Positions 1-64,000 of a DNA stretch of 64,000 bases are shown here, piece after piece (within the stretch, counting starts at the first letter, position 1; each line of letters opens with the position of its first letter). The stretch is taken from positions 1,694,001 through 1,758,000 of the forward strand of contig NZ_CP027229.1 of the NCBI RefSeq assembly GCF_002999135.1. Direction: 5' to 3'. A model generated the notes under the pieces. That model made no database searches. It was not told the origin of the DNA and worked only from the letters and a program-made list of their open reading frames with translations. Source of the stretch: Capnocytophaga sp. oral taxon 878 (GTDB lineage Bacteria; Bacteroidota; Bacteroidia; Flavobacteriales; Flavobacteriaceae). Position numbers and translations under genes: made by a program.

Positions 1-351
1 TTTCTGAGTAGAAAAAGCTACTACGACCACTTCACTAAGTTGTTCAGTGTCTTCACCTAAAACTACATTAAGAGTAAGGGTTTTATTTGTACCACTTACT
101 TTTTTAGACTGGGTAGCAAAACCCATAGAGCTAAACTCAAGCACATCACCGGCCTTGGCGGTAAGCTCATACTTACCATTATCATCGGTTGAAGTACCGT
201 GCTTAGTTCCTTTTACTATTACCGAAGCACCAGGCAAAGGCATCTTTGCATCGTCGGTAACAGTACCTTTTACAGTGATTGTTTGTGCTACTGCTGTACT
301 GAAACAACCTGCGAGCACAATTAAAATAAATGTTAAAAACTTTTCTTTCAT
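1..351 (-). CDS. SusC/RagA-type TonB-linked outer membrane protein, N-terminal fragment
   Basis: The gene runs off the left edge of the window; only the first 117 residues are visible. It begins MKEKFLTFILIVLAGCFSTA and continues through a signal peptide ending near AVAQ. A CarboxypepD_reg-like domain follows (VKGTVTDDAKMPLPGASV, then GTSTDDNGKYEL and the FSSMGF strand), then LSEVVVVAFSTQK, the usual entry into the TonB plug domain of SusC/RagA receptors. These proteins import glycans or peptides across the outer membrane with a SusD lipoprotein, which is not in view. Start ATG at 351 is supported by a promoter just upstream. It is divergent from pbpC. The family call is firm; the substrate cannot be told. 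Confidence 0.85.
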   Translation of the reverse strand, partial: MKEKFLTFILIVLAGCFSTAVAQTITVKGTVTDDAKMPLPGASVIVKGTKHGTSTDDNGKYELTAKAGDVLEFSSMGFATQSKKVSGTNKTLTLNVVLGEDTEQLSEVVVVAFSTQK

Positions 352-378
352 AAGTTCGGTTCTTTATGATTTTCGGGG

Positions 379-409
379 CAAAATTATGTAATAACTTTAA
401 ATTATACAA
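379..409 (-). promoter_or_regulatory. Bacteroidota-type promoter for the SusC-like gene
   Basis: Read on the minus strand: TTG at 409-407, 20 bases, then TAATTTTG at 386-379. This matches the TTG/TAnnTTTG consensus of Bacteroidota housekeeping promoters. It lies 28 bases before the start codon. Confidence 0.65.
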
Positions 410-636
410 AATTTTTTAGTGTTTTTTTTATAATGAATCCATAACATAACGATTTTCAATAGTTTATACTAAGGGGTATGTTTTAGATTTTAGGTTTTAG
501 GTGATAGGAGTTAGTGGATAAAGGGGTGTTATTTTAATATTATATACTACATTGTGTTAGATAGATGAACTTGCTTTGGCTGTAATACAAGTAACATACT
601 TACAGTGCTAGGTGGCTGATTATGTAGAAAGTAGCT
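410..636. other. Divergent intergenic region, no gene seen
   Basis: This is the central part of the 339-base gap between the SusC-like gene and pbpC. It holds an AT-rich stretch and a short low-complexity tract of TTTTAG-like units near 481-510. I see no convincing ORF or hairpin. Confidence 0.5.
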
Positions 637-665
637 TTGAGTTTTGTGTTTTTTTACTAATTTTG
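637..665 (+). promoter_or_regulatory. Promoter for pbpC
   Basis: TTG at 637-639, an 18-base spacer, then TAATTTTG at 658-665. This fits the Bacteroidota consensus and lies 25 bases before the pbpC ATG. Confidence 0.65.
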
Positions 666-690
666 CAGCGATAACCTTGTAAACTCTGAA

Positions 691-3006
691 ATGAAAAAGC
701 ATCGTATTATTACTATCATTGTTTCGGCTTTGCTGGTGTGGTATATTTTCTGCTTGCCACGCGAGCTGTTCCCACAACCATACGCTACTGTACTGGAAAG
801 TGCTGAAGGAAAGCTGCTGGGGGCTAAGATTGCTGATGATGGACAATGGCGTTTTCCTGAAATAGACAGCGTTCCGTACCGCTTTAAAATGTCGGTTTTG
901 GAATTTGAAGATGCGCACTTTTACTACCATTGGGGTGTGAACCCTATATCGGTAGGGAAGGCTTTGTACCGAAATATTAAAAGTGGTAAAATAGAACGAG
1001 GAGGGAGTACCCTTACCCAACAGGTTATCAGGATTGCACGTGAACACCAACAACGCACTTACTTTGAAAAGGTAATTGAGATGATATGGGCTACACGATT
1101 GGAGTTTAGGTACTCCAAAGAAAGTATTTTAAAACTGTACGCCTCACACGCTCCTTTTGGGGGAAATGTGGTGGGACTGGAAATGGCTTCGTGGCGGTAC
1201 TTTGGGGTTGCGCCTTATCAGTTATCGTGGGCACAATCGGCAACGCTGGCGGTGCTGCCTAATGCTCCGAGCCTTATCTTCCCTGGAAAAAACCAAGAGA
1301 GACTGCTGCAAAAACGCAATACCTTACTATATAAACTCTTCAGCAAAAAAATTATAGATAAGGAAACTTATGACTTGGCTTTGCTGGAACCCTTACCTGC
1401 TGAGCCTCACCCTATACCACAACTTGCCCCTCACCTACTGGCTTTTGCTACTAAAAAGCACGAAGGTGAGCGTATTGCCAGCTCGGTACAACTACCTTTG
1501 CAGGAGAAGCTAAACAGTATTATTTCGGGATATTACAGCCATTACCTGCAAACGGAAATATACAATATGGCTGCCCTTGTGGTGGATGTGAAAACACGCC
1601 AAGTGCTTGCCTACGTGGGGAACACGCCTACTGATGCTGAACACCAAAAGGATGTGGATATAGTGCAGGCCCCCAGAAGTACGGGCAGTGTGCTAAAGCC
1701 TTTGCTATACGCGGCTATGCTGCACGAGGGTGAACTATTACCCACCCAACTACTGCCGGATGTGCCTACCCAAATAGGGGGATATTCGCCTGAGAACTTC
1801 AGTAATAACTATGAAGGAGCTGTGGCTGCTGATGTAGCGCTGGCTAAATCATTAAACATACCTTTTGTATGGCTGCTGAAACAGTTCAGCACTTATAGGT
1901 TTTATGAGGTAGTGCAACATTTACAATTGAGACATATTAATAAACATCCTGACCATTACGGCTTATCAATCATACTGGGGGGGGCTGAGAGTTGCTTATG
2001 GGACTTGGTACAAGCGTATGCGAACTTGGCATCGGAAAATGAGGTATTTGCAGCTACCCAGCAGTATAGGGCGAAGGAATTTCAGCCTTTACAGTACACA
2101 AATACGGCTATTGATTTTGGAGAAAACACCCGTGCCTTACCTCCTTTGAGGGCTGGGGCTTTGTACAAGATGTTCAGTGCGATGAAAGAGGTGAACCGCC
2201 CTACGGATGATGTGGCGTGGCGGTATTACGAGTCGGCACGGAAAATAGCGTGGAAAACGGGTACCAGCTTTGGCAATAAAGATGCGTGGGCAATAGGAGC
2301 GACGCCTGAATATGTGGTAGGTGTATGGGTGGGTAATGCTACTGGTGAGGGAAGGCCTTCACTTACTGGAGCTTCGTATGCAGCGCCTGTGATGTTCAGT
2401 ATTTTTAATGCGCTGCCGAGAACCTCTTGGTTTAAAGAGCCTTATGATGACCTTAGGCAGGTGGTGGTGTGCAGCCAGTCGGGGTATTTGGCTAAGGGTG
2501 AGTGCCCTAAAACGACTGTATTAAGCTGCCTTGCCCCTAAGGAAGTTGCGCAATGCCCTTACCACAAACTTGTACATTTAGACCCTACAGAGCAGTACCA
2601 AGTGAATGCTAATTGTGAGTCGGCACAAAATATTGTACATAAGGCGTGGTTTGTATTGCCTCCTGTGATGGAATGGTTTTATAAACAACAGCATATACAC
2701 TACCAACCCCTTCCGCCCCTGCGTAGTGATTGCCAACAGAGTAATAGTGGGCGGAACTTGGATTTTGTATATCCGAAGCACCAAAATATTATTTACAGCA
2801 CTAAGGCACTGGGAGGGGAACAGCAGCCTTTTGTGGCTAAAGCTGCTAACCGCCAAGGGAAGGTGTTTTGGTATTTAGACAATACTTTTTTGGGTACTAC
2901 TGATGTTTTTCACGAGATGAATATTTTTGCCGAAAAAGGTAATCATACACTTCGTATTATTAATGAAAAAGGAGATGAGAGGGTGATTACGATTATTTGT
3001 AGGTAG
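691..3006 (+). CDS. pbpC: Penicillin-binding protein 1C (peptidoglycan glycosyltransferase/transpeptidase)
   Basis: A bifunctional cell-wall synthase of 771 residues anchored by an N-terminal membrane segment (about residues 5-22). The GT51 glycosyltransferase domain shows the catalytic EDAHFYYHWG motif (Glu73) and GGSTLTQQ (104-111). The transpeptidase domain shows SVLK (Ser333/Lys336, SxxK), SLN (387-389) and KTGTS (522-526). The last 90 or so residues resemble the BiPBP_C domain typical of PBP1C rather than PBP1A. All catalytic motifs are intact, so it should polymerise and crosslink glycan strands in the periplasm. In many bacteria pbpC neighbours an alpha-2-macroglobulin gene; none is in view. 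The start is supported by the promoter and by the membrane anchor. Confidence 0.93.
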   Translation: MKKHRIITIIVSALLVWYIFCLPRELFPQPYATVLESAEGKLLGAKIADDGQWRFPEIDSVPYRFKMSVLEFEDAHFYYHWGVNPISVGKALYRNIKSGKIERGGSTLTQQVIRIAREHQQRTYFEKVIEMIWATRLEFRYSKESILKLYASHAPFGGNVVGLEMASWRYFGVAPYQLSWAQSATLAVLPNAPSLIFPGKNQERLLQKRNTLLYKLFSKKIIDKETYDLALLEPLPAEPHPIPQLAPHLLAFATKKHEGERIASSVQLPLQEKLNSIISGYYSHYLQTEIYNMAALVVDVKTRQVLAYVGNTPTDAEHQKDVDIVQAPRSTGSVLKPLLYAAMLHEGELLPTQLLPDVPTQIGGYSPENFSNNYEGAVAADVALAKSLNIPFVWLLKQFSTYRFYEVVQHLQLRHINKHPDHYGLSIILGGAESCLWDLVQAYANLASENEVFAATQQYRAKEFQPLQYTNTAIDFGENTRALPPLRAGALYKMFSAMKEVNRPTDDVAWRYYESARKIAWKTGTSFGNKDAWAIGATPEYVVGVWVGNATGEGRPSLTGASYAAPVMFSIFNALPRTSWFKEPYDDLRQVVVCSQSGYLAKGECPKTTVLSCLAPKEVAQCPYHKLVHLDPTEQYQVNANCESAQNIVHKAWFVLPPVMEWFYKQQHIHYQPLPPLRSDCQQSNSGRNLDFVYPKHQNIIYSTKALGGEQQPFVAKAANRQGKVFWYLDNTFLGTTDVFHEMNIFAEKGNHTLRIINEKGDERVITIICR

Positions 3007-3448
3007 GCGAAAAGGGAGGAGGAGTTAGGGGATAGGAGATGGGAAATAGGAGAAAAAAATAAGAATAATGTAAGAATTGGAGGATTTTGTTGCGAATTAT
3101 GCAAAGGGAGGGTTTGGGATTGAAGAAGCTGGAAATCAGGGAGGTGAGGTCTTTCCTTCGTTTATAGTTCGTTTATAGTTCGTTATTCGTTCGTTCAACC
3201 TAAGGGATAGCTGTATGTTGCTTGGGGTGAAGCTGGGAGTGAAATAGGCTGATTATCAGGGAATAGATGAGAGATAAGAGGTAAAGGGGTGGGGGTAGGG
3301 AATTTTTGCATTATTCGCAATTTAAGGTAAGAGATAAGAAGTAAGAACTAAAAGTGTGGGGGAAGGAAGGGAGGTGGATTGGCAAAGCGAGGGTGTATTG
3401 TAAAAAAGAGTGTGTGATGTTTTTGCCTTTAAAAATGTTCATAATTTA
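3007..3448. other. Gene-free region carrying dispersed repeat copy A and purine-rich tracts
   Basis: The gap between pbpC and tyrS is 503 bases. It contains purine-rich low-complexity sequence (GATAGGAGAT- and TAAGAGATAAG-like), a GATTATCAGG motif near 3251, GCATTATTCGC near 3309, and the 43-bp repeat at 3154-3196. No credible ORF is seen. Similar sequence surrounds the repeats near 11.0 and 27.1 kb. Confidence 0.6.
3154..3196 (+). repeat. 43-bp dispersed intergenic repeat, copy A
   Basis: The core reads TCCTTCGTTTATAGTTCGTT and continues with a second TTTATAGTTCG unit, ending TTATTCGTTCGTTC. It is upstream of and co-oriented with tyrS. Further copies are at 11036, 27074, 49470 and 59758. 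Confidence 0.85.
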
Positions 3449-3478
3449 TTGTTAATTGATAATTGTTTTGTACCTTTG
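3449..3478 (+). promoter_or_regulatory. Promoter for tyrS
   Basis: TTG at 3449-3451, a 19-base spacer and TACCTTTG at 3471-3478, followed 31 bases later by the tyrS ATG. Confidence 0.7.
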
Positions 3479-3509
3479 CACACTCATTGATTAATCATTA
3501 AGTAGTAAA

Positions 3510-4805
3510 ATGAAGAATTTTATAGAAGAATTACGCTGGCGCGGTATGATTCAGGATATTATGCCCGAGACTGAAGAACACCTTATGGAAGGGTTGCGCG
3601 CTGCTTATGTGGGGATTGACCCTACTGCCGATTCATTACACATTGGGCACTTGGTGGGTGTGATGATGTTGCGCCATTTTCAGAACTGTGGTCATAAGCC
3701 TTATGCTCTTGTGGGAGGTGCTACTGGTATGATTGGAGACCCTTCGGGGAAATCGGTAGAACGCAACTTACTTACTGAAGAGGTTTTGGCTCATAATATT
3801 GCGGGTATAAAGAAACAGCTTGCTAAGTTTTTGAACTTTGAGAGTGAGGCTGCGAATCGTGCTGAATTGGTGAATAATTATGACTGGATGAAGAACTTTT
3901 CATTCTTATCGTTTATACGTGATATTGGGAAACATATTACGGTAAACTATATGATGGCTAAGGACTCGGTTAAGAAGCGTTTTGACCCTAATGAGAATAC
4001 GGATGGGATGTCGTTCACGGAGTTTTCATACCAGCTGTTACAAGGGTATGATTTCTTACATCTGTATAGAGAAAAGGGACTTACCTTACAGATGGGGGGA
4101 TCAGACCAATGGGGTAACATTACTACTGGTACTGAGCTTATTAGGCGTATAGCAGGGGGTAAAGCGTATGCCCTTACTTGTCCGCTAATAACTAAAGCTG
4201 ATGGTACTAAATTTGGCAAGAGTGAGGGAGGTAATGTATGGCTTGATCCTGAGAAGACATCGCCTTATAAGTTTTACCAATATTGGATAAACACTTCGGA
4301 TGCTGATGCACAGAGATATATCAAGATTTTCACGATGCTAAGCAAAGAAGAGATAGAAAAACTAATTGCTACACATACAGAAGCGCCGCATTTGCGTGTA
4401 TTACAAAACAAATTGGCCGAAGAGCTTACTATCTTAGTTCACGGACGTGAGGAATTAGAAAAAGCGCAACAAGCCTCACAAATATTGTTTGGTAATTCGA
4501 CCTCAGCAGACTTGAGGAACCTTGATGAAAAAACGTTTTTGGAAGTATTTGACGGAGTGCCACAAGCTGAAGTAGCTGCTGCTGATATAGCTAATGGTTT
4601 GGATATGATTGGTATCCTTTCGGCTAAAACAGGCTTTATAGCTTCTAACTCGGAAGCGAGAAGGGCTCTTAAGGAGAACTCAATCTCGGTAAATAAAGAA
4701 AAAGTAGCTGAAGACTATAAAATAGGAGAAAAAGACCTTGTAGATGATAAATTTATTTTATTACAACGAGGCAAAAAGAACTATTTTATAGTGAAAAAGG
4801 TATAA
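3510..4805 (+). CDS. tyrS: Tyrosyl-tRNA synthetase
   Basis: Class I aminoacyl-tRNA synthetase that charges tRNA-Tyr with tyrosine using ATP. The HIGH signature is at 44-47 (SLHIGH), and the KMSKS-equivalent loop is KFGKS at 234-238, the bacterial TyrRS form. The substrate-pocket region GGSDQWGNI is present. The C-terminal ~70 residues form an S4-like RNA-binding domain ([19 protein letters not shown]). Length 431 matches the family. It has its own promoter and ends at a G+C-rich hairpin. Nothing appears unusual. Confidence 0.97.
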
Positions 4806-4816
4806 GAAATATCGAC

Positions 4817-4841
4817 CCCCCTCTTCTTAAAAAAGAGGGGG
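4817..4841 (+). terminator. Hairpin after tyrS, probable terminator
   Basis: CCCCCTCTT at 4817-4825 pairs with AAGAGGGGG at 4833-4841 around a 7-base loop, 11 bases after the tyrS stop. Only a short T run follows, so termination may be partial and the next gene may receive read-through. Confidence 0.6.
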
Positions 4842-4865
4842 CTGCTTTAAAACTTATCAAGAGAT

Positions 4866-6116
4866 ATGAAAAGACTCATACTCCTTTTGCTTATCGGTAT
4901 ATGCCTTACTTCTTGCCGCAGCCCTATGGATATGCAACAAGTAAGTGGGGTGGATTTTTATGCTTTTGCTGATAGTATAAGAGGTAGGAGTAGTGAGCTT
5001 TTTCCTCTATTGTATAAAGATATAGAGCCTAAAAACTATGAATATCTGAACTTCAAAATGCATTTTGAAGGGCGGTACTTACATCTTACTTATGATAAGA
5101 TACAAGATTCGGTACTGACTACTGAAACTAAAGTATTTAAAGGAAAATGGCGGAAAAGAGGATGGAAATATGTACAAGATAGAATTATATTACCTTTTTT
5201 TCCTTTCTTGGTGGTAGAAGGTGTGGATAAAGTATATATCAAACCTAAGGCAGAAGGGGTTTTGGAAATGTATAAATATGCGCGCGAATGGGGATTTTCA
5301 ATACCTTTTTTTAGCTGGGGAGGAGATTCATACAACTATACTTTAACTTTTAAACCTAAAGAAAAAATATACCCTTCAGCTGTTTTTTATGACAATAAGC
5401 GATTGGGATTACTACAAGGGGATAAGGTATTATTACCTGCTGAATACAGTGAGATGAGTGTATTTAAAGAAGGGGTATCGCGTGTGAGAAAAGATAGTCT
5501 TTGGGGTATTATCAGTGCAAAAGGTGAAGAACTTACTCCGCTACAATACAATGAAATAATATACAATGAATGCTATAATATACCTTCATTTTTTATGGTA
5601 AAAAAAGATAACCTTTGGGGTGTAATAGGACTGAAAGGTGAAGAGCTATTACCTACCAAATATGAACACTTAGAGTATATTTATCCGGCTTCACTTATTG
5701 CATCAAAAGACAGTTTATGGGGGATTATTGATATAAATAGTAAAGTAGAAATACTGCCCTTCCAATATGACCATATAAAGAGAAGTTATAGAGGGTATAC
5801 ATTAGAAAAGGGCGGTAAAATAGGTTTTTTGAGCAGGAATAGCAAGGAAAATTGGTTTATACCCCCTGAATACACTAAGATTGATGACAATACATTGGAC
5901 TTAGATATGGCTTTGGTATACAAAGGTACTACCCCTTATTTTGTAGATAAAGAAGGAAATGAATATGATGCTTTAGAGAACAAAGTAAGTAAGATGGATA
6001 AGTTTTTGGGCTATCCACAGCGCGAAAATGAGGTACAAGTAAAGGATGGTTATTATCTATTACCTAACCTTAAAACCAAACGCCTTATAAGAACTGATGA
6101 ACTAACAAAACAATGA
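4866..6116 (+). CDS. WG-repeat lipoprotein
   Basis: A 416-residue predicted lipoprotein: signal peptide with lipobox LTSC (Cys17). The middle carries at least three WG (KWG) repeats, each a tryptophan-glycine hairpin followed by a PLQY/PTKY/PFQY turn: SLWGIISAKGEELTPLQYNE, NLWGVIGLKGEELLPTKYEH and SLWGIIDINSKVEILPFQYD. WG repeats are common in Bacteroidota surface or periplasmic proteins; their function is not established. The N-terminal ~150 residues are not recognisable. Its stop overlaps the pcm start (ATGA), so the two are translationally coupled. Anchoring in the outer membrane is inferred. Confidence 0.75.
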   Translation: MKRLILLLLIGICLTSCRSPMDMQQVSGVDFYAFADSIRGRSSELFPLLYKDIEPKNYEYLNFKMHFEGRYLHLTYDKIQDSVLTTETKVFKGKWRKRGWKYVQDRIILPFFPFLVVEGVDKVYIKPKAEGVLEMYKYAREWGFSIPFFSWGGDSYNYTLTFKPKEKIYPSAVFYDNKRLGLLQGDKVLLPAEYSEMSVFKEGVSRVRKDSLWGIISAKGEELTPLQYNEIIYNECYNIPSFFMVKKDNLWGVIGLKGEELLPTKYEHLEYIYPASLIASKDSLWGIIDINSKVEILPFQYDHIKRSYRGYTLEKGGKIGFLSRNSKENWFIPPEYTKIDDNTLDLDMALVYKGTTPYFVDKEGNEYDALENKVSKMDKFLGYPQRENEVQVKDGYYLLPNLKTKRLIRTDELTKQ

Positions 6117-6754
6117 TAGATACTCTAAAACACCAAGGATTACGCAACCAGTTAGTGGAACTACTAAAAAAGAAAGGTATAAAAAACGAACAAGTATTGG
6201 AGGCTATTAGAGCTATACCACGCCACCTTTTTATGGATAGCAGTTTTGAAGATCACGCCTATCAAGACAAAGCTTTCCCAATAGGTGAAGGACAAACTAT
6301 TTCACAGCCTTATACTGTAGCTTTTCAAACTGAACTATTACAAGTGGCTCCGTACCAAAAAGTATTGGAAATAGGTACTGGTAGTGGCTACCAAGCTAGT
6401 ATATTACTGTATTTAGGAGTACAACTATACACTATTGAACGACAACAAAAACTCTTTAAACAAACACAACAATTCTTACCAAAGTTACTGAATAGACCTG
6501 TACAAATGTACTTTGGCGATGGCTATAAAGGCTTGCCTCAACAAGCTCCTTTTCATCGTATTTTAGTAACAGCAGGGGCTCCATACGTTCCTACTGACCT
6601 TTTATCTCAATTGGCTATAGGTGGACGGATGGTAATACCAGTGGGTAATGACACCCAAATTATGACCCTCTATGAACGTGTGAGCGACAAAGAGTTTCAT
6701 AAAACTGAATATGGAGACTTCCAGTTTGTACCTATGCTACCAGAAAGAAATTAG
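6113..6754 (+). CDS. pcm: Protein-L-isoaspartate O-methyltransferase
   Basis: Repairs isoaspartyl residues in aged proteins by SAM-dependent carboxyl methylation. The 213-residue product carries the family's substrate-binding GEGQTISQPYTVA segment (about 58-70) and SAM motif I, VLEIGTGSGYQA (84-95). Family length is typical. The ATG overlaps the stop of the WG-repeat lipoprotein gene by four bases, and a strong hairpin follows the stop, so the pair forms a two-gene unit. Cytoplasmic. Confidence 0.92.
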   Translation: MIDTLKHQGLRNQLVELLKKKGIKNEQVLEAIRAIPRHLFMDSSFEDHAYQDKAFPIGEGQTISQPYTVAFQTELLQVAPYQKVLEIGTGSGYQASILLYLGVQLYTIERQQKLFKQTQQFLPKLLNRPVQMYFGDGYKGLPQQAPFHRILVTAGAPYVPTDLLSQLAIGGRMVIPVGNDTQIMTLYERVSDKEFHKTEYGDFQFVPMLPERN

Positions 6755-6762
6755 CTTAATAC

Positions 6763-6802
6763 AAAAAGAGCGGCATTCTGTAAAAGGAATGCCGCTCTTT
6801 TT
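6763..6802. terminator. Bidirectional terminator between pcm and the RND gene
   Basis: A perfect 16-bp stem (AAAAAGAGCGGCATTC at 6763-6778 and its complement at 6787-6802) with an 8-base loop. There are T runs on either strand, so it serves both converging genes. Confidence 0.9.
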
Positions 6803-6822
6803 TTGTATTATAAAATTTGTGT

Positions 6823-9800
6823 TTAGTAATTATCAGTAGGTTCTATAAATATCTCTTCTTTTTCTTTATGTCCACCAATACCCTCTTGTATTGCTTGGAA
6901 AAATACAAAGAGTACTGGGATAACAATCAGCCCAAAGAAAGTACCAATAAGCTGACCTATAGCAGCTCCTGTTGCTACCGAACGGTTACCTGCTGCTCCT
7001 ACTCCTGAGGCAAACACTAAAGGCATCAAACCTACTATGAAAGCAAAGGATGTCATTAGAATAGGACGCAAACGTGCCATAGCGGCATTAATAGCTGCCT
7101 TAGAAAGGCTTTCTCCCATACGGCGGCGTTGCACTGCAAATTCTACAATCAAAATAGCGTTTTTAGCCAAAAGACCTATCAGCATAATCAGAGAAATTTG
7201 GAAATAGATATTGTTTTCCAAACCAAAAAGCCACTGACCTAAATATGCTCCAAAAATACCAAAAGGTAAAGAGAATAACACTGATAACGGCAAAATATAA
7301 CTTTCATACTGTGCCGATAGAATAAAGTATGTAAATACCAAACTGAGTAAGAAAATAAGAATAGTTTGCGAACCCGAATTTTGTTCTTCGCGCGTTAAAC
7401 CTGTATAATCAATACTATAATTGCTATTCAAGCTTTGAGCTGCTACTTCTTCTACTGCTTTTATGGCGTCTCCTGTACTATAAGCAGGGTTATTCTGAGC
7501 CGAAATAGCTACCGATGTAAACAAATTATAACGACTAAGTGATTGTGCCCCAAAAGTACGCTCTAAAGTTACAAATTCTGATATAGGAGCCATCTCGCCA
7601 TTGCTTGTTTTTACATACAAACTATTAAGACTATTAATATCTTTACGCGCATTAGGTAATGCCTGCACCATTACACGGTACTGCTTACCATAGAGGGTAA
7701 AATCCGTTGCATAAAAACCTCCTATATAATTCTGCAAAGTAGAAAGTATAGTACTTACAGTAATACCCGACTGCATAGTGCGCTCCACATTAATATCCAT
7801 TTGGTATTGTGGGTAATTCACATTAAAAGAAGTTTGCGCAAACTGTATCTCAGGCCTTTTAGATAAAGCTTCTAAAAACGTTTGAACATCAGCATTTACC
7901 TGGCTTAGTTCACTTCCCGACTTATCTAATAACACAAATGATACTCCTCCCCCTACACCAAAACCAGGCACTGAAGATGGTTGAAAGAAAATCACATTAG
8001 CATCTTTAATAGTAGAAGCCACTCCAAAAGCCTTCTGTATAATAGTAGTTATATCTTCTCCTTGCTGCTTTGATCGTTCTTCGAAAGGTTTCAGTTTTAA
8101 GAAGCCCATACCGTTATTACTACCTTCACCCGACAGCATACCACGTCCTGTTATAAGAGTTACGTTTTCAACACCAGCAATGCCTGATAGTTTTTCATTC
8201 ATTTCTCGCATTACATTAGCTACACGTTCCATTGAGGCACCTGGTATCATCTCCGCATTTATCATCACAAAGCCTTGGTCTTCATTAGGCACAAATCCCG
8301 ATTTCATCTGTCTATTAGCATAATAAATACCTCCTCCAGCTAAAATCAACATCAGTAATGTCACCCATTTATGTCGAAGAAAGAAAGTAAAAGTCTGCCC
8401 ATATTTACGAGTTGCTGCATTAAAAGCTATATTAAACTTATGAAAGAACTTCCCTACAAATGTCTTCTCTTCATACTCCTTGTCCCCGTGTGGTTTCAAG
8501 AAAAGAGAGCACAGTACCGGACTCAAAGTGAGCGCATTAATCGCCGAAATAGCTATTGCTACAATAAGCGTTACTCCAAACTGTTTATAAAACACCCCTG
8601 TTGTTCCTCCCATAAAGGTTACTGGCACAAATACCGCTGCCATCACAAGGGTTATAGAAATGATAGCCCCTGTAATCTCATTCATTGCCGAAATAGTAGC
8701 TGGTTTGGCTCTCTCGTGCGTTTGTTCCATTTTGGCGTGTACTGCCTCCACTACCACTATGGCATCATCCACTACTATACCTATCGCTAGCACCAAGGCA
8801 AAAAGAGTAAGCATATTGATAGAATAACCAAAGAGGTATAGAAAGAAGAAAGTACCTACAATAGATACCGGCACCGCAATAGCAGGAATAAGCGTCGACC
8901 TAAAGTCTTGCAAGAAAATATACACCACCAAGAACACCAACAAGAACGCCTCTAAAAGAGTCGATACTACTTTAGAAATCGCCGCATCCAAGAAGGTATT
9001 AGCATTGTAGTTGATAGTATAAGTAATCCCTTCTGGTAAGGTTTCCTCTGTTGTTTTTAGGTACTTTTCAACATTCTGAATAATCTCATGAGCGTTAGAG
9101 CCTGGTGTTTGCGAAATACCAATAGCCACTGCTGGTCTACCTTTACTTTCCGAAAAGCCAGTGTAACTTAAGGCATCAAGCTCTATCTTTGCCACATCCT
9201 TCAAGCGCAATATGCGCCCTCCTTCAACAGATTTAATTACTATATTCTCATATTCCGAAACTTCTTTGTATTTCCCTTTGTATTTAATCACATACTCATA
9301 GCTACTACCACTATTTTGCCCCAAAGTACCAGCCGCTGCTTCCCTACTTTGTGCCGAAATAGCCGCTGTCACCTCTGTAGGAATCAGCTTATAGGCTTGC
9401 ATCTTTTGCGGGTCAAGCCACACTCTCATTGAGTAGTTCTTCCCTCCAAAAACAGAGGCATCCCCTACTCCACTAATGCGCTTCAATGCTGGTATTACAT
9501 TTATGTTCAAATAGTTCTGTAAGAAAACATCATCTAACTCTTTGTTATCCGAAAAGAAAGTCAAAAACATCAAGTTACCAGAGTTCTGCTTGCGCACCGT
9601 TACCCCCGCTTGGGTTACTTCCGAAGGCAACAAAGCATTCGCCCGTGATACAGCATTCTGCACGTTCACCGCAGCTATATCTCCATTGGTACCCTGCTTA
9701 AAATACACCGTAATATTAGCAGCCCCACTGTTCGAAGCCGAAGAAGATATATAATCCATATTCTCCACCCCGTTCACTTGCTCCTCAATAGGAATCACTA

Positions 9801-9981
9801 CCGATTTTAACACCGTCTCAGCATTAGCTCCCCCATAGTTAGCACTAATTGATACCGTTACAGGGGCAATATCCGGATACTGCGAAATAGGTAATGATAT
9901 AATCCCCAATACCCCCAAAATAACTATCATAATCGATATTACTGTTGATAGTACTGGTCTATTAATAAAACTCTTAATCAT
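6823..9981 (-). CDS. HAE1-family RND multidrug efflux transporter (AcrB/MexB type)
   Basis: A 1052-residue proton-driven inner-membrane pump, full length for the family. The N-terminus MIKSFINRPVLSTVISIMIV is typical of the first helix. TM4 holds the proton-relay pair in GIVVDDAIVVVEA (Asp405/Asp406), and the C-terminal half has LIGLLAKNAILIVEF with the matching Lys. Two large periplasmic porter loops follow TM1 and TM7. Such pumps work with a membrane-fusion protein and an outer-membrane factor, usually encoded next door. Here the SDR gene lies 11 bases upstream instead, and fusion and outer-membrane genes sit 11-16 kb away on the same strand. Substrates unknown. Confidence 0.93.
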   Translation of the reverse strand: MIKSFINRPVLSTVISIMIVILGVLGIISLPISQYPDIAPVTVSISANYGGANAETVLKSVVIPIEEQVNGVENMDYISSSASNSGAANITVYFKQGTNGDIAAVNVQNAVSRANALLPSEVTQAGVTVRKQNSGNLMFLTFFSDNKELDDVFLQNYLNINVIPALKRISGVGDASVFGGKNYSMRVWLDPQKMQAYKLIPTEVTAAISAQSREAAAGTLGQNSGSSYEYVIKYKGKYKEVSEYENIVIKSVEGGRILRLKDVAKIELDALSYTGFSESKGRPAVAIGISQTPGSNAHEIIQNVEKYLKTTEETLPEGITYTINYNANTFLDAAISKVVSTLLEAFLLVFLVVYIFLQDFRSTLIPAIAVPVSIVGTFFFLYLFGYSINMLTLFALVLAIGIVVDDAIVVVEAVHAKMEQTHERAKPATISAMNEITGAIISITLVMAAVFVPVTFMGGTTGVFYKQFGVTLIVAIAISAINALTLSPVLCSLFLKPHGDKEYEEKTFVGKFFHKFNIAFNAATRKYGQTFTFFLRHKWVTLLMLILAGGGIYYANRQMKSGFVPNEDQGFVMINAEMIPGASMERVANVMREMNEKLSGIAGVENVTLITGRGMLSGEGSNNGMGFLKLKPFEERSKQQGEDITTIIQKAFGVASTIKDANVIFFQPSSVPGFGVGGGVSFVLLDKSGSELSQVNADVQTFLEALSKRPEIQFAQTSFNVNYPQYQMDINVERTMQSGITVSTILSTLQNYIGGFYATDFTLYGKQYRVMVQALPNARKDINSLNSLYVKTSNGEMAPISEFVTLERTFGAQSLSRYNLFTSVAISAQNNPAYSTGDAIKAVEEVAAQSLNSNYSIDYTGLTREEQNSGSQTILIFLLSLVFTYFILSAQYESYILPLSVLFSLPFGIFGAYLGQWLFGLENNIYFQISLIMLIGLLAKNAILIVEFAVQRRRMGESLSKAAINAAMARLRPILMTSFAFIVGLMPLVFASGVGAAGNRSVATGAAIGQLIGTFFGLIVIPVLFVFFQAIQEGIGGHKEKEEIFIEPTDNY

Positions 9982-9992
9982 AAGTTATTTAT

Positions 9993-10742
9993 TTAAAATT
10001 CTTGTTTCGTAGGCCGTAGGGTAATCTCATTAATCGCTACATCTTCAGGTTGTTCTATCGCATAAGCAATAGCTCTTGCTACCGATTCCGCCGATATTTC
10101 ATACTCCTTGTAAAAAGCTTGGATACCAGCACTCGATTCTGGGTCTGAACTCCCGTATTTCAACTCACTCTCCACCGCACCAGGGCAAAGCGTCGTTACT
10201 CTAATATTATGCTTAGCCTCTTCTATACGCAGCCCCTCACTTATCGCTCTCACAGCAAACTTTGTAGCACTATACACCGTACCCCTACCCGATGCTACCC
10301 GCAAGCCCGCTACCGACGATAGGTTAATAATATGCCCCCCTCCTTGTTCCTTCATCACCGGCAGTACCGATGCTATTCCATATAACACCCCCTTAATGTT
10401 GATGTCTATCATCCTATCCCACTCCTCTACTTTCAGCCTCTCCAAAGGCGCTTGTGCCATTAATCCAGCATTGTTCACCAGCACATCTATCCGCCCATAA
10501 GCCTTCAGCGTTTCCTGTGCCAAGCGCTCCAAATCCTCCCGCTTAGTCACATCACACTCCACAGCAAGGGCTCTGCCCCCTTCTCTTGTAATGCGGTCTA
10601 CCAATGTATCTAATCTATCCTTACGGCGCGCCGCCGCTATAATAATAGCACCATATTTAGCCAAATGTAACGCAGCAGTCTCTCCAAGCCCGCTACTAGC
10701 GCCTGTGATAATCACAACCTTATTTTCTATATTCTTTTTCAT
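9993..10742 (-). CDS. Short-chain dehydrogenase/reductase (SDR)
   Basis: Classical SDR of 249 residues. The Rossmann motif TGASSGLGE (13-21), NNAG (90-93), catalytic Ser near 142-143, and YSATK (Tyr157/Lys161) are all present, with a CPGAVESE segment after the active site. NAD(P)-dependent oxidoreductase; substrate not predictable. I start at the ATG at 10742 (MKKNIENKVV) rather than 63 bases further out, because the extension has no SDR character and this start matches the family. It is 11 bases upstream of the RND gene, so the two are probably co-transcribed. Dispersed repeat copy B lies upstream. Confidence 0.88.
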   Translation of the reverse strand: MKKNIENKVVIITGASSGLGETAALHLAKYGAIIIAAARRKDRLDTLVDRITREGGRALAVECDVTKREDLERLAQETLKAYGRIDVLVNNAGLMAQAPLERLKVEEWDRMIDINIKGVLYGIASVLPVMKEQGGGHIINLSSVAGLRVASGRGTVYSATKFAVRAISEGLRIEEAKHNIRVTTLCPGAVESELKYGSSDPESSAGIQAFYKEYEISAESVARAIAYAIEQPEDVAINEITLRPTKQEF

Positions 10743-11251
10743 TATATGTATGTTATAAATTGTTTTTTTTATTGAATTATATCCACCCCTCCCCAAAATA
10801 ATCAAACTATATGTTTAAAATCCCCTAATAATAGCTTATACCAAGCTCCCTCTTAATATCTCTCCTTTTATGTCTTGTTTTTTACGAAAAATTCATCTAT
10901 TTCCCATTTTTATTGCCAATATCTCAAAAATTACCACCCCCCATCATCTTGCCTCTTACCCCTTACCTTTTACCTGATAATCAGCCCTTTCCGCCCTACC
11001 CTCTTACTTCTTACCCCTTGTCTTTTACCTACTTTGAACGAACCTATAACGAACTATAAACGAACTATAAACGAAGGATAGGCAAGAGAAAGCCGTAACC
11101 CTACTGATTATCAGTCGTTTTATTAGCGAACCTTCTCTTTGCGAAAATCACAACAAATCCCCCAAAACATTACATTTTTCTCATTTCCCAAGCACCATTT
11201 ATTAGCCTCTATATATAAGTATCAACGTCTCACCAATCTTATTGCCTTTTA
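10743..11251. other. Gene-free region with repeat copy B
   Basis: About 510 bases between the peptidase-like gene and the SDR gene. Besides the 43-bp repeat it holds pyrimidine-rich tracts (the complement of those near 3.3 kb), two GATAATCAG/GATTATCAG motifs flanking the repeat, and TTTGCGAAAATCACAAC. Its general plan matches the neighbourhoods of repeats A and C. Short ORFs across it are low-complexity and not believable. Confidence 0.6.
11036..11078 (-). repeat. 43-bp dispersed intergenic repeat, copy B
   Basis: Minus-strand copy, ending TTATAGGTTCGTTC instead of TTATTCGTTCGTTC. Upstream of and co-oriented with the SDR-RND pair. Confidence 0.85.
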
Positions 11252-11890
11252 CTATTTCTTAGCTACCCGCTTAGGTTTTTCAAGTGTTTTAATTTCATTA
11301 CCTAAAACCGTAATTACCTGATTGTTAGAAATAGGTCGCAAATCTATTTTTGGTGAATAGTCATTTACTATTTTTTGAGTAACTTCCTTAAAAGGAAAGT
11401 TCAAATAATGAGGCAAAAAATAAAAATCTACCAAATGCAAACCCGAATATTCTGTGAGTTCAGGAGCCTTCCTCATCTCATCCATATCCCCAACAAATTC
11501 AATAGTAGGAGAAACGATAATAGAACCTGCCGAAGTACCTATGTACAACTTTCCGTTATTAATTTGTTCTATAAGTAGCTTGTCAGCTCCTTTCTTTTTC
11601 AATTCCTGCATTAGGTAGAATGTATTCCCTCCAGAAATGAAAATATAATCATTCCGCTCTAATGCTGTCGCTATTTCTTCGGTTGTAGCGGCAGAAATCT
11701 CTAATTCTTCTATGATAAGACCTAATTTTTCAAAGGCTTTTCTATCGTCATCTACATAAAAACGCACTTTTTCTACCAAACTTGCTGTTGGGATAAAAGC
11801 CAATTTTTTCCCTTTTACGGGTTCACCTGCAAAATCTTCAAACAATTTTGTTACTGAACTGAACGATGAGGTTAAAAATAATCTTTTCAT
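11252..11890 (-). CDS. Peptidase E-like (family S51) / type 1 glutamine amidotransferase-like protein
   Basis: A 212-residue cytoplasmic protein with the S51 nucleophile elbow IGTSAGS (Ser120) preceded by the FISGGNTFYLMQ strand-turn typical of dipeptidase E and its paralogues. Peptidase E cleaves Asp-X dipeptides; many Bacteroidota and Firmicutes paralogues of this fold are uncharacterised, so the exact substrate is uncertain. A 120-base gap separates it from the upstream quinone reductase-like gene; the gap includes a short G+C-rich patch with a 9-base tandem (GTCGGACGA twice, 11938-11955). No obvious promoter was found. Confidence 0.75.
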   Translation of the reverse strand: MKRLFLTSSFSSVTKLFEDFAGEPVKGKKLAFIPTASLVEKVRFYVDDDRKAFEKLGLIIEELEISAATTEEIATALERNDYIFISGGNTFYLMQELKKKGADKLLIEQINNGKLYIGTSAGSIIVSPTIEFVGDMDEMRKAPELTEYSGLHLVDFYFLPHYLNFPFKEVTQKIVNDYSPKIDLRPISNNQVITVLGNEIKTLEKPKRVAKK

Positions 11891-12010
11891 TTGTAATAAT
11901 AATTGCTGTTATTGGATAATTCAGACGGGGCTGACCTGTCGGACGAGTCGGACGAGGGAGACACGAGCTGCAAGTCAGTACTAAAGGAGAGCTTTAGAAA
12001 AATATGTTAA

Positions 12011-12550
12011 CTATTGTTTGGCAAATTCCTCTAAAAACTGCTTGTACAGCGGTACACTTCTCTCAATCCATTCGGTTGTACTGTTCAGCTCGATGCCGTA
12101 ATAGGCAAAAAACGGACGATAATCGGCGTGAATGTATTCAAACGTGAGTTCAAAAGGGCGTAACAATTCCTTAAGGGTGTATTTATATTTTTCGTTATGC
12201 GCATATTCACGCTCATCAATACCTGCCGAAATGGCAAGCGTTACCTTTTTGCCACCTACTTTATAACCGCTTTTGCTTCCGTAAGCCCAACCGTAGGTAA
12301 GGACTTCGTCTTGCCATTTCTTTAACAATGGGGGCATACTAAACCAATAGAGCGGAAACTGAAATACAATGTGGTCGTACTGCTCTATCAGTTGTTGTTC
12401 CTTCCTAACGTCGATATGTTCGTCGGGATATGCTTTGTACAACTGATGTATGGTATATTGCTCTGGGTATTTCTCGAGCTCCTCAATCCAACGTTTGTTG
12501 ATGAGAGAATCCTCTATATGAGGGTGTGTTACTATAATGAGTGTTTTCAT
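12011..12550 (-). CDS. NAD(P)H quinone oxidoreductase-like flavoprotein (MdaB/KefF/YwrO type)
   Basis: A 179-residue flavodoxin-fold protein starting MKTLIIVTHPHIEDSLINKR, the FMN/FAD-binding P-loop-like strand of this family. The conserved FQFPLYWFSMPPLLKKWQDE segment (cofactor and dimer contact) and the GWAYG turn are present. Members transfer two electrons from NAD(P)H to quinones and protect against redox stress. It is the last gene of a long same-strand run. Cytoplasmic; substrate inferred only by family. Confidence 0.82.
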   Translation of the reverse strand: MKTLIIVTHPHIEDSLINKRWIEELEKYPEQYTIHQLYKAYPDEHIDVRKEQQLIEQYDHIVFQFPLYWFSMPPLLKKWQDEVLTYGWAYGSKSGYKVGGKKVTLAISAGIDEREYAHNEKYKYTLKELLRPFELTFEYIHADYRPFFAYYGIELNSTTEWIERSVPLYKQFLEEFAKQ

Positions 12551-12619
12551 TTGATACGAGCCGCACGGGCAATTAATAATTTAATTAAATTGTTAATATA
12601 TTTAAATTGCTTAATCAAT

Positions 12620-13357
12620 TTACGAATAATCAAAAGTATATAACACGATACGGCTTACAGGCTCGTACATCATAATAATATTGTCGCCAGCCCCTACCCA
12701 GTCGTAAGCCCCTGTTTCAGCTACGAGATAGAATGGGTTTCCTTGGTAAGAAATATCAAACACTACATCATCATCATCCTTTCCGTCTTCTATTTTCATT
12801 TCAAAAGCCTTTGGATATTCCTCCTCTTCAATGGTGGAACACCAGTTGCCATACTCAAGTTCTCCTCCTAAAATCTCCAAAAATGTTTTTCTATTGAGTT
12901 CGCCCTTATATTCAGGGTAACGCACATTCACCAAAGTACCATATTTAGCTACATTTTCCTTACTCTTTTCATAGTTATCAGCCATTTCTTGTATGGCTTC
13001 CTCTTCTTCAGAATCAAAATCCCAGTTATGAATAGCAGTTCGCTCAAAATATCCTTCCTTCCCTAAGAACTCAAACTTATTATCGTCAGTTAGGCGGAAA
13101 GCCAACCAGTTAGGTGCCGTATATTCGTTGTGATATTTGGTGGTATTATCGCCTATATAACCCTCGTAAGGCTCAAACGGACACAGCATATACACCTTTT
13201 GTCCTGCCCATTCAGGGGTTATTTCGGCTAAATCAATACTCATCAGGGGCAGAAAATGATTTTTGAGCCATTGTTGTTCTTTTACAAAAATGTCTTCTGC
13301 CTTAGGGAACGCCTGCAAATGGTCGTTCAATTCTTGAATTTCTTCTCTTGCTGTCAT
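12620..13357 (-). CDS. Unknown protein, paralogue 1 of a three-gene family
   Basis: A 245-residue protein with no signal peptide; I do not recognise a domain. The first ~110 residues are nearly identical to the product at 13434 (from DHLQAFPKAEDIFVKEQQWL through LTDDNKFEFLGKEGYF). The C-terminus GNPFYLVAETGAYDW ... YEPVSRIVLYTFDYS is also shared by all three paralogues, while the middle (about 115-190) differs and is Glu/Asp-rich. Acidic composition, tandem copies and placement among SUKH- and colicin-immunity-like genes suggest an immunity-type protein, but that is inference. Confidence 0.7.
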   Translation of the reverse strand: MTAREEIQELNDHLQAFPKAEDIFVKEQQWLKNHFLPLMSIDLAEITPEWAGQKVYMLCPFEPYEGYIGDNTTKYHNEYTAPNWLAFRLTDDNKFEFLGKEGYFERTAIHNWDFDSEEEEAIQEMADNYEKSKENVAKYGTLVNVRYPEYKGELNRKTFLEILGGELEYGNWCSTIEEEEYPKAFEMKIEDGKDDDDVVFDISYQGNPFYLVAETGAYDWVGAGDNIIMMYEPVSRIVLYTFDYS

Positions 13358-13387
13358 AAAGATAATTATTTTAAGGTTTCTAAATTT

Positions 13388-13409
13388 GGGGCGAATAGTT
13401 ATTCGCCCC
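13388..13409. other. Perfect hairpin between paralogues
   Basis: GGGGCGAAT (13388-13396) and ATTCGCCCC (13401-13409) form a 9-bp stem with a 4-base loop in the 76-base gap between two paralogous genes. There is no T run, so it may be an mRNA processing or stability element rather than a terminator. Confidence 0.5.
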
Positions 13410-13433
13410 TACACATACTACAAAGCGATGCTA

Positions 13434-14168
13434 CTAATAATCGAAAGTAAATAGCACGATACGGCTTACAGGCTCGTACAACATAATGATATAGCCACCA
13501 GAACCCACCCAGTCGTAAGCCCCTGTTTCAGCTACGAGATAGAATGGGTTTCCTTGGTAAGAAATGTCAAACACTGCCTCTTCATCACCCTTTCCGTATT
13601 GTATTTTCATTTCAAAAGCCTTTGGATATTCCTTCCTTTCAATGCTGGAACTCCAGTTACCGTACTCTATCTCTCCTCCCAATCTTTCTAAATAGTTTTT
13701 CTTATTCAGCTTACCTTTACGTTCGGGATTTTGCAAATTCACCAATGCACCGTATTTATCAAAATTTGCTTTATATTTCTCATAGAATTGCTGCATTTTT
13801 TGAAATTCTTTTTCCATTTCAGAGTTAAAATCCCAGTTATGAATAGCAGTTCTCCAAAAATATCCTTCCTTGCCGAGGAACTCGAACTTATTATCATCAG
13901 TTAAGCGGAAAGCCAACCAGTTGGGCGCGGTATATTCGTTGTGATACTCAGTGGTATTATTGCCGATATAGCCATCGTAAGGCTCAAAAGGACAAATCAT
14001 ATATACCTTTTGCCCTGCCCATTCAGGGGTTATTTCGGCTAAATCGATACTCATCAGGGGCAAAAAATGATTTTTAAGCCATTGTTGCTCTTTTACAAAA
14101 ATATCTTCTGCTTTTGGGAACGCCTGCAAATGGTCGTTCAATTCTTTAATTTCTTCTCTTGTTGTCAT
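13434..14168 (-). CDS. Unknown protein, paralogue 2 of a three-gene family
   Basis: A 244-residue cytoplasmic protein. The N-terminal half matches the product at 12620 almost residue for residue. The central SEMEKEFQKM stretch and the LGGEI segment match paralogue 3 (14199) instead, giving a mosaic pattern. The C-terminal block (SYQGNPFYLVAETGAYDW and EPVSRIVLFTFDY) is common to all. No catalytic motif is seen. It lies 30 bases after paralogue 3 on the same strand, so they are likely co-expressed. Confidence 0.7.
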   Translation of the reverse strand: MTTREEIKELNDHLQAFPKAEDIFVKEQQWLKNHFLPLMSIDLAEITPEWAGQKVYMICPFEPYDGYIGNNTTEYHNEYTAPNWLAFRLTDDNKFEFLGKEGYFWRTAIHNWDFNSEMEKEFQKMQQFYEKYKANFDKYGALVNLQNPERKGKLNKKNYLERLGGEIEYGNWSSSIERKEYPKAFEMKIQYGKGDEEAVFDISYQGNPFYLVAETGAYDWVGSGGYIIMLYEPVSRIVLFTFDY

Positions 14169-14198
14169 TGTGTTTTTATATTAATTAATTTATTTTTC

Positions 14199-14948
14199 TT
14201 ACGAATAATCAAAAGTGAATAGCACGATACGGCTTACAGGTTCATAAAGCATAATGATACCATCTATATACCCCCCACACCAATTATAACTTGCGGTATC
14301 TGCAATAAAGTAAAATGGATTTCCTTGATAAGAAATAGAAACCACTGTATCATCAATATCTTCATTTGTTTGTACTTCCATCTCAAAAGCCTTTGGATAT
14401 ATACCATCTTCTACATCACAAGTCCAATTAGCATATTGTATCTCTCCTCCCAATCTATCTAAAAGATTACCTTTATGTATGTTGCCTTCTTTATCTTTAT
14501 AACTCCTTGAGGGAATATAACCATATTCGGCAAAACCTTCCTTGTTTTGAAGGTACTTTTCTTTCATTTTTTGAAATTCTTTTTCCATTTCAGAATCAAA
14601 ATCCCAATGGTGAATAGCTGTACGTTTAAAATATCCTTCTTCTCCCAAAAATATATAACGATTATCATCTGTAAGCTTAAAAGTAAGCCAATTAATAGAA
14701 GTATAATCATTATGATACTCTAATGTACCTTCGCCTAACAATTCTACAGGAGGAGGTTCTATTGGGCTTATCACTGTAAGACATTGCCCTGCCCATTCCT
14801 TATTTAATACTGCCAAATCAATACTAATAAGCGGAACAAAATGCGCTGTAAGCCAACGTTGTTCTTCTGTGAATAAAGCATCTAAAGAAGGGTAAACTTC
14901 CAAGTGCTTGCCTAAGGTTTGTATATTCTTCTTACTTTTTAACTTCAT
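14199..14948 (-). CDS. Unknown protein, paralogue 3 of a three-gene family
   Basis: A 249-residue protein, the most divergent of the three tandem paralogues (starts MKLKSKKNIQTLGKHLEVYP). It keeps the family landmarks: ISIDLAVLNKEWAGQ, YHNDYTSINWLTFKLTDDN, HHWDFDSEMEKEFQKM and the C-terminal YEPVSRIVLFTFDYS. Its ATG directly abuts the stop of the upstream acetyltransferase gene, implying translational coupling. Function unknown. Confidence 0.7.
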   Translation of the reverse strand: MKLKSKKNIQTLGKHLEVYPSLDALFTEEQRWLTAHFVPLISIDLAVLNKEWAGQCLTVISPIEPPPVELLGEGTLEYHNDYTSINWLTFKLTDDNRYIFLGEEGYFKRTAIHHWDFDSEMEKEFQKMKEKYLQNKEGFAEYGYIPSRSYKDKEGNIHKGNLLDRLGGEIQYANWTCDVEDGIYPKAFEMEVQTNEDIDDTVVSISYQGNPFYFIADTASYNWCGGYIDGIIMLYEPVSRIVLFTFDYS

Positions 14949-15665
14949 CTATTCTTCTGCCAATTCTCTCAACATCTTCAAAGACTTCTGTTGCTTACCC
15001 TGCGAGTCGAAATTCTCAGGGGAGAGCCATTGCTCAAGAGCGCGTTTGTTAGCTTCCCATTCCTTATCTATCATAGCAAACCAAGCGGTGTCTCGCGAAC
15101 GCCCTTTGTAAACCACTGCCTGCCTGAATGTACCCTCATATACAAAGCCCAAGCGCTCTGCAGCACGACGCGAAGGTTCATTAAGGCTGTCACACTTCCA
15201 TTCGTAACGCCTGTATTGAAGGACTTCAAACACATATTTTGCCAACAAAAACTGTGCTTCTGTAGCCATACACGTACGCTGTAAAGCCGGCGAATAGTTC
15301 ACCCACCCCACTTCTATCACTCTGTTTTTAGGGTCTATACGCATTAGGGCAAGCGTACCCACTGCTTTTCGCGTTTGCTTATCTACAATCGTCAGAAAAT
15401 AAGGGTCGGCAGAGGCTTCCTGCTTGGTGAGTAAAGCGTGCAACTCCTCTTTGTTCTTTGCAGGAGCTATAGATAAATAAGTCCAATCGGGCATCACAGC
15501 ATTGGCTTCCAAATAGAAATCACTCAAATCGTCTAAGTGTTTGGCTACCGAAAGAGGTTCCAACAGACAATAATTTCCCTCTAAGAGGGTTATATGAGGG
15601 GTTGCTCCTACTGAAAAATTAGGTAATGCATCCCCTATGGGTTGATTGTATTGGTTTGTGTTCAT
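14949..15665 (-). CDS. GNAT acetyltransferase (RimJ/RimL-like)
   Basis: A 238-residue GNAT-fold protein of the Acetyltransf_3 type: AVGTLALMRIDPKNRVIEVG, then a central strand, then FEVLQYRRYEWKCDSLNEPS and RAAERLGFVYEGTFRQAVVY, the hallmark of RimJ/RimL-like N-acetyltransferases using acetyl-CoA. Substrate unknown; homologues acetylate ribosomal proteins, amines or antibiotics. I start at the ATG at 15665 (MNTNQYNQPIGDALP), eight bases after the preceding stop; a longer frame to 15701 would overlap that gene and lacks family similarity. Confidence 0.85.
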   Translation of the reverse strand: MNTNQYNQPIGDALPNFSVGATPHITLLEGNYCLLEPLSVAKHLDDLSDFYLEANAVMPDWTYLSIAPAKNKEELHALLTKQEASADPYFLTIVDKQTRKAVGTLALMRIDPKNRVIEVGWVNYSPALQRTCMATEAQFLLAKYVFEVLQYRRYEWKCDSLNEPSRRAAERLGFVYEGTFRQAVVYKGRSRDTAWFAMIDKEWEANKRALEQWLSPENFDSQGKQQKSLKMLRELAEE

Positions 15666-15673
15666 TGTTTGTT

Positions 15674-15904
15674 TTAGATAATCGGTTGATACGCCAAGCA
15701 TTTGTCTACTACTTCCTCGACGGTGGGGTCGTAGGAGGAAATATCCATAGTGCGGGCGTTGTAGTTTTCCGGATAGAAGAATAATGAACTGCCCTCGGGG
15801 TGAGGTACATTGCGATCGAAGCGCTCCATTAGCTCCTCTTGGCGATCGTCATCGGTTTCTTCTATGATTTGGTTCCCTAATTGTATGAGTTCTTCTCGGG
15901 TCAT
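15674..15904 (-). CDS. Colicin/pyocin-type bacteriocin immunity protein
   Basis: A 76-residue acidic protein. The segment VPHPEGSSLFFYPEN matches the HP-x-GSDLI-x-YP hallmark of the E-colicin/S-pyocin nuclease immunity family (as in Im9), followed by a YDPTVEEVVDKC helix equivalent to SPEGIV...I. Known members bind and inactivate DNase or RNase bacteriocin domains. No bacteriocin or toxin gene is adjacent, so this is an orphan immunity gene, presumably guarding against neighbours' toxins. It sits 24 bases after the HEAT-repeat gene and eight bases before the GNAT start. The family call rests on one motif and overall length. Confidence 0.75.
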   Translation of the reverse strand: MTREELIQLGNQIIEETDDDRQEELMERFDRNVPHPEGSSLFFYPENYNARTMDISSYDPTVEEVVDKCLAYQPII

Positions 15905-15928
15905 TCGGTAAAAAAATAAGTTTTTATA

Positions 15929-16747
15929 CTATTTAGAGGCAAGGGTTCTCAGTGCCTTTTTTACAATATATTTGGTTTCTTTGGTAGGGCTTTCGCGTTC
16001 CCAACGATCACAAAGAGCTGTTACGAAATCAGGGCGGGTTTTGCTGGCATCATTCAGCCAGTTCCCTACGCTATCTTGCACATACTTTGCCTTGTCGGAC
16101 TTCAATTTATCTAATATAGGCAAATACACCTCTGGTTTTTCTTTCAAGGCTTCTATATGAGCACACCAAACACCCCGCGGGCGCAAGGCTTCTGTACTAA
16201 ACCTGCGGATATTCTCATCTTCACTTTCTGCCCAATGGGAAAGAAAAGCAATGGAAAAGTCTAAATGCTCGCTCATTTCGGGGCGTAATGCCATCCAAAT
16301 AATCTCACGAACGCCAAAATGACTATCGGCTACCAAAGGTTTTAGTTTGTGTAGCTTATCTTCTAAAGGAATTTCGGTATGCAAAGCCACCAAATAACAA
16401 GCATAACAGCGTACAGAATCGGATAAGTGCGTGCTGATTTGCTTAAACAAAGGCTCATAAAGGTCAGTATTTGCATATTTTTCGTATAACAATGCCCCTA
16501 TGAGCTTAATTGTATTCATTGTAGAAGGTTTCTTTTGCTGATTGATCTGGCAAACCAACTCTTCAATGATATTTTTATCAATCCCCAAAGTAGGAAAAAC
16601 AGATTTTACCAGCTGTGAATGGTCTACAGCCAGCCATTCGGTAAGGTTTACCGTTTCTATACGCCCCGCATTTAATAGCGAAAGCACTTCGGAAGGTATA
16701 TCTACTGCCTTTTGAGCTCCTTTTCTGTTTTTGATTTCTTCGGTCAT
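15929..16747 (-). CDS. DNA alkylation repair-like HEAT protein (AlkC/AlkD superfamily)
   Basis: A 272-residue all-helical protein with HEAT-like repeats. The stretch RRFSTEALRPRGVWCAHIEA followed by YVQDSVGNWLNDASKTRPDF is characteristic of the AlkD/AlkC DNA alkylation repair family: helices that wrap DNA and expose alkylated bases for excision. Whether the catalytic residues are conserved cannot be judged reliably by eye. It lies between the zeta-toxin pair and the immunity gene, all same-strand with short gaps. Cytoplasmic. Confidence 0.75.
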   Translation of the reverse strand: MTEEIKNRKGAQKAVDIPSEVLSLLNAGRIETVNLTEWLAVDHSQLVKSVFPTLGIDKNIIEELVCQINQQKKPSTMNTIKLIGALLYEKYANTDLYEPLFKQISTHLSDSVRCYACYLVALHTEIPLEDKLHKLKPLVADSHFGVREIIWMALRPEMSEHLDFSIAFLSHWAESEDENIRRFSTEALRPRGVWCAHIEALKEKPEVYLPILDKLKSDKAKYVQDSVGNWLNDASKTRPDFVTALCDRWERESPTKETKYIVKKALRTLASK

Positions 16748-16786
16748 AAACTTAATTAATGTGTTAATTGATACTTTTGCTAATTC

Positions 16787-16939
16787 TTATGGTGTGATAG
16801 TAACGATTTTTCCCTCGCGGCGCACTACAATCTTTTGATTATTCTTGCGTTTTTGGGCAATCATTCGCTCATAAGCAAGAGATAAACCTTTTAAAAGTTT
16901 CTCTTCTAATATGTCTTTTTTAACTTCTTTCTTTTTCAT
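16787..16939 (-). CDS. 50-residue protein overlapping the zeta-toxin-like gene, candidate antitoxin or partner
   Basis: The ORF begins MKKKEVKKDILEEKLLKGLS and ends RRKGKIVTITP-like (residues 40-50 read REGKIVTITP after VVR). It is very basic (many Lys/Arg) and starts 20 bases inside the 3' end of the zeta-toxin-like gene, on the same strand but in another frame. Such overlap is common for toxin-antitoxin pairs and implies coupled translation. I do not recognise a defined family. The antitoxin role is inferred only from size and position. Confidence 0.6.
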   Translation of the reverse strand: MKKKEVKKDILEEKLLKGLSLAYERMIAQKRKNNQKIVVRREGKIVTITP

Positions 16940-17507
16940 AGCTGTTTTTCATTTGATTATAGAGGTCTGTATTATAAATTATTTCTTTCCCTCCTTTGTA
17001 TTTCTTTGCAATAGGAGTACGTTCTCCCTCTGAATTATCAAATATATAACAAATATCTACCATATCCATATAGATAGCAAAGAGATTAGCAATCCCGTTA
17101 TGATACCTTCTTTCAATGGTTTGAGAGGGAATGCTATGTCCTCCTTCGGAAACGCGCTGAGCGACCCGCTTTTTAGCCATATTGGGCGAGTCCAACCAAA
17201 AGAACAACAGGGTAACCTCATAGCCATTGGCTTGCGCCCATTCTATTTTTTGCTTATAGCTTTTAGTAGCCAAAGTAGTTTCAAAGGCAAAAGTTTCGCC
17301 TTTTTGCAATAGTTCATCCATACGAGCGAGCATTATTCTACCGGCTTGCATAGCTACACTTTCGGGCTGGAAAGGCGATAACCCCTTGGCGATCTCGTCG
17401 GCATTGATAAACTCTTTGCAGTCGAGTACTTCGGGCAAAATGGTAAAGGAAGCGGTGGTTTTTCCCGCGCCATTACAACCTGCTATGATATAAAGTTGTT
17501 TGCTCAT
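16920..17507 (-). CDS. Zeta toxin-like P-loop kinase
   Basis: A 195-residue P-loop protein. Walker A is GCNGAGKTT (10-18), then FINADEIAKGLSPFQPESVA, where the Asp and Arg/Gln positions match the zeta-toxin substrate pocket, and FETTLATKSY, the typical zeta second motif. Zeta toxins phosphorylate UDP-N-acetylglucosamine and block wall synthesis; many chromosomal homologues have unknown targets. A small basic ORF overlaps its 3' end. An 80-base gap upstream contains a 3'-tail fragment of the helical gene at 18655, so this locus has been rearranged. Confidence 0.82.
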   Translation of the reverse strand: MSKQLYIIAGCNGAGKTTASFTILPEVLDCKEFINADEIAKGLSPFQPESVAMQAGRIMLARMDELLQKGETFAFETTLATKSYKQKIEWAQANGYEVTLLFFWLDSPNMAKKRVAQRVSEGGHSIPSQTIERRYHNGIANLFAIYMDMVDICYIFDNSEGERTPIAKKYKGGKEIIYNTDLYNQMKNSYEKERS

Positions 17508-17528
17508 TCTGTTGTGTTTATATATTGG

Positions 17529-17567
17529 CTATATATATTCTTCAAATTTTCCTGACCGCAAAGCTGT
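17529..17567 (-). pseudogene. Gene-tail fragment (third copy of the helical gene's C-terminus)
   Basis: Read on the minus strand this 39-base piece encodes TALRSGKFEEYI and a stop, matching the last residues of the intact gene at 18655. No start or body is present. It sits just downstream of a SUKH-like gene stop, as does the longer fragment at 18043, marking repeated tandem duplication. Confidence 0.75.
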
Positions 17568-17587
17568 TGTGCTACATTTACTCATCT

Positions 17588-18025
17588 TTAATCCACAGGC
17601 TCTTCAGTAAGAAGATTTTGGAAGTCGGAAAAGTTTTCAGCTACTTTCTCACAAAACGTATCGCTATACCAAATCCAAAGCGAACCATCGTGCAGGTTGA
17701 TAAACACAAATCCTTCGTTTACAGCACCTATAGCAAAGGCTGATTGGAGTTCTTCGGGGGTTAAAGTGTCTTCATCACGGGTTTGTAGCACCGAAAAAGC
17801 AACATCATCACAAGCAAAGAAAGCGTAATTGCAGAAAGATTCACTATAAGTGTGCGACAAGAGATCCTCTTTGTTCCATACTTCAATCTCGGTACTGTGT
17901 TCGTATTCTGTATGAGGATACAGCGTGAGCCATTCGGGGAAGGTCTCTCCCTTTTCCATACAGTTTATATACTCTTTTGGGAGCTCTCTCCCTAAGTATG
18001 TTGTAGGTAATACTTCGTTGTTCAT
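17588..18025 (-). CDS. SMI1/KNR4 (SUKH)-like protein, copy 1
   Basis: A 145-residue acidic cytoplasmic protein. The pattern LGRELPKEYINCMEKGETFP near the start, SAFAIGAVNEGFVFINLHDG (about 107-126), then SLWIWY and EKVAENFSDFQNLL is the fold signature of SMI1/KNR4 proteins, which in bacteria often act as immunity proteins against contact-dependent or polymorphic toxins. It is a near duplicate of the product at 18170. No toxin gene is nearby. Immunity role is inferred from the superfamily. Confidence 0.7.
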   Translation of the reverse strand: MNNEVLPTTYLGRELPKEYINCMEKGETFPEWLTLYPHTEYEHSTEIEVWNKEDLLSHTYSESFCNYAFFACDDVAFSVLQTRDEDTLTPEELQSAFAIGAVNEGFVFINLHDGSLWIWYSDTFCEKVAENFSDFQNLLTEEPVD

Positions 18026-18042
18026 AGGTTTGTTATATTTAG

Positions 18043-18120
18043 TTATATATATTCTTCAAATTTTCCTGACCGTAAAGCTTGCGTTTGCTCCGCTACAAGG
18101 TTTTGCATCTGCTCTTGTAG
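18043..18120 (-). pseudogene. Gene-tail fragment of the helical gene at 18655
   Basis: Minus-strand reading gives LQEQMQNLVAEQTQALRSGK then FEEYI and a stop, identical to the C-terminus of the intact gene. The duplication continues into the start of the adjacent SUKH gene: 18024-18121 matches 18636-18733 with few changes. It has no start codon and no upstream body. Confidence 0.85.
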
Positions 18121-18169
18121 GTTTGAACCCCTTTTCTGTTCTTGATAATTTCTATATCCATACAATAAA

Positions 18170-18637
18170 TTATTCCTCCTCATCTATATCCTCCTCATCT
18201 CCATCCATAGGCTCTTTAGTAAGAAGATTTTGGAAGTCGGAAAAGTTTTCAGCAACTTTCTCACAAAACATATCGTGATACCAAATCCAAAGCGAACCAT
18301 CGTGCAGGTTGATAAACACAAATCCTTCGTTTACAGAACCTATAGCAAAGGCTGATTGGAGTTCTTCTGGCGTTAAAGTGTCTTCATCACGGGTTTGCAG
18401 CACCGAAAAATCAAGATCATCACGAGTAAAGAAAGCGTAATTGCAGAAAGATTCGCTATAAGTGTGCGACAAGAGAAATTCTTTGCTCCATACTTCAATC
18501 TCGGTACTGTGTTCATATTCTGTATGAGGGAACATTGTGAGCCATTCTGGGAAGGTCTCTCCCTTTTCAATACTGTTTACATACTCTTTTGGGAGCTCTC
18601 TCCCTAAATATGTTGTAGGTAATACTTCGTTGTTCAT
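18170..18637 (-). CDS. SMI1/KNR4 (SUKH)-like protein, copy 2
   Basis: A 155-residue protein nearly identical to the product at 17588 but with an extra acidic tail (GDEEDIDEEE). It has the same landmarks: LPKEYVNSIEKGETFPEWLT, SAFAIGSVNEGFVFINLHDG, WIWYHDMFCEKVAENFSDFQ. The difference in tail suggests the duplication endpoint lay near the 3' end. The gene follows the helical gene at 18655 by 17 bases, likely in the same transcript. Probable immunity-type role, inferred. Confidence 0.7.
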   Translation of the reverse strand: MNNEVLPTTYLGRELPKEYVNSIEKGETFPEWLTMFPHTEYEHSTEIEVWSKEFLLSHTYSESFCNYAFFTRDDLDFSVLQTRDEDTLTPEELQSAFAIGSVNEGFVFINLHDGSLWIWYHDMFCEKVAENFSDFQNLLTKEPMDGDEEDIDEEE

Positions 18638-18654
18638 AGGTTTGTTATATTTAG

Positions 18655-19263
18655 TTATATATATTCTTCAAATTTTCCTGACCGCAAGGCTTGCGTTTGC
18701 TCTGCTACAAGGTTTTGCATCTGCTCTTGTAGGGCTACATCTTTACCATTGTTGACAATAATTACTCTTGTAGCGCGGAGTATCAAGCTCTTACGCATTG
18801 AAAACTCAAGCAGTAAATCATTCTCTTTTACAGCTTTTTTTAGTACTTGTTCGCGTTCTTTTATCGCTTCCAACGAAAAAATATTAGCAAAAAAGTTAGT
18901 AAAAAGATCTTGTGCCCCTTCAAAAGAGGAAGTATATAGGGTAACCTCTTTATAGCGTGCAAAAATAGTCTCTTTTTGCGCCTCTGTACACAGCGGATTG
19001 TTATAGAAAACGGATAAAATATCCCAAAAAGTATCCCATAGCGGAAACTCTTCGTCTAATGGTAACTTGATGATCTCCTCATAATAATACATTATGGGTT
19101 CATATTTCTCTTCTATATGGAAGCTTTGCAACAACGATTCCAACAGAAAACTATCACTATGGCGCTTGATACGGAACTTCTGTATCTTTTTAAGCCGTAG
19201 CCACAATACTTTTTCTGCATCGGTGGTACAAAAAGGAGCTATTTCTGATAAATAAATGTTCAT
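18655..19263 (-). CDS. Unknown helical protein whose 3' end is duplicated downstream
   Basis: A 202-residue protein, predicted mostly alpha-helical, without signal peptide; begins MNIYLSEIAPFCTTDAEKVL. I do not recognise a family. Its C-terminus (QNLVAEQTQALRSGKFEEYI) recurs as truncated fragments at 18043-18120 and 17529-17567. It lies 13 bases after the SUKH-like gene at 19277. Guilt by association suggests a part of the immunity array. Confidence 0.6.
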   Translation of the reverse strand: MNIYLSEIAPFCTTDAEKVLWLRLKKIQKFRIKRHSDSFLLESLLQSFHIEEKYEPIMYYYEEIIKLPLDEEFPLWDTFWDILSVFYNNPLCTEAQKETIFARYKEVTLYTSSFEGAQDLFTNFFANIFSLEAIKEREQVLKKAVKENDLLLEFSMRKSLILRATRVIIVNNGKDVALQEQMQNLVAEQTQALRSGKFEEYI

Positions 19264-19276
19264 TTTCTTTTTATGA

Positions 19277-19999
19277 TTATTCTGTCATTTCAAAAAACCA
19301 CTTCAAAAAAGGGTCTGTAATAGGTTCATCGCACATACTATGAGGGGTTACAACCTCTAAACCTATCTTAGGGATAGTGGTATGAAAGGTATTTTGTACC
19401 CACTCTTGGTATTGTGTATTGGGGTGAACGAATGTATTAATTCCAAGTTTATTAGGGGGAAGTGAATAATCCTCACCCCAGCAAATCTCATCATAGCCAA
19501 TGGCTAAAAGGCGTAAGAAATCCAAAGCATTTTTTACTAATATACAAGTCATCACCGAACCTGAAGCTATTTGGGTATTACCTTCATCATCCAACCACAT
19601 ACACACAGGTGCTGGTCCCGAACCTATATGCACAATTTGGGTATGCCCTTCGTCATCTAGCCACAAGGCACATTCCGAACCATTGGCACCACTCTGTGCA
19701 AAGACGAGCAAACGGCGTCTTACTTCATCCTTATGTTTTTTGTAATAATTCTCCAACACTTCCTCACGGTCAATGTTTTTTAATACCGAAAAAGCAATGT
19801 CAGTCCCTCCTTCTCGTTCCTCTTCTTTCCAGCTTTCTCTTAGCTTATCTTGTGGGTAGAGATAGCCATAACGAATGCCTTCATTCTCTGAATAATATCC
19901 ATTATCCTCTATCCACTGATAGAGTTGGCGGAGTTCCTCAGGGATTTGCATTCCTGCGGGAAGTGCGTTTTCTAATTGTTGCAATAAGATGTTTGACAT
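19277..19999 (-). CDS. SMI1/KNR4 (SUKH)-like protein with internal 22-residue duplication
   Basis: A 240-residue protein that shares its N-terminus (LLQQLENALPAGMQIPEELR, then LYQWIEDNGYY) and general plan with the product at 20472. The SUKH-type strand CALWLDDEGHTQIVHIGS is followed at once by CMWLDDEGNTQIASGS, an in-frame 66-base duplication that explains part of its extra length. The PEELR-LY...GYLYP layout and ECALWLDDEGHTQIVHIG resemble SMI1/KNR4 immunity proteins. Substrate or toxin unknown. Confidence 0.65.
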   Translation of the reverse strand: MSNILLQQLENALPAGMQIPEELRQLYQWIEDNGYYSENEGIRYGYLYPQDKLRESWKEEEREGGTDIAFSVLKNIDREEVLENYYKKHKDEVRRRLLVFAQSGANGSECALWLDDEGHTQIVHIGSGPAPVCMWLDDEGNTQIASGSVMTCILVKNALDFLRLLAIGYDEICWGEDYSLPPNKLGINTFVHPNTQYQEWVQNTFHTTIPKIGLEVVTPHSMCDEPITDPFLKWFFEMTE

Positions 20000-20016
20000 T
20001 TTCCTAATTTAAGAGA

Positions 20017-20427
20017 TTATTCTTTATGAAAAAGAGCAAAGAAATCTTCAATAGTATTGGCAATCACCCGCCAAGTAAGCTCCGCATCATCCCAGAAGAT
20101 AATACGAGGTTGCTCTCCTACACTAAAATCCATACAAAACTGACAGTCTGCACCATCTACCCCAAATATGAATATCTTAGAAAAATCGGTAATATACCCT
20201 AAATCGTATTCATTAATACGCTCTGTGTCGGCATATTCTTCAGCCTCTTCAGTGGGGAAGTCTTCCACAAGTTCTTTACTGTGTTTTATTATTTGTTTTT
20301 CAGTTTTGTAGAATATGTTTAGTTCAGTTTCTATTGGATTTCCAAACTGATCTTTGTCAGCTACCCAACTATCATCGGAGTTGCTATACTTTTTAACTAA
20401 TGCAAAATACTTTTCTGGAATTTTCAT
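20017..20427 (-). CDS. SMI1/KNR4 (SUKH)-like protein
   Basis: A 136-residue acidic protein. The C-terminal half, IFIFGVDGADCQFCMDFSVG then PRIIFWDDAELTWRVIANTI and EDFFALF, matches the SUKH core (G-x-Q-F-C-F-D strand, ...V-x-F-W-D, terminal aromatic helix). It lies between two other SUKH-like genes with 17- and 45-base gaps. Probably cytoplasmic and immunity-like; the N-terminal part is less typical. Confidence 0.65.
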   Translation of the reverse strand: MKIPEKYFALVKKYSNSDDSWVADKDQFGNPIETELNIFYKTEKQIIKHSKELVEDFPTEEAEEYADTERINEYDLGYITDFSKIFIFGVDGADCQFCMDFSVGEQPRIIFWDDAELTWRVIANTIEDFFALFHKE

Positions 20428-20471
20428 TTTTTATAATATTTTATTGAGTAAAATAGCTTTAGTGTTGTCCT

Positions 20472-21020
20472 CTATCCATTATACATCATCGCATCATACC
20501 AACCTTCAAAATCATCATTTAAGCCATTATCTTCCTGTCCCATAGGCACAAAAATATCTATCCCATTAGTACGCATAGGCTTTTTATAGAAGTTCAATTG
20601 CTTTTTTACCACTTCCCAGTTACCTGCCTCTTCAACCGTATTCAGACAACGGACTATTTGGGTTGTCCCTTTGTAGTCCAACCACAAAGCTACCATAGAA
20701 CCGGTATACTCATTTCCTGCAATTTGTAAAAAACGCTGAGCTGCATTGTCGGCATTCTCACCAAAAGAAATGGTCATAAGTTCTTTCCTAAAATTTTCTT
20801 CTTCTATATAGAAGGCAATATCTATATCTACGTCTATATCATCTAGATATGTATTCCTAAGAGGATTTTTAGGATACAGATACCCATAGCGTACACCATC
20901 GTCTCTGTCCTCATAATAGCCATTATCTTCTATCCACTGATAGAGTTTGTGGAGTTCCTCAGGGATTTGCATTCCCTCGGGGAGGGCTTTTTCTAATTGT
21001 TGTAATAATATATTTGCCAT
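20472..21020 (-). CDS. SMI1/KNR4 (SUKH)-like protein
   Basis: A 182-residue paralogue of the product at 19277 without the internal duplication: LLQQLEKALPEGMQIPEELH, LYQWIEDNGYYEDRDDGVRY, and the strand MVALWLDYKGTTQIVRCLNT. It is the first gene of the array after the outer-membrane factor gene (41-base gap). No toxin neighbour. Function inferred from the superfamily. Confidence 0.65.
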   Translation of the reverse strand: MANILLQQLEKALPEGMQIPEELHKLYQWIEDNGYYEDRDDGVRYGYLYPKNPLRNTYLDDIDVDIDIAFYIEEENFRKELMTISFGENADNAAQRFLQIAGNEYTGSMVALWLDYKGTTQIVRCLNTVEEAGNWEVVKKQLNFYKKPMRTNGIDIFVPMGQEDNGLNDDFEGWYDAMMYNG

Positions 21021-21061
21021 AAAGTTCAGTTTTACTTGTTCCTTTGATAAGTTTTAATACT

Positions 21062-22462
21062 CTACCTCCATCCACCACCAAGGGCTTTATATAAGGTAAT
21101 GCCGTATTGCATACGGGTAAACTGCGCGTTAGCTACACTAAGTTCGGCATTAAGTCTATTTACCTCAGCAGTAATAACCTCTAAATAGTTTACCATACCA
21201 CTGTCAAAAAGCTGTTTAGAGTAATCTGTAGCTTCTTGGTAAGCTTTCATTTCTTTGGTTTTAAGCTCAATAAAAGCATCTTGATTTGCAAACTGGTGCA
21301 TAGCATCCGATACTTCTTTCCCTGCCGATAGTATCGCCTTCTTAAAGTTCAATAAGGCAGTCTCTTGGGATGCTCTTTGTACCTCGTATTGGGTACGTAT
21401 TTGCCTTTTATTCAATATCGGTTGCGCCAATCCTGCTACCAAGTTAGCAAACATTGATTTAGCCGAAAACCAAGTATCAAGTTCTGTACTACTTAAACCA
21501 CCACGCGCCGATAAGGTAAGCGTCGGGAAAAAGTTAGCCCTAGCCACATTAGTAAGCTTAACAGCATTTATCAGATTGAACATAGCACGTGCTACATCAG
21601 GTCGATTCTCTAACAGTTTTACAGGATATCCTTGTTTAAAATCAGTAGGAAATTGCTGTTGCGCAAGGGTACTACGCTCAATAGCGTGAGGCTCTTCACC
21701 CAATAGTATACTTATGCTACTCTCAGCTGCCCATATACTGTTATCTATACTAATAAGCTGTGCTTTGGCATTATATACTAAGGCTTCTATCTGCTTTACA
21801 GCTACTTCAGTAGCCGAGCCCGCACTTTTAAGTTGCTTAGTTGTTTCTAAGCTCTTAGTGCGGAATTCTATAGTTTGCTCCAATACTTTTTTCTGCTCGT
21901 CCAACATTAATAGCTGGTAATAGGCAGTTGCCAAGGTAGCCACCACCTCCGATTGCACTGCTTTTTGTGCCTCCAAGGTCGCTAAATAAGTCGCTTTAGC
22001 GGCCTGTTGTTGCGCCGATAACTTACCCCAAATATCAGCTTCCCACGAAGCACTTCCTGTAAGGTCAAACAAGTTGTTGTAAGTACGTTCAGTAGCCAAG
22101 CTCCCTGCATTTAGAGATGAGGTACTACGGGTGTAGTTAGCCCCTACCAAAAGAGTAGGAATAAAGGCTGCCTTACTTTGTTTAAGATAAGCCTGTCCCG
22201 ATACTACACTTTGTAGTGCCACACGCACATCAAGATTTTTATTAAGCGCTTTGTTTATATGTTCTTGCAAAAGTGGGTCAGTAAAAATATCACGCCACGA
22301 TACCGCTCCACTGCTCAGGCTATCTACCAATACATTATCCACTCGGTATAATTTCTCACTGATGCCCTCAGGCATATATTCTTGCCTTTTAGGCGCTACA
22401 CAAGCCGTAAAACTAAGGGCTATAGCAGCTATTGCTATTGATTTATAAATAATTCTGTTCAT
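21062..22462 (-). CDS. Outer-membrane factor of an RND efflux system (TolC/NodT-like lipoprotein)
   Basis: A 466-residue outer-membrane channel subunit. The N-terminus is a lipoprotein signal (lipobox FTAC, Cys21) followed by the NodT-type SVSWRDIF-like segment AVSWRDIFTDPLLQEHINKA. Two OEP repeats follow, the second containing LLENRPDVARAMFNLINAVK and NFFPTLTLSARGGLSS, both typical. Ends GITLYKALGGGWR, as in many family members. Its ATG lies two bases after the stop of a plug-like gene, so it is translationally coupled to that insert. The matching membrane-fusion gene is four genes upstream; the RND pump gene is 11 kb downstream. Confidence 0.93.
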   Translation of the reverse strand: MNRIIYKSIAIAAIALSFTACVAPKRQEYMPEGISEKLYRVDNVLVDSLSSGAVSWRDIFTDPLLQEHINKALNKNLDVRVALQSVVSGQAYLKQSKAAFIPTLLVGANYTRSTSSLNAGSLATERTYNNLFDLTGSASWEADIWGKLSAQQQAAKATYLATLEAQKAVQSEVVATLATAYYQLLMLDEQKKVLEQTIEFRTKSLETTKQLKSAGSATEVAVKQIEALVYNAKAQLISIDNSIWAAESSISILLGEEPHAIERSTLAQQQFPTDFKQGYPVKLLENRPDVARAMFNLINAVKLTNVARANFFPTLTLSARGGLSSTELDTWFSAKSMFANLVAGLAQPILNKRQIRTQYEVQRASQETALLNFKKAILSAGKEVSDAMHQFANQDAFIELKTKEMKAYQEATDYSKQLFDSGMVNYLEVITAEVNRLNAELSVANAQFTRMQYGITLYKALGGGWR

Positions 22463-22464
22463 AT

Positions 22465-23016
22465 TTAGTTATTAGTACTTTTCTCTTTATCTTTGATATG
22501 CTCGTTATAGTAATCTTGAGTGTAAACATATAGAATATAAGCGTAATAGTCCCTAATTCTATCCGAAAAAAAAGCATCTTCCTTTAGTACATATTGGTAA
22601 AACTCCCCGTTTCTTAGCCTTTCCTTAAAAGATTCTTTATCCTTTGCTTTAATAGGCACTCCATCAAGTACAAAAAGTATATCTGGATTTCGTGCCCCTT
22701 TTCTACACTCATGTATAGAACTAAAACCTACAAAAGCATCATAACTCTGATGAGGCGTTTCTTTTAGTACATAGTATGGAATTCCATCATAATAAGTTTG
22801 AGATTTCTTCTCCAATCTATAAAAATAAATAACATCCCATAGTTTAGCTTCTATTTTATATCTTCCTTTGCTATCAGTTCGCACTGTATCTCTTCCATTG
22901 GTAACCGGAAAATCAACATAAGGTCTGTCTTGATAGTCAGTAACCTTACCTGTTATAGTAATTTGTGCCATAGCCGAAAAGGTAAAAAAGAATAGAAATA
23001 TAGTAATTCGTGTCAT
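22465..23016 (-). CDS. Secreted CarboxypepD_reg-like protein with degenerate plug-like tail
   Basis: A 183-residue protein with signal peptide (MTRITIFLFFFTFSAMAQ). A CarboxypepD_reg-like domain follows (ITITGKVTDYQDRPYVDFPV ... TDSKGRYKIEA). The second half has PDILFVLDGVPIKAKDKESF, the opening of a TonB-receptor plug domain, but the later YGS-GANGV motif is lost (DYYAYILYVYTQDYY instead). It lies in a four-gene tandem family between membrane-fusion and outer-membrane efflux genes, with 12 bases to its paralogue upstream. Function unknown. Confidence 0.7.
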   Translation of the reverse strand: MTRITIFLFFFTFSAMAQITITGKVTDYQDRPYVDFPVTNGRDTVRTDSKGRYKIEAKLWDVIYFYRLEKKSQTYYDGIPYYVLKETPHQSYDAFVGFSSIHECRKGARNPDILFVLDGVPIKAKDKESFKERLRNGEFYQYVLKEDAFFSDRIRDYYAYILYVYTQDYYNEHIKDKEKSTNN

Positions 23017-23028
23017 ATCAAAAGCATT

Positions 23029-23589
23029 TTATTTCTTTTTACTCTTATTCTTTTTATGCCGATTATAGTAATCTTCAGTATAAGCTACTAATCCATATTG
23101 ACTGCGATAGCCATAATGTTTAGATAACTCTTGATAGTCCATTACAGAATACTTATAAAACTGTCCACTCCTAAGTTCTTCTTTGAAAGCTTCTCTATCT
23201 CTTTCTTTAACTATCTTATCATTACGTATAAAAAGGATGCCACAACCATAAGCATATTCATATTCAAGACAAATACCACTCATATAGGTACTATCCATAG
23301 TATGGTTATATACTTGGTAAGGTGTGTCTTTAAACACCACATAGCAATACATCACTCCTCCAAAGTGAAGTGTATCCCACTGTTTTGCTTGTATCTTATA
23401 CATACCATTGGCATCCGTTGTTACATAATTAGCGGCATAATGCCCTTCGTTTGTATAAGTTATCACGTCTGTATTTACAGTAATATTGGCAAGAGGCTTT
23501 CCTTGATAATCGGTAACCTTCCCTGTTATAGTGATTTGCGCCATAGCCGAGAGCGTAAAAAAGAATAAAAATATAGTAAGTCTGTTCAT
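23029..23589 (-). CDS. Secreted CarboxypepD_reg-like protein with degenerate plug-like tail, paralogue
   Basis: A 186-residue paralogue of the product at 22465: signal peptide MNRLTIFLFFFTLSAMAQ, then ITITGKVTDYQGKPLANITV and TTDANGMYKIQAKQWD. The plug-like part is weaker (CGILFIRNDKIVKERDREAF, later HYGYRSQYGLVAYTEDYY). The ending resembles that of its neighbour (YTxDYYNxHxK). It should be periplasmic or surface-exposed. Function unknown. Confidence 0.7.
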   Translation of the reverse strand: MNRLTIFLFFFTLSAMAQITITGKVTDYQGKPLANITVNTDVITYTNEGHYAANYVTTDANGMYKIQAKQWDTLHFGGVMYCYVVFKDTPYQVYNHTMDSTYMSGICLEYEYAYGCGILFIRNDKIVKERDREAFKEELRSGQFYKYSVMDYQELSKHYGYRSQYGLVAYTEDYYNRHKKNKSKKK

Positions 23590-23594
23590 AGCTT

Positions 23595-24467
23595 TTATTT
23601 TTTAGTGTTTACAATGATTACTCCATAGACTCCAAGAGAGCCATATATCGAAGCTTGTTGTGCGTCCAACTCTATTATTTCCTCTATTTTCTTCCGTCGT
23701 ATTTTTTTAAGAAACTCTTCCTTTTTTTCTATAGGCACTCCATCAAGAACAAACAATTTATTACAAGGCGATCCAAATACAGAAAGTGTAGAGGCTCTTG
23801 GGTCGCTTCTTCTTTCAATAGGAGGGTGTTGCACAAAGTTATGCCTTTGCTCTTTTGCTTCTTTTACAACAAGGTAACAATCCTCTATATTTTCAGCTTG
23901 TATCGCCTCCCAACGACGGGCTTGGATAGTGTAATTACCTATGCTATCAGTCAGAACCTCGTTATTACTATCATTGTTACGCACTTTAACATTAGCCAGT
24001 GGGTTACCTTCTTTATCAGTAACTTTCCCTGTTATAGTAATAAAAGAATTCATATAGTTATACCACCCTAAAATATTCCTATATTTCTGATATTTCTTTA
24101 CCTTCCTTCTTGTCCAACGTTCCATTACAAGGCTATCAGCTTTTTGCTTAGCTGCTTTGGTGATAACATATATCAAGCCATTTATAGCACGTGATCCATA
24201 TAAAGCTGTTATGATATCATTCCTTAATATATAAATTGTTTCAATCTCATCTGCTCTATTTTCCCATTCGTCAAGGAATTTATTATTATCACTAACACTT
24301 TCATCATCCAGCATAATAAGAGGAGGTGTATTTTTTACAATAGAATGACAGGCTCTAAAAGCAATTGCTATTTCGGATATAGCATTTGAATCTTCTATAG
24401 AGTCTTTAGCATCTTGTGCCATAGCCGAAAGTGTAAAAAAGAATATAAATATAGCAAGTCGGGTCAT
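23595..24467 (-). CDS. Secreted protein with two TonB-plug-like modules around a CarboxypepD_reg domain
   Basis: A 290-residue protein with signal peptide (SAMAQ). The order appears to be plug-like module 1 (PPLIMLDDESV ... ALYGSRAINGLIYVITK), CarboxypepD_reg-like domain (ITITGKVTDKEGNPLANVKV), plug-like module 2 (LFVLDGVPIEKKEEFLKKIR ... ASIYGSLGVYGVIIVNTKK). The VLDGVP and YGS-x-G-NGV signatures are those of SusC-type plug domains, but no beta-barrel follows and the protein ends right there. It may bind or decorate an envelope partner; that is speculation. Confidence 0.72.
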   Translation of the reverse strand: MTRLAIFIFFFTLSAMAQDAKDSIEDSNAISEIAIAFRACHSIVKNTPPLIMLDDESVSDNNKFLDEWENRADEIETIYILRNDIITALYGSRAINGLIYVITKAAKQKADSLVMERWTRRKVKKYQKYRNILGWYNYMNSFITITGKVTDKEGNPLANVKVRNNDSNNEVLTDSIGNYTIQARRWEAIQAENIEDCYLVVKEAKEQRHNFVQHPPIERRSDPRASTLSVFGSPCNKLFVLDGVPIEKKEEFLKKIRRKKIEEIIELDAQQASIYGSLGVYGVIIVNTKK

Positions 24468-24489
24468 AGCTTATTGCTTTTTCTGAGCT

Positions 24490-25383
24490 TTACGGGCTTG
24501 TTGTTCTTTTAGCTTTTTCAGTAACTGCTACCAATACCCCATTAATAGCACCAGAGCCATAAATAGCTGTAGCTGCTGCTGGAGTAACGTAATGAATCTC
24601 TTTTGAAATCTTTAGCCTACTTGTTTTCTCTATAAACTCCTTCTTGTCCATAGGCATACCATCCAATACAAACAAGGGTGAAGCACAAGGATCCTCTGAA
24701 AATCGCATTATTGCATTTGGAGGAATCCGCTTTATCATCTCTTCTATATACGCTTTCTCAGCTTCTTTATAAGTTCCTTCAAATAATCCCTCAAAATTTA
24801 TTTCTTGTTCTCTCTCTTCATCAGTAATCAGCTTGCAAGAAGTACAACAATGCACCATCAGCATATCCCAACGGTCTGCCTTGACAGTATAATTACCCAA
24901 ACTATCTGTATAAGTATCGGTATTCCTATCTTTGTTATACACCCTAATATTAGCCAAAGGGTTCCCTTCTTTATCAGTAACTTTACCTGAAACCACTATA
25001 GGGCGTTGTGTTTGATAGAACTCCCATATCTCTCTATAATGCTGCTCCTTCCTATTAAGTTTTCTATTAGGCAGATTATTGGCAAGTGCTTCTGCCTTCT
25101 CAAAAGCATTTTTACTGATAATATATACCGCCCCATTTCTTCCCCTCTTACCAAAAAGACCTTTGGCTCTTGGCTCTGAAAACACCAAAATTTTGGCTAT
25201 ATCATCCATTTGCAAAGTCCTACCCTTCAAGAAGATTTTACTTACCTTCTTCCCATCAAGAATACAAAGAGGAGTCTTATAAGATATCTCTCCTAAATCT
25301 TTTATACCTCCCTCTTTAGTTTCCTTAGCTACTTGTGCTGTCAGAGGCACCCAAATAAGCATTAATAACCAAAAGCTCTTCAT
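24490..25383 (-). CDS. Secreted protein with two TonB-plug-like modules, paralogue
   Basis: A 297-residue paralogue of the product at 23595: N-terminal signal (MKSFWLLMLIWVPLTAQ), plug-like module (PLCILDGKKVSKIFLKGRTL ... LFGKRGRNGAVYIISK), CarboxypepD_reg-like domain (VVSGKVTDKEGNPLANIRVY), then a second plug-like module (SPLFVLDGMPMDKKEFIEKT ... TAIYGSGAINGVLVAVTEK). No barrel. It starts 32 bases after the membrane-fusion gene, so the insert appears co-transcribed with efflux genes. Cysteines in CCTSCK after the middle domain are notable. Confidence 0.72.
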   Translation of the reverse strand: MKSFWLLMLIWVPLTAQVAKETKEGGIKDLGEISYKTPLCILDGKKVSKIFLKGRTLQMDDIAKILVFSEPRAKGLFGKRGRNGAVYIISKNAFEKAEALANNLPNRKLNRKEQHYREIWEFYQTQRPIVVSGKVTDKEGNPLANIRVYNKDRNTDTYTDSLGNYTVKADRWDMLMVHCCTSCKLITDEEREQEINFEGLFEGTYKEAEKAYIEEMIKRIPPNAIMRFSEDPCASPLFVLDGMPMDKKEFIEKTSRLKISKEIHYVTPAAATAIYGSGAINGVLVAVTEKAKRTTSP

Positions 25384-25415
25384 AATAAAATACTAAGTCT
25401 CAATATCACTCTGGC

Positions 25416-26522
25416 CTAAAATATAGGTTGTATCTTCTTCACCACACTTTCCATTGATACGCTCTCTGGCTTAATAACTACCCCGCTATGTACTTTGTTT
25501 AGTCCTTCTACCAAAATAGTATCTCCTTTTTTCAAACCGTTTTCTACCACCACATAGTTATCAGCGCGGTTCTTAACGGTAATCACTGTTTGCTTCAAAG
25601 TATCCTTTTCTGCCAATCTATACACAAAAACCTTCCCTTGTTGCTCAAAGGTAGCCACTTCTGGTATCACAAGTGAGTTTTTAAAGTGCTGTGGTATCTT
25701 TATCCTACCACTATTCCCATTGGTAAGCACTTTATTAGGATTAGGAAAAGTAGCCCTGAACTGAATACTACCCGTAGCAGCATCTATCTGCCCTGTTACA
25801 GCCTGTATCTTGCCTTTTTCAGCATACTCTTTACCATTAGCCAATACCAATGATACCTCAGGCAAATTCTTCAACTTCTCAGCAGTAGTCTTACCCTCAG
25901 TATCCGCCAAAAAATCAAGGTACTCCTTCTCATTCATCGAGAAGTAAGCATACACATCCTTCACATCCGATACCGTTGTAAGCACCGTATTGTTAGCCGT
26001 TACCAAAGCTCCTTCCCTATAAGCTATAGCGCCTACTACCCCACTCACCGGAGCCTTCACCACCGCAAAACCTATATTGCTCGCTACCTCATTATAAGCC
26101 GCTTGCGCACGCTGTAAGTTCGCCTTAGCCGTAGCCAGTTGCACACCACTCACAATATTCTTCTCTACCAAAGGCACCAGCTTATCCACTTCCACCTTAG
26201 CTGCATCTACCGCCGCCTTTGCCGATGCTGCCGACTGGTTCAAAGTCTGCGTCTCTAACTGAAAAAGCGGCTGTCCTTGCGTAACCACCTGCCCCTCATC
26301 CACCAATACTTTGGTAATATAACCCGATATCTTAGCCTGCACTTGGCTATTCACCACACCCTCTATATTCACAGGGTATGATAAGTCCGATACCGTATTT
26401 TGCTCATCTACCACAATTACCGGATACGAAGCAGGCTTTTTCGCTTCCTGCTTTTGCCCCTGCCCATTATTACAAGCTACCAACCCGATAGCCCCTAATG
26501 CTACTAAAAAGATTCTATTCAT
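25416..26522 (-). CDS. RND efflux membrane-fusion lipoprotein (HlyD/AcrA family)
   Basis: A 368-residue periplasmic adaptor. Lipobox LVACN (Cys17), then a lipoyl half-motif (VNSQVQAKISGYITKVLVDE), a helical hairpin (about residues 95-140), the second lipoyl half (VVKAPVSGVVGAIAYREGAL), a beta-barrel domain and a membrane-proximal domain with VFVYRLAEKDTLKQ. It links an RND pump to an outer-membrane factor. No pump gene follows; four plug-like genes and then the outer-membrane factor do. A promoter lies about 130 bases upstream, and repeat copy C further up. Confidence 0.93.
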   Translation of the reverse strand: MNRIFLVALGAIGLVACNNGQGQKQEAKKPASYPVIVVDEQNTVSDLSYPVNIEGVVNSQVQAKISGYITKVLVDEGQVVTQGQPLFQLETQTLNQSAASAKAAVDAAKVEVDKLVPLVEKNIVSGVQLATAKANLQRAQAAYNEVASNIGFAVVKAPVSGVVGAIAYREGALVTANNTVLTTVSDVKDVYAYFSMNEKEYLDFLADTEGKTTAEKLKNLPEVSLVLANGKEYAEKGKIQAVTGQIDAATGSIQFRATFPNPNKVLTNGNSGRIKIPQHFKNSLVIPEVATFEQQGKVFVYRLAEKDTLKQTVITVKNRADNYVVVENGLKKGDTILVEGLNKVHSGVVIKPESVSMESVVKKIQPIF

Positions 26523-26653
26523 TTTTCTATTTTTTTAAAATTATTAGATTTAAAATATCTATCCAATCTATCTGTATCCAAACTCTTTTCTCTCTTCCAA
26601 TCACTACCCCTGCCAATGAAAGATACCCCCCAATAGGCTCACCTTATATTGCG

Positions 26654-26683
26654 CAAAAATACGCCAAAAAAGATTACAGACAA
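26654..26683 (-). promoter_or_regulatory. Promoter for the membrane-fusion/outer-membrane factor operon
   Basis: Minus strand: TTG at 26683-26681, 19-base spacer, TATTTTTG at 26661-26654, about 130 bases before the fusion-protein ATG. The leader is unusually long for these genes. Confidence 0.6.
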
Positions 26684-26779
26684 CTGCCTTTATACGTTAA
26701 TCTTTTGTTAAACTTTCCCCTTGCCAAAACACCTATTTGTGCCACAAAAATACAATGTTTTCACCCTCCCCCACACATC

Positions 26780-26814
26780 TTATCGACAGAAACCCTCTTT
26801 TTATCGACAGAAAC
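26780..26814. promoter_or_regulatory. Pair of 14-base direct repeats upstream of the efflux promoter
   Basis: TTATCGACAGAAAC occurs at 26780-26793 and again at 26801-26814, 21 bases apart (about two helical turns), roughly 100 bases upstream of the -33 element. This spacing suits a regulator binding one face of the helix. No regulator gene is in view. Confidence 0.4.
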
Positions 26815-27073
26815 TCACCCTCCACCAGCCAGCCATACACCACATCCTCATTCACTAAGCATCCACCCCTCCCTTTCTACTCCCTTCACTTCCTCGTTCT
26901 ATCTTACCTCCTACCTCTTATCTCTTACCTAAATTTCCTCTCCCCTTTATTGCGAATAATGCAAAAATCACCTACCCCTCCCTATTCCCTATCTCCTAAC
27001 TCCTTCCCCCTAATAATCAACCCATTACACCCTACCCCTCCTACCTCTTATCTCTTATCTATTACCTACTTTA

Positions 27074-27115
27074 AACGAACGAATAACGAACTATAAACGA
27101 ACTATAAACGAAGGA
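27074..27115 (-). repeat. 43-bp dispersed intergenic repeat, copy C
   Basis: Minus-strand copy matching copy A closely (42 bases aligned), in the same long-range context of GATTATCAG, TTTGCATAATCCGCAAC and GCGAATAATGCA motifs. Upstream of and co-oriented with the membrane-fusion gene. Confidence 0.85.
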
Positions 27116-27277
27116 TAAACATTATCCACCTGATTATCAGCCCCTCCACCTCCAAACATTCTCTTTGCATAATCCGCAACAAAATCTCCTAATCATTGCA
27201 TTATATTCACATTTCACCCGTTTTTCCCCTATTTTTGTCAATTGCCAATAACCCTCCCTGCCATACGAGTAATAACA

Positions 27278-27309
27278 ACAAAAAAAGCACCCCCAAAATA
27301 GGGGTGCTT
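27278..27309 (-). terminator. Terminator after the CarboxypepD_reg gene at 27353
   Basis: On the minus strand AAGCACCCC (27309-27301) pairs with GGGGTGCTT (27293-27285) and is followed by a T run, 44 bases after the stop. Confidence 0.85.
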
Positions 27310-27352
27310 AAATATAAAGATATTTCTATTTTTAAAAAAACTCGCCTCAGTG

Positions 27353-28279
27353 CTACTTCAGCTTATCACATTCCAAAATAACAGCAGGCGAAGGACTCGC
27401 TATTTCATACGAAAAAAAATCATAAGGACTACCATACCTCACTCTACAGTTTTTCAATTTAGTACGTGAAAAAGGCACATCATAATTCGCAATTACCGAG
27501 CCGTAAAAGTTATAAGTTTTGCTATCATTCTCCCACACCAAGTCATTACCTTTATCCAATTGGTAGATAACACATAATGAAATACCCTTAGGCAATATAA
27601 TCCAATCATCTTTAGGTAATTCAATCGTGTTCCAACCCCTCTTTTCAGCAGTAAATACAATAGGTTTATGGCTCACATCGTATGAATGCGAGTCCGTAAA
27701 TTTATTCATATACCCTTGCTTAAACTTCCTACTCTTATCAAAACCCACTATTTTCATCACAAAGGTACTGCCCAGCTTTCCTTCATCAGCTATAAAATAA
27801 CTAAACTTCCGCAATACCGATCTCGAACTCGCTTTCACCAAAAAACCAAAAGGCGTTTTCTTCTCTAAAAACTCACCTGTTGTTTTTCCTTTTTTATTCA
27901 CCTGTATAGGGTATTCTACCGAGCCGTACTGTATTTTCTCGTAAGTAACATTAGCCGTTACAGTAGTTTCATCCAGCTCATACATTATAGGGGTAAGCCT
28001 TATTTTCAAGTTCTTATCTTCACTCTTAAGGCGTATAATCGTATCCCGATAGCCTATAGCCGAAAATACAAACTCCTTTTCATTGTATTTTTCAGGAACA
28101 CGAAAGCCAAACTTACCATCACCATCAGCAGTACTACCTATAGTAGCCTGCTCTTTACAATAAATATTAGCATAAGGCACCTTTTCATCGGTAAAAGCAT
28201 CTACCAACTCACCATTCACTTTTTGGGCTTGTACCAAGCCAAAAACACTACTCAGGATTAAAATTAAAATCTTTTTCAT
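27353..28279 (-). CDS. Secreted CarboxypepD_reg-like protein
   Basis: A 308-residue exported protein: signal peptide (MKKILILILSSVFGLVQAQ), CarboxypepD_reg-like beta-sandwich (VNGELVDAFTDEKVPYANIY ... DGDGKFGFRVPE, FVFSAIGYRDTIIRL), then a ~180-residue region that I do not recognise, containing KRGWNTIELPKDDWIILPKG, a segment shared with the neighbour at 28301. There is no TonB plug or barrel. The two adjacent genes (21-base gap) are paralogues. Surface or periplasmic location is likely; function unknown. Confidence 0.72.
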   Translation of the reverse strand: MKKILILILSSVFGLVQAQKVNGELVDAFTDEKVPYANIYCKEQATIGSTADGDGKFGFRVPEKYNEKEFVFSAIGYRDTIIRLKSEDKNLKIRLTPIMYELDETTVTANVTYEKIQYGSVEYPIQVNKKGKTTGEFLEKKTPFGFLVKASSRSVLRKFSYFIADEGKLGSTFVMKIVGFDKSRKFKQGYMNKFTDSHSYDVSHKPIVFTAEKRGWNTIELPKDDWIILPKGISLCVIYQLDKGNDLVWENDSKTYNFYGSVIANYDVPFSRTKLKNCRVRYGSPYDFFSYEIASPSPAVILECDKLK

Positions 28280-28300
28280 TATTATAACAGAAGAATTTTG

Positions 28301-29182
28301 TTAATACTGAAAATCAAATACTATTGCAGCACTTTCGCTTGGAACATCTTCGTACTTTGAAAAATAAAACATATTATTAACAGAACCATACATCACACTG
28401 CTTTGCACATATTTTTTGTATGAAGCCAAACTCACCCCTACTCGAGGTTCTTTGTACTCATTGTACCATTTCCCTAATTTGTTACTATCCACCTGCCCTA
28501 TGATAAATACTATTGCCTTTTTAGGCATTTTCACTGGCGGTATCTCATAAGTATTCCAGCCCTTTTTACATTTTAATACTATAGGCTCCAACAGAAGGTC
28601 GTAATAATTATCAATTCTATTTACCCCTGTCGAAAACTTTTTGCTTCTATGAGTCATAAGGCGCAAAATAAGTTCACCCTCATCATCACCCTCACCCGAT
28701 ATGTAAAGATGAATTCTCTTTAAGGCTATATCCCCCTTCAGCTTCCTCAGGTCAAACCATCCTGCACGGCGGGTATTTCTCTCAAAACCATCAATTTTCC
28801 CTGTCTTTAATCCCGATTTATCTACCTTCTCTCCTATCGAAAAGATAGGCGCATTAGCATCAGCACTCACTGTAGGTGCAGCAGCTTCTGCTTGTGGCGT
28901 AAGCTCATAGCGCCCTTCTCGCTGTTGGTACGTAATATCTACCAGCATATCCGTATAGCCAGTTGCAGTAATACGATATTTTTGGTACAAATCCTCCGTA
29001 AGGGTAAGGGTAAAGTTCCCATTGGCATCGGTAGTAGTCCCCACAGCATCTTCATTACTTATGTAATAAATACCAGCATAAGCTATAGGGCGTTTAGTGT
29101 TTTTATCCACTACTTTCCCCTTAAAAGTAACCTGTGATAAAGCCACCAAAGGGAATAACAATAACATACATAATAATTTCAT
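28301..29182 (-). CDS. Secreted CarboxypepD_reg-like protein, paralogue
   Basis: A 293-residue paralogue of the product at 27353: signal peptide (MKLLCMLLLFPLVALS), domain VTFKGKVVDKNTKRPIAYAG ... TTTDANGNFTLTLTE, then a C-terminal domain with KKGWNTYEIPPVKMPKKAIV and ending ESAAIVFDFQY. It lies about 100 bases downstream of a propeller gene, separated by a stretch with a possible micro-ORF. Function unknown. Confidence 0.72.
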   Translation of the reverse strand: MKLLCMLLLFPLVALSQVTFKGKVVDKNTKRPIAYAGIYYISNEDAVGTTTDANGNFTLTLTEDLYQKYRITATGYTDMLVDITYQQREGRYELTPQAEAAAPTVSADANAPIFSIGEKVDKSGLKTGKIDGFERNTRRAGWFDLRKLKGDIALKRIHLYISGEGDDEGELILRLMTHRSKKFSTGVNRIDNYYDLLLEPIVLKCKKGWNTYEIPPVKMPKKAIVFIIGQVDSNKLGKWYNEYKEPRVGVSLASYKKYVQSSVMYGSVNNMFYFSKYEDVPSESAAIVFDFQY

Positions 29183-29208
29183 TTCCTTTTAATATTAAGT
29201 TGTTTATT

Positions 29209-29274
29209 TTAGGGTAAGGTTGTCCATTCTGCTACAAAAGTTCCAAGCATTACAATTACCAATACCAAGAACAT
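29209..29274 (-). CDS. Possible 21-residue hydrophobic micropeptide
   Basis: An ATG eight bases after the propeller stop opens MFLVLVIVMLGTFVAEWTTL plus one residue and a stop. It would be a single membrane segment. With no homologue in view it may be chance or the remains of a small exported peptide gene. Confidence 0.2.
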   Translation of the reverse strand: MFLVLVIVMLGTFVAEWTTLP

Positions 29275-29282
29275 TTTTGTTT

Positions 29283-30422
29283 TTATAGTAATTTATACAT
29301 TAACAAAAAAACCTCTTCAGTATCTTTAGCCTCATATAGCTTCCGTTGCCAGCCATTAAGGCTATTTACATCAGTATCCTCAGGAAAAATCATATCAATA
29401 TCTTCCGAAAAAATAACCGATACATAGTAATCATTGTAAGTACCTACAGGGTAAGGCACCGCTTTACTTGTTTTAGAAAGGCGCAATACACCGTAATCTT
29501 TCACTTCATTTGTTTGTAAGTTACATACAGCCACATTCTTCAGTTCAGGCGTTTTAAATATATAGTAAAATGCCATTTTTGGATGATTATAAGTAATATT
29601 CTGCACCCAAGTAGCCCTAATACCACTTGCAAAACTCTCCTCAAAATCACTTGCTTCAGCCTTTTTCCAGTTATTTTCAGGAATATTGTACTTGCCAAAA
29701 TCTACCTTAGCCAATAAGTCCGTTTGCTTGTCAGTAATTTTGTAAAGACGTGTAAACTCATTAGGCGAAGCGTAAAGAGTAAAATCATTCCTGCCTACCA
29801 TAGTATTAGGGTACGATAGTTCAATACTTGCAGCATCATTAGTAATCCCTTCTATAGGGGTAGCTTGCAATGATGAAAGGTTCAATCGTTCTAATCCCAC
29901 ATACTTATTATTGGTAATATTCTCATCACTTACTGTTAGTAACTCATTAGTGCTTAAATACTCAAAGTTTAGTAAGTACTTCTGATAAGCAGTAGTAGCT
30001 ATATGCTCAAAATTAGGTACCGAATAGCTTACAAAGCCCAAAGGGCGTTGGTACACTGTCATTTGCTTAGCATCAGGGCTAATAGCAAAAGCACTAATGT
30101 TATGATACTCTTTAGGACCCTGCCCTTGCTGGCGTAGCTGTCCCAAATACTTCCCTTGTGCATTGAACATTGTAATACTCTTCGTCTGGTTTTCATCACA
30201 CAAAAAGAGCTTATCATCCTTGCTCTTCAATGCCGAAATTTCACCAAACAATACCCCCTTAGGTATTTCCAACCTGATTAATTGTATATCAGTAGCAGCT
30301 TCCTCCAAAAGAGTTATTTTCTCTTCAGGGTTCATAGTTATAGTAGGAGCGTTACCTTCCGTTTGCTGCTTGCAGGCTATAAGCCCTACAAATCCTACAA
30401 TGTACAAGTATTTCTTCCTCAT
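29283..30422 (-). CDS. Six-bladed beta-propeller-like lipoprotein
   Basis: A 379-residue lipoprotein starting at ATG 30422 (MRKKYLYIVGFVGLIACKQQ, lipobox LIAC). The body has the propeller pattern of Bacteroidota 6-bladed proteins: IQLIRLEIPKGVLFGEISAL, then SITMFNAQGKYLGQLRQQGQGPKEY (quoted here in pieces: the GQGP element is diagnostic). It is divergent from the six-paralogue family nearby. An in-frame extension to 30509 encodes what looks like a decayed NVEALA leader, so the start at 30422 is preferred. Outer-membrane anchoring is inferred. A promoter lies about 120 bases upstream. Confidence 0.72.
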   Translation of the reverse strand: MRKKYLYIVGFVGLIACKQQTEGNAPTITMNPEEKITLLEEAATDIQLIRLEIPKGVLFGEISALKSKDDKLFLCDENQTKSITMFNAQGKYLGQLRQQGQGPKEYHNISAFAISPDAKQMTVYQRPLGFVSYSVPNFEHIATTAYQKYLLNFEYLSTNELLTVSDENITNNKYVGLERLNLSSLQATPIEGITNDAASIELSYPNTMVGRNDFTLYASPNEFTRLYKITDKQTDLLAKVDFGKYNIPENNWKKAEASDFEESFASGIRATWVQNITYNHPKMAFYYIFKTPELKNVAVCNLQTNEVKDYGVLRLSKTSKAVPYPVGTYNDYYVSVIFSEDIDMIFPEDTDVNSLNGWQRKLYEAKDTEEVFLLMYKLL

Positions 30423-30509
30423 AACATTTGCATTTAACATTTTTTTACTATAGCTCCTTGCCACACCAATTGTAGCAGTAAGTAAGCTGTTTAATTTTCT
30501 TTTATTCAT
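30423..30509 (-). pseudogene. Decayed NVEALA-type leader fused in frame to the propeller gene
   Basis: The frame reads MNKRKLNSLLTATIGVARSY then SKKMLNANV, aligning with the intact NVEALA peptide's KRKIITSLVVLAVSAVSGYG, VSKKLNSENDV. The remainder, including the NVEALA motif and mature peptide, is gone and the lipoprotein start follows at once. Confidence 0.6.
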
Positions 30510-30538
30510 ATTTTACTTTTCTTCAATCTTTAAAGCAA

Positions 30539-30568
30539 CAAAAATACAATATTTTTTATAAATGTCAA
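30539..30568 (-). promoter_or_regulatory. Promoter upstream of the 29283 propeller gene
   Basis: Minus strand: TTG at 30568-30566, a 19-base spacer, TATTTTTG at 30546-30539, 29 bases before the leader remnant. Confidence 0.6.
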
Positions 30569-30592
30569 AAATGTTTAAAAAAATCAATAAAA

Positions 30593-30624
30593 AACTCTCT
30601 CATTCTTTTACGAACAAGAGAGTT
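30593..30624 (-). terminator. Terminator hairpin 1 (copy of the transglutaminase gene's 5' sequence)
   Basis: AACTCTCT and AGAGAGTT form an 8-bp stem around TTGTTCGTAAAAGAATG, then a T6 run on the minus strand, 58 bases after the propeller stop at 30682. The sequence closely matches codons 10-22 of the lipoprotein gene at 41900. Confidence 0.8.
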
Positions 30625-30681
30625 GTATGAATAGAATATTTTTAGAAAAAAGTTTTATGAGTAATACTCCCAAACAGAAAG

Positions 30682-31902
30682 TTAAAACTCTTTTAAAGTG
30701 AAATATACTAGTACAGGGTTATCATCATCTTTAAAGTGTTTAGCCTTCTCTTTATCAGCATCTGAAAGAATAGGATAATCTTTGAAAGCGTTATAATATT
30801 TTGGAAAAGGTTTAAAAAAACTTACAAACTCATTGCCAAAAGTAGCCTTAGGAAGGGCTATAAAGGCCATTCCCTTATAACTTACAGGGATATTACCTCC
30901 TATCATATTACCTGTTTTCTTATCACGATAAACTATACCTTCATAGTTTTTAAATTCATTTCTCACAAAAAAAGCATTCTGATTATAAGTTTCAAGATAA
31001 TCACCCATACAATAATAATAATCATTATAAAAAGCTGCTTTATTAAAAACATCAAATGTATCGCTATAAATATATTTACGAGGTAATTTTTTATCGTAAT
31101 CTAATACAAATTCGGCTGATAGCTTATTATTCTTATAATTATACTGATAAATAGTATCTGATATGTCTGAAGTTATCTTTAGCATATCGCCTACCTTATG
31201 AAGATAAGTATATGCAGAAAAGGCTCGTATCTTTTTATGTTCAGGTAACGCTACTGAATTCAGTTTGAAATTCTTTTCTGTAAATAGTAATCTGTAATTT
31301 TGTTTGTCTCCCATCTGCATATCACCTTGTTCTGTAAGTGCTTTCATCACATAGCCTTTCGGAGTAACTGCTAAGTTATAAAATCCCAAAGGCAATTTTT
31401 CCCGACGGAGATAATTACCTTGCTTATCAAAGAAAAGAAAAAAAGAATGTTGGTACGCCACAAGCTCATTTTTTTGAAAATCATAGTCGATATCATAAAG
31501 ACGTTGTAATTCACCAGGTCCTTGTCCGTGCGAAAAGCGTTTTACAAATTTACCATCTTTAGTAAACATAACAATACTACCTTCTTTATATTCATCCAAT
31601 ATATAAATATATTCATCAGTAGTAATTATTTTTCGGATATTATCTAATAGGCTTTTATTTGTAGTTTCTAAAGGTACAAGCCTTACCGTTTTTAATATGC
31701 TACCAAAATCAAATTCTTTTTCTTCTCCTAAAAAAGGATTAAGATTAAGATGTTTAGTTTGTGAGGTTTCAGGAGTTATGATTTGGGTATCATCCAACTG
31801 TAATGTTGCTATTTCTTCCTCAGTATAATGACTCCCTGCCACTCTTCCTGTTTGGCAGGCTACTAAAAATAAAACAAATAGAGAATTAATAACTTTTTTC
31901 AT
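30682..31902 (-). CDS. Six-bladed beta-propeller lipoprotein, subtype A
   Basis: A 406-residue lipoprotein: MKKVINSLFVLFLVACQTGR (lipobox LVAC, Cys16), a linker (HLNLNPFLGEEKEFDFG), then propeller strands including TVRLVPLETTNKSLLDNIRK, IITTDEYIYILDEYKEG and KRFSHGQGPGELQRLYDIDY, the strongest landmark of the family. Ends VLVYFTLKEF as in all six paralogues. Proteins of this group are abundant in Bacteroidota and lack a known biochemical role. It has its own promoter (32055-32085) and terminator, so it is a single-gene unit. Confidence 0.82.
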   Translation of the reverse strand: MKKVINSLFVLFLVACQTGRVAGSHYTEEEIATLQLDDTQIITPETSQTKHLNLNPFLGEEKEFDFGSILKTVRLVPLETTNKSLLDNIRKIITTDEYIYILDEYKEGSIVMFTKDGKFVKRFSHGQGPGELQRLYDIDYDFQKNELVAYQHSFFLFFDKQGNYLRREKLPLGFYNLAVTPKGYVMKALTEQGDMQMGDKQNYRLLFTEKNFKLNSVALPEHKKIRAFSAYTYLHKVGDMLKITSDISDTIYQYNYKNNKLSAEFVLDYDKKLPRKYIYSDTFDVFNKAAFYNDYYYCMGDYLETYNQNAFFVRNEFKNYEGIVYRDKKTGNMIGGNIPVSYKGMAFIALPKATFGNEFVSFFKPFPKYYNAFKDYPILSDADKEKAKHFKDDDNPVLVYFTLKEF

Positions 31903-32054
31903 ATAAAAATGCCTTTTAAAATATACTTTTCTAAAATAAATTAGCTGCTTTTACATCATTTGTAATAGCTCAATATATAAGGATTCTCGCACTGCATAGC
32001 CTTCTATTTACTTTCTATTTAAAAAAGATATAAACCCTTATAACAATTCCGCGA

Positions 32055-32085
32055 CAAATATAGAATACTTCTATAAAACTTCCAA
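32055..32085 (-). promoter_or_regulatory. Promoter for the 30682 propeller gene
   Basis: Minus strand: TTG at 32085-32083, 20-base spacer, TATATTTG at 32062-32055. The surrounding sequence is repeated before the genes at 33595 and 36213. Confidence 0.7.
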
Positions 32086-32135
32086 ATTTAAAATGTTAAA
32101 ATTTAAGAGTCTTTTTAATTAATAGACAATAAAAA

Positions 32136-32167
32136 AACTCTCTCATTCTTTTACGAACAAGAGAGTT
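32136..32167 (-). terminator. Terminator hairpin 2 (copy of the transglutaminase gene's 5' sequence)
   Basis: Same stem and loop as hairpin 1, with a minus-strand T run, 57 bases after the stop at 32225. Confidence 0.8.
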
Positions 32168-32224
32168 GTATGAATAGAATATTTTAGCTGAAAAGTTTTA
32201 TGAGTAATACTCACAAATAGAAAG

Positions 32225-33448
32225 TTAAAACTCTTTTAAAGTGAAATATACTAGCATAGGGTTATCATCGTCCTTAAACTGTTTTATTTTTTCTTTATCG
32301 GCTTCTGAAATGAGTTTGCTATTCTTTAATTTTTCATACCTATTAATGTAAGGATTGTATACTGAAACAAAGTAATTTTTATCTACCCCTATTGGAAAAT
32401 TGAAAGCAGGAACTTCTTCCAAATTTAACATCGCAGAAGTACCACCTATCATATTACCTGTTTTTTTATCTCGGTACACTATAGTTTGAAGATTGATATA
32501 ATTATTCCATAAAAAGAAAACATTCTGTGAGAAAGTCTCAAAATACTCCCCTATATTAAAATAGTAATCATTATTTTTTGTTACTTCTTGAAAAACACGA
32601 AAATTTTCTCCATAAAGATATTTTTTAGGAAGTTTTTTGTCATAATCTAAAACAAACTCTGTATATAGTTTATTTTTTTTAGCATCATACTTATAAATAC
32701 TATCAGAATACCTACCAGCTAAGGTTATCAAACTATCATTTTTGTACAAATAAGTGTGAGCTGACATAGCTTTTATATCTTTTGGCTGATACACAGCAAC
32801 TGATTTTAAGGTGAAAATCTTATCAGTAAATAAAAAAGTATACCCTTCCTTATCGTCTAAGTGTGTATTACCTTGTACGGGAGCTGTTCTAAGTATATAA
32901 CCATTGTCAAGTGATATAAAATTATCAAAATTTATCGGTAATCGTTCCTGACGAAGAAAATTCCCTTCTTTATCAAAGAAAAGAAAAAAAGAATGCTGAT
33001 AAGCAATAAGTTCATTAGTTTGAAAGTCATAGTCTATATCATAAAGACGTTGCAACTCTCCAGGTCCTTGCCCGTGTGAAAGTCGTTTTATAAACTTACC
33101 TTCTTTGGTGAAAATAATAAGACTTTTTCCTTTAAAATTGTCCATTATATAGATATATTCATCAGTTGTAATCACTTTGTAAATACCATCTAATAAACTA
33201 TTTTTAGTAGTCTCTAACGGAACAATTTTCACTTCTTTTACAATATTACCAAAATCAAATTCTCTTTTACCTAAAAAAGGAGTAAGGTTAATATGGATAA
33301 TACTATCTGTCTGCGGCTCCAATACTTGTGTTCCTGATAAATGAAGAGATTCAATCTGTTGCTCAGTAAAACGAACCTCTTCAGGAGTGTTATTATCGCA
33401 GGCTACTAAAAACAAAAAAACAATTATATAAGTAAAATATCTATGCAT
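32225..33448 (-). CDS. Six-bladed beta-propeller lipoprotein, subtype B
   Basis: A 407-residue lipoprotein: MHRYFTYIIVFLFLVACDNN, then TPEEVRFTEQQIESLHLSGT, HINLTPFLGKREFDFG, KIVPLETTKNSLLDGIYKVI and KRLSHGQGPGELQRLYDIDY. It is a close relative of the products at 44448 and 38910. The frame can be extended to a GTG at 33520, but that extension is NVEALA-leader remnant; the ATG at 33448 matches the start of the 44448 paralogue and gives the same length, so it is preferred. Envelope lipoprotein; function unknown. Confidence 0.82.
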   Translation of the reverse strand: MHRYFTYIIVFLFLVACDNNTPEEVRFTEQQIESLHLSGTQVLEPQTDSIIHINLTPFLGKREFDFGNIVKEVKIVPLETTKNSLLDGIYKVITTDEYIYIMDNFKGKSLIIFTKEGKFIKRLSHGQGPGELQRLYDIDYDFQTNELIAYQHSFFLFFDKEGNFLRQERLPINFDNFISLDNGYILRTAPVQGNTHLDDKEGYTFLFTDKIFTLKSVAVYQPKDIKAMSAHTYLYKNDSLITLAGRYSDSIYKYDAKKNKLYTEFVLDYDKKLPKKYLYGENFRVFQEVTKNNDYYFNIGEYFETFSQNVFFLWNNYINLQTIVYRDKKTGNMIGGTSAMLNLEEVPAFNFPIGVDKNYFVSVYNPYINRYEKLKNSKLISEADKEKIKQFKDDDNPMLVYFTLKEF

Positions 33449-33460
33449 AAAAAATAATTT

Positions 33461-33577
33461 CATAGTGTTTAGGGCTAAGTTTTCTAAAATAACAATTTCA
33501 GTGTTAAGCTGCTTGCTCACTCCATAATTGGCAATTGCACTGATAGTAAGAACAACTAAACTTACAATATTTTTCCT
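33461..33577 (-). pseudogene. Decayed NVEALA-family gene upstream of a propeller gene
   Basis: Minus-strand frame reads RKNIVSLVVLTISAIANYGV then SKQLNTEIVILENLALNTMK, aligning with the intact peptide gene (KIITSLVVLAVSAVSGYGV, SKKLNSENDVLQNLTLSNVE). The codon before RKN is a stop and no ATG is available; NVEALA has become NTMKLF. The mature part is deleted. Confidence 0.75.
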
Positions 33578-33594
33578 TTAAATAAAAACTCTTC

Positions 33595-34812
33595 TTAAAA
33601 CTCTTTTAAAGTGAAATATACTAATACAAAGTTATCATCATCTTTAAAGTGTTTGGCCTTCTCTTTATCAGCATCTGAAAGAATAGGATAATCTTTGAAA
33701 GCGTCATAATCATTTGAATGAGGTTTAAAAGTACTGACAAACTCATTACCAAAAGTAGCTACAGGAAAAACTATAAAGGCCATTCCCTTTTCACTTCTAG
33801 CTATGCTACCTCCTATCATATTGCCTGTTTTCTTATCACGATAAACTATGTTAAGATAGTTTTTAAAATCATTTCTCACAAAAAAAGCATTCTGATTGTA
33901 AGTTTCAAGATAATCACCCAAGCAATAATAATAATCATTATTATAAATTGCTTTTTCAAAAAGATCAAATGTGTCGCCATAAATATATTTGCGAGGTAAT
34001 TTTTTATCGTAATCTAATATAAATTCGGCTGATAGCTTATTATTCTTATAATTATACTGATAAATAGTATCTGATATCTCTGAAGTTATCTTTACCAAAT
34101 CACCTACCTTATAAAGATAAGTATATGTGGATAAGGCTCGTATCTTTTTATGTTCAGGTAAGGCTACTGAATTCAATTTAAAATTCTTTTCTGTAAATAG
34201 TAACCTGTAATTTTGTTTGTCTTCCATTTGGATATCACCTTGTCCTGTAATTGCTTTCATCACATAGCCTTTTGGAGTAACTGCTAAGCTATGAAACCCT
34301 ATAGGCAATTTTTGGCGACGGAGATAATTACCATGTTTATCAAAGAAAAGAAAAAAAGAATGTTGGTACGCCACAAGCTCATTATTTTGAAAATCATAAT
34401 CAATATCATAAAGGCGTTGTAATTCACCAGGTCCTTGCCCATGCGAAAGGCGTTTTACAAATTTACCATCTTTAGTAAAGATAATAACACTACATCCTTT
34501 ATATGCATCCAATATATAAATATATTCATCAGTAGTAATTATTTTTCGGATATTATCTAATAGGCTTTTATTTGTAGTTTCTAAAGGCACAAGCCTTACC
34601 GTTTTTAACACACTACCAAAATCAAATTTCTTTTCTCCTAAAAAAGGATTAAGATTAAGATGTTTAGTTTGTGAGGTTTCAGGAGTTATGATTTGGGTAT
34701 CATCCAACTGTAATGCAGCTATTTCTTCTTCAACATACAGACTCCCCGTCATTCTTCCTGTTTGGCAGGCTACTAAAAATAAAACAAATAGAGAATTAAT
34801 AATTTTTTTCAT
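33595..34812 (-). CDS. Six-bladed beta-propeller lipoprotein, subtype A
   Basis: A 405-residue close paralogue of the product at 30682: MKKIINSLFVLFLVACQTGR, HLNLNPFLGEKKFDFG, IITTDEYIYILDAYKGC, KRLSHGQGPGELQRLYDIDY and VLVYFTLKEF. Differences are scattered, with a cluster near residues 170-200. A promoter about 100 bases upstream (34915-34945) is shared in sequence with other units, and the decayed NVEALA segment and another propeller follow. Confidence 0.82.
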   Translation of the reverse strand: MKKIINSLFVLFLVACQTGRMTGSLYVEEEIAALQLDDTQIITPETSQTKHLNLNPFLGEKKFDFGSVLKTVRLVPLETTNKSLLDNIRKIITTDEYIYILDAYKGCSVIIFTKDGKFVKRLSHGQGPGELQRLYDIDYDFQNNELVAYQHSFFLFFDKHGNYLRRQKLPIGFHSLAVTPKGYVMKAITGQGDIQMEDKQNYRLLFTEKNFKLNSVALPEHKKIRALSTYTYLYKVGDLVKITSEISDTIYQYNYKNNKLSAEFILDYDKKLPRKYIYGDTFDLFEKAIYNNDYYYCLGDYLETYNQNAFFVRNDFKNYLNIVYRDKKTGNMIGGSIARSEKGMAFIVFPVATFGNEFVSTFKPHSNDYDAFKDYPILSDADKEKAKHFKDDDNFVLVYFTLKEF

Positions 34813-34914
34813 ATAAAAATGCCTTTTAAAATATACTTTTCTAAAATAAATTACCTGCTTTTAGATCATTTGTAATAGCTAATATAGATATAAACCCTTA
34901 TAACAATTCGGCGA

Positions 34915-34945
34915 CAAATATAGAATGCTTTTGTAAAACTTCCAA
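34915..34945 (-). promoter_or_regulatory. Promoter for the 33595 propeller gene
   Basis: Minus strand: TTG at 34945-34943, 20-base spacer, TATATTTG at 34922-34915. Confidence 0.7.
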
Positions 34946-34994
34946 ATTTAAAATGTTAAAATTTAAGAGTCTTTTTAATTAATAGACAATAAAA

Positions 34995-35026
34995 AACTCT
35001 CTCATTCTTTTACGAATAAGAGAGTA
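34995..35026 (-). terminator. Terminator hairpin 3
   Basis: Stem CTCTCT/AGAGAG with the same loop region and a minus-strand T run, 56 bases after the stop at 35082. It forms the 3' part of the gene remnant at 34996-35055. Confidence 0.75.
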
Positions 35027-35055
35027 GTATAAATAGAAAATAAGATATATTTCAT
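34996..35055 (-). pseudogene. 5' remnant of a transglutaminase-like lipoprotein gene
   Basis: On the minus strand this begins ATGAAATATATCTT, as does the gene at 41900, and continues with the same TACTACTCTCTT, CGTAAAAGAATGAGAGAG stretch, with a small deletion that shifts the frame to a stop after about 17 codons (MKYILFSIYTTLLFVKE). Only the signal-peptide region survives. Confidence 0.7.
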
Positions 35056-35081
35056 TGTTTGAGGGGAAGTTAATCTTTTAG

Positions 35082-36122
35082 TTACAAATCTCTTAAATTA
35101 TACATTACAACATCATTACCTATTTTCTTATCATCAATAAGAGCATAAAGAGTATTCTCTTTTATTGTGATTGAAGTAACATTATAATCTAACTGTAACA
35201 TACTTATAGGTTTGCCTTCCCAATCGTATATGTGTACTATATTTCCTGCATAAAAAGCATTCTCAGGACTTTGTATTTTTCCAGAATACAGAGCAAAAAC
35301 ATACTTATCAGTAGCTGTTACTGATAAGTACCCCCAACGTGTTTTTTTAGTAGGAAGAAAGTTAGGGGTTCCTCCTATATTTTCTGTAGCAAATTCTGGA
35401 GAAAAATATTCTATACGATGTATTTCTTCTGCTTGTTTTTGGGCAGCATTCCATTCAAAAAACTGTATAATGCCACCATAACGTGTAGCTAAAGCAAATC
35501 TATTGCCATTAGGTTCCTTGCATATTTGGGATTGATAAGCCAATCCTAATACTTGGAAAGGTGTATTTGTATATGTTTCTTTATTAACAGGATAATTGCC
35601 TGTAGTTACAACATTTTCTCCTTGAGCATCCAATACTAAAAGTCTTTTTTTATCAGGGAAAAAACCACTTGCTATATAGTAAGGAGGTATTTCTATCACC
35701 GAGAGTATATAGCTTTCTTCTATTTGGAAAAGTTTTTTTGGATTTGTTTTTTTTGCAACAACACTATCCAAGTCATATTTCAAAAAACTCATTTTGCCAA
35801 AATCAAATACTTTAAAAGCATTTTGTTCAACAATGACAGCTCCAGGATTCATTAGTTCGTCTGGTCCTCCTCCTCGCGTGCCAAAATGATATGCTTGGTA
35901 AGGCTTTTTCAAGTCGATAGCTGTAAAAAGAGTTTTTGTATGCTCATCGTGGAGTAACAGTTTATCACCTACCATTTCTATTGAAAAGGCTTTTCCTAAT
36001 GAATCTCCAATGAACCAACGTTCACCGGTAAGCGTTAAAGTTTTAGGAAAGTCTTCTTTTTTAGAAGAAATATTGCAACTGCTTATAGTCATAGACAGAA
36101 GTAAATAAAATAATTCTTTCAT
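35082..36122 (-). CDS. BF3164/TolB-like six-bladed propeller lipoprotein
   Basis: A 346-residue lipoprotein: MKELFYLLLSMTISSCNISS (lipobox ISSC). The body shows AYHFGTRGGGPDELMNPGAV, FDFGKMSFLKYDLDS and, near the C-terminus, HIYDWEGKPISMLQLDYNVT, typical of the BF3164/TolB-like propeller group rather than the GQGPGE family around it. It follows the 36213 gene by 90 bases and may be co-transcribed with it. Function unknown. Confidence 0.75.
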   Translation of the reverse strand: MKELFYLLLSMTISSCNISSKKEDFPKTLTLTGERWFIGDSLGKAFSIEMVGDKLLLHDEHTKTLFTAIDLKKPYQAYHFGTRGGGPDELMNPGAVIVEQNAFKVFDFGKMSFLKYDLDSVVAKKTNPKKLFQIEESYILSVIEIPPYYIASGFFPDKKRLLVLDAQGENVVTTGNYPVNKETYTNTPFQVLGLAYQSQICKEPNGNRFALATRYGGIIQFFEWNAAQKQAEEIHRIEYFSPEFATENIGGTPNFLPTKKTRWGYLSVTATDKYVFALYSGKIQSPENAFYAGNIVHIYDWEGKPISMLQLDYNVTSITIKENTLYALIDDKKIGNDVVMYNLRDL

Positions 36123-36212
36123 ATATTTTTATATTTAAAAATTTCTACCTGCATAGTTGTAAGTAACATTGGCACCTTTTCTTTGTAGGGTAACGGAGGA
36201 GGATCTACAAAC

Positions 36213-37343
36213 TTACTTTATTTTTGCTGTAAATAACAGAGGATTATCATCTATTTTCAAATTAGAAAAAGGTTCTTCTACTTTTTGCTTACTATCTAAT
36301 AACCATTGAGTAGGTACTGTAAAAAGTACTTTATCATTTTGGGCAAAAAAGATGAAATCATTATCTTGAAAAGGAAGGGGTGTAGGAGTTGGTAAAAAAA
36401 CATCATCAATAATACTATCATAAGAAATAGAATGATGTGTAAGTTTATCATATTCCACTAAGTATTTCTTTCCTTTATAATAACACTGAAAAAAGAGTTT
36501 GTTTTCAGTTTCAAATACATTGTAAGTGCTATTCACATAATTGTGTTTCTTTATTTCCTGAAAAAATTCAAACACATTGGCAAAATGATGTTTTTCATAA
36601 AAACTAGTAGGTATATTACCTTCATAGTATGAAATAGCATATTTAGGTTCTAATTTGTTAGGTTGTAGGGTATAGATAGTATCATTAAAAGGTTCAAAGA
36701 ACAACAATTCGTTTTTTCTTTTATAAAAATTTATCAGGTTAAAGATATGCAGATATTTACTTTTATTTTTGTCTATTTCAGCAAAAGCAGCATTATGTTT
36801 AGGAGCTAATACTCTAAATTTGTATTTATTATTTTCATCTCGTTCATTACCATTGTAGACAAATAAGTTATTATCATTACGAATAAACTTAATAGCCAAA
36901 AAGTTTAGTGGAATTTCACTTAGGTATTTGTTGTTATAATCGTATTGTAGTATTTTTTTTTGATTTTTATCTAATACTTCTATTACTTGAAGATTATCAT
37001 CTACGAAAAAGTCAGAAATAGAGGTGTATTCGCCACGCCCTATACCGCAATGTTTAATAGTTTGTATTAGTTCACCTTTATAATTGAAAATGAGGATACT
37101 TTTATTACTTTCCAAAAACACTAAACTATCTGTAAAATTAATTTTAGCTTCAGGTTCAACTAGTATTGTATCTGATGTTTCTAAAGGGATAACTTCTATA
37201 TCTGAAAAAATATGAGAAAGATGAACAGGTTTATCTTCTAATTGTACTGAAATAGAAGTAAGTTCATCATCTTTGCTACTTTGAATATTACAACTAATCA
37301 TCAAAGTTACTAATAAATAGGATAATAGTATAATAAATTTCAT
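36213..37343 (-). CDS. Six-bladed beta-propeller lipoprotein, divergent
   Basis: A 376-residue lipoprotein: MKFIILLSYLLVTLMISCNI (lipobox MISC). It shows the standard Bacteroidota 6-bladed layout: IFSDIEVIPLETSDTILVEP, SILIFNYKGELIQTIKHCGI, then GRGEY. It is clearly separate from the six close paralogues. It has its own promoter at 37479-37509, in the shared cassette. Function unknown. Confidence 0.75.
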   Translation of the reverse strand: MKFIILLSYLLVTLMISCNIQSSKDDELTSISVQLEDKPVHLSHIFSDIEVIPLETSDTILVEPEAKINFTDSLVFLESNKSILIFNYKGELIQTIKHCGIGRGEYTSISDFFVDDNLQVIEVLDKNQKKILQYDYNNKYLSEIPLNFLAIKFIRNDNNLFVYNGNERDENNKYKFRVLAPKHNAAFAEIDKNKSKYLHIFNLINFYKRKNELLFFEPFNDTIYTLQPNKLEPKYAISYYEGNIPTSFYEKHHFANVFEFFQEIKKHNYVNSTYNVFETENKLFFQCYYKGKKYLVEYDKLTHHSISYDSIIDDVFLPTPTPLPFQDNDFIFFAQNDKVLFTVPTQWLLDSKQKVEEPFSNLKIDDNPLLFTAKIK

Positions 37344-37558
37344 TTCTTTATATTTTAAATTTTGCAGTGAAGAAGCGAACCAAAAATAAATAACACTCTT
37401 AAGTTCATTTTATCACCTCTTTAGATTGCTTTTTCTTATCTACAAACAAGAAAGACATAAGCCCTTATAATTTTGGGACAAATATAGAATGCTTTTGTAA
37501 AACTTGCAAATTTAAAATGTTAATTTTTAAGCGCTTTTTTAATTAATAGACAATAAAA
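37344..37558. other. Intergenic cassette with promoter
   Basis: Same modular layout as at 31.9-32.2 kb: leader, TATATTTG promoter, AAATTTAAAATGTTAA segment, then hairpin 4. No gene seen. Confidence 0.6.
37479..37509 (-). promoter_or_regulatory. Promoter for the 36213 propeller gene
   Basis: Minus strand: TTG at 37509-37507, 20-base spacer, TATATTTG at 37486-37479. Confidence 0.65.
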
Positions 37559-37590
37559 AACTCTCTCATTCTTTTACGAATAAGAGAGTT
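37559..37590 (-). terminator. Terminator hairpin 4
   Basis: Same 8-bp AACTCTCT/AGAGAGTT stem and T run on the minus strand, 58 bases after the stop at 37648. Confidence 0.8.
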
Positions 37591-37647
37591 ATATACATAG
37601 AATATTTTAGCTAAAAGGTTTTATGAGTAATACTTCCAAACAGAAAG

Positions 37648-38873
37648 TTAAAACTCTTTTAAAGTGAAATATACTAATATAGGGTTATCATCATCTTTAA
37701 AGTGTTTAGTTTTCTCTTTATCAGCCTTCGAAAGAAGAATATTATCTTTGAGAGTTTCATAATTATCTGAATGAGGCTTAAAAAAACTAATAAATTCATC
37801 GCCAAAAGTAGCTATAGGAAAAGCTATAAATGCAAATGATTTTTCTTTTGTACTTATAGAGCTATTACCTCCTATCATATTGCCTGTTTTCTTATCACGA
37901 TAAACTATACCTTCATAGTTTTTAAATTCATTTTGCACAAAAAAAGCATTCTGATTATAAGTTTCAAGGTAATCACCCAAGCAATAATAATAATCATTAT
38001 GATAAGCTGCTTTTTTAAAAACATCAAATGTATCGCCATAAATATATTTGCGAGGCAATTTTTTATCATAATCTAATACAAACTCTGCCGATAGCTTATT
38101 ATTCTTATAGTTATACTGATAAATAGTATCTGATATCTCTGAAGTTATCTTTACCAAATCACCTACCTTATGAAGGTAATTATTTGCAGAAAAGGCTCGT
38201 ATTTTTTTATGTTCGGGTAGGGCTACTGAATTCAGTTTAAAATTCTTTGTTGTAAATAGTAATCTGTAATTTTGTTTGTCTTCCATCTGGATATCACTTC
38301 GTCCTGTAAGTACTTTCATCACATAGCCTTTGGGAGTAACTGCTAAATTATAAAACCCCAAAGGCAATTTTTCTTGACGGAGATAATTACCTTGTTTATC
38401 AAAGAAAAGAAAAAACGAATGTTGGTATGCCACAAGCTCATTATTTTGAAAATCATAGTCGATATCATAAAGGCGTTGTAATTCACCAGGTCCTTGCCCG
38501 TGTGAAAGGCGTTTTACAAATTTACCATCTTTAGTAAAGATAATAATACTACCTTCTTTATATCTATCCATTATATAAATATACTCATCAGTAGTAATTA
38601 TTTTTTGAATATGATCTAATAGGCTTTTATTTGTAGTTTCTAAAGGTACAAGCCTTACCGTTTTTAATATGCTACCAAAATCAAATTCTTTTTCTTCTCC
38701 TAAAAAAGGATTAAGATTAAGATGTTTAGTTTGTGAGGTTTCAGGAGTTATGATTTGGGTATCATCCAACAGTAATGTCGCTATTTCTTCTTCAGTATAA
38801 CGACTCCCCGTCATTCTTCCTGTTTGCAGGCTACTAAAAATAAAACAAATAGAGAATTAATAACTTTTTTCAT
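37648..38873 (-). pseudogene. Frameshifted six-bladed propeller lipoprotein, subtype A
   Basis: The intact-looking signal peptide starts at ATG 38873 (MKKVINSLFVLFLVAC) but one base is missing directly after the lipobox Cys codon: paralogues read TGCCAAACAGG, this copy TGCAAACAGG (near 38825). The frame then stops after KQEE. The rest (388 codons from 38814, including GQGPGELQRLYDIDY and VYFTLKEF) is open and undamaged. A protein begun at the internal ATG 38814 would lack an export signal. Either a recent null allele, a reversible slip, or a sequencing error. Confidence 0.8.
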
Positions 38874-38909
38874 ATAAAGGTTTTATGAGTAATACTTCCA
38901 AACAGAAAA

Positions 38910-40130
38910 TTAAAACTCTTTTAAAGTGAAATACAACAATATAGGGTTATCATCGTCCTTAAACTGTTTGATTTTTTCTTTATCGGCCTCAGAAATATAT
39001 TTGCTGTTTTTTAAAACAGCATAATCATTAGCATCAGGGGTGTATAAGGAAACAAAATTATCACCCGCTACCGCTATAGGAAACCCAAAAAAAGGTATTT
39101 CACTACGATTAAAACTTGTTATGGCTCCTCCTATCATATTGCCCGTTCTTTTATCTCGAAAAATAATATTTTGATAGCCATTATAATAATTTTGGAGAAA
39201 GAATACATTTTGAGAAAATGTCTCAAGGTAGTCTCCTATATTAAAATAGCAATCATTATTTTGAGAATACCTTTCAAAAACACTAGAATCATCTCCGTAA
39301 ATATACTTTTTAGGAAGTTTTTTATCGTAATCTAAAACAAATTTGGTATATAGTTTATCCTTTTTTGCATCATATTTGTAAATACTATCAGAAAAATGCC
39401 CTGTTAAACTTATCAAACTATCATTTTTATATATATAATAATAAGCTGACAGTGCTTTTATATCTTTCGTTTGAGATATAGCTACAGATTCCAAACTAAA
39501 ATCAGTTTTTGTAAACAAAAAAGCATAGTTCTTTTTTTCATTTAGGTGTGTATTACCTTGTTTAGGAATAGCTTTGAATATATAGCCATTATCAACCGCT
39601 ATAAAATTATAAAAGTTAATAGGCAATCGTTCTTGACGAAGATAGTTCCCTTCTTTATCAAAAAACAGAAAAAAAGAATGCTGGAAAGCTATTAACTCTT
39701 TTGTATCAAAGTTATAATCAATGTCGTAAAGACGTTGCAGTTCGCCAGGTCCTTGACCGTGTGAAAGACGTTTTACAAATTTACCTTCAGCCGTAAAAAT
39801 GATAATACCTCCTCGTTTAAATCTATCGAATATATAGATATAGTTATCGGTAATAATAATCTTAAGAATTCCATCAACCAAACTTTCTTCTGTTGTTTCT
39901 AAGGCAACTAATTTTACTTTTTCTACCATACTACCTAAATCAAATTCCTTTTTCCCAAGAAAAGGAGTAAGATCTAAATGGGTAGCCATTTTTTCTTCAG
40001 GAACCAATATTTTAGTATCACCTAAATGCAGGGAGGCTATTTGTTGTTCAGTAAAACGAACCTCTTTAGGAGTGTTATTATGGCAGGCTACTAAAAATAA
40101 AACAAATAGAGAATTAATAACTTTTTTCAT
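38910..40130 (-). CDS. Six-bladed beta-propeller lipoprotein, A/B chimera
   Basis: A 406-residue lipoprotein whose signal peptide is subtype A (MKKVINSLFVLFLVAC) and whose mature part is subtype B (HNNTPKEVRFTEQQIASLHL, THLDLTPFLGKKEFDLG, KRLSHGQGPGELQRLYDIDY). The upstream leader is also subtype A. The switch falls at the lipobox Cys codon, as does the frameshift in the next copy. The body is close to the product at 44448. It lies between the O-antigen-ligase-like gene and the frameshifted copy. Function unknown. Confidence 0.82.
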   Translation of the reverse strand: MKKVINSLFVLFLVACHNNTPKEVRFTEQQIASLHLGDTKILVPEEKMATHLDLTPFLGKKEFDLGSMVEKVKLVALETTEESLVDGILKIIITDNYIYIFDRFKRGGIIIFTAEGKFVKRLSHGQGPGELQRLYDIDYNFDTKELIAFQHSFFLFFDKEGNYLRQERLPINFYNFIAVDNGYIFKAIPKQGNTHLNEKKNYAFLFTKTDFSLESVAISQTKDIKALSAYYYIYKNDSLISLTGHFSDSIYKYDAKKDKLYTKFVLDYDKKLPKKYIYGDDSSVFERYSQNNDCYFNIGDYLETFSQNVFFLQNYYNGYQNIIFRDKRTGNMIGGAITSFNRSEIPFFGFPIAVAGDNFVSLYTPDANDYAVLKNSKYISEADKEKIKQFKDDDNPILLYFTLKEF

Positions 40131-40304
40131 ATAAAATGGCTTTTAAAATATACTTTTCTAAAATAAATTACTTGCTTTTACATCATTTGTAACAGCTAAT
40201 ATTACTTCACTTGTATAAACTTCCTTAATAACTACTTTTATTACTAGTAATTAAATGTAAAATGCTTTCCTAAAAATTCAAAATGATTATATTATAAATA
40301 AAAC

Positions 40305-41900
40305 TCAATAACAATCTATAATAGTTTGGGCTTGTTTTCGCATTTCACTAATAGCAGGAGAGTATACTTTAATAGGAGTGTATAGCACCTTATTAGCTGC
40401 CCATAACAGTTTATTAGGATGATAATAAGCACTATCAGAATAGAGCTTAGTAAGAAGATAGTAAGGGTATATACGGTTAGGCAAAAGGTAAGTTGATTCC
40501 AGTAGAACAGCTTCTGCTTTGTCATATTGTTGCATTTGCTGGTAATTACGCCCTTGTAAATTGTAAAACATGGGGTCAGCACTGATGGCAAGTCCACGCT
40601 CAATTACTATATTAGCTTGGTGGTATTGAGCTACGGCATTAAGAATACTAGCATACTCAAATATAAAATTAGGATTACTATTAAGGGTGGGGTACAACAG
40701 AGTATAGTTGTTTTCTATGATCTCAAATTGCTTATTCCTATAAAGTATTGCTAGTTGTTGCCATTGCTTTTCTGCTTGGTGGTAGTTATAAAGTTTGGAA
40801 AAACAATAGATTATAGGTATTATAAAAACTATACTTGTCAACACCCCTAAAAAATATTTTTTACAGCTAATAACTTGGGAATGAGAACCTATACTAGCTA
40901 TAAGTACTATTGTTATAAGAAATTGCCACAAATAGAAGGGGTAAGAGGCAAAGGCAAAAGTAGCAAAGGCTATAAGAGCTCCTGCAGCTCCATATTGCTT
41001 ATTCTTCAGTGAATGGTAGAAAATAGAGATGAATAATAAGAGCCAAAGAAGTAAACCTAAAGCTCCTTGTTCTATCCATAGGCGGAGGTACTCATTAAAG
41101 GCATATTCAGGAACTCCAGCTACAGATTTCTCAATCTCAGTACCATTATTCTTAAAGTAGTTTTGTTGGGCAAGGGCATAATTATGGGCAAAGCTGCCCA
41201 ATCCTTCACCTACAAGCCCTTGCTGTATTGCCGCTTTGGTGCTTAGTTTCCATATCAAGAGTCTGCCATTAGCCGAGTCCTTTTTTAGTTGATATCCTCC
41301 ATAGGCAAGAGCTATGATAATAGTAGAAAAAATAAGAGAGATGTAAAAAAGTTTACTTTTAGGTTGCTTTTTTAACCATAAGCTAATGTGTTCCCATTGC
41401 ATTAGCAATAATACTATACCACAGCCTAACAAAGCTGCTATCCAAGCAGTGCGGCTAAGGGTAGCTGGCAACATTATTATATAAGGTATTAATAGGCTTA
41501 GAAACACATTATACCAAGGGCTTTTCTGGTGTTTTAACAGGTAAGTGTAGTGTATACCTAAAGGCAGTAATACAGCCAAAAAACCACCATAAGGTCCCGG
41601 GTTAAAGAAAGAACCTGTAATTTTAAAACGGTTATGACCTGCAGGTAGCCAACCATATAGTTGTGCCAAGCCCCATAAAGCTTCGGTACAGCCCCATAAT
41701 AAGAGGAATGTTATAGCTATTACAGTAGCTTTGCGGAAATAGCTAAACACAAGCCTCAGCAAGCCCCAACCACTAAAGCAGAGCAGGACTGCCCATAGTC
41801 CTTGTGGTGAAAGAGCTTGGGTATAATTATATGTGAAGAGAAAACACCCTAAAAGTAAAAGTGCTAAAAAAGAGGAAATATGTTTAGATTTTAGAGACAT
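40305..41900 (-). CDS. O-antigen ligase-like (Wzy_C) membrane protein with TPR tail
   Basis: A 531-residue polytopic protein with about ten or more membrane segments. The GSFFNPGPYGGFLA motif near residue 93 and the periplasmic loop NGRLLIWKLSTKAAIQQG then LVGEGLGSFAHNYALAQ are hallmarks of the O-antigen ligase/polymerase family, which transfers lipid-linked glycans in the periplasm. The last ~150 residues read as TPR-like helices (QQMQQYDKAEAVLLEST). Its ATG overlaps the transglutaminase-like stop by one base, so the two are coupled. Acceptor not predictable; could be protein or lipid. Confidence 0.8.
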   Translation of the reverse strand: MSLKSKHISSFLALLLLGCFLFTYNYTQALSPQGLWAVLLCFSGWGLLRLVFSYFRKATVIAITFLLLWGCTEALWGLAQLYGWLPAGHNRFKITGSFFNPGPYGGFLAVLLPLGIHYTYLLKHQKSPWYNVFLSLLIPYIIMLPATLSRTAWIAALLGCGIVLLLMQWEHISLWLKKQPKSKLFYISLIFSTIIIALAYGGYQLKKDSANGRLLIWKLSTKAAIQQGLVGEGLGSFAHNYALAQQNYFKNNGTEIEKSVAGVPEYAFNEYLRLWIEQGALGLLLWLLLFISIFYHSLKNKQYGAAGALIAFATFAFASYPFYLWQFLITIVLIASIGSHSQVISCKKYFLGVLTSIVFIIPIIYCFSKLYNYHQAEKQWQQLAILYRNKQFEIIENNYTLLYPTLNSNPNFIFEYASILNAVAQYHQANIVIERGLAISADPMFYNLQGRNYQQMQQYDKAEAVLLESTYLLPNRIYPYYLLTKLYSDSAYYHPNKLLWAANKVLYTPIKVYSPAISEMRKQAQTIIDCY

Positions 41901-43828
41901 TAACTTTTATTTTGTTTCAGTATCTTCTCTTCTTCAAAAGTAGGAAACACTTGTCTATTATCATAAAAGAAGAGCTGTTCTTCTTTGCCTCGAGTGAGGT
42001 TTTTAAGCCAAAGTACAGCATTCTTAGGAGCTTGAAAATACAATATTGGCAGATCACTAGCTTTTTGTATGCCCAATGACGTCCAACCTTTGCTACCATT
42101 ATTGTAAAAAAGCTCATAGTTATCACCTTCCCTAATAAAATTATCATCATTACGAGGGATAAGTATTACCTTGCTAACAAGTTGTGGGGTATTACTTTTA
42201 AAAAAAATACTTGTTCCAGTCTCCCACGTGTTAAAAAATGAGACAGGGTCGTTATCAGTACAATTCTTAAGTTGGTAAAGAGCTACATCTTTCCAAGGTT
42301 TTCCATTGCTATAGATAGTATCAAAAGTTATTTCACGATTATTTTTATTATAAAAATGTATTTCAGCTATAGAAAGCACTGAGTCTTTAGGTACTTCGTA
42401 CTGAAAGTAATGATAGGGTTTTGAGGGGTGTAGGGGGATATTGATCACATTTTCAGGAGGAAGCTTCTGCATTAAGTGTAGCCTTTCGGCAAAGGAAAAA
42501 TCAACCTGATTACTACCCTTTATTTGGGTGCCTAACAACCAGTTCTTATAGCGGGCAGTACTGTTTTTACGCAAAGGATACTTGCGGGTAAGAGCTACAG
42601 TCTGGTTTTCTTGTGGCTGAAAAATATGTACCTTACCTTTTTTTAACATAAAAGGATAGGCTATAGGAGTAAGCTTATTATTTTCATAACTAAGAGGTTG
42701 GTAGATAACAAAAGGCTCTATATTCTCAAAAATAGCAGAACTATTTTCTATTTTACCTTGTCCCACTACATACCAGCCATTGCGTGCTGTAAAAACACCT
42801 ATAAAAGCGTTTTTTGCAACTTTTTGTAGAGGAATATTCACTTGGTTTTTGCCAAAATACTCCTCAGTAACATCTTTTACAAAAGGATTGCGAAGTGTAG
42901 GAGGTAACATTTGTCGGTTAGTAAGTGCTCCTTGCCAAGCGTAGGTCATACGTTTTACTTTTCCTTTTTTGCGTTTGTCAGTAAAAGCAACATCACGGGT
43001 TGCAGCAAATTGTTCATACCAAAAAGGCAAGTATTTACCAGTAGTATCACGTAGTACATTCCATTCGTGTTTAGACTGGAATTCTGGAGAGTAAGGGTAA
43101 ATATCAGTAGTTACAGGTATACCTACAGAGCGCATCACATAGGTAGCAATATCACAAGCTTCACGACAAGTTCCTATATGCGTTTGTAACTGAAAAATAG
43201 CTCCTTGTCGTGGTATACCAAAATCTACAAAGTAGTAAAACTTTTCAGTTTTTAGGTAATTGGATAATCTATTACAAGCCTCTACTACATCTGTACCCTG
43301 ATAGAGGGAATCTAAGATAGGATTATACTTATCATAGTATCGTTTTCGCCATTGAGTAAGGGGTTCTTCGGCTATACGATAGGGCAGAATAAGTTCACAA
43401 AAATCATCAAAAGGCAAGTGTTTGTTCCAAGGTTTGGTTTGCCATACCGTAAATGCCAAATCTATATTCTCAATAAGCATAGCGGCAGTTACCTGCTGCA
43501 CATCGTGCTTTATTACAGGTTTTGAATGTTGTTGCCAACGTATACCTTTCTGGCGTTCTGCTTCCGTTAAATCCCATCGTTGGAATATATCACTTAGCAA
43601 GCCTTTAATACTATCTATTTCGGCACTTTGGGGGTAGCTGTAATAGGGCATATTTTCAATAAGATATACCGCAGCTTTGTATTTAAGGCTATCACCCTCA
43701 TAGTGTTGTAGTACTTTTTCTAATTCAGTACGGTTACTACCTGCTTGCTCTAAAGCAAAAGCTACTCTCTCATTCTTTTGCGAACAAGAGAGTAGTATAA
43801 GTAGAATAAGAAACAAGATATATTTCAT
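41900..43828 (-). CDS. Transglutaminase-like lipoprotein
   Basis: A 642-residue lipoprotein with lipobox LLSC (Cys15). A transglutaminase-like core is visible: THIGTCREACDIATYVMRSV (Cys221 as nucleophile candidate) and SKHEWNVLRD (His254), with an Asp nearby (DTTGKYLPF). The C-terminal half is beta-rich (STVRYKNWLLGTQ-like) and not recognised. The superfamily includes crosslinking enzymes, proteases and inactive members. The first codons contain the hairpin sequence that recurs as terminators downstream of other propeller genes. It is coupled to the genes on both sides (10-base gap and 1-base overlap). Confidence 0.75.
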   Translation of the reverse strand: MKYILFLILLILLSCSQKNERVAFALEQAGSNRTELEKVLQHYEGDSLKYKAAVYLIENMPYYSYPQSAEIDSIKGLLSDIFQRWDLTEAERQKGIRWQQHSKPVIKHDVQQVTAAMLIENIDLAFTVWQTKPWNKHLPFDDFCELILPYRIAEEPLTQWRKRYYDKYNPILDSLYQGTDVVEACNRLSNYLKTEKFYYFVDFGIPRQGAIFQLQTHIGTCREACDIATYVMRSVGIPVTTDIYPYSPEFQSKHEWNVLRDTTGKYLPFWYEQFAATRDVAFTDKRKKGKVKRMTYAWQGALTNRQMLPPTLRNPFVKDVTEEYFGKNQVNIPLQKVAKNAFIGVFTARNGWYVVGQGKIENSSAIFENIEPFVIYQPLSYENNKLTPIAYPFMLKKGKVHIFQPQENQTVALTRKYPLRKNSTARYKNWLLGTQIKGSNQVDFSFAERLHLMQKLPPENVINIPLHPSKPYHYFQYEVPKDSVLSIAEIHFYNKNNREITFDTIYSNGKPWKDVALYQLKNCTDNDPVSFFNTWETGTSIFFKSNTPQLVSKVILIPRNDDNFIREGDNYELFYNNGSKGWTSLGIQKASDLPILYFQAPKNAVLWLKNLTRGKEEQLFFYDNRQVFPTFEEEKILKQNKS

Positions 43829-43837
43829 AAGTGGCTT

Positions 43838-44446
43838 TTAGTTAAAGAATTTTGCTTGCACTGCCTCTAAATATCTCTCATCTATAGAAGGTGAACCTTT
43901 ATCGGGTACAAAAACATTTAGTACTGTAAGAGTACTATCTATTACAAAATAGTAAGGATAGCCTAATTCTTCTGCTGGAAGGGGTAAAGCTGTTACATTA
44001 GCAACATTTAAACTATCTATTTGGTAAGTAGGTTTTAATTGATTGAAAAGCATATTATTTCTATACCCACCCAAGAAAAGTACGTTTTCAGCTTTGAGTA
44101 TAGGCAGCTTGTTTTTGAGCATTTGTATAGAGTAGTTCACACAGCTCTCGCAGTTGTTTTCCAAAAACCTACTTACTATCAGGTATTTTTGCCCTTTGTT
44201 AAAAAAGGCTTTTAGGGGAATTAGTGTACTTCTACTGTCTTTTACAAGCTCCTCACCTAAATTAAAACCTATATTATTAAGGGTAATTTCAGTAATTTTT
44301 TCAATAGACCGTTTAGTTGTAAGCTGCTCTCTTAAGGCAGTTATAACTACAGCTGTTTGCTTTTTGAATTGGTAATAGTTTATTACAAAACCTATCATTA
44401 CCCCTAATAAAATCAAAAATAAAAGATATAACAAATTCTTTTTCAT
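43838..44446 (-). CDS. Membrane-anchored CxxC (thioredoxin-like) protein
   Basis: A 202-residue protein with one N-terminal membrane segment (about 5-24) and a periplasmic domain. Its FLENNCESCVNYSIQ motif (Cys99, Cys102) follows a KYLIVSRFLE strand, as in thioredoxin-fold redox proteins, and GYPYYFVIDSTLTVLNVFVP looks like the cis-Pro region and last strand. It may reduce or shuffle disulfides in the four-cysteine NVEALA peptide encoded upstream; that is inference. It begins one base after the propeller stop. Confidence 0.7.
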   Translation of the reverse strand: MKKNLLYLLFLILLGVMIGFVINYYQFKKQTAVVITALREQLTTKRSIEKITEITLNNIGFNLGEELVKDSRSTLIPLKAFFNKGQKYLIVSRFLENNCESCVNYSIQMLKNKLPILKAENVLFLGGYRNNMLFNQLKPTYQIDSLNVANVTALPLPAEELGYPYYFVIDSTLTVLNVFVPDKGSPSIDERYLEAVQAKFFN

Positions 44447-44447
44447 T

Positions 44448-45671
44448 TTAAAACTCTTTTAAAGTGAAATACACCAATATAGGATTATCATCGTCCTTAA
44501 ACTGTTTGATTTTTTCTTTATCGGCCTCAGAAATATATTTGCTGTTTTTTAAAGCAGCATAATCATTAGTATCAGGTTTGTATAAGGAAACAAAATTATC
44601 ACCCGTTACCGCTATAGGAAACCCAAAAACAGGTATTTCAGTACGATTAAAACTTGTTATGGCTCCTCCTATCATATTGCCCGTTCTTTTATCTCGAAAA
44701 ATAATATTCCGATAGCCATTATAATAATTTTGGAGAAAGAATACATTTTGAGAAAATGTCTCAAGGTAGTCTCCTATATTAAAATAGCAATCATTATTTT
44801 GAGAATACCTTTCAAAAACACTAGAATCATCTCCGTAAATATACTTTTTAGGAAGTTTTTTATCGTAATCTAAAACAAATTCGGTATATAGTTTATCCTT
44901 TTTTGCGTCATATTTGTAAATACTATCAGAAAATTGCCCTGTTAAACTTATCAAACTATCATTTTTATATATAAAATAATAAGCTGACAGTGCTTTTATA
45001 TCTTTCGTTTGAGATATAGCTACAGATTCCAAACTAAAATCAGTTTTTGTAAACAAAAAAGCATAGTTCTCTTTTTCATTTAGGTGTGTATTACCTTGTT
45101 TAGGAATAGTTTTCAATATATAGCCATTATCAACCGCTATAAAATTATAAAAGTTAATAGGCAATCGTTCTTGACGAAGATAGTTCCCTTCTTTATCAAA
45201 AAACAGAAAAAAAGAATGCTGGAAAGCTATTAACTCTTCTGTATCAAAGTTATAATCAATGTCGTAAAGACGTTGCAGTTCGCCAGGTCCTTGACCGTGT
45301 GAAAAACGTTTTACAAATTTACCTTCAGCTGTAAAAATGATAATACTTCCTCCTTTAAATTTATCCAATATATAGATATAGTCATCGGTAGTAATAATCT
45401 TATAAATTCCATCAACCAAACTTTCTTCTGTTGTTTCTAAGGTAACTAATTTTACTTTTTCTACCATACTACCTAAATCAAATTTCTTTTTCCCAAGAAA
45501 AGGAGTAAGATTTAAATGGGTAGCCATTTTTTCTTCAGGAACCAATATTTTAGTATCACCTAAATGCAGAGAGGCTATTTGTTGTTCTGTAAAACGAACC
45601 TCTTTAGGAGTGTTATTACAAGAACATAAATATAATAATCCTATTATGTATAATATATAATATTTGTGCAT
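44448..45671 (-). CDS. Six-bladed beta-propeller lipoprotein, subtype B (in the NVEALA operon)
   Basis: A 407-residue lipoprotein: MHKYYILYIIGLLYLCSCNN (lipobox LCSC). Then TPKEVRFTEQQIASLHLGDT, HLNLTPFLGKKKFDLG, KLVTLETTEESLVDGIYKII and KRFSHGQGPGELQRLYDIDY, ending VLVYFTLKEF. It follows the NVEALA gene and precedes the CxxC gene by one base, so it is the only propeller copy still in a full operon context. Probably the parent of the subtype B copies elsewhere. Function unknown; a binding or docking role for the peptide is speculative. Confidence 0.83.
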   Translation of the reverse strand: MHKYYILYIIGLLYLCSCNNTPKEVRFTEQQIASLHLGDTKILVPEEKMATHLNLTPFLGKKKFDLGSMVEKVKLVTLETTEESLVDGIYKIITTDDYIYILDKFKGGSIIIFTAEGKFVKRFSHGQGPGELQRLYDIDYNFDTEELIAFQHSFFLFFDKEGNYLRQERLPINFYNFIAVDNGYILKTIPKQGNTHLNEKENYAFLFTKTDFSLESVAISQTKDIKALSAYYFIYKNDSLISLTGQFSDSIYKYDAKKDKLYTEFVLDYDKKLPKKYIYGDDSSVFERYSQNNDCYFNIGDYLETFSQNVFFLQNYYNGYRNIIFRDKRTGNMIGGAITSFNRTEIPVFGFPIAVTGDNFVSLYKPDTNDYAALKNSKYISEADKEKIKQFKDDDNPILVYFTLKEF

Positions 45672-45704
45672 AACAAAAAAACATTAAAATAATCAAACAA
45701 AGAG

Positions 45705-45762
45705 AAGCCCGAAAAGTTTTTGTATTTAATAAATAAATCTTTTATTAAAACTTTTCGGACTT
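45705..45762. terminator. Hairpin between the NVEALA and propeller genes
   Basis: AAGCCCGAAAAGTTTT (45705-45720) pairs with AAAACTTTTCGGACTT (45747-45762) with one G-T wobble around a 26-base loop, five bases beyond the NVEALA stop. The T8 run lies on the plus strand; on the minus (gene) strand only CTCTTTGTTT follows, so in the operon it may act as a partial terminator or a message-stabilising hairpin. Confidence 0.65.
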
Positions 45763-45766
45763 TTTT

Positions 45767-46141
45767 TTAACACTCTATCTCTGAGCAATTAACTTCTCCT
45801 ACAGGGCAGGTTATTTCTTTCCTAATATAAGGATTGTATTGAGAATCGTAACCTTCCACAGAACCTGATACTCCTCCATACCCGCCAGAAACTTTTCCTC
45901 CGGACTCTTTATTTGGACAATTACGTTTCCATTCTCTTTCATCTTTAGTCCATCCCTGACCTTTTAAAGTGTTACCAACTCCATCCCAAAAGCCCCATTC
46001 AGAGCTACTTAATGCTTCCACATTACTTAATGTCAAGTTTTGTAAAACATCATTTTCACTGTTAAGCTTTTTGCTTACACCATAACCACTTACTGCACTG
46101 ACAGCAAGAACTACTAAACTTGTGATAATTTTTCTTTTCAT
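45767..46141 (-). CDS. NVEALA-family exported peptide
   Basis: A 124-residue precursor. The N-terminus MKRKIITSLVVLAVSAVSGY is a hydrophobic leader; then VSKKLNSENDVLQNLTLSNV and EAL, which contains the NVEALA-type signature (here NVEALS). The mature part is Gly/Ser-rich (SGGKVSGGYGGVSGSVEGYD) with four cysteines: one in KRNCPNKE and three near the C-terminus (ITCPVGEVNCSEIEC). Such small proteins are known only from Bacteroidota, are often found near propeller lipoproteins, and have no established role. It has its own promoter at 46272-46302. Cleavage near the NVEALS motif is a guess. Confidence 0.82.
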   Translation of the reverse strand: MKRKIITSLVVLAVSAVSGYGVSKKLNSENDVLQNLTLSNVEALSSSEWGFWDGVGNTLKGQGWTKDEREWKRNCPNKESGGKVSGGYGGVSGSVEGYDSQYNPYIRKEITCPVGEVNCSEIEC

Positions 46142-46501
46142 TTTTTTTAATTAAATTTAGATTAACATTTCTTTATTTTTGCACTGTTTTCATATAAGGA
46201 GATAACTCGTAGCTTAGCTATCTATTTACCTTAAGTTAAGACAAATATAAATCCTTGTAACAATTTCGCAGCAAAGATAAAACACTTTATTAAAACTTCC
46301 AAATTTTAAATGTTAAAATTTCAATATAAATTATAGGATATATAAAGAGGTAAATAGTAAAGCTCTGAAAATTAATAGTTTGTAAATTGCATTTGTAATC
46401 TTTTTTTTTGTTTATTATCTGATGCAAAAAAAAAGAAAAGCAAACGCATAGCCGTTAATTTCTTTTTATAGAACTAAGAAAAAGCATACTATACGATTTT
46501 T
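46142..46501. other. Promoter region of the NVEALA operon
   Basis: The 360-base gap contains the NVEALA promoter, a second TATATTTG-like element (46242-46249) without a well-spaced TTG, and A/T runs near 46401-46440. No gene seen. Confidence 0.6.
46272..46302 (-). promoter_or_regulatory. Promoter for the NVEALA operon
   Basis: Minus strand: TTG at 46302-46300, 20-base spacer, TATCTTTG at 46279-46272, about 130 bases before the NVEALA ATG. The AATTTGGAAGTTTTA context is shared with the cassettes at 32.1, 34.9 and 37.5 kb. Confidence 0.7.
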
Positions 46502-47377
46502 TTACCTAACTACTTTTAAGAACCGTTCCCAGCGAAACTCGTTTGTATTGAGATTTACTGCTTTCCAAATAAACCATACCTTACCAGCTATATACTCATC
46601 GGGAATGAGGCCTATATAACGAGAATCACGTGAATTTAGCACATTATCGCCTGCCATAAAGTAATAATTGTGCTTAAAAGTATAATGAGTAAGGGGAGTC
46701 TGGTCTTGCCATAAGGTATCACGCTCCCAGCGTAGGGGGCATTCAGTTTCCCATTCAATAAGTTTTTTATACAGTAAGCTTTCGGTGCGATGAAGGGTAA
46801 GCATATCACCTTTTTTAGGAAGATAAAGTCCTCCAAAATCTTTAATTGTCCATCCTACAATACTATCCCAAGGAAAAGCTTCATACTCTACACCTTTCAG
46901 TTGTTCACGGCTAAGGCTATGTAACTGTTGCTGTGCTGGATAATAACCTAATGTATCGGGTAGGTGATTCACACTGTAAAAGCCTTCCTTAATATATAAG
47001 GTATCACCAGGCAGAGCTATGCAGCGCTTAAGATAGAATTTTGCAAATTCCATTTGTATTTGCTGGTTATTATTAGGGTAAGGATTATTGAACACCACTA
47101 CATCATTACGTTGTATATTCTGGTAACCTGGTAATCTATTTATATTGGTGCGCTTACCTGTTGCTACTTCAAAAATATCGTACCAACGTGGACCATAGGC
47201 TAACTTATTTACTAATATATTATCACCAGGAATGAGAGTAGGCATCATTGAGTGTGTGGGTATTTTGTATGAATCAACTACAAAAATACGTAATAGGAAA
47301 TATCCTACTCCTATCATTAGTAAGTAGAAGAAAATATCAAAAGATATTTTTAAAATTTTTACTATTCTTTGCTTCAT
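46502..47377 (-). CDS. lepB: Signal peptidase I
   Basis: A 291-residue S26 signal peptidase that removes signal peptides on the outer face of the inner membrane. One N-terminal membrane segment (about 12-35), catalytic Ser43 in IPTHSMMPTLIPGD, catalytic Lys117 in YLKRCIALPGD, and boxes D/E in MAGDNVLNSRDSRYIGLIPD. At 291 residues it is shorter than the ~500-residue LepB of many Bacteroidota, so it may be a second, specialised copy. It is the third gene of pyrB-BASS-lepB with short gaps, and the NVEALA gene follows 360 bases downstream. Confidence 0.92.
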   Translation of the reverse strand: MKQRIVKILKISFDIFFYLLMIGVGYFLLRIFVVDSYKIPTHSMMPTLIPGDNILVNKLAYGPRWYDIFEVATGKRTNINRLPGYQNIQRNDVVVFNNPYPNNNQQIQMEFAKFYLKRCIALPGDTLYIKEGFYSVNHLPDTLGYYPAQQQLHSLSREQLKGVEYEAFPWDSIVGWTIKDFGGLYLPKKGDMLTLHRTESLLYKKLIEWETECPLRWERDTLWQDQTPLTHYTFKHNYYFMAGDNVLNSRDSRYIGLIPDEYIAGKVWFIWKAVNLNTNEFRWERFLKVVR

Positions 47378-47391
47378 ATAAATCCTTTATC

Positions 47392-48258
47392 TCACTTTTT
47401 TATCCTTATAGTTACAATGGCAAAGGCAAACGTAGTAAAAAATGAAAAGATAGCATATACTAATGCTGGCTTGGTCATATTGGCATTACCCAATAGGGTA
47501 CCTGCTACCAAAATTGCCAAAGCTGTATTCTGCAGCCCTACTTCTATGCTTATAGTTGTAGCTTGTACTCCTGAAAGTTTGGACTTTAAGGCAATAAAAT
47601 AGCTGCATATCATAGCTATTAGGTGCATTAGGAGGGTAGCTGGCAGAAGTCGCCATATTTCATCGACGGAAATACCACTTCCTCCTGACTCGGTACCGCC
47701 AAAAAACTTAATGGCAAAGACCATTCCTAACAAAATAGTATTAACTACCTTTAAGGGGAAACGTATTTTAAGTGATATATTGGGGAAAAATCGGTTAAAG
47801 AAGAGCCCTAACAAAGCGGGTATAATTATGACTTTGGCTACCTCCCATACCATATCTATAATGGGGAGTGATACTTGTGTGTGTCCTCCCATAAAAATCT
47901 CTAATGCCCAGTTGGAAAGCACGGGGATGGTGAGGAGTATGAGCAGGCTATTGACTGCTGTAAGGGCTACTGCCAAGGCTGTATCGGCCTTTATAAGGTA
48001 GCTAATAAAATTGGATGTTGTGCCTCCTGGGCATATTGAAACTATTACCAAGCCTACTTTTTCGGCTGGTGATAAGTTCATAAACTCGGCGATTATAAAG
48101 GCGCAGATAGGCAAAAATACCATCTGCAAGAAAAGCCCTAAGTACAAGGGCTTTGATTTCTTAAATATATTCTCAAAATCAGAAAAACGCAGTGAGCTAC
48201 CTATTGCAAAGGTAATAAGCATCAGCACTGCTGAAAGCAAGTAATCTATAAAATTCAT
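47392..48258 (-). CDS. Bile acid:sodium symporter (BASS) family transporter
   Basis: A 288-residue membrane protein with about nine to ten segments. Family landmarks are VSICPGGTTSNFISYLIKAD (first crossover motif) and ISIEVGLQNTALAILVAGTL (second). Members of this family transport bile acids, pantoate or other organic anions with sodium; the bacterial substrate is unknown. It lies 24 bases after pyrB and 14 before lepB in one apparent operon, though no functional link is evident. Confidence 0.87.
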   Translation of the reverse strand: MNFIDYLLSAVLMLITFAIGSSLRFSDFENIFKKSKPLYLGLFLQMVFLPICAFIIAEFMNLSPAEKVGLVIVSICPGGTTSNFISYLIKADTALAVALTAVNSLLILLTIPVLSNWALEIFMGGHTQVSLPIIDMVWEVAKVIIIPALLGLFFNRFFPNISLKIRFPLKVVNTILLGMVFAIKFFGGTESGGSGISVDEIWRLLPATLLMHLIAMICSYFIALKSKLSGVQATTISIEVGLQNTALAILVAGTLLGNANMTKPALVYAIFSFFTTFAFAIVTIRIKK

Positions 48259-48282
48259 TTTTTATTTGCGAATGAAGGGGGG

Positions 48283-49218
48283 TTAGGCTTGGGGTTGTAG
48301 CTTTTCGGCAAGTAAGTAAATAACAGCCATACGTATAGCCACTCCATTTTCTACCTGTTGCAATATAACGGATTGAGGGCTATCTGCCACTTCACTAGTA
48401 ATCTCGACTCCACGGTTAATAGGGCCTGGGTGCATAATGAGAATCTCTTTATCCAATGATTTGAGGAGCTCCATTGTAAGCCCATACTGTTGTACATATT
48501 CACGTGTGGAAGGGAAATAACTTATATCTAAGCGCTCGTTTTGTATGCGTAGCATATTGGCTACATCGCACCAGTTGAGTGCTTTGCGCAAGTTGGTTTC
48601 TACCTTTACCCCAAGGGTATGTATGTATTTGGGTATAAGGGTTTGTGGGCCACATACCATTACCTCGGCCCCTTGCTTGTGTAGGGCGAAAATGTTGGAA
48701 AGTGCAACCCTTGAGTGCAATATATCGCCTACTATTACTACTTTTTTACCAGCTACATCGCCCAAGCGTTCGCGTATGGAGTATGAGTCCAACAAGGCTT
48801 GTGTAGGATGCTCGTGGGCACCATCGCCGGCATTGACAATGGCAGCTTTGACGTGCTGGGACAAGAACACTCCGGCACCGGGGTTGGGGTGGCGCATCAC
48901 TACCATATCGACTTTCATTGAGAGGATATTATTGACGGTATCGACCAGTGTTTCGCCTTTGGTAACTGATGATTGTGAAGCTGAAAAATTAATGACATCG
49001 GCTGAGAGGCGTTTTTCGGCCAATTCAAAAGAAAGGCGGGTGCGGGTGCTATTCTCAAAAAAAAGATTTGCAATGGTAATATCACGCAGTGAAGGCACTT
49101 TCTTTATGGGGCGGTTGATGACCTCCTTAAAATGGTCGGCTGTTTGAAATATGAGCTGAATATCAGCCTCAGTAATATATTTAATACCTAAAAGATGGTT
49201 TACACTTAATTGGCTCAT
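48283..49218 (-). CDS. pyrB: Aspartate carbamoyltransferase catalytic subunit
   Basis: Second step of pyrimidine synthesis: carbamoyl phosphate plus aspartate to N-carbamoylaspartate. The 311-residue product has the carbamoyl-phosphate loop FFENSTRTRLSFELAEKR (STRTR at 57-61), GAHEHPTQALLD and LIMHPGPINRGVEI near the C-terminus. I start at ATG 49218 (MSQLSVNHLLG); a longer frame to 49275 would overlap the promoter. carA, which supplies carbamoyl phosphate, is 11 kb away on the other strand. No pyrI follows. Confidence 0.95.
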   Translation of the reverse strand: MSQLSVNHLLGIKYITEADIQLIFQTADHFKEVINRPIKKVPSLRDITIANLFFENSTRTRLSFELAEKRLSADVINFSASQSSVTKGETLVDTVNNILSMKVDMVVMRHPNPGAGVFLSQHVKAAIVNAGDGAHEHPTQALLDSYSIRERLGDVAGKKVVIVGDILHSRVALSNIFALHKQGAEVMVCGPQTLIPKYIHTLGVKVETNLRKALNWCDVANMLRIQNERLDISYFPSTREYVQQYGLTMELLKSLDKEILIMHPGPINRGVEITSEVADSPQSVILQQVENGVAIRMAVIYLLAEKLQPQA

Positions 49219-49245
49219 TGTTTTGATTTTTGTTAAGCGATTGTG

Positions 49246-49275
49246 CAAAGGTACAAAACAATTTTCAATTGGCAA
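49246..49275 (-). promoter_or_regulatory. Promoter for pyrB operon
   Basis: Minus strand: TTG at 49275-49273, 19-base spacer, TACCTTTG at 49253-49246, 28 bases before the pyrB ATG. Confidence 0.7.
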
Positions 49276-49469
49276 GGAACAATAACATTTTTAACACACG
49301 TTGTTCTTTTTGCCTACTGGCAATTGGTGAATTTAGCTAGGAAATAAGAGGTAAAGAGGGGGTGGTACTTGATGGCGGGAAGAGATATGCTATACTGGCG
49401 AGATACTTAGCTGTGGCAGCTTGGTGAGTATCCTTCGCAACATACTTAGCTGTGGTAGCTCGGTAACTA

Positions 49470-49512
49470 TCCTTCGTTTATAGTTCGTTTATCCTTCGTT
49501 ATTCGTTCGTTC
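49470..49512 (+). repeat. 43-bp dispersed intergenic repeat, copy D
   Basis: Identical to copy E; relative to copy A the third unit reads TTTATCCTTCG. Upstream of and co-oriented with lptE. Confidence 0.85.
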
Positions 49513-49585
49513 GGCTTAAAAGGCGGTTGGGAGGGGCTTGTGGTAGAAGGGGTATTGGCTGGTGGTTGGCTAAACGAAGTATTTT

Positions 49586-49615
49586 TTGCTTATTAAGAAA
49601 AATATCGTATCTTTG
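49586..49615 (+). promoter_or_regulatory. Promoter for lptE
   Basis: TTG at 49586-49588, 19-base spacer, TATCTTTG at 49608-49615. This shows that lptE starts at 49637 and not at the upstream TTG. Confidence 0.7.
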
Positions 49616-49636
49616 CCCCCTGAAATTGAAAAAACA

Positions 49637-50128
49637 ATGAAATATCTCATATATATATGCCTCGCCTTTAGTACCCTTAGTTGTGGCATCTATAACTTTA
49701 CTGGCGGAAGCACTGGAAATGCCAAAACCTTTCAGGTAAATTTTTTCCGTAATGACGCTCCGCTTGTAGAACCAGGCCTTGATAGGGACTTTACCATTGC
49801 CCTGCAAGACCTTATCAATAACCAAACCAACCTGAGCCTTACCAACCGCAATGCGGACTTAGTGTACGAGGGCGAAATAGTGGAATTTAACATTACCCCT
49901 ATGACTGCTACCGCCCAACAAACAGCTGCACAAAACCGCGTAACTATAAGCGTAAATGTACGCTTTACCAACCATACCGAAGAAAAAAAAGATTTTGAAA
50001 AGCGCTTCTCTTTTTACTACGACTATCCTGCGGCAGCACAGTTCAATGCTGTAAAAAATGAAGCTATACCTCAAATCTTTGAGCGCATTACACAAGACAT
50101 ATTTAACGCATCACTGGCAGACTGGTAA
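49637..50128 (+). CDS. lptE: LptE-family LPS-assembly lipoprotein
   Basis: A 163-residue lipoprotein (MKYLIYICLAFSTLSCGIYN, Cys16). The body matches Bacteroidota LptE: NFTGGSTGNAKTFQVNFFRN, PLVEPGLDRDFTIALQDLIN, ADLVYEGEIVEFNITPM, RVTISVNVRFTNHTEEKKDF and the terminal ITQDIFNASLADW. LptE plugs the LptD barrel and helps place lipopolysaccharide in the outer leaflet. The neighbours TPR-like, secG, groES and groEL follow in the order seen in many Flavobacteriia (from memory). Confidence 0.88.
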   Translation: MKYLIYICLAFSTLSCGIYNFTGGSTGNAKTFQVNFFRNDAPLVEPGLDRDFTIALQDLINNQTNLSLTNRNADLVYEGEIVEFNITPMTATAQQTAAQNRVTISVNVRFTNHTEEKKDFEKRFSFYYDYPAAAQFNAVKNEAIPQIFERITQDIFNASLADW

Positions 50129-50129
50129 C

Positions 50130-50918
50130 TTGACCGTAAAACAATTCATAGAAATTATTAAAAATCCCTACACTATTAGCAAAGAACAAGTAAGTGAACT
50201 GGGCGAGATAGTGAAGGAATACCCTTATTTTCAGGCGGCAAGAGTACTACAACTGAAAATACTACACTCGGAAGGGAATTACCTCTATAATAAAGCTCTG
50301 AAATTAGCAGCAGTACATGTTAGCGACCGAACCGTACTTTTTAACTTTATAAACTCAAAAGAAATACCTGACTTTTCGGCTATACGGAGCGATTTTGAAC
50401 GTATTAGCAAGAGTCATGAACGGAAAGAGCCACTACCCGATGAGCATACCCCTCCAAAGGTAAGCTATATAGAGCCCGAGATACGCCCCTCTTTCCGCCC
50501 ACAACCACAACCGCCACAACCTATATTTGAAGAAAATATTTTCCCTGAAGAACTGATCAGAAATCAAGATCTAACACAGGTATTCACACCTAAAGAACCA
50601 CAACCAACCCCTAACCTAGACGATTACAAAAATGAGAATGTAGCCGAGAAATTTAAGCTTATTGACAAGTTCCTTGAGAACAACCCTAAAATTGAAGCTA
50701 AAAAGGACTACAATTCTGACGTGAATTTAGCCGACCAAGTGCAAGCTGATGAAAAACAATTAATGACGGAAACCTTAGCCCAAGTGTATGTAAATCAGGG
50801 CAAATACAAACAAGCCATACAAGCTTATGAAATATTAATTTTGAAAAATCCAAAAAAAAGTAGTTACTTTGCAGCCCAAATAGAACAAATTAAAAAATTA
50901 CAGCAAAATAATTTATAA
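50130..50918 (+). CDS. TPR-like protein of the lptE-secG cluster
   Basis: A 262-residue cytoplasmic protein if started at TTG 50130 (TVKQFIEIIKNPYTISKEQV), one base after the lptE stop; an ATG 72 bases upstream lies within lptE and adds unlikely sequence. It has a helical N-terminal region (EYPYFQAARVLQLKILHSEG), a Pro-rich linker (PEIRPSFRPQPQPPQPIFEE), and one TPR-like hairpin at the end (TLAQVYVNQGKYKQAIQAYE). Family found beside lptE/secG in Flavobacteriia; function unknown. Its last ~22 codons lie in the first copy of the 137-bp tandem duplication. Confidence 0.75.
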   Translation: MTVKQFIEIIKNPYTISKEQVSELGEIVKEYPYFQAARVLQLKILHSEGNYLYNKALKLAAVHVSDRTVLFNFINSKEIPDFSAIRSDFERISKSHERKEPLPDEHTPPKVSYIEPEIRPSFRPQPQPPQPIFEENIFPEELIRNQDLTQVFTPKEPQPTPNLDDYKNENVAEKFKLIDKFLENNPKIEAKKDYNSDVNLADQVQADEKQLMTETLAQVYVNQGKYKQAIQAYEILILKNPKKSSYFAAQIEQIKKLQQNNL

Positions 50919-51125
50919 ACAAATGACAGCATTCAACATCTTTTTAGTACTTATTGTAGTAGTATGTTTACTACTTGCGTTAGTAATTAAAAAAAAGTAG
51001 TTACTTTGCAGCCCAAATAGAACAAATTAAAAAATTACAGCAAAATAATTTATAAACAAATGACAGCATTCAACATCTTTTTAGTACTTATTGTAGTAGT
51101 ATGTTTACTACTTGCGTTAGTAATT
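50852..51125 (+). repeat. Perfect 137-bp tandem duplication
   Basis: Bases 50852-50988 are repeated exactly at 50989-51125. The unit holds the last codons and stop of the TPR-like gene and the first 22 codons of secG. Each copy starts in an A8 run. Confidence 0.97.
50923..51000 (+). pseudogene. Truncated secG start (25 codons) in the first repeat copy
   Basis: Reads MTAFNIFLVLIVVVCLLLAL then VIKKK and a stop: the first transmembrane helix of SecG plus a Lys tail made by the junction. It has the same upstream sequence as the intact gene, so it may be translated into a small membrane peptide. Confidence 0.7.
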
Positions 51126-51428
51126 ATGGTACAAAACCCTAAAGGCGGCGGGTTATCGTCTACCTTCGGTGGTAATACACAAGTGGTAGGAGGCGTGAAA
51201 AAAACTGGTGACTTCCTTGAGCGTAGTACTTGGACATTCGCTGGTGCCTTAGCAGTACTTATCCTAATTGCTAATACCCTTTTAGCTCCTTCAGGAGGAT
51301 TTGGTGGTGATTCAAAGCTATTAGACGGTAATACTCCTACTGCCCCTATTCAAAACAATCAGGCAACAGGTAATAACGCAGCACAAACTCCTGCTACACC
51401 TGCCACAAATTCTAACACCAACAACTAA
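51060..51428 (+). CDS. secG: Preprotein translocase subunit SecG
   Basis: A 122-residue inner-membrane protein with two membrane segments, and between them the family motif VQNPKGGGLSSTFGG. It assists SecYEA in protein export. The C-terminal ~45 residues are Asn/Thr/Ala-rich and low in complexity (QNNQATGNNAAQTPATPATN), as in other Bacteroidota SecG proteins. The ATG at 51060 lies in the second copy of a 137-bp tandem duplication. A hairpin overlaps its stop. Confidence 0.93.
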   Translation: MTAFNIFLVLIVVVCLLLALVIMVQNPKGGGLSSTFGGNTQVVGGVKKTGDFLERSTWTFAGALAVLILIANTLLAPSGGFGGDSKLLDGNTPTAPIQNNQATGNNAAQTPATPATNSNTNN

Positions 51429-51451
51429 AAACTGACAGTTTGTCAGTTTTT
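51427..51451 (+). terminator. Terminator after secG
   Basis: AAAAACTGACA and TGTCAGTTTTT form an 11-bp stem around GTT, overlapping the secG stop and ending in T5. Confidence 0.85.
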
Positions 51452-51541
51452 AGCCTTTGGCACACTTATGGCTATATAACAGTAGCCGACCCTAAAATAC
51501 CTAATAACTAAGAATAAGTAACTAAAAACAAAAAAACTAAA

Positions 51542-51820
51542 ATGGCAAAATTGAATATTAAACCATTAGCCGACAGAGTAGTTATCGAGCCTGCAGTAGC
51601 TGAAACTACTACCGCTTCAGGTATCATCATCCCTGATACCGCTAAAGAAAAACCTCAAAAAGGAACTGTAGTAGCTGTAGGAGCAGGTACTAAAGATAAC
51701 CCTGTAACCCTTAAAGTAGGGGATACTGTACTTTATGGAAAATACGCTGGTACTGAACTTAAATTAGAAGGTAAAGATTACCTAATTATGCGCGAAAACG
51801 ATGTATTAGCAGTAATCTAA
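51542..51820 (+). CDS. groES: Co-chaperonin GroES
   Basis: A 92-residue subunit that caps GroEL in ATP-dependent folding. It shows [20 protein letters not shown] (mobile loop with [12 protein letters not shown]), [22 protein letters not shown] and the final REND-VLAVI. 34 bases before groEL, as usual. I found no CIRCE inverted repeat in the ~90 bases upstream and no clear TAnnTTTG element there, so its promoter is unresolved. Confidence 0.97.
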
Positions 51821-51851
51821 TTCACAAACAACATTCAAAAATATAAACTAA

Positions 51852-53489
<1,638 letters not shown>

Positions 53490-53515
53490 TTTCATTGTAG
53501 ATTTTAAATTATACA

Positions 53516-53552
53516 AAAAGAGGCTGTCTCGAAAGAGGACAGCCTCTTTTAT
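53516..53552 (+). terminator. Terminator after groEL
   Basis: AAAAGAGGCTGTC and GACAGCCTCTTTT form a 13-bp stem with a 9-base loop and T run, about 30 bases past the stop. Confidence 0.92.
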
Positions 53553-53631
53553 TTTTATATAGTTATGTTTTATCTTTTGGACTTTACTCGTCTTTTTAGC
53601 CTAAATACCTCTATTTAGCCTTATTAACAAA

Positions 53632-53661
53632 TTGCTAATTAGCAAATTATCTGTATCTTTG
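53632..53661 (+). promoter_or_regulatory. Promoter for the acyltransferase gene
   Basis: TTG at 53632-53634, 19-base spacer, TATCTTTG at 53654-53661, 21 bases before the ATG. Confidence 0.72.
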
Positions 53662-53682
53662 CCCCGAAATTTTTAAGTAACT

Positions 53683-54546
53683 ATGAATTTTATTATCTAT
53701 ATTTTATCATATCCGCTTATTTGGTTGCTATCACGTTTGCCTTTTAGGCTGCTGTATGCTGTGTCTGATTTTTTGTACTTCATCCTCTATACCTTACTGA
53801 AATACAGGGTAAAAGTGGTACGCAAAAACCTATATACTGCGTTTCCTTTTAAGTCGGAAGAAGAGCTACTTACTATTGAACGCCATTTTTATCACCATTT
53901 TTGTGACACCCTACTAGAAATGGTAAAATCATACGGAATGAGTGAGAAAGAAATGAAAAAGAGAATGATATTTCCTAATTTGGAAGTATTAAAAAAATAT
54001 GAAGATCAAGAAAGAAATATCATTATTATGTGTAGCCATTATGCTAGTTATGAATGGTTACTATCTTTGGCTTATTACTTAAAACACCAGTCATATGCGC
54101 TGTACACCCCTCTTAGCAATAAGTATTTTGATAAATTTTTACAGAAAGTACGAATGAAACACCACAGCTACCTGCTTTCACGCTACACAGCACAACGTGA
54201 GATGAAAAAGCATAAGGATGAACATAAAGTCTATTCGTATGGCTTTGCTGCAGACCAAGTGCCTAACAACCAGAAAAGCTACCGCCGACCCTTTTTAGGG
54301 CTGAGAGTGCCTGTTTTTACAGGTGCAGAACGCTTAGGCAAAGCCCTAAACACTGTTATTGTATTTGCTAAGATTGAAAAACTAAAACGTGGATACTACC
54401 AAACTACCTTTGAGGTTTTAGCAGAAAATCCTTCTGATTATGTAGATTTCCAAATTACCGATGCTTTCTTTGAACGTGTAAATCAGCAAATATATGACCG
54501 CCCAGAGTACTACCTCTGGACTCATAATCGTTTCAAGCGAATGTAA
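53683..54546 (+). CDS. Lysophospholipid/lipid A acyltransferase (LpxL/HtrB-like)
   Basis: A 287-residue protein with an N-terminal membrane segment. It has the H-x4-E/D motif of the family in MCSHYASYEWLLSLAYYLKH, the downstream FAADQVPN region, LGLRVPVFTGAERLGKAL and the C-terminal RPEYYLWTHNRFKR typical of late acyltransferases. In this phylum such proteins add acyl chains to lipid A or to lipoamino acids; which is unclear. It acts at the inner membrane. Its promoter is directly upstream, and dnaE follows with its own promoter. Confidence 0.87.
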   Translation: MNFIIYILSYPLIWLLSRLPFRLLYAVSDFLYFILYTLLKYRVKVVRKNLYTAFPFKSEEELLTIERHFYHHFCDTLLEMVKSYGMSEKEMKKRMIFPNLEVLKKYEDQERNIIIMCSHYASYEWLLSLAYYLKHQSYALYTPLSNKYFDKFLQKVRMKHHSYLLSRYTAQREMKKHKDEHKVYSYGFAADQVPNNQKSYRRPFLGLRVPVFTGAERLGKALNTVIVFAKIEKLKRGYYQTTFEVLAENPSDYVDFQITDAFFERVNQQIYDRPEYYLWTHNRFKRM

Positions 54547-54556
54547 TTTGACTAAT

Positions 54557-54587
54557 TTGCTTATCTGCTTATTAATTTTTACCTTTG
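54557..54587 (+). promoter_or_regulatory. Promoter for dnaE
   Basis: TTG at 54557-54559, 20-base spacer, TACCTTTG at 54580-54587, 25 bases before the ATG. Confidence 0.7.
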
Positions 54588-54612
54588 TCCCTCCAAATCA
54601 GTTAGATATATA

Positions 54613-57600
54613 ATGTACTTAATATTCGATACCGAAACTACGGGCTTACCCCGTAACTATAATGCCCCTATTAGTGATAGTAATAACTGGCCTCGTGCCG
54701 TACAAATAGCTTGGCAATTACACGACCAATGGGGAGAACTTATTGAACATCAGGATTTTCTTATTGCCCCCGATGGTTTTGACATACCTTATGATGCTGA
54801 AAAAGTACATGGTATTTCTACCCAATTGGCAGAGAAAGAAGGGGTTCCTATTGCTCTAGTATTTAAGGCTTTTAATGAAGCTCTTAGCAAAGCAAAATAT
54901 GTAGTAGGGCAAAATATAGGCTTCGATATTAATATTATGGGGGCAGAATTCTACCGTTATGGGGTAGAAAGCCCCATTACCACTATGCCGGTAATTGATA
55001 CTTGTACCGAAGCTACTGCTAATCTGTGTAAAATAGCAGGAGGACGTGGTGGACGCTACAAACTTCCTACCCTTACTGAACTACACTCTTTCCTCTTTGG
55101 AGTACCTTTTGCTGAAGCCCATAACGCTACTGCCGATGTGGAAGCTACTACCCGCTGCTTCTTTGAATTAATACGCCGTAATGAAGGTTTTAAAGAAGGT
55201 ACATTTGGCTATACTTACATTACAGAATTTCAGGCTCATCACCCTGCGCCTATTGCCCTTATAGGCTTAAAGCACGTGAACCTGAAAGAGGCTTCGGAGG
55301 CTTTGCGCAAAAGCAGTGCTAACAAGCAAACCTATGAACCTCACGCTGATGCTGCCCTTTTGGAGGAGGCTCACTTTGTGCATCTACACAACCATACCCA
55401 GCACTCCATTCTTCAATCTACCACGGGTATTAAAGACCTTATAAAAATTACTGCCAAAGAAAAAATGCCTGCCGTTGCGCTTACCGATAGTGGTAATATG
55501 ATGGCAGCTTTCCACTTCATACAAGCCGTTCAAGCTCATAATAAAGATGCTGAAACTAAAAACAAAGAAGCTGAAGAAAAAGGCGAAACTCCTACTGAAA
55601 CTATTATAAAACCTATCATAGGATGTGAATTCAATATTTGTGAAAATCACTTAGATAAAAGTAGACAAGACAATGGTTATCAAGTAGTAATTTTAGCCAA
55701 GAACAAACAAGGTTATCACAACCTTACTAAAATGGCTTCGATTGCCTCTACTAAGGGTTTTTATTATGTGCCTCGTATTGATAAGGCTGTAGTAGAAGAG
55801 TACAAAGGTGACCTTATAGTGCTATCGGGTGGGATAAATGGTGAAATACCTTCTAAAATACTTAACATAGGAAGTAAACAGGCCGAAGAGGCTTTGCTAT
55901 GGTGGAAAGAACAGTTCGCTGATGATTTTTACTTAGAAGTAATGCGCCACAACCAAGAGGATGAAAACCGTGTGAATGAAACCCTTCTTGAGTTTTCATA
56001 TAAACATAATGTAAAAATTATTGGTACTAACAACACCTTTTACCTACATAAAAATGATGCTCCTGCCCACGATATTCTTCTGTGTGTAAAAGATGGGGAG
56101 AAAAAGAAAACCCCTATAGGGCGAGGACGTGGTTTCCGCTTTGGTATGCCTAATAATGAGTATTACTTTAAAACAGCTGCTGAAATGAAAGCTCTTTTTA
56201 AAGATATACCACAAGCTATTTTAAATATTCAAGAGATTATTGATAAGGTAGAACCTTATGGCTTGGCACGTGATATTCTGTTACCTAAGTTTGATATTCC
56301 TGAAAAGTTTCAGGTTACAGATGACCCTACAGGTAAAAAAGGTGAAAATAACTACCTACGCCATCTTACCTATGAGGGTGCTAAACGCAAATACCCTGAA
56401 ATTACTGAACAGATACGCGAACGTTTGGATTTTGAACTCTCTATTATTGAGAAGACAGGGTACCCAGGTTACTTTCTTATTGTACAAGACTTTATTGCGG
56501 CTGCGCGCCGTATGGGAGTATCGGTGGGGCCTGGAAGGGGATCGGCAGCGGGGTCGGCAGTGGCTTTTTGCTTGGATATTACGAATATGGACCCCATTAA
56601 GTATGACCTACTTTTTGAGCGCTTTCTTAATCCTGACCGTGTATCAATGCCCGATATTGATATAGACTTTGAAGATTCGGGAAGGCAAGATGTTATTAAC
56701 TATGTAATTGATAAATATGGTGAAAGCCAAGTAGCACGTATTATTACATATGGTAAAATGGCTGCTAAATCGGCTATTAAAGATACTGCCCGCGTGCTAG
56801 ATGTACCGCTACAAGAATCGAACCGATTGGCTGCTTTGGTACCTTCTAAACCACCTGGACTTTCACTAAAAGACCTTTTTAACTGGGATGAGAAAAAACT
56901 AAAAGAAAAGGTACGCAGTGAAGAGCTACCTAAGGTAGATGAACTGAAAAACCTTTTGGCTGGTAAAGGTGAAGAAGAAAGTTACTTAACCATTCAGCAG
57001 GCTAATATTATTGAAGGCTCGGTACGTAATACTGGTATTCACGCCTGTGGGGTGATTATTACCCCTGATGATATTACCAATTTTGTACCGGTAGCCTTGG
57101 CTAAGGATTCTGACCTTTTTGTTACTCAGTTTGACAACTCGGTAGTAGAGAGTGCTGGGCTACTAAAGATGGACTTCCTTGGGCTGAGTACCCTCACCCT
57201 TATAAAAGATACTATTGACAATATTAAGCAAACACACGGCATAGAGCTGGATGCTGAGGCTTTCCCGCTTGATGACGTGAAAACTTATGAGCTTTTCCAA
57301 CGTGGTGAAACGGTAGGTATATTCCAATACGAGTCGGCTGGGATGCAGAAGTATATGCGGGAGCTAAAACCTACTGTATTTGCTGACTTAATAGCTATGA
57401 ATGCCCTTTATAGGCCAGGCCCATTGGAGTATATACCGAGCTTTATCAAACGAAAACACGGTATAGAGCCTATAGAATACGACCTGCCGGATATGGAGGA
57501 ATACCTAAAAGAAACATACGGTATTACTGTGTACCAAGAGCAGGTGATGCTACTATCACAAAAGCTTGCAGGATTTACCAAAGGTGAGGCTGACGTATTG

Positions 57601-59073
57601 CGTAAGGCTATGGGTAAAAAACAAATAGCTGTACTAGCCAAGATGAAGCCTAAGTTTATAACCCAAGCATCGGAAAAGGGACACAACGCACAGAAACTGG
57701 AAAAGATATGGGCTGACTGGGAGAAATTTGCTGCTTATGCTTTTAATAAATCGCACTCGACCTGCTATGCGTGGGTGGGATACCAAACGGCTTACTTGAA
57801 AGCTAACTACCCCGCTGAGTATATGGCTGCTGTACTTTCTAACAATATGGGAGATATCAAAACTATTACGTTCTTCCTTGAAGAGTGTAACCGTATGGGT
57901 ATAAAGGTACTAAGCCCTGATGTGAATGAGTCGTTTTATAAATTCACGGTAAATAAGGATGGTAATATTCGGTTTGGTATGGGGGCTGTAAAGGGTGTAG
58001 GTAAGGCTGCTGTAGATACTATTGTAGAGCAGCGAAAGGAACGCCCTTACATCTCTATTTTTGATTTGGCTAAGCGTGTAGATTACAGAAATATTAACAA
58101 GAAAGCTTTTGAGAGTATTGCCTTGGCTGGAGGGTTTGACTCTTTTGGCAATGTACACCGTGCGCAGTACTTCCACGCTGAAGCTGATGGTATTCCTTTT
58201 TTAGAAAAAGCTGTACGTTTTGGCAATAAATATCAAGAGAGTAAGAACTCTGCCCAAATGAGCCTTTTTGGTGAAGAGAGTGAAGTTACTATACCGGAAC
58301 CTACTGTACCTAAGTGCGAGGAATGGGGTAACTTAGAGCAGCTACGCCGTGAGAAGGAAGTGGTGGGCATCTATATTTCGGGACACCCTTTGGATGATTT
58401 CAAACATGAAATACATCATTTTTGCAATAGTTCGTTATCACAATTACAGGACTTGCAACCCCTTGTGAACAGAGAGATTACTGTAGCTGGTATGGTGACT
58501 GATGTGCAGCACCGCACTAGCAAGAATGGCAAACCGTTTGGGTTCTTGACCTTGGAAGACTATGATAGCTCATACGAGTTTCGCCTTTTTGGGGATGATT
58601 ATCTGAAGTTCCAGATGTATATGGTTCCGGGGGCATTTTTGTATATAAAATTCAAGGTGGTAGAAGGTTTCCGCAATAAGGAGACTAATGCCTTGGGAGA
58701 GCCTCGTATGCAGTTTGTGCAAATGGCGCAGCTACAAGATGTGATGAAATCTTTGGCTAAAAAGCTTACTTTGCATTTTGATATAGAAGAAATTGCTCCT
58801 AACTTAATAGAGAAGTACAAGACTGTGGTTGAGAAACACAAAGGAGAATTGCCTATTTACTTTGTAGTACACCATAACAAAGAGAATATTCATCTTAATA
58901 TGGAGAATAACGCTTTGAAAGTAGCTATTGACAAGGAGTTTTTGGATGATTTAGAGCGCTTGGAAGCGCAATATAACCTTAATGACTTACGTGTAGAGAA
59001 GATTGGCAAAAAGGCTAATGAAACCCAAGAGGAAGAGGAGGTTGTATTAGAGGAGTTAGGACTTTCGGATTAA
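54613..59073 (+). CDS. dnaE: DNA polymerase III alpha subunit with N-terminal DnaQ-like exonuclease
   Basis: The 1486-residue replicative polymerase. It opens with a DEDD-type exonuclease (FDTETTGLPR, Asp6/Glu8; later GQNIGFDINIM and HNATADVEATTR) over about 190 residues, then a PHP domain (VHLHNHTQHS, 256-265), the palm with PDIDIDFEDSGRQ (Asp681 and Asp683 as candidate catalytic pair), and GPGRGSAAGSAVAF before it. A helix-hairpin-helix region and a C-terminal OB fold follow (ITVAGMVTDVQHRTSKNGKP). Fusion of proofreading to DnaE is a known Bacteroidota arrangement, so no separate epsilon subunit is strictly needed. Strong terminator downstream. Confidence 0.96.
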   Translation: MYLIFDTETTGLPRNYNAPISDSNNWPRAVQIAWQLHDQWGELIEHQDFLIAPDGFDIPYDAEKVHGISTQLAEKEGVPIALVFKAFNEALSKAKYVVGQNIGFDINIMGAEFYRYGVESPITTMPVIDTCTEATANLCKIAGGRGGRYKLPTLTELHSFLFGVPFAEAHNATADVEATTRCFFELIRRNEGFKEGTFGYTYITEFQAHHPAPIALIGLKHVNLKEASEALRKSSANKQTYEPHADAALLEEAHFVHLHNHTQHSILQSTTGIKDLIKITAKEKMPAVALTDSGNMMAAFHFIQAVQAHNKDAETKNKEAEEKGETPTETIIKPIIGCEFNICENHLDKSRQDNGYQVVILAKNKQGYHNLTKMASIASTKGFYYVPRIDKAVVEEYKGDLIVLSGGINGEIPSKILNIGSKQAEEALLWWKEQFADDFYLEVMRHNQEDENRVNETLLEFSYKHNVKIIGTNNTFYLHKNDAPAHDILLCVKDGEKKKTPIGRGRGFRFGMPNNEYYFKTAAEMKALFKDIPQAILNIQEIIDKVEPYGLARDILLPKFDIPEKFQVTDDPTGKKGENNYLRHLTYEGAKRKYPEITEQIRERLDFELSIIEKTGYPGYFLIVQDFIAAARRMGVSVGPGRGSAAGSAVAFCLDITNMDPIKYDLLFERFLNPDRVSMPDIDIDFEDSGRQDVINYVIDKYGESQVARIITYGKMAAKSAIKDTARVLDVPLQESNRLAALVPSKPPGLSLKDLFNWDEKKLKEKVRSEELPKVDELKNLLAGKGEEESYLTIQQANIIEGSVRNTGIHACGVIITPDDITNFVPVALAKDSDLFVTQFDNSVVESAGLLKMDFLGLSTLTLIKDTIDNIKQTHGIELDAEAFPLDDVKTYELFQRGETVGIFQYESAGMQKYMRELKPTVFADLIAMNALYRPGPLEYIPSFIKRKHGIEPIEYDLPDMEEYLKETYGITVYQEQVMLLSQKLAGFTKGEADVLRKAMGKKQIAVLAKMKPKFITQASEKGHNAQKLEKIWADWEKFAAYAFNKSHSTCYAWVGYQTAYLKANYPAEYMAAVLSNNMGDIKTITFFLEECNRMGIKVLSPDVNESFYKFTVNKDGNIRFGMGAVKGVGKAAVDTIVEQRKERPYISIFDLAKRVDYRNINKKAFESIALAGGFDSFGNVHRAQYFHAEADGIPFLEKAVRFGNKYQESKNSAQMSLFGEESEVTIPEPTVPKCEEWGNLEQLRREKEVVGIYISGHPLDDFKHEIHHFCNSSLSQLQDLQPLVNREITVAGMVTDVQHRTSKNGKPFGFLTLEDYDSSYEFRLFGDDYLKFQMYMVPGAFLYIKFKVVEGFRNKETNALGEPRMQFVQMAQLQDVMKSLAKKLTLHFDIEEIAPNLIEKYKTVVEKHKGELPIYFVVHHNKENIHLNMENNALKVAIDKEFLDDLERLEAQYNLNDLRVEKIGKKANETQEEEEVVLEELGLSD

Positions 59074-59114
59074 GGAGTTTTTTAGTAGATTTATTTTTGC
59101 TAACAGGAGATAAG

Positions 59115-59147
59115 AAGAGCTACCCTATTGGGGGTAGCTCTTTTTTT
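59115..59147. terminator. Terminator after dnaE (probably bidirectional)
   Basis: GAGCTACCC (59117-59125) and GGGTAGCTC (59132-59140) with T7 following; an A-rich flank on the other side could serve the converging gene at 59156. Confidence 0.88.
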
Positions 59148-59155
59148 GTGTTGTG

Positions 59156-59569
59156 CTAATTGGTTATGTAGTTGATGGTGTAGGTGAAGCTTATTTGGAT
59201 GGGTTTGTCGTTTTGGTCTTTGGCGGGATTTAGTTTGGGTATGGTTTGGAAGAGTTTGCGGGCATCATTCTCTAAAGTGGAATGGGGGGCTGTTACTGTT
59301 TCTAAGATTAACTCGCCTTGGGTATTGACGTTGAATTTTGTAACTATGACACCTTGATGTTTGTTCTTCTTGGACTCGGTAAAGGCGTCGGGGTGCTTGC
59401 TTACCCATCTGTCTAAAAAGGTTTTGATGTTTATGGTTACTTCTTCCTTTTTGTTATCGTCGTAATAGGTGAAGGTGGGCATTTCTTTGACTATTACATC
59501 GGTGTATTGGGTGTAACCTTTTGGCAAATACAGGAAAAGTAGGGCGAAAAATAAAAAATAATGCTTCAT
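59156..59569 (-). CDS. Secreted TonB_C-like domain protein
   Basis: A 137-residue protein with a signal peptide (MKHYFLFFALLFLYLPKGYT, then QYT). The rest resembles the C-terminal domain of TonB-type energy transducers as found in many small Bacteroidota proteins: GVIVTKFNVNTQGELILETV, STLENDARKLFQTIPKLNPA and IQISFTYTINY. There is no membrane anchor or Pro-rich linker, so it cannot work as a normal TonB; it may bind a receptor or be structural. It converges on dnaE and shares the hairpin there. Own promoter at 59632-59661. Confidence 0.75.
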   Translation of the reverse strand: MKHYFLFFALLFLYLPKGYTQYTDVIVKEMPTFTYYDDNKKEEVTINIKTFLDRWVSKHPDAFTESKKNKHQGVIVTKFNVNTQGELILETVTAPHSTLENDARKLFQTIPKLNPAKDQNDKPIQISFTYTINYITN

Positions 59570-59631
59570 ATTTTGTTGTTACTTGATGTTTTTAGGGATT
59601 TATGAATAGTTATGTGTGTTACATCGGTAGG

Positions 59632-59661
59632 CAAAATTACTATTTTTTCTTTTTTGTGCAA
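59632..59661 (-). promoter_or_regulatory. Promoter for the TonB_C-like gene
   Basis: Minus strand: TTG at 59661-59659, 19-base spacer, TAATTTTG at 59639-59632. Confidence 0.65.
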
Positions 59662-59757
59662 GTTTTTTTGTGAAGGAGATTGGTTTTGGAGGGATTTTGG
59701 GTTGGGAGCTGATGTGGTGATTTTATGACTTACTTGGCTGGAATGACTGAAGAACTA

Positions 59758-59800
59758 TCCTTCGTTTATAGTTCGTTTATCCTTCGTTATTCGTTCGTTC
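59758..59800 (+). repeat. 43-bp dispersed intergenic repeat, copy E
   Basis: Identical to copy D over 43 bases. Upstream of and co-oriented with carA. Confidence 0.85.
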
Positions 59801-59895
59801 ATCTTAGGGGGGTGCTTTGGGGGGCTTATTAGGATGGGTGGTTATGATTGGTGGGTGGGTGGATTGGTTGCTTAATTATCTTTGGGTGAATGTGT

Positions 59896-59939
59896 GGGGT
59901 GGAGGGGGTGTGGGGGTGTTTTTGTGGGTGGGATTGGGG
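59896..59939 (+). promoter_or_regulatory. G-rich tract with G-quadruplex-like spacing upstream of carA
   Basis: Runs of 4, 5, 5, 3, 3 and 4 guanines separated by 1-9 bases on the coding strand, ending 26 bases before the -33 element of carA. The pattern meets a simple four-run G-quadruplex rule. Regulatory role is speculative. Confidence 0.4.
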
Positions 59940-59964
59940 TTCGGAAAAAAATAATGATTAATCA

Positions 59965-59994
59965 TTGTGCTTTAAAAAATATTTTGTACTTTTG
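59965..59994 (+). promoter_or_regulatory. Promoter for carA
   Basis: TTG at 59965-59967, 19-base spacer, TACTTTTG at 59987-59994, 22 bases before the ATG at 60017. Confidence 0.72.
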
Positions 59995-60016
59995 CGGCAA
60001 ATTAAAGGATAGCACA

Positions 60017-61120
60017 ATGAAGTATCAACAAAAGAAAAAAGCGGTATTGCTGCTTGCTGATGGGACTGCCTTTTGGGGTAAAAGTGTTGGCATTCAAGGT
60101 ACTGCTTTTGGAGAAGTGTGTTTTAATACCGGTATGACTGGTTACCAAGAGATATTTACCGACCCTTCATACTTTGGTCAGATTATGGTTACAACGAATG
60201 CTCATATTGGTAATTATGGGATTAGTGAGGACGATTATGAGTCGGGTGGCATAAAAATTGCTGGTTTGGTATGCAGGAATTTTAGTTATGATGCTTCGCG
60301 GGCGAGGGCTACTGAAACGCTTGAGTCTTTTTTGAGCAGCAACCATTTGGTAGCTATTTGCGAGGTTGATACGCGTGCTTTGGTGAGTTACATACGTGAT
60401 AATGGCAGTATGAATGCTGTTATTTCGACCGAAACTGATGATTTGGAGGTCCTTAAAAAGAAGTTGAGTGAGGTACCTAATATGAAAGGTTTGGAATTGG
60501 CATCGCGTGTGTCGGTTACAGAACCTTATTTTTTTGGCAATCCGGAAGCTAAGTATAAAGTGGCTGCGCTTGATTTTGGTATTAAGCGGAACATTTTGCG
60601 GAATATGGCTGACAGGGATATGTACATAAAGGTTTTCCCTTATAATACGCCTTTGGCTGAGCTTAAAGCGTGGAATCCTGATGGGTATTTTCTATCAAAC
60701 GGGCCTGGAGACCCTGAGCCTCTTACTGAGGTGATTGCGCAGGTAAAACAGATGATTGAGGAGGATTTGCCTATATTTGGTATTTGCTTGGGGCATCAGA
60801 TTATTGCGCTGGCTAATGGTATTAGTACTTATAAGATGCATAATGGGCATCGTGGGATTAATCACCCTGTGAAGAACTTACTTACGGGCAAGGATGAGAT
60901 TACATCACAAAACCATGGTTTTGCGGTGAACAGAGCTGAGGCTGAGGCTAATGCTAATGTGGAGATTACTCATACACACCTGAATGACAATACTGTTATG
61001 GGATTGCGCATTAAAGGGAAGAAGTGTTTTAGCGTGCAATATCACCCTGAAGCAGGACCTGGACCTAATGATGCTACTTATTTGTTTGATGATTTTGTAA
61101 AGCTAATGGCTAAAAAATAA
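60017..61120 (+). CDS. carA: Carbamoyl-phosphate synthase small subunit
   Basis: The glutamine-hydrolysing subunit (367 residues) that feeds ammonia to CarB for arginine and pyrimidine synthesis. The N-terminal CPSase domain shows FGEVCFNTGMTGYQEIFTDP; the GATase domain has FGICLGHQIIAL (nucleophile Cys257) and the catalytic His/Glu in VQYHPEAGPGPND. I start at 60017 (MKYQQKKKAV) because the 45-codon extension runs through promoter and G-rich DNA. carB is not in view. The DinB-like gene starts one base after its stop. Confidence 0.96.
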   Translation: MKYQQKKKAVLLLADGTAFWGKSVGIQGTAFGEVCFNTGMTGYQEIFTDPSYFGQIMVTTNAHIGNYGISEDDYESGGIKIAGLVCRNFSYDASRARATETLESFLSSNHLVAICEVDTRALVSYIRDNGSMNAVISTETDDLEVLKKKLSEVPNMKGLELASRVSVTEPYFFGNPEAKYKVAALDFGIKRNILRNMADRDMYIKVFPYNTPLAELKAWNPDGYFLSNGPGDPEPLTEVIAQVKQMIEEDLPIFGICLGHQIIALANGISTYKMHNGHRGINHPVKNLLTGKDEITSQNHGFAVNRAEAEANANVEITHTHLNDNTVMGLRIKGKKCFSVQYHPEAGPGPNDATYLFDDFVKLMAKK

Positions 61121-61121
61121 T

Positions 61122-61595
61122 ATGAAAGAATTACTAACACAAGAGGGACTGCTTACGAGCTTAAAAGATGCACGTGCCCTCACCCGCAAGGTGATTGAGG
61201 CTTTCCCTGAGAAAGATCTTTTTGAGTTCAGTGTAGCTAACTTGCGTCCGTTTTCACAAATGGTAGAAGAGTTTTTGATGATTACTAATTATATTTTCAG
61301 AGAAACGCTTCACGAAAAACATACCTCTTTTTACACTGAGGGACAGTTCCCAACTAGCAAAAAAGAAGTGTTGGCTTTGTGGGACAAGGTTACTAAAATC
61401 ATAGATCGGGAATGGAAAGAAGTGGGTGATTATAGCCAATCGCTTACTATTTATCAAATGACTTTTAGTTTTGTGCAATGGATATTATACGCTATTGAAA
61501 ACGAGAGTCACCATCGCGGACAAGGTTATACTTATCTGCGTGCTTTGGGTATTGAACCGCCTTTCTTTTGGGGGAGGGAGAGTTTTAACAAGTAA
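61122..61595 (+). CDS. DinB-like four-helix protein
   Basis: A 157-residue protein of the DinB/YfiT-like metal-binding superfamily: a His pattern ending in ENESHHRGQGYTYLRALGIE then PPFFW is typical of this fold. In characterised relatives three histidines bind a divalent metal in thiol-S-transferases or hydrolases; a first His near residue 55 is not obvious here. It starts one base after carA and is probably expressed with it. Substrate unknown. Confidence 0.8.
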   Translation: MKELLTQEGLLTSLKDARALTRKVIEAFPEKDLFEFSVANLRPFSQMVEEFLMITNYIFRETLHEKHTSFYTEGQFPTSKKEVLALWDKVTKIIDREWKEVGDYSQSLTIYQMTFSFVQWILYAIENESHHRGQGYTYLRALGIEPPFFWGRESFNK

Positions 61596-61613
61596 TAATT
61601 AACACGTAAATAA

Positions 61614-62924
<1,311 letters not shown>

Positions 62925-62940
62925 TATTTTAGATTTGATT

Positions 62941-62977
62941 AAGGGTGTTCGGGGTTACACCTGAACACTCTTTTTTT
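62941..62977 (+). terminator. Terminator after eno
   Basis: AAGGGTGTTC and GAACACTCTT pair (one G-T wobble) with a nested GGT/ACC pairing inside the loop, followed by T7. Confidence 0.85.
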
Positions 62978-62989
62978 ACCTTAAAAAGA

Positions 62990-63763
62990 ATGAAAAATAT
63001 GATGAAGAAGATATTATGGTTTTGTATGCTCTTGTGTATAAGTACTCTTGCTGCTCAGGAAACAGAGTTGCATGGGCATGTTTATAGTGTGCAAGACAAC
63101 AAGCCTATGATGAATGTACATATCCTAAACTTGAACAAAGTAAAAGGAACTACAAGTAACGTGAGGGGTGACTTTACCATTAAGGCAAGTGCCAACGATA
63201 CTCTTTATATTTCTTTTTTAGGGTACAAATCGACTAAAATAGCTGTTACTAATGATATGCTTAAGTTCCAAGGCTTGAAAATAGGTATGACTGAGCTTGC
63301 TTATGCCTTAGAGGAGGTTGTGGTACGCCCCTATAAGCTTACTGGATACTTAGATATTGATGCTAAAAATGCTCCTATTAACGATAATAACCATATACGC
63401 TACAGTGTTTCGGGCTTAGAAATAGGTTACGAAAGTAGGGCTAGTGCTAGTGCTGTAGGGCGCGTGCTAAGTGCTGTTATGAACCCTGCAGACTTGCTAA
63501 GTAGGCAGTTTAGTAAAAAAGGGAAGGAAATGCGTAAACTGCGAGACATAAAAAAAGATAATGAACTTAGCGACTTACTATCAACACGTTATGACCGAGA
63601 AACTTTGCTAGAATTACTACAAATAGACCGTAATGAATTGGAAGAAATAATACGCTCATGCAATTATTCTAATGATTTTATAATGACTGCAAATGACCTG
63701 CAAGTGCTGGAAGCTATCAGTCAGTGTTATGAAGAATATAGGGTATTGCATAAGAAAAAGTAA
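62990..63763 (+). CDS. Secreted CarboxypepD_reg-like protein
   Basis: A 257-residue exported protein from the ATG at 62990; ATGs at 62999 or 63002 are also possible, and the last gives the cleanest signal peptide (MKKILWFCMLLCISTLAAQ). A longer frame from 62945 would run through the eno terminator and is rejected. It has a CarboxypepD_reg-like domain (ELHGHVYSVQDNKPMMNVHI, VRGDFTIKASANDTLYISFL, GYKSTKI), then ALEEVVVRPYKLTGYLDIDA, a typical exit from this domain, and a helical C-terminus (ETLLELLQIDRNELEEIIRS). No barrel. Common type in Flavobacteriia; function unknown. Confidence 0.78.
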   Translation: MKNMMKKILWFCMLLCISTLAAQETELHGHVYSVQDNKPMMNVHILNLNKVKGTTSNVRGDFTIKASANDTLYISFLGYKSTKIAVTNDMLKFQGLKIGMTELAYALEEVVVRPYKLTGYLDIDAKNAPINDNNHIRYSVSGLEIGYESRASASAVGRVLSAVMNPADLLSRQFSKKGKEMRKLRDIKKDNELSDLLSTRYDRETLLELLQIDRNELEEIIRSCNYSNDFIMTANDLQVLEAISQCYEEYRVLHKKK

Positions 63764-63771
63764 AAAATATT

Positions 63772-63801
63772 TTGTGGTTCAAAAAAAAAGATGTAATTTT
63801 G
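63772..63801 (+). promoter_or_regulatory. Promoter for rpmH
   Basis: TTG at 63772-63774, 19-base spacer, TAATTTTG at 63794-63801, 64 bases before the ATG. Confidence 0.72.
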
Positions 63802-63865
63802 CAGCCGCTATTAGATAAATAGAGAGAATTAGTCATTTTAATAAGATTTTAAACGATTACAAGCA

Positions 63866-64000
63866 ATGAAAAGAACATTTCAACCCTCTAAAAGAAAAAG
63901 AAGAAATAAACACGGATTTAGAGAACGTATGGCAACTGCCAATGGTAGAAAAGTATTAGCTCGTCGCCGTGCTAAAGGACGTAAAAAACTTACTGTTTCA
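63866..64000 (+). CDS. rpmH: 50S ribosomal protein L34 (3' end outside the window)
   Basis: The first 45 residues are seen: [45 protein letters not shown]. This is the standard basic L34 sequence (about 52 residues in this phylum), so only a few codons are missing. Structural protein of the large subunit. In many bacteria rnpA follows, but that is beyond the window. Confidence 0.97.

Follow-up and report, generated by a model that had tools for sequence, protein, structure and literature searches.

A recurring Bacteroidota gene neighbourhood joining NVEALA peptides, a short signal peptidase I and transglutaminase-like and O-antigen-ligase-like proteins

Gene content of the NVEALA locus

We analyzed a 64,000-nucleotide stretch of the Capnocytophaga sp. 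oral taxon 878 genome (the window). The ORF listing of the window placed five genes on the minus strand, in the order given by the preliminary description and running from 46141 to 40305: an NVEALA precursor, a propeller lipoprotein, a membrane-anchored CxxC protein, a transglutaminase-like (TG) lipoprotein and an O-antigen-ligase-like (OAL) protein (Table 1). The distances from NVEALA to OAL are 95, 1 and 9 bases, followed by a 1-base overlap, so that the 1-base gap and the overlap described before stand while the gap given as 10 bases is 9. The limits 40305..46141 do enclose the five genes but proved too narrow, with a signal peptidase gene on one side and eight propeller/TolB-like genes on the other; that description had also missed the dedicated signal peptidase, as well as the pairing of NVEALA with a propeller and the hairpin in the gap between them. 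For the counts below, ORFs came from a simple caller of our own that is biased to long ORFs. The array gene at 29283-30509 shares only 25-29% identity with the Pfam-matched array members.

Table 1. Features of the NVEALA locus (window coordinates).
Feature	Position	Strand	Evidence
Signal peptidase I, short module clade, 291 aa, Ser43/Lys117 dyad	46502..47377	-	PF10502 109 bits; TIGR02227 111.8 bits
Promoter-like box, Bacteroidota type, TTTG-N20-TATCTTTG, upstream of NVEALA	46272..46303	-	Pattern match
NVEALA precursor, 124 aa; N-terminal hydrophobic segment, NVEALS at residues 40-45, 79-aa mature part, 4 Cys	45767..46141	-	PF14055 27.1 bits
NVEALS codons; predicted cut after Ser45 (-3 Ala, -1 Ser)	46007..46024	-	Inferred from motif conservation and -3/-1 rule
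RNA hairpin in NVEALA-propeller gap; possible attenuator or partial terminator	45705..45762	-	Folding, -19.2 kcal/mol
6-bladed beta-propeller lipoprotein, paired with NVEALA	44448..45671	-	PF17170 72.8 bits
Membrane-anchored CxxC protein, 202 aa, CESC at 99-102	43838..44446	-	Cys conservation among relatives
TG-like lipoprotein, C-terminal carbohydrate-binding-like domains	41900..43828	-	Cys221/His254; profile matches to structures
OAL-like membrane protein, TPR tail, Phe268 at catalytic His position	40305..41900	-	PF04932 49.6 bits vs cut-off 31.7
Eight more propeller/TolB-like lipoprotein genes, tandem array	29283..40130	-	Pfam for four; identity to those for other four
Array members	29283-30509, 30682-31902, 32225-33520, 33595-34812, 35082-36122, 36213-37343, 37648-38814, 38910-40130	-	

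The promoter-like pattern upstream of NVEALA matches 12 times in the window against 3.78 expected, and near-identical boxes at 37479, 34915 and 32055 precede propeller units. The hairpin after the peptide gene (z -3.13; none of 200 dinucleotide shuffles equally stable) is possibly an attenuator or partial terminator. A survey with 60 mononucleotide shuffles covered those of 116 pairs whose gap measures 30-300 bases; of the 75 gaps folded, 60 held a hairpin with z below -3; by the same mononucleotide method the window hairpin scores -2.9.

Recurrence of the gene set and its short signal peptidase

The preliminary description had asked whether these families co-occur beyond close strains, and we find that the genes recur together across Bacteroidota, so the objection of missing co-occurrence falls away. 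TG loci were taken from the best 80 of 214 confirmed matches, giving 78, of which 77 were used and 45 have 8 kb on both sides. Across these 45 full-flank loci, counted with family models built in three iteration rounds on the same loci, propellers were found at 39, OAL at 34, NVEALA at 33, redox proteins at 32 and the short peptidase at 23, with OAL present in every one of the 23. Some of the 86 TG loci are one place fetched twice (L004/L013, L005/L040), and two stretches obtained later share sequence with named loci, L097 overlapping L048 and L149 overlapping L019. In 33 loci a member of the short peptidase family neighbours TG on the same strand. The peptidase is fused in frame to TG in L068 and L069, and OAL is fused to TG in L070 (three genomes); a Pfam scan of L069 and L070 is consistent with this, Transglut_core falling short of its cut-off in the former and being unlisted in the latter.

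The association holds in 121 genomes of inferred Bacteroidaceae, where OAL accompanies the short peptidase in 25/25 genomes and six of these 25 have no Pfam NVEALA match. Peptidase places lie within 10 kb of OAL in 22 of 29 cases, against 0.54 expected by chance. They comprise the matches scoring over 200 bits together with the split copy G394; G418, at 151 bits, and L143, a truncated copy adjoining OAL, were not counted. The signal peptidase-TG association has p 2e-10 after adding four of the five genomes with fragment TG matches. The NVEALA count covers 110 of 112 listed places (omitting one in a 988-aa frame and one abutting match), the OAL count 46 of 47 genomes (omitting one with an 83-residue match only) and the TG count 41 of 59 (omitting five with fragments and 13 whose matches are weak and confined to 870-945 aa frames). 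A complete, publicly annotated set also lies on a plasmid of Phocaeicola vulgatus CL10T00C06. The grouping is thus far beyond chance, and we rejected a chance or strain-specific arrangement given the 22 places against 0.54 expected and the recurrence at the 45 full-flank loci. In the literature searched we found no link of NVEALA or propeller proteins to a dedicated signal peptidase, OAL or TG.

RND efflux genes also occur near TG in 14 of the 45 full-flank loci. They were kept out of the model because no ORF of pump size was seen in the window listings, which start at 110 aa for 14000-35200 and at 40 aa for 36000-50000, and the nearest adaptor is at 25416-26522.

The short peptidase keeps its Ser and Lys dyad in 49/49 aligned sequences, and its profile aligns with the signal peptidase I structure 9nlo over both dyad residues. 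In the tree, 50 short peptidases share one branch (support 100/100) separate from 18 housekeeping ones, although the tool warned of long branches at the split between these 50 and a second short clade. The oral taxon 878 genome encodes a 519-aa peptidase as well; on these two grounds we rejected the idea that the short enzyme is the housekeeping one.

Conserved residues of the peptides and their partners

The OAL protein carries a PF04932 (Wzy_C) domain, and both functional arginines, R150 and R213, are kept in 61 of 62 proteins, R213 being placed by alignment to the ligase 7tpg and R150 by spacing only. The His-Asn of 7tpg aligns with Phe-Asn of OAL, and the catalytic-His column of the 62 proteins holds Phe 57 times, Tyr twice, and Leu, Asn and Ser once each, with no His. 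The TG catalytic Cys and His are each present in 208 of 209 sequences, though the usual Asp, which in transglutaminases lies about 16 residues after the His, is found in no more than 10 of 209, with Trp270 at this position in the window protein; Asp is common at two other columns (172/209 each). The window TG protein itself has no Pfam or NCBIfam match, and some relatives carry PF01841 or PF00754. Its core matches the transglutaminase 6g49 (TgpA) weakly (E 0.2), and its C-terminal part matches the carbohydrate-binding structures 2yb7 (E 1e-9) and 5g56 (E 8e-8).

These residues bear on the earlier proposal, in which the transglutaminase crosslinks the exported peptide and OAL glycosylates it, or joins it to a glycan, at the cell surface. 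The near-invariant Cys and His of TG, the two arginines of OAL, the carbohydrate-binding-like domains on TG with a ricin-B-like domain in one scanned relative, and the precedent that genes of protein O-glycosylating PglL often adjoin their target gene (21/31; PMC3643930) all speak for it. Glycan ligation is nevertheless not supported, since the catalytic His position lacks His in 62/62 OAL proteins, and in WaaL R215, R288 and H338 are important and common to PglL (PMC3643930); transglutamination likewise loses its support with the usual Asp so rare. Surface placement fares no better: the Capnocytophaga surface lipoprotein export signal, C-X-K-(D/E)2-X or Q-A-(D/E)2 as given in PMC5080379, is absent by eye from all nine lipoproteins checked (eight Cys-bearing propellers and TG). 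We regard this proposal as unlikely.

The CxxC protein of the window has no Pfam or NCBIfam match, and a profile search of PDB with its family found nothing. Both cysteines are invariant in 9/9 close relatives and in a set of 12 that includes more distant ones. A ResA/StoA-like lipoprotein fills its slot in other species; hhalign between the two families gave a probability of 0.2 percent, and the iterated CxxC model also took in two such lipoproteins (L033, L085). In the plasmid set, the protein at this position bears the annotation 'redoxin domain-containing' and hits the CxxC model at 9.7e-42.

The window peptide passes the PF14055 cut-off of 27 marginally, and matches no other family in the Pfam scan. 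It has the NVEALS signature and four cysteines described before, the cysteines in its mature part, and an N-terminal hydrophobic segment. The motif pattern matched 123 of 142 unique peptides. Among 96 unique peptides (first match to N.EAL.) the last motif residue is Ala in 87, Ser in 6 and Thr in 3, and it alone is a free test because the pattern fixed position -3 as Ala or Val. Signal peptidase sites follow a -3/-1 rule, with small residues flanking the cut in small-x-small sites; together with motif conservation this points to a cut after NVEAL(A/S), hence after Ser45 here. Between the hydrophobic segment and the end of the motif lie a median of 25.5 residues, and ordinary signal peptides have their cut site nearer to the segment; a housekeeping enzyme could instead cut small-x-small triplets near the segment's end. 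The mature parts are mostly 30-60 residues and acidic (median charge -2), some being measured too long because the pattern took an upstream string such as KSDVMS. Their Cys number is even in 83 of 101, against 50.6 expected (p 2e-11 assuming independent peptides), and the earlier view of an exported peptide with disulfides is borne out to the extent that the peptides look exported and cysteine-paired. Bacteroidetocin-type peptides have a double-glycine leader; by eye, the window leader ends in NVEALS with no Gly-Gly. No assigned function for NVEALA peptides was found in the literature searched.

NVEALA proteins might alternatively be matrix or fibre subunits cut by their own peptidase, as TasA/TapA are by SipW, with propellers and TG as assembly factors. 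The signal peptidase does share a gene run with its presumed substrate, five consecutive NVEALA genes stand at L145, and SipW provides a precedent (PMC4292775). We consider this reading improbable: the window peptide matches only PF14055 in the Pfam scan, with no TasA-like match, and the mature peptides are short, acidic and cysteine-paired, unlike TasA.

A similarly low probability attaches to the short peptidase being a travelling companion with other exported substrates, the NVEALA protein staying membrane-anchored or being processed by the housekeeping enzyme. It is missing from six of 25 NVEALA-bearing Bacteroidaceae genomes, and among 20 Capnocytophaga genomes only oral taxon 878 has it intact, with NVEALA genes in two others. 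Against this stand the in-frame peptidase-TG fusions in two genomes, the proximity of peptidase places to OAL and, in 19 of 29, to NVEALA within 10 kb, and a stop-bearing peptidase remnant matched beside NVEALA in one Capnocytophaga.

A propeller gene follows NVEALA in 121 of 142 cases. A strong peptide-propeller co-divergence (Pearson 0.511) was discounted, as near-copies drove it; after thinning to 96 pairs Spearman is 0.093 (within-locus null 0.034, sd 0.017), and the raw leader-propeller value is similar (0.095, null 0.078). Since the first value was driven by near-copies and shrank on thinning, we give co-divergence little weight. That the peptide is an antibacterial toxin with the propeller as immunity or receptor protein is the least probable reading: the pairing, the plasmid carriage and patchy spread, and a mature-part co-divergence weakly above its null favour it, and it is opposed by the acidic mature parts (charge at least +2 in only 3 of 101), the lack of an NVEALA-like motif in the 450 bases before each of the eight further window propellers, and the single further NVEALA match in the genome.

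A proposed maturation route and known systems

We favour, with about even confidence, the reading that the locus is one instance of a module, recurring in Bacteroidota, that exports and matures small cysteine-paired peptides through a dedicated peptidase. The NVEALA precursor would enter the Sec pathway and remain tethered to the inner membrane through the hydrophobic segment near its N terminus. Its release would fall to the dedicated signal peptidase I, whose gene lies directly upstream here and inside the run of genes in other genomes; by cutting after NVEAL(A/S), this enzyme would set an acidic peptide free in the periplasm. Disulfides of the peptide may be set by the CxxC protein or, in other species, by the ResA/StoA-like lipoprotein. 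TG, OAL and the peptidase may act in one membrane-bound complex; we assign neither TG nor OAL the chemistry of its namesake, as a defining residue is missing from each. The propeller lipoprotein of each peptide is a candidate cognate partner (receptor, chaperone or immunity), presumably made in lower amount as the hairpin attenuates transcription.

More tentatively, and with the probabilities leaning against it, the module may be an undescribed Bacteroidota envelope machine, spread on plasmids too. In it a dedicated signal peptidase, a WaaL fold without catalytic His and a transglutaminase fold would make up a single complex for cutting and folding disulfide-paired peptides and handing them on, with a separate propeller recognising each peptide. 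Should the module work as proposed above, it would represent a system by which the human microbiota exports peptides, and one that puts the WaaL and transglutaminase folds to a new use. Many gut and mouth Bacteroidota share the set, seemingly for export and maturation of small disulfide-rich peptides, and the NVEALA-peptidase link ties a dedicated signal peptidase to a family with many members in some gut Bacteroidales, where a single genome has up to 19 matches. For P. vulgatus CL10T00C06, methods for gene deletion and a barcoded transposon library are described (PMC13114119).

The proposed module shows likeness to several known systems. NVEALA proteins and 6-bladed propeller lipoproteins of Pfam/NCBI are the same families as those found here. 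SipW is of the other, ER-like signal peptidase type, unlike the module peptidase with its Ser/Lys dyad. The Bacillus tapA-sipW-tasA biofilm operon encodes a dedicated signal peptidase with its own exported substrates (PMC4292775), as the module appears to do, whereas the module's partners are TG-like, OAL-like, redox and propeller proteins and its presumed substrates short cysteine-paired NVEALA peptides. Like PglL and WaaL, OAL has the PF04932 domain and both functional arginines, and like PglL its gene lies near that of the presumed acceptor (PMC3643930); unlike them it lacks the catalytic His, has a C-terminal TPR tail and sits beside TG or, in one genome, is fused to it. TG in turn resembles TgpA in its transglutaminase-like core with conserved Cys and His, and differs in being a predicted lipoprotein, where TgpA is a membrane protein, with the usual Asp mostly missing and carbohydrate-binding-like domains at its C terminus.

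Genes of the run and their recurrence

ORF calling located all five minus-strand genes of the preliminary description in the order it had given. Spacing along this run is 95, 1 and 9 bases, followed by a 1-base overlap; the 1-base gap and the overlap described earlier thus hold, and a gap put at 10 bases counts as 9. The limits proposed for the unit had left out a signal peptidase I gene (hereafter the short peptidase), and the best-supported reading takes the unit for a module that exports and matures peptides, centred on this dedicated enzyme.

Genes of the putative peptide module (window positions)
Feature	Coordinates	Strand	Remarks
Signal peptidase I, 291 aa	46502-47377	-	Next gene upstream of NVEALA
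NVEALA peptide	45767-46141	-	Pfam 27.1 bits, cut-off 27
Propeller lipoprotein	44448-45671	-	Pfam match
Membrane CxxC protein	43838-44446	-	No Pfam match of its own
Transglutaminase-like lipoprotein (TG)	41900-43828	-	No Pfam match of its own
O-antigen-ligase-like protein (OAL)	40305-41900	-	Pfam match

Some TG relatives carry PF01841 or PF00754 by Pfam. The closest named relatives of TG and of the CxxC protein come from Capnocytophaga, and the TG gene of a congeneric genome (G006) is the same as in C. canis (loci L004 and L013), which makes Capnocytophaga the very probable host genus.

That the gene set recurs in many TG loci and genomes is well established, and the co-occurrence check proposed in the preliminary description comes out in its favour. 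Clustering the unlabelled same-strand neighbours of TG across 86 loci with that gene (a few places are in this count twice) made the short peptidase the most populous group, with 34 genes from 33 loci. Among the best 80 of 214 confirmed TG loci, 45 had at least 8 kb on both sides, and same-strand genes within 8 kb included propellers in 39, OAL in 34, NVEALA in 33, a redox protein in 32 (a ResA/StoA-like lipoprotein in 29 versus the CxxC protein in 6), the short peptidase in 23, always with OAL (23/23), and RND efflux genes in 14. At the genome level, 25 of 121 genomes from one family, which we infer to be Bacteroidaceae, encode the short peptidase; OAL is present in all 25 and, among the other 96, in 21 (Fisher p 1e-13), TG in 23 and an NVEALA match in 19. 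Within 10 kb of the 29 peptidase places lie OAL in 22, where chance would give about 0.54, TG in 21 and NVEALA in 19. Six genomes have NVEALA without the short peptidase and six the peptidase without a Pfam NVEALA match; the association, though strong, is therefore not absolute. NVEALA is seldom seen beyond this family, with a match in 5 of 247 genomes sampled evenly from the class, and TG occurs in 8 of 100 genomes when the window's own is counted with its relatives. In C. canis L013, OAL lies near TG, NVEALA and a propeller are not beside them, and the space between OAL and TG is taken by two genes, one for a lipoprotein-like product of 285 aa that has a C-terminal Cys, the other for a membrane protein of 65 aa.

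Gene fusions are an argument for joint action of the peptidase, TG and OAL. Three proteins, all from genome bins, join them: the short peptidase is in frame on the TG N-terminus in L068 (854 aa) and L069 (843 aa), and OAL is joined to the N-terminus of TG in L070 (1013 aa). Pfam, run on the latter two, found in L069 Peptidase_S26 with Transglut_core below threshold, and in L070 Wzy_C with F5_F8_type_C. The set is also carried on plasmids. By public annotation, Phocaeicola vulgatus CL10T00C06 plasmid pPvulCL10_1 encodes, in order, NVEALA, a 6-bladed propeller, a redoxin-domain protein, lepB, an O-antigen ligase family protein, a hypothetical protein and a transglutaminase-domain protein; our family models match all seven, the hypothetical protein being a piece of TG and the redoxin-domain protein matching the window's CxxC family at 9.7e-42. 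The peptidase occurs in four plasmid records, all from Phocaeicola and all typed non-mobilizable. On a P. dorei plasmid the NVEALA, propeller, OAL and TG accessions are identical to those of the P. vulgatus plasmid, which points to interspecies exchange, and the set there contains a pair of transposase genes, IS612B among them.

The short peptidase and its putative substrate

In a tree of 78 peptidases, 50 short copies including the window's share one branch (100/100), apart from 18 housekeeping enzymes, an eight-copy second short clade and a Flavobacteriaceae copy on a long branch (L011); where the 50 part from the second short clade, the program cautioned that long branches come together. 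Catalytic Ser and Lys are kept in 49 of 49 short peptidases, and a further peptidase of 519 aa in the window's genome is regarded as the housekeeping one. Of the 20 Capnocytophaga genomes compared (completeness below 90% in two), the window's alone has an intact short peptidase, and in G006 a match to a peptidase remnant interrupted by a stop lies next to an NVEALA gene. The nearest tree neighbours of the window's copy are from Tannerella forsythia and Proteiniphilum, a placement that suggests gene transfer.

A motif pattern matched 123 of 142 unique NVEALA ORFs, with N.EAL. as the first match in 96, and the residue following EAL in these is Ala (87), Ser (6) or Thr (3). Signal peptidase I obeys the -3/-1 rule, which these residues would fit. 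The dedicated peptidase would accordingly be predicted to cut the precursor after NVEAL(A/S). From the hydrophobic segment to the end of the motif the median distance is 25.5 residues, so the housekeeping enzyme could instead make an ordinary cut nearer the membrane. After the motif, median net charge is -2 and the Cys number is even in 83 of 101 unique peptides versus 50.6 expected (p 2e-11, assuming independent peptides, which related ones are not). The window's predicted mature part has 79 residues and 4 Cys. The same genome has a second NVEALA-like gene (NIETLA; L002, C1:2022027-2022191), under the Pfam cut-off, which precedes a lipoprotein resembling DUF1573 by eye and not a propeller.

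In the dedicated-peptidase reading, a disulfide step may also act on the peptide, peptidase, TG and OAL might form a complex and the propeller would have a role toward the peptide; the rival readings are not mutually exclusive. Our literature search, which covered few subscription journals, found no paper on NVEALA; combinations of component names returned no paper evidently about such a set, as judged by listings, and Pfam accessions only papers on other subjects, as judged by title. The component names and locus tags were not found in the main text of PMC13114119.

Propeller pairing and the propeller array

For 121 of 142 NVEALA genes, the first gene of 100 aa or more to follow within 600 bases was a same-strand propeller; the remainder were a ResA/StoA-like lipoprotein (6), unlabelled (8), on the opposite strand (2), NVEALA (1) or absent or at a contig edge (4). 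The NVEALA-propeller gap has a median of 70 bases, and hairpins with z < -3 by mononucleotide shuffles occur in 60 of 75 folded gaps; the window's gap scores -2.9 by mononucleotide and -3.13 by dinucleotide shuffles. Such a stem-loop 3' of the precursor gene could yield more peptide than propeller. Divergence of the mature part tracks that of the propeller weakly (Spearman 0.093, near-copies removed; within-locus null 0.034, sd 0.017), a value reached by 0 of 400 shuffles; that of the leader is equally high (raw 0.095), yet is reached by 74 of 400. In L145, one propeller is preceded by five consecutive NVEALA genes, so one-to-one pairing is not universal.

The window also holds a tandem of eight more propeller/TolB-like lipoprotein genes (29283-40130). 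Recent duplication or gene conversion is suggested by 97% identity between positions 38910-40080 and 44448-45618 and by 89-91% in three further pairs over 1.2-1.3 kb. ORF 37648-38814 has no lipobox at its start and a lipoprotein leader just upstream in another frame, so by eye the gene looks broken. ORFs 32225-33520 and 29283-30509 begin with 20-30 extra residues that resemble fused NVEALA leaders by eye, and the motif pattern was not found in their starts. Near-identical Bacteroidota-type promoter boxes lie on the minus strand at 32055, 34915, 37479 and 46272, one preceding NVEALA and three propeller units; the terminator-like hairpins near 37590 and 35025 are almost identical as well.

Catalytic residues and cellular placement

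The preliminary description had the exported peptide crosslinked or glycosylated at the cell surface, and the residues support neither modification. R215, R288 and H338 are described as important in E. coli WaaL and common to PglL (PMC3643930, excerpt). Aligned to the solved ligase 7tpg, OAL has Phe268 in place of the His; in 61 of 62 OAL proteins both Arg are conserved, and across the 62 the His place holds Phe in 57, Tyr in 2, Leu, Asn and Ser in 1 each, and His in none. Transglutaminases rely on Cys, His and Asp (PMC3507681, excerpt). TG Cys221 and His254 are kept in 208 of 209, and the usual Asp place, 16 residues past the His, is Asp in 10 of 209; other Asp columns are common, so TG may still be active. 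Its C-terminal part resembles carbohydrate-binding modules. The two Cys of the CxxC protein are invariant (12/12), and its slot is filled in many other loci by the ResA/StoA-like lipoprotein. In TG relatives of 928-955 aa (L145, L146 and L147), some 300 aa are inserted ahead of the catalytic core, and the insertion scanned, that of L145, contains a ricin-B-like lectin domain.

At 21062-26522, four small genes are flanked by genes for an outer-membrane efflux protein and for an RND-type adaptor, both of the same strand, and no ORF between these two is as large as an RND pump. The surface location fared no better than the modifications. The surface signal of Capnocytophaga canimorsus lipoproteins is given as K-(D/E)2 or Q-A-(D/E)2, with C-X-K-(D/E)2-X as optimum and K unseen at +4 (PMC5080379, excerpt). 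TG reads C-S-Q-K-N-E and lacks the signal, as do all eight propellers with a Cys; the set thus more likely faces the periplasm than the surface.
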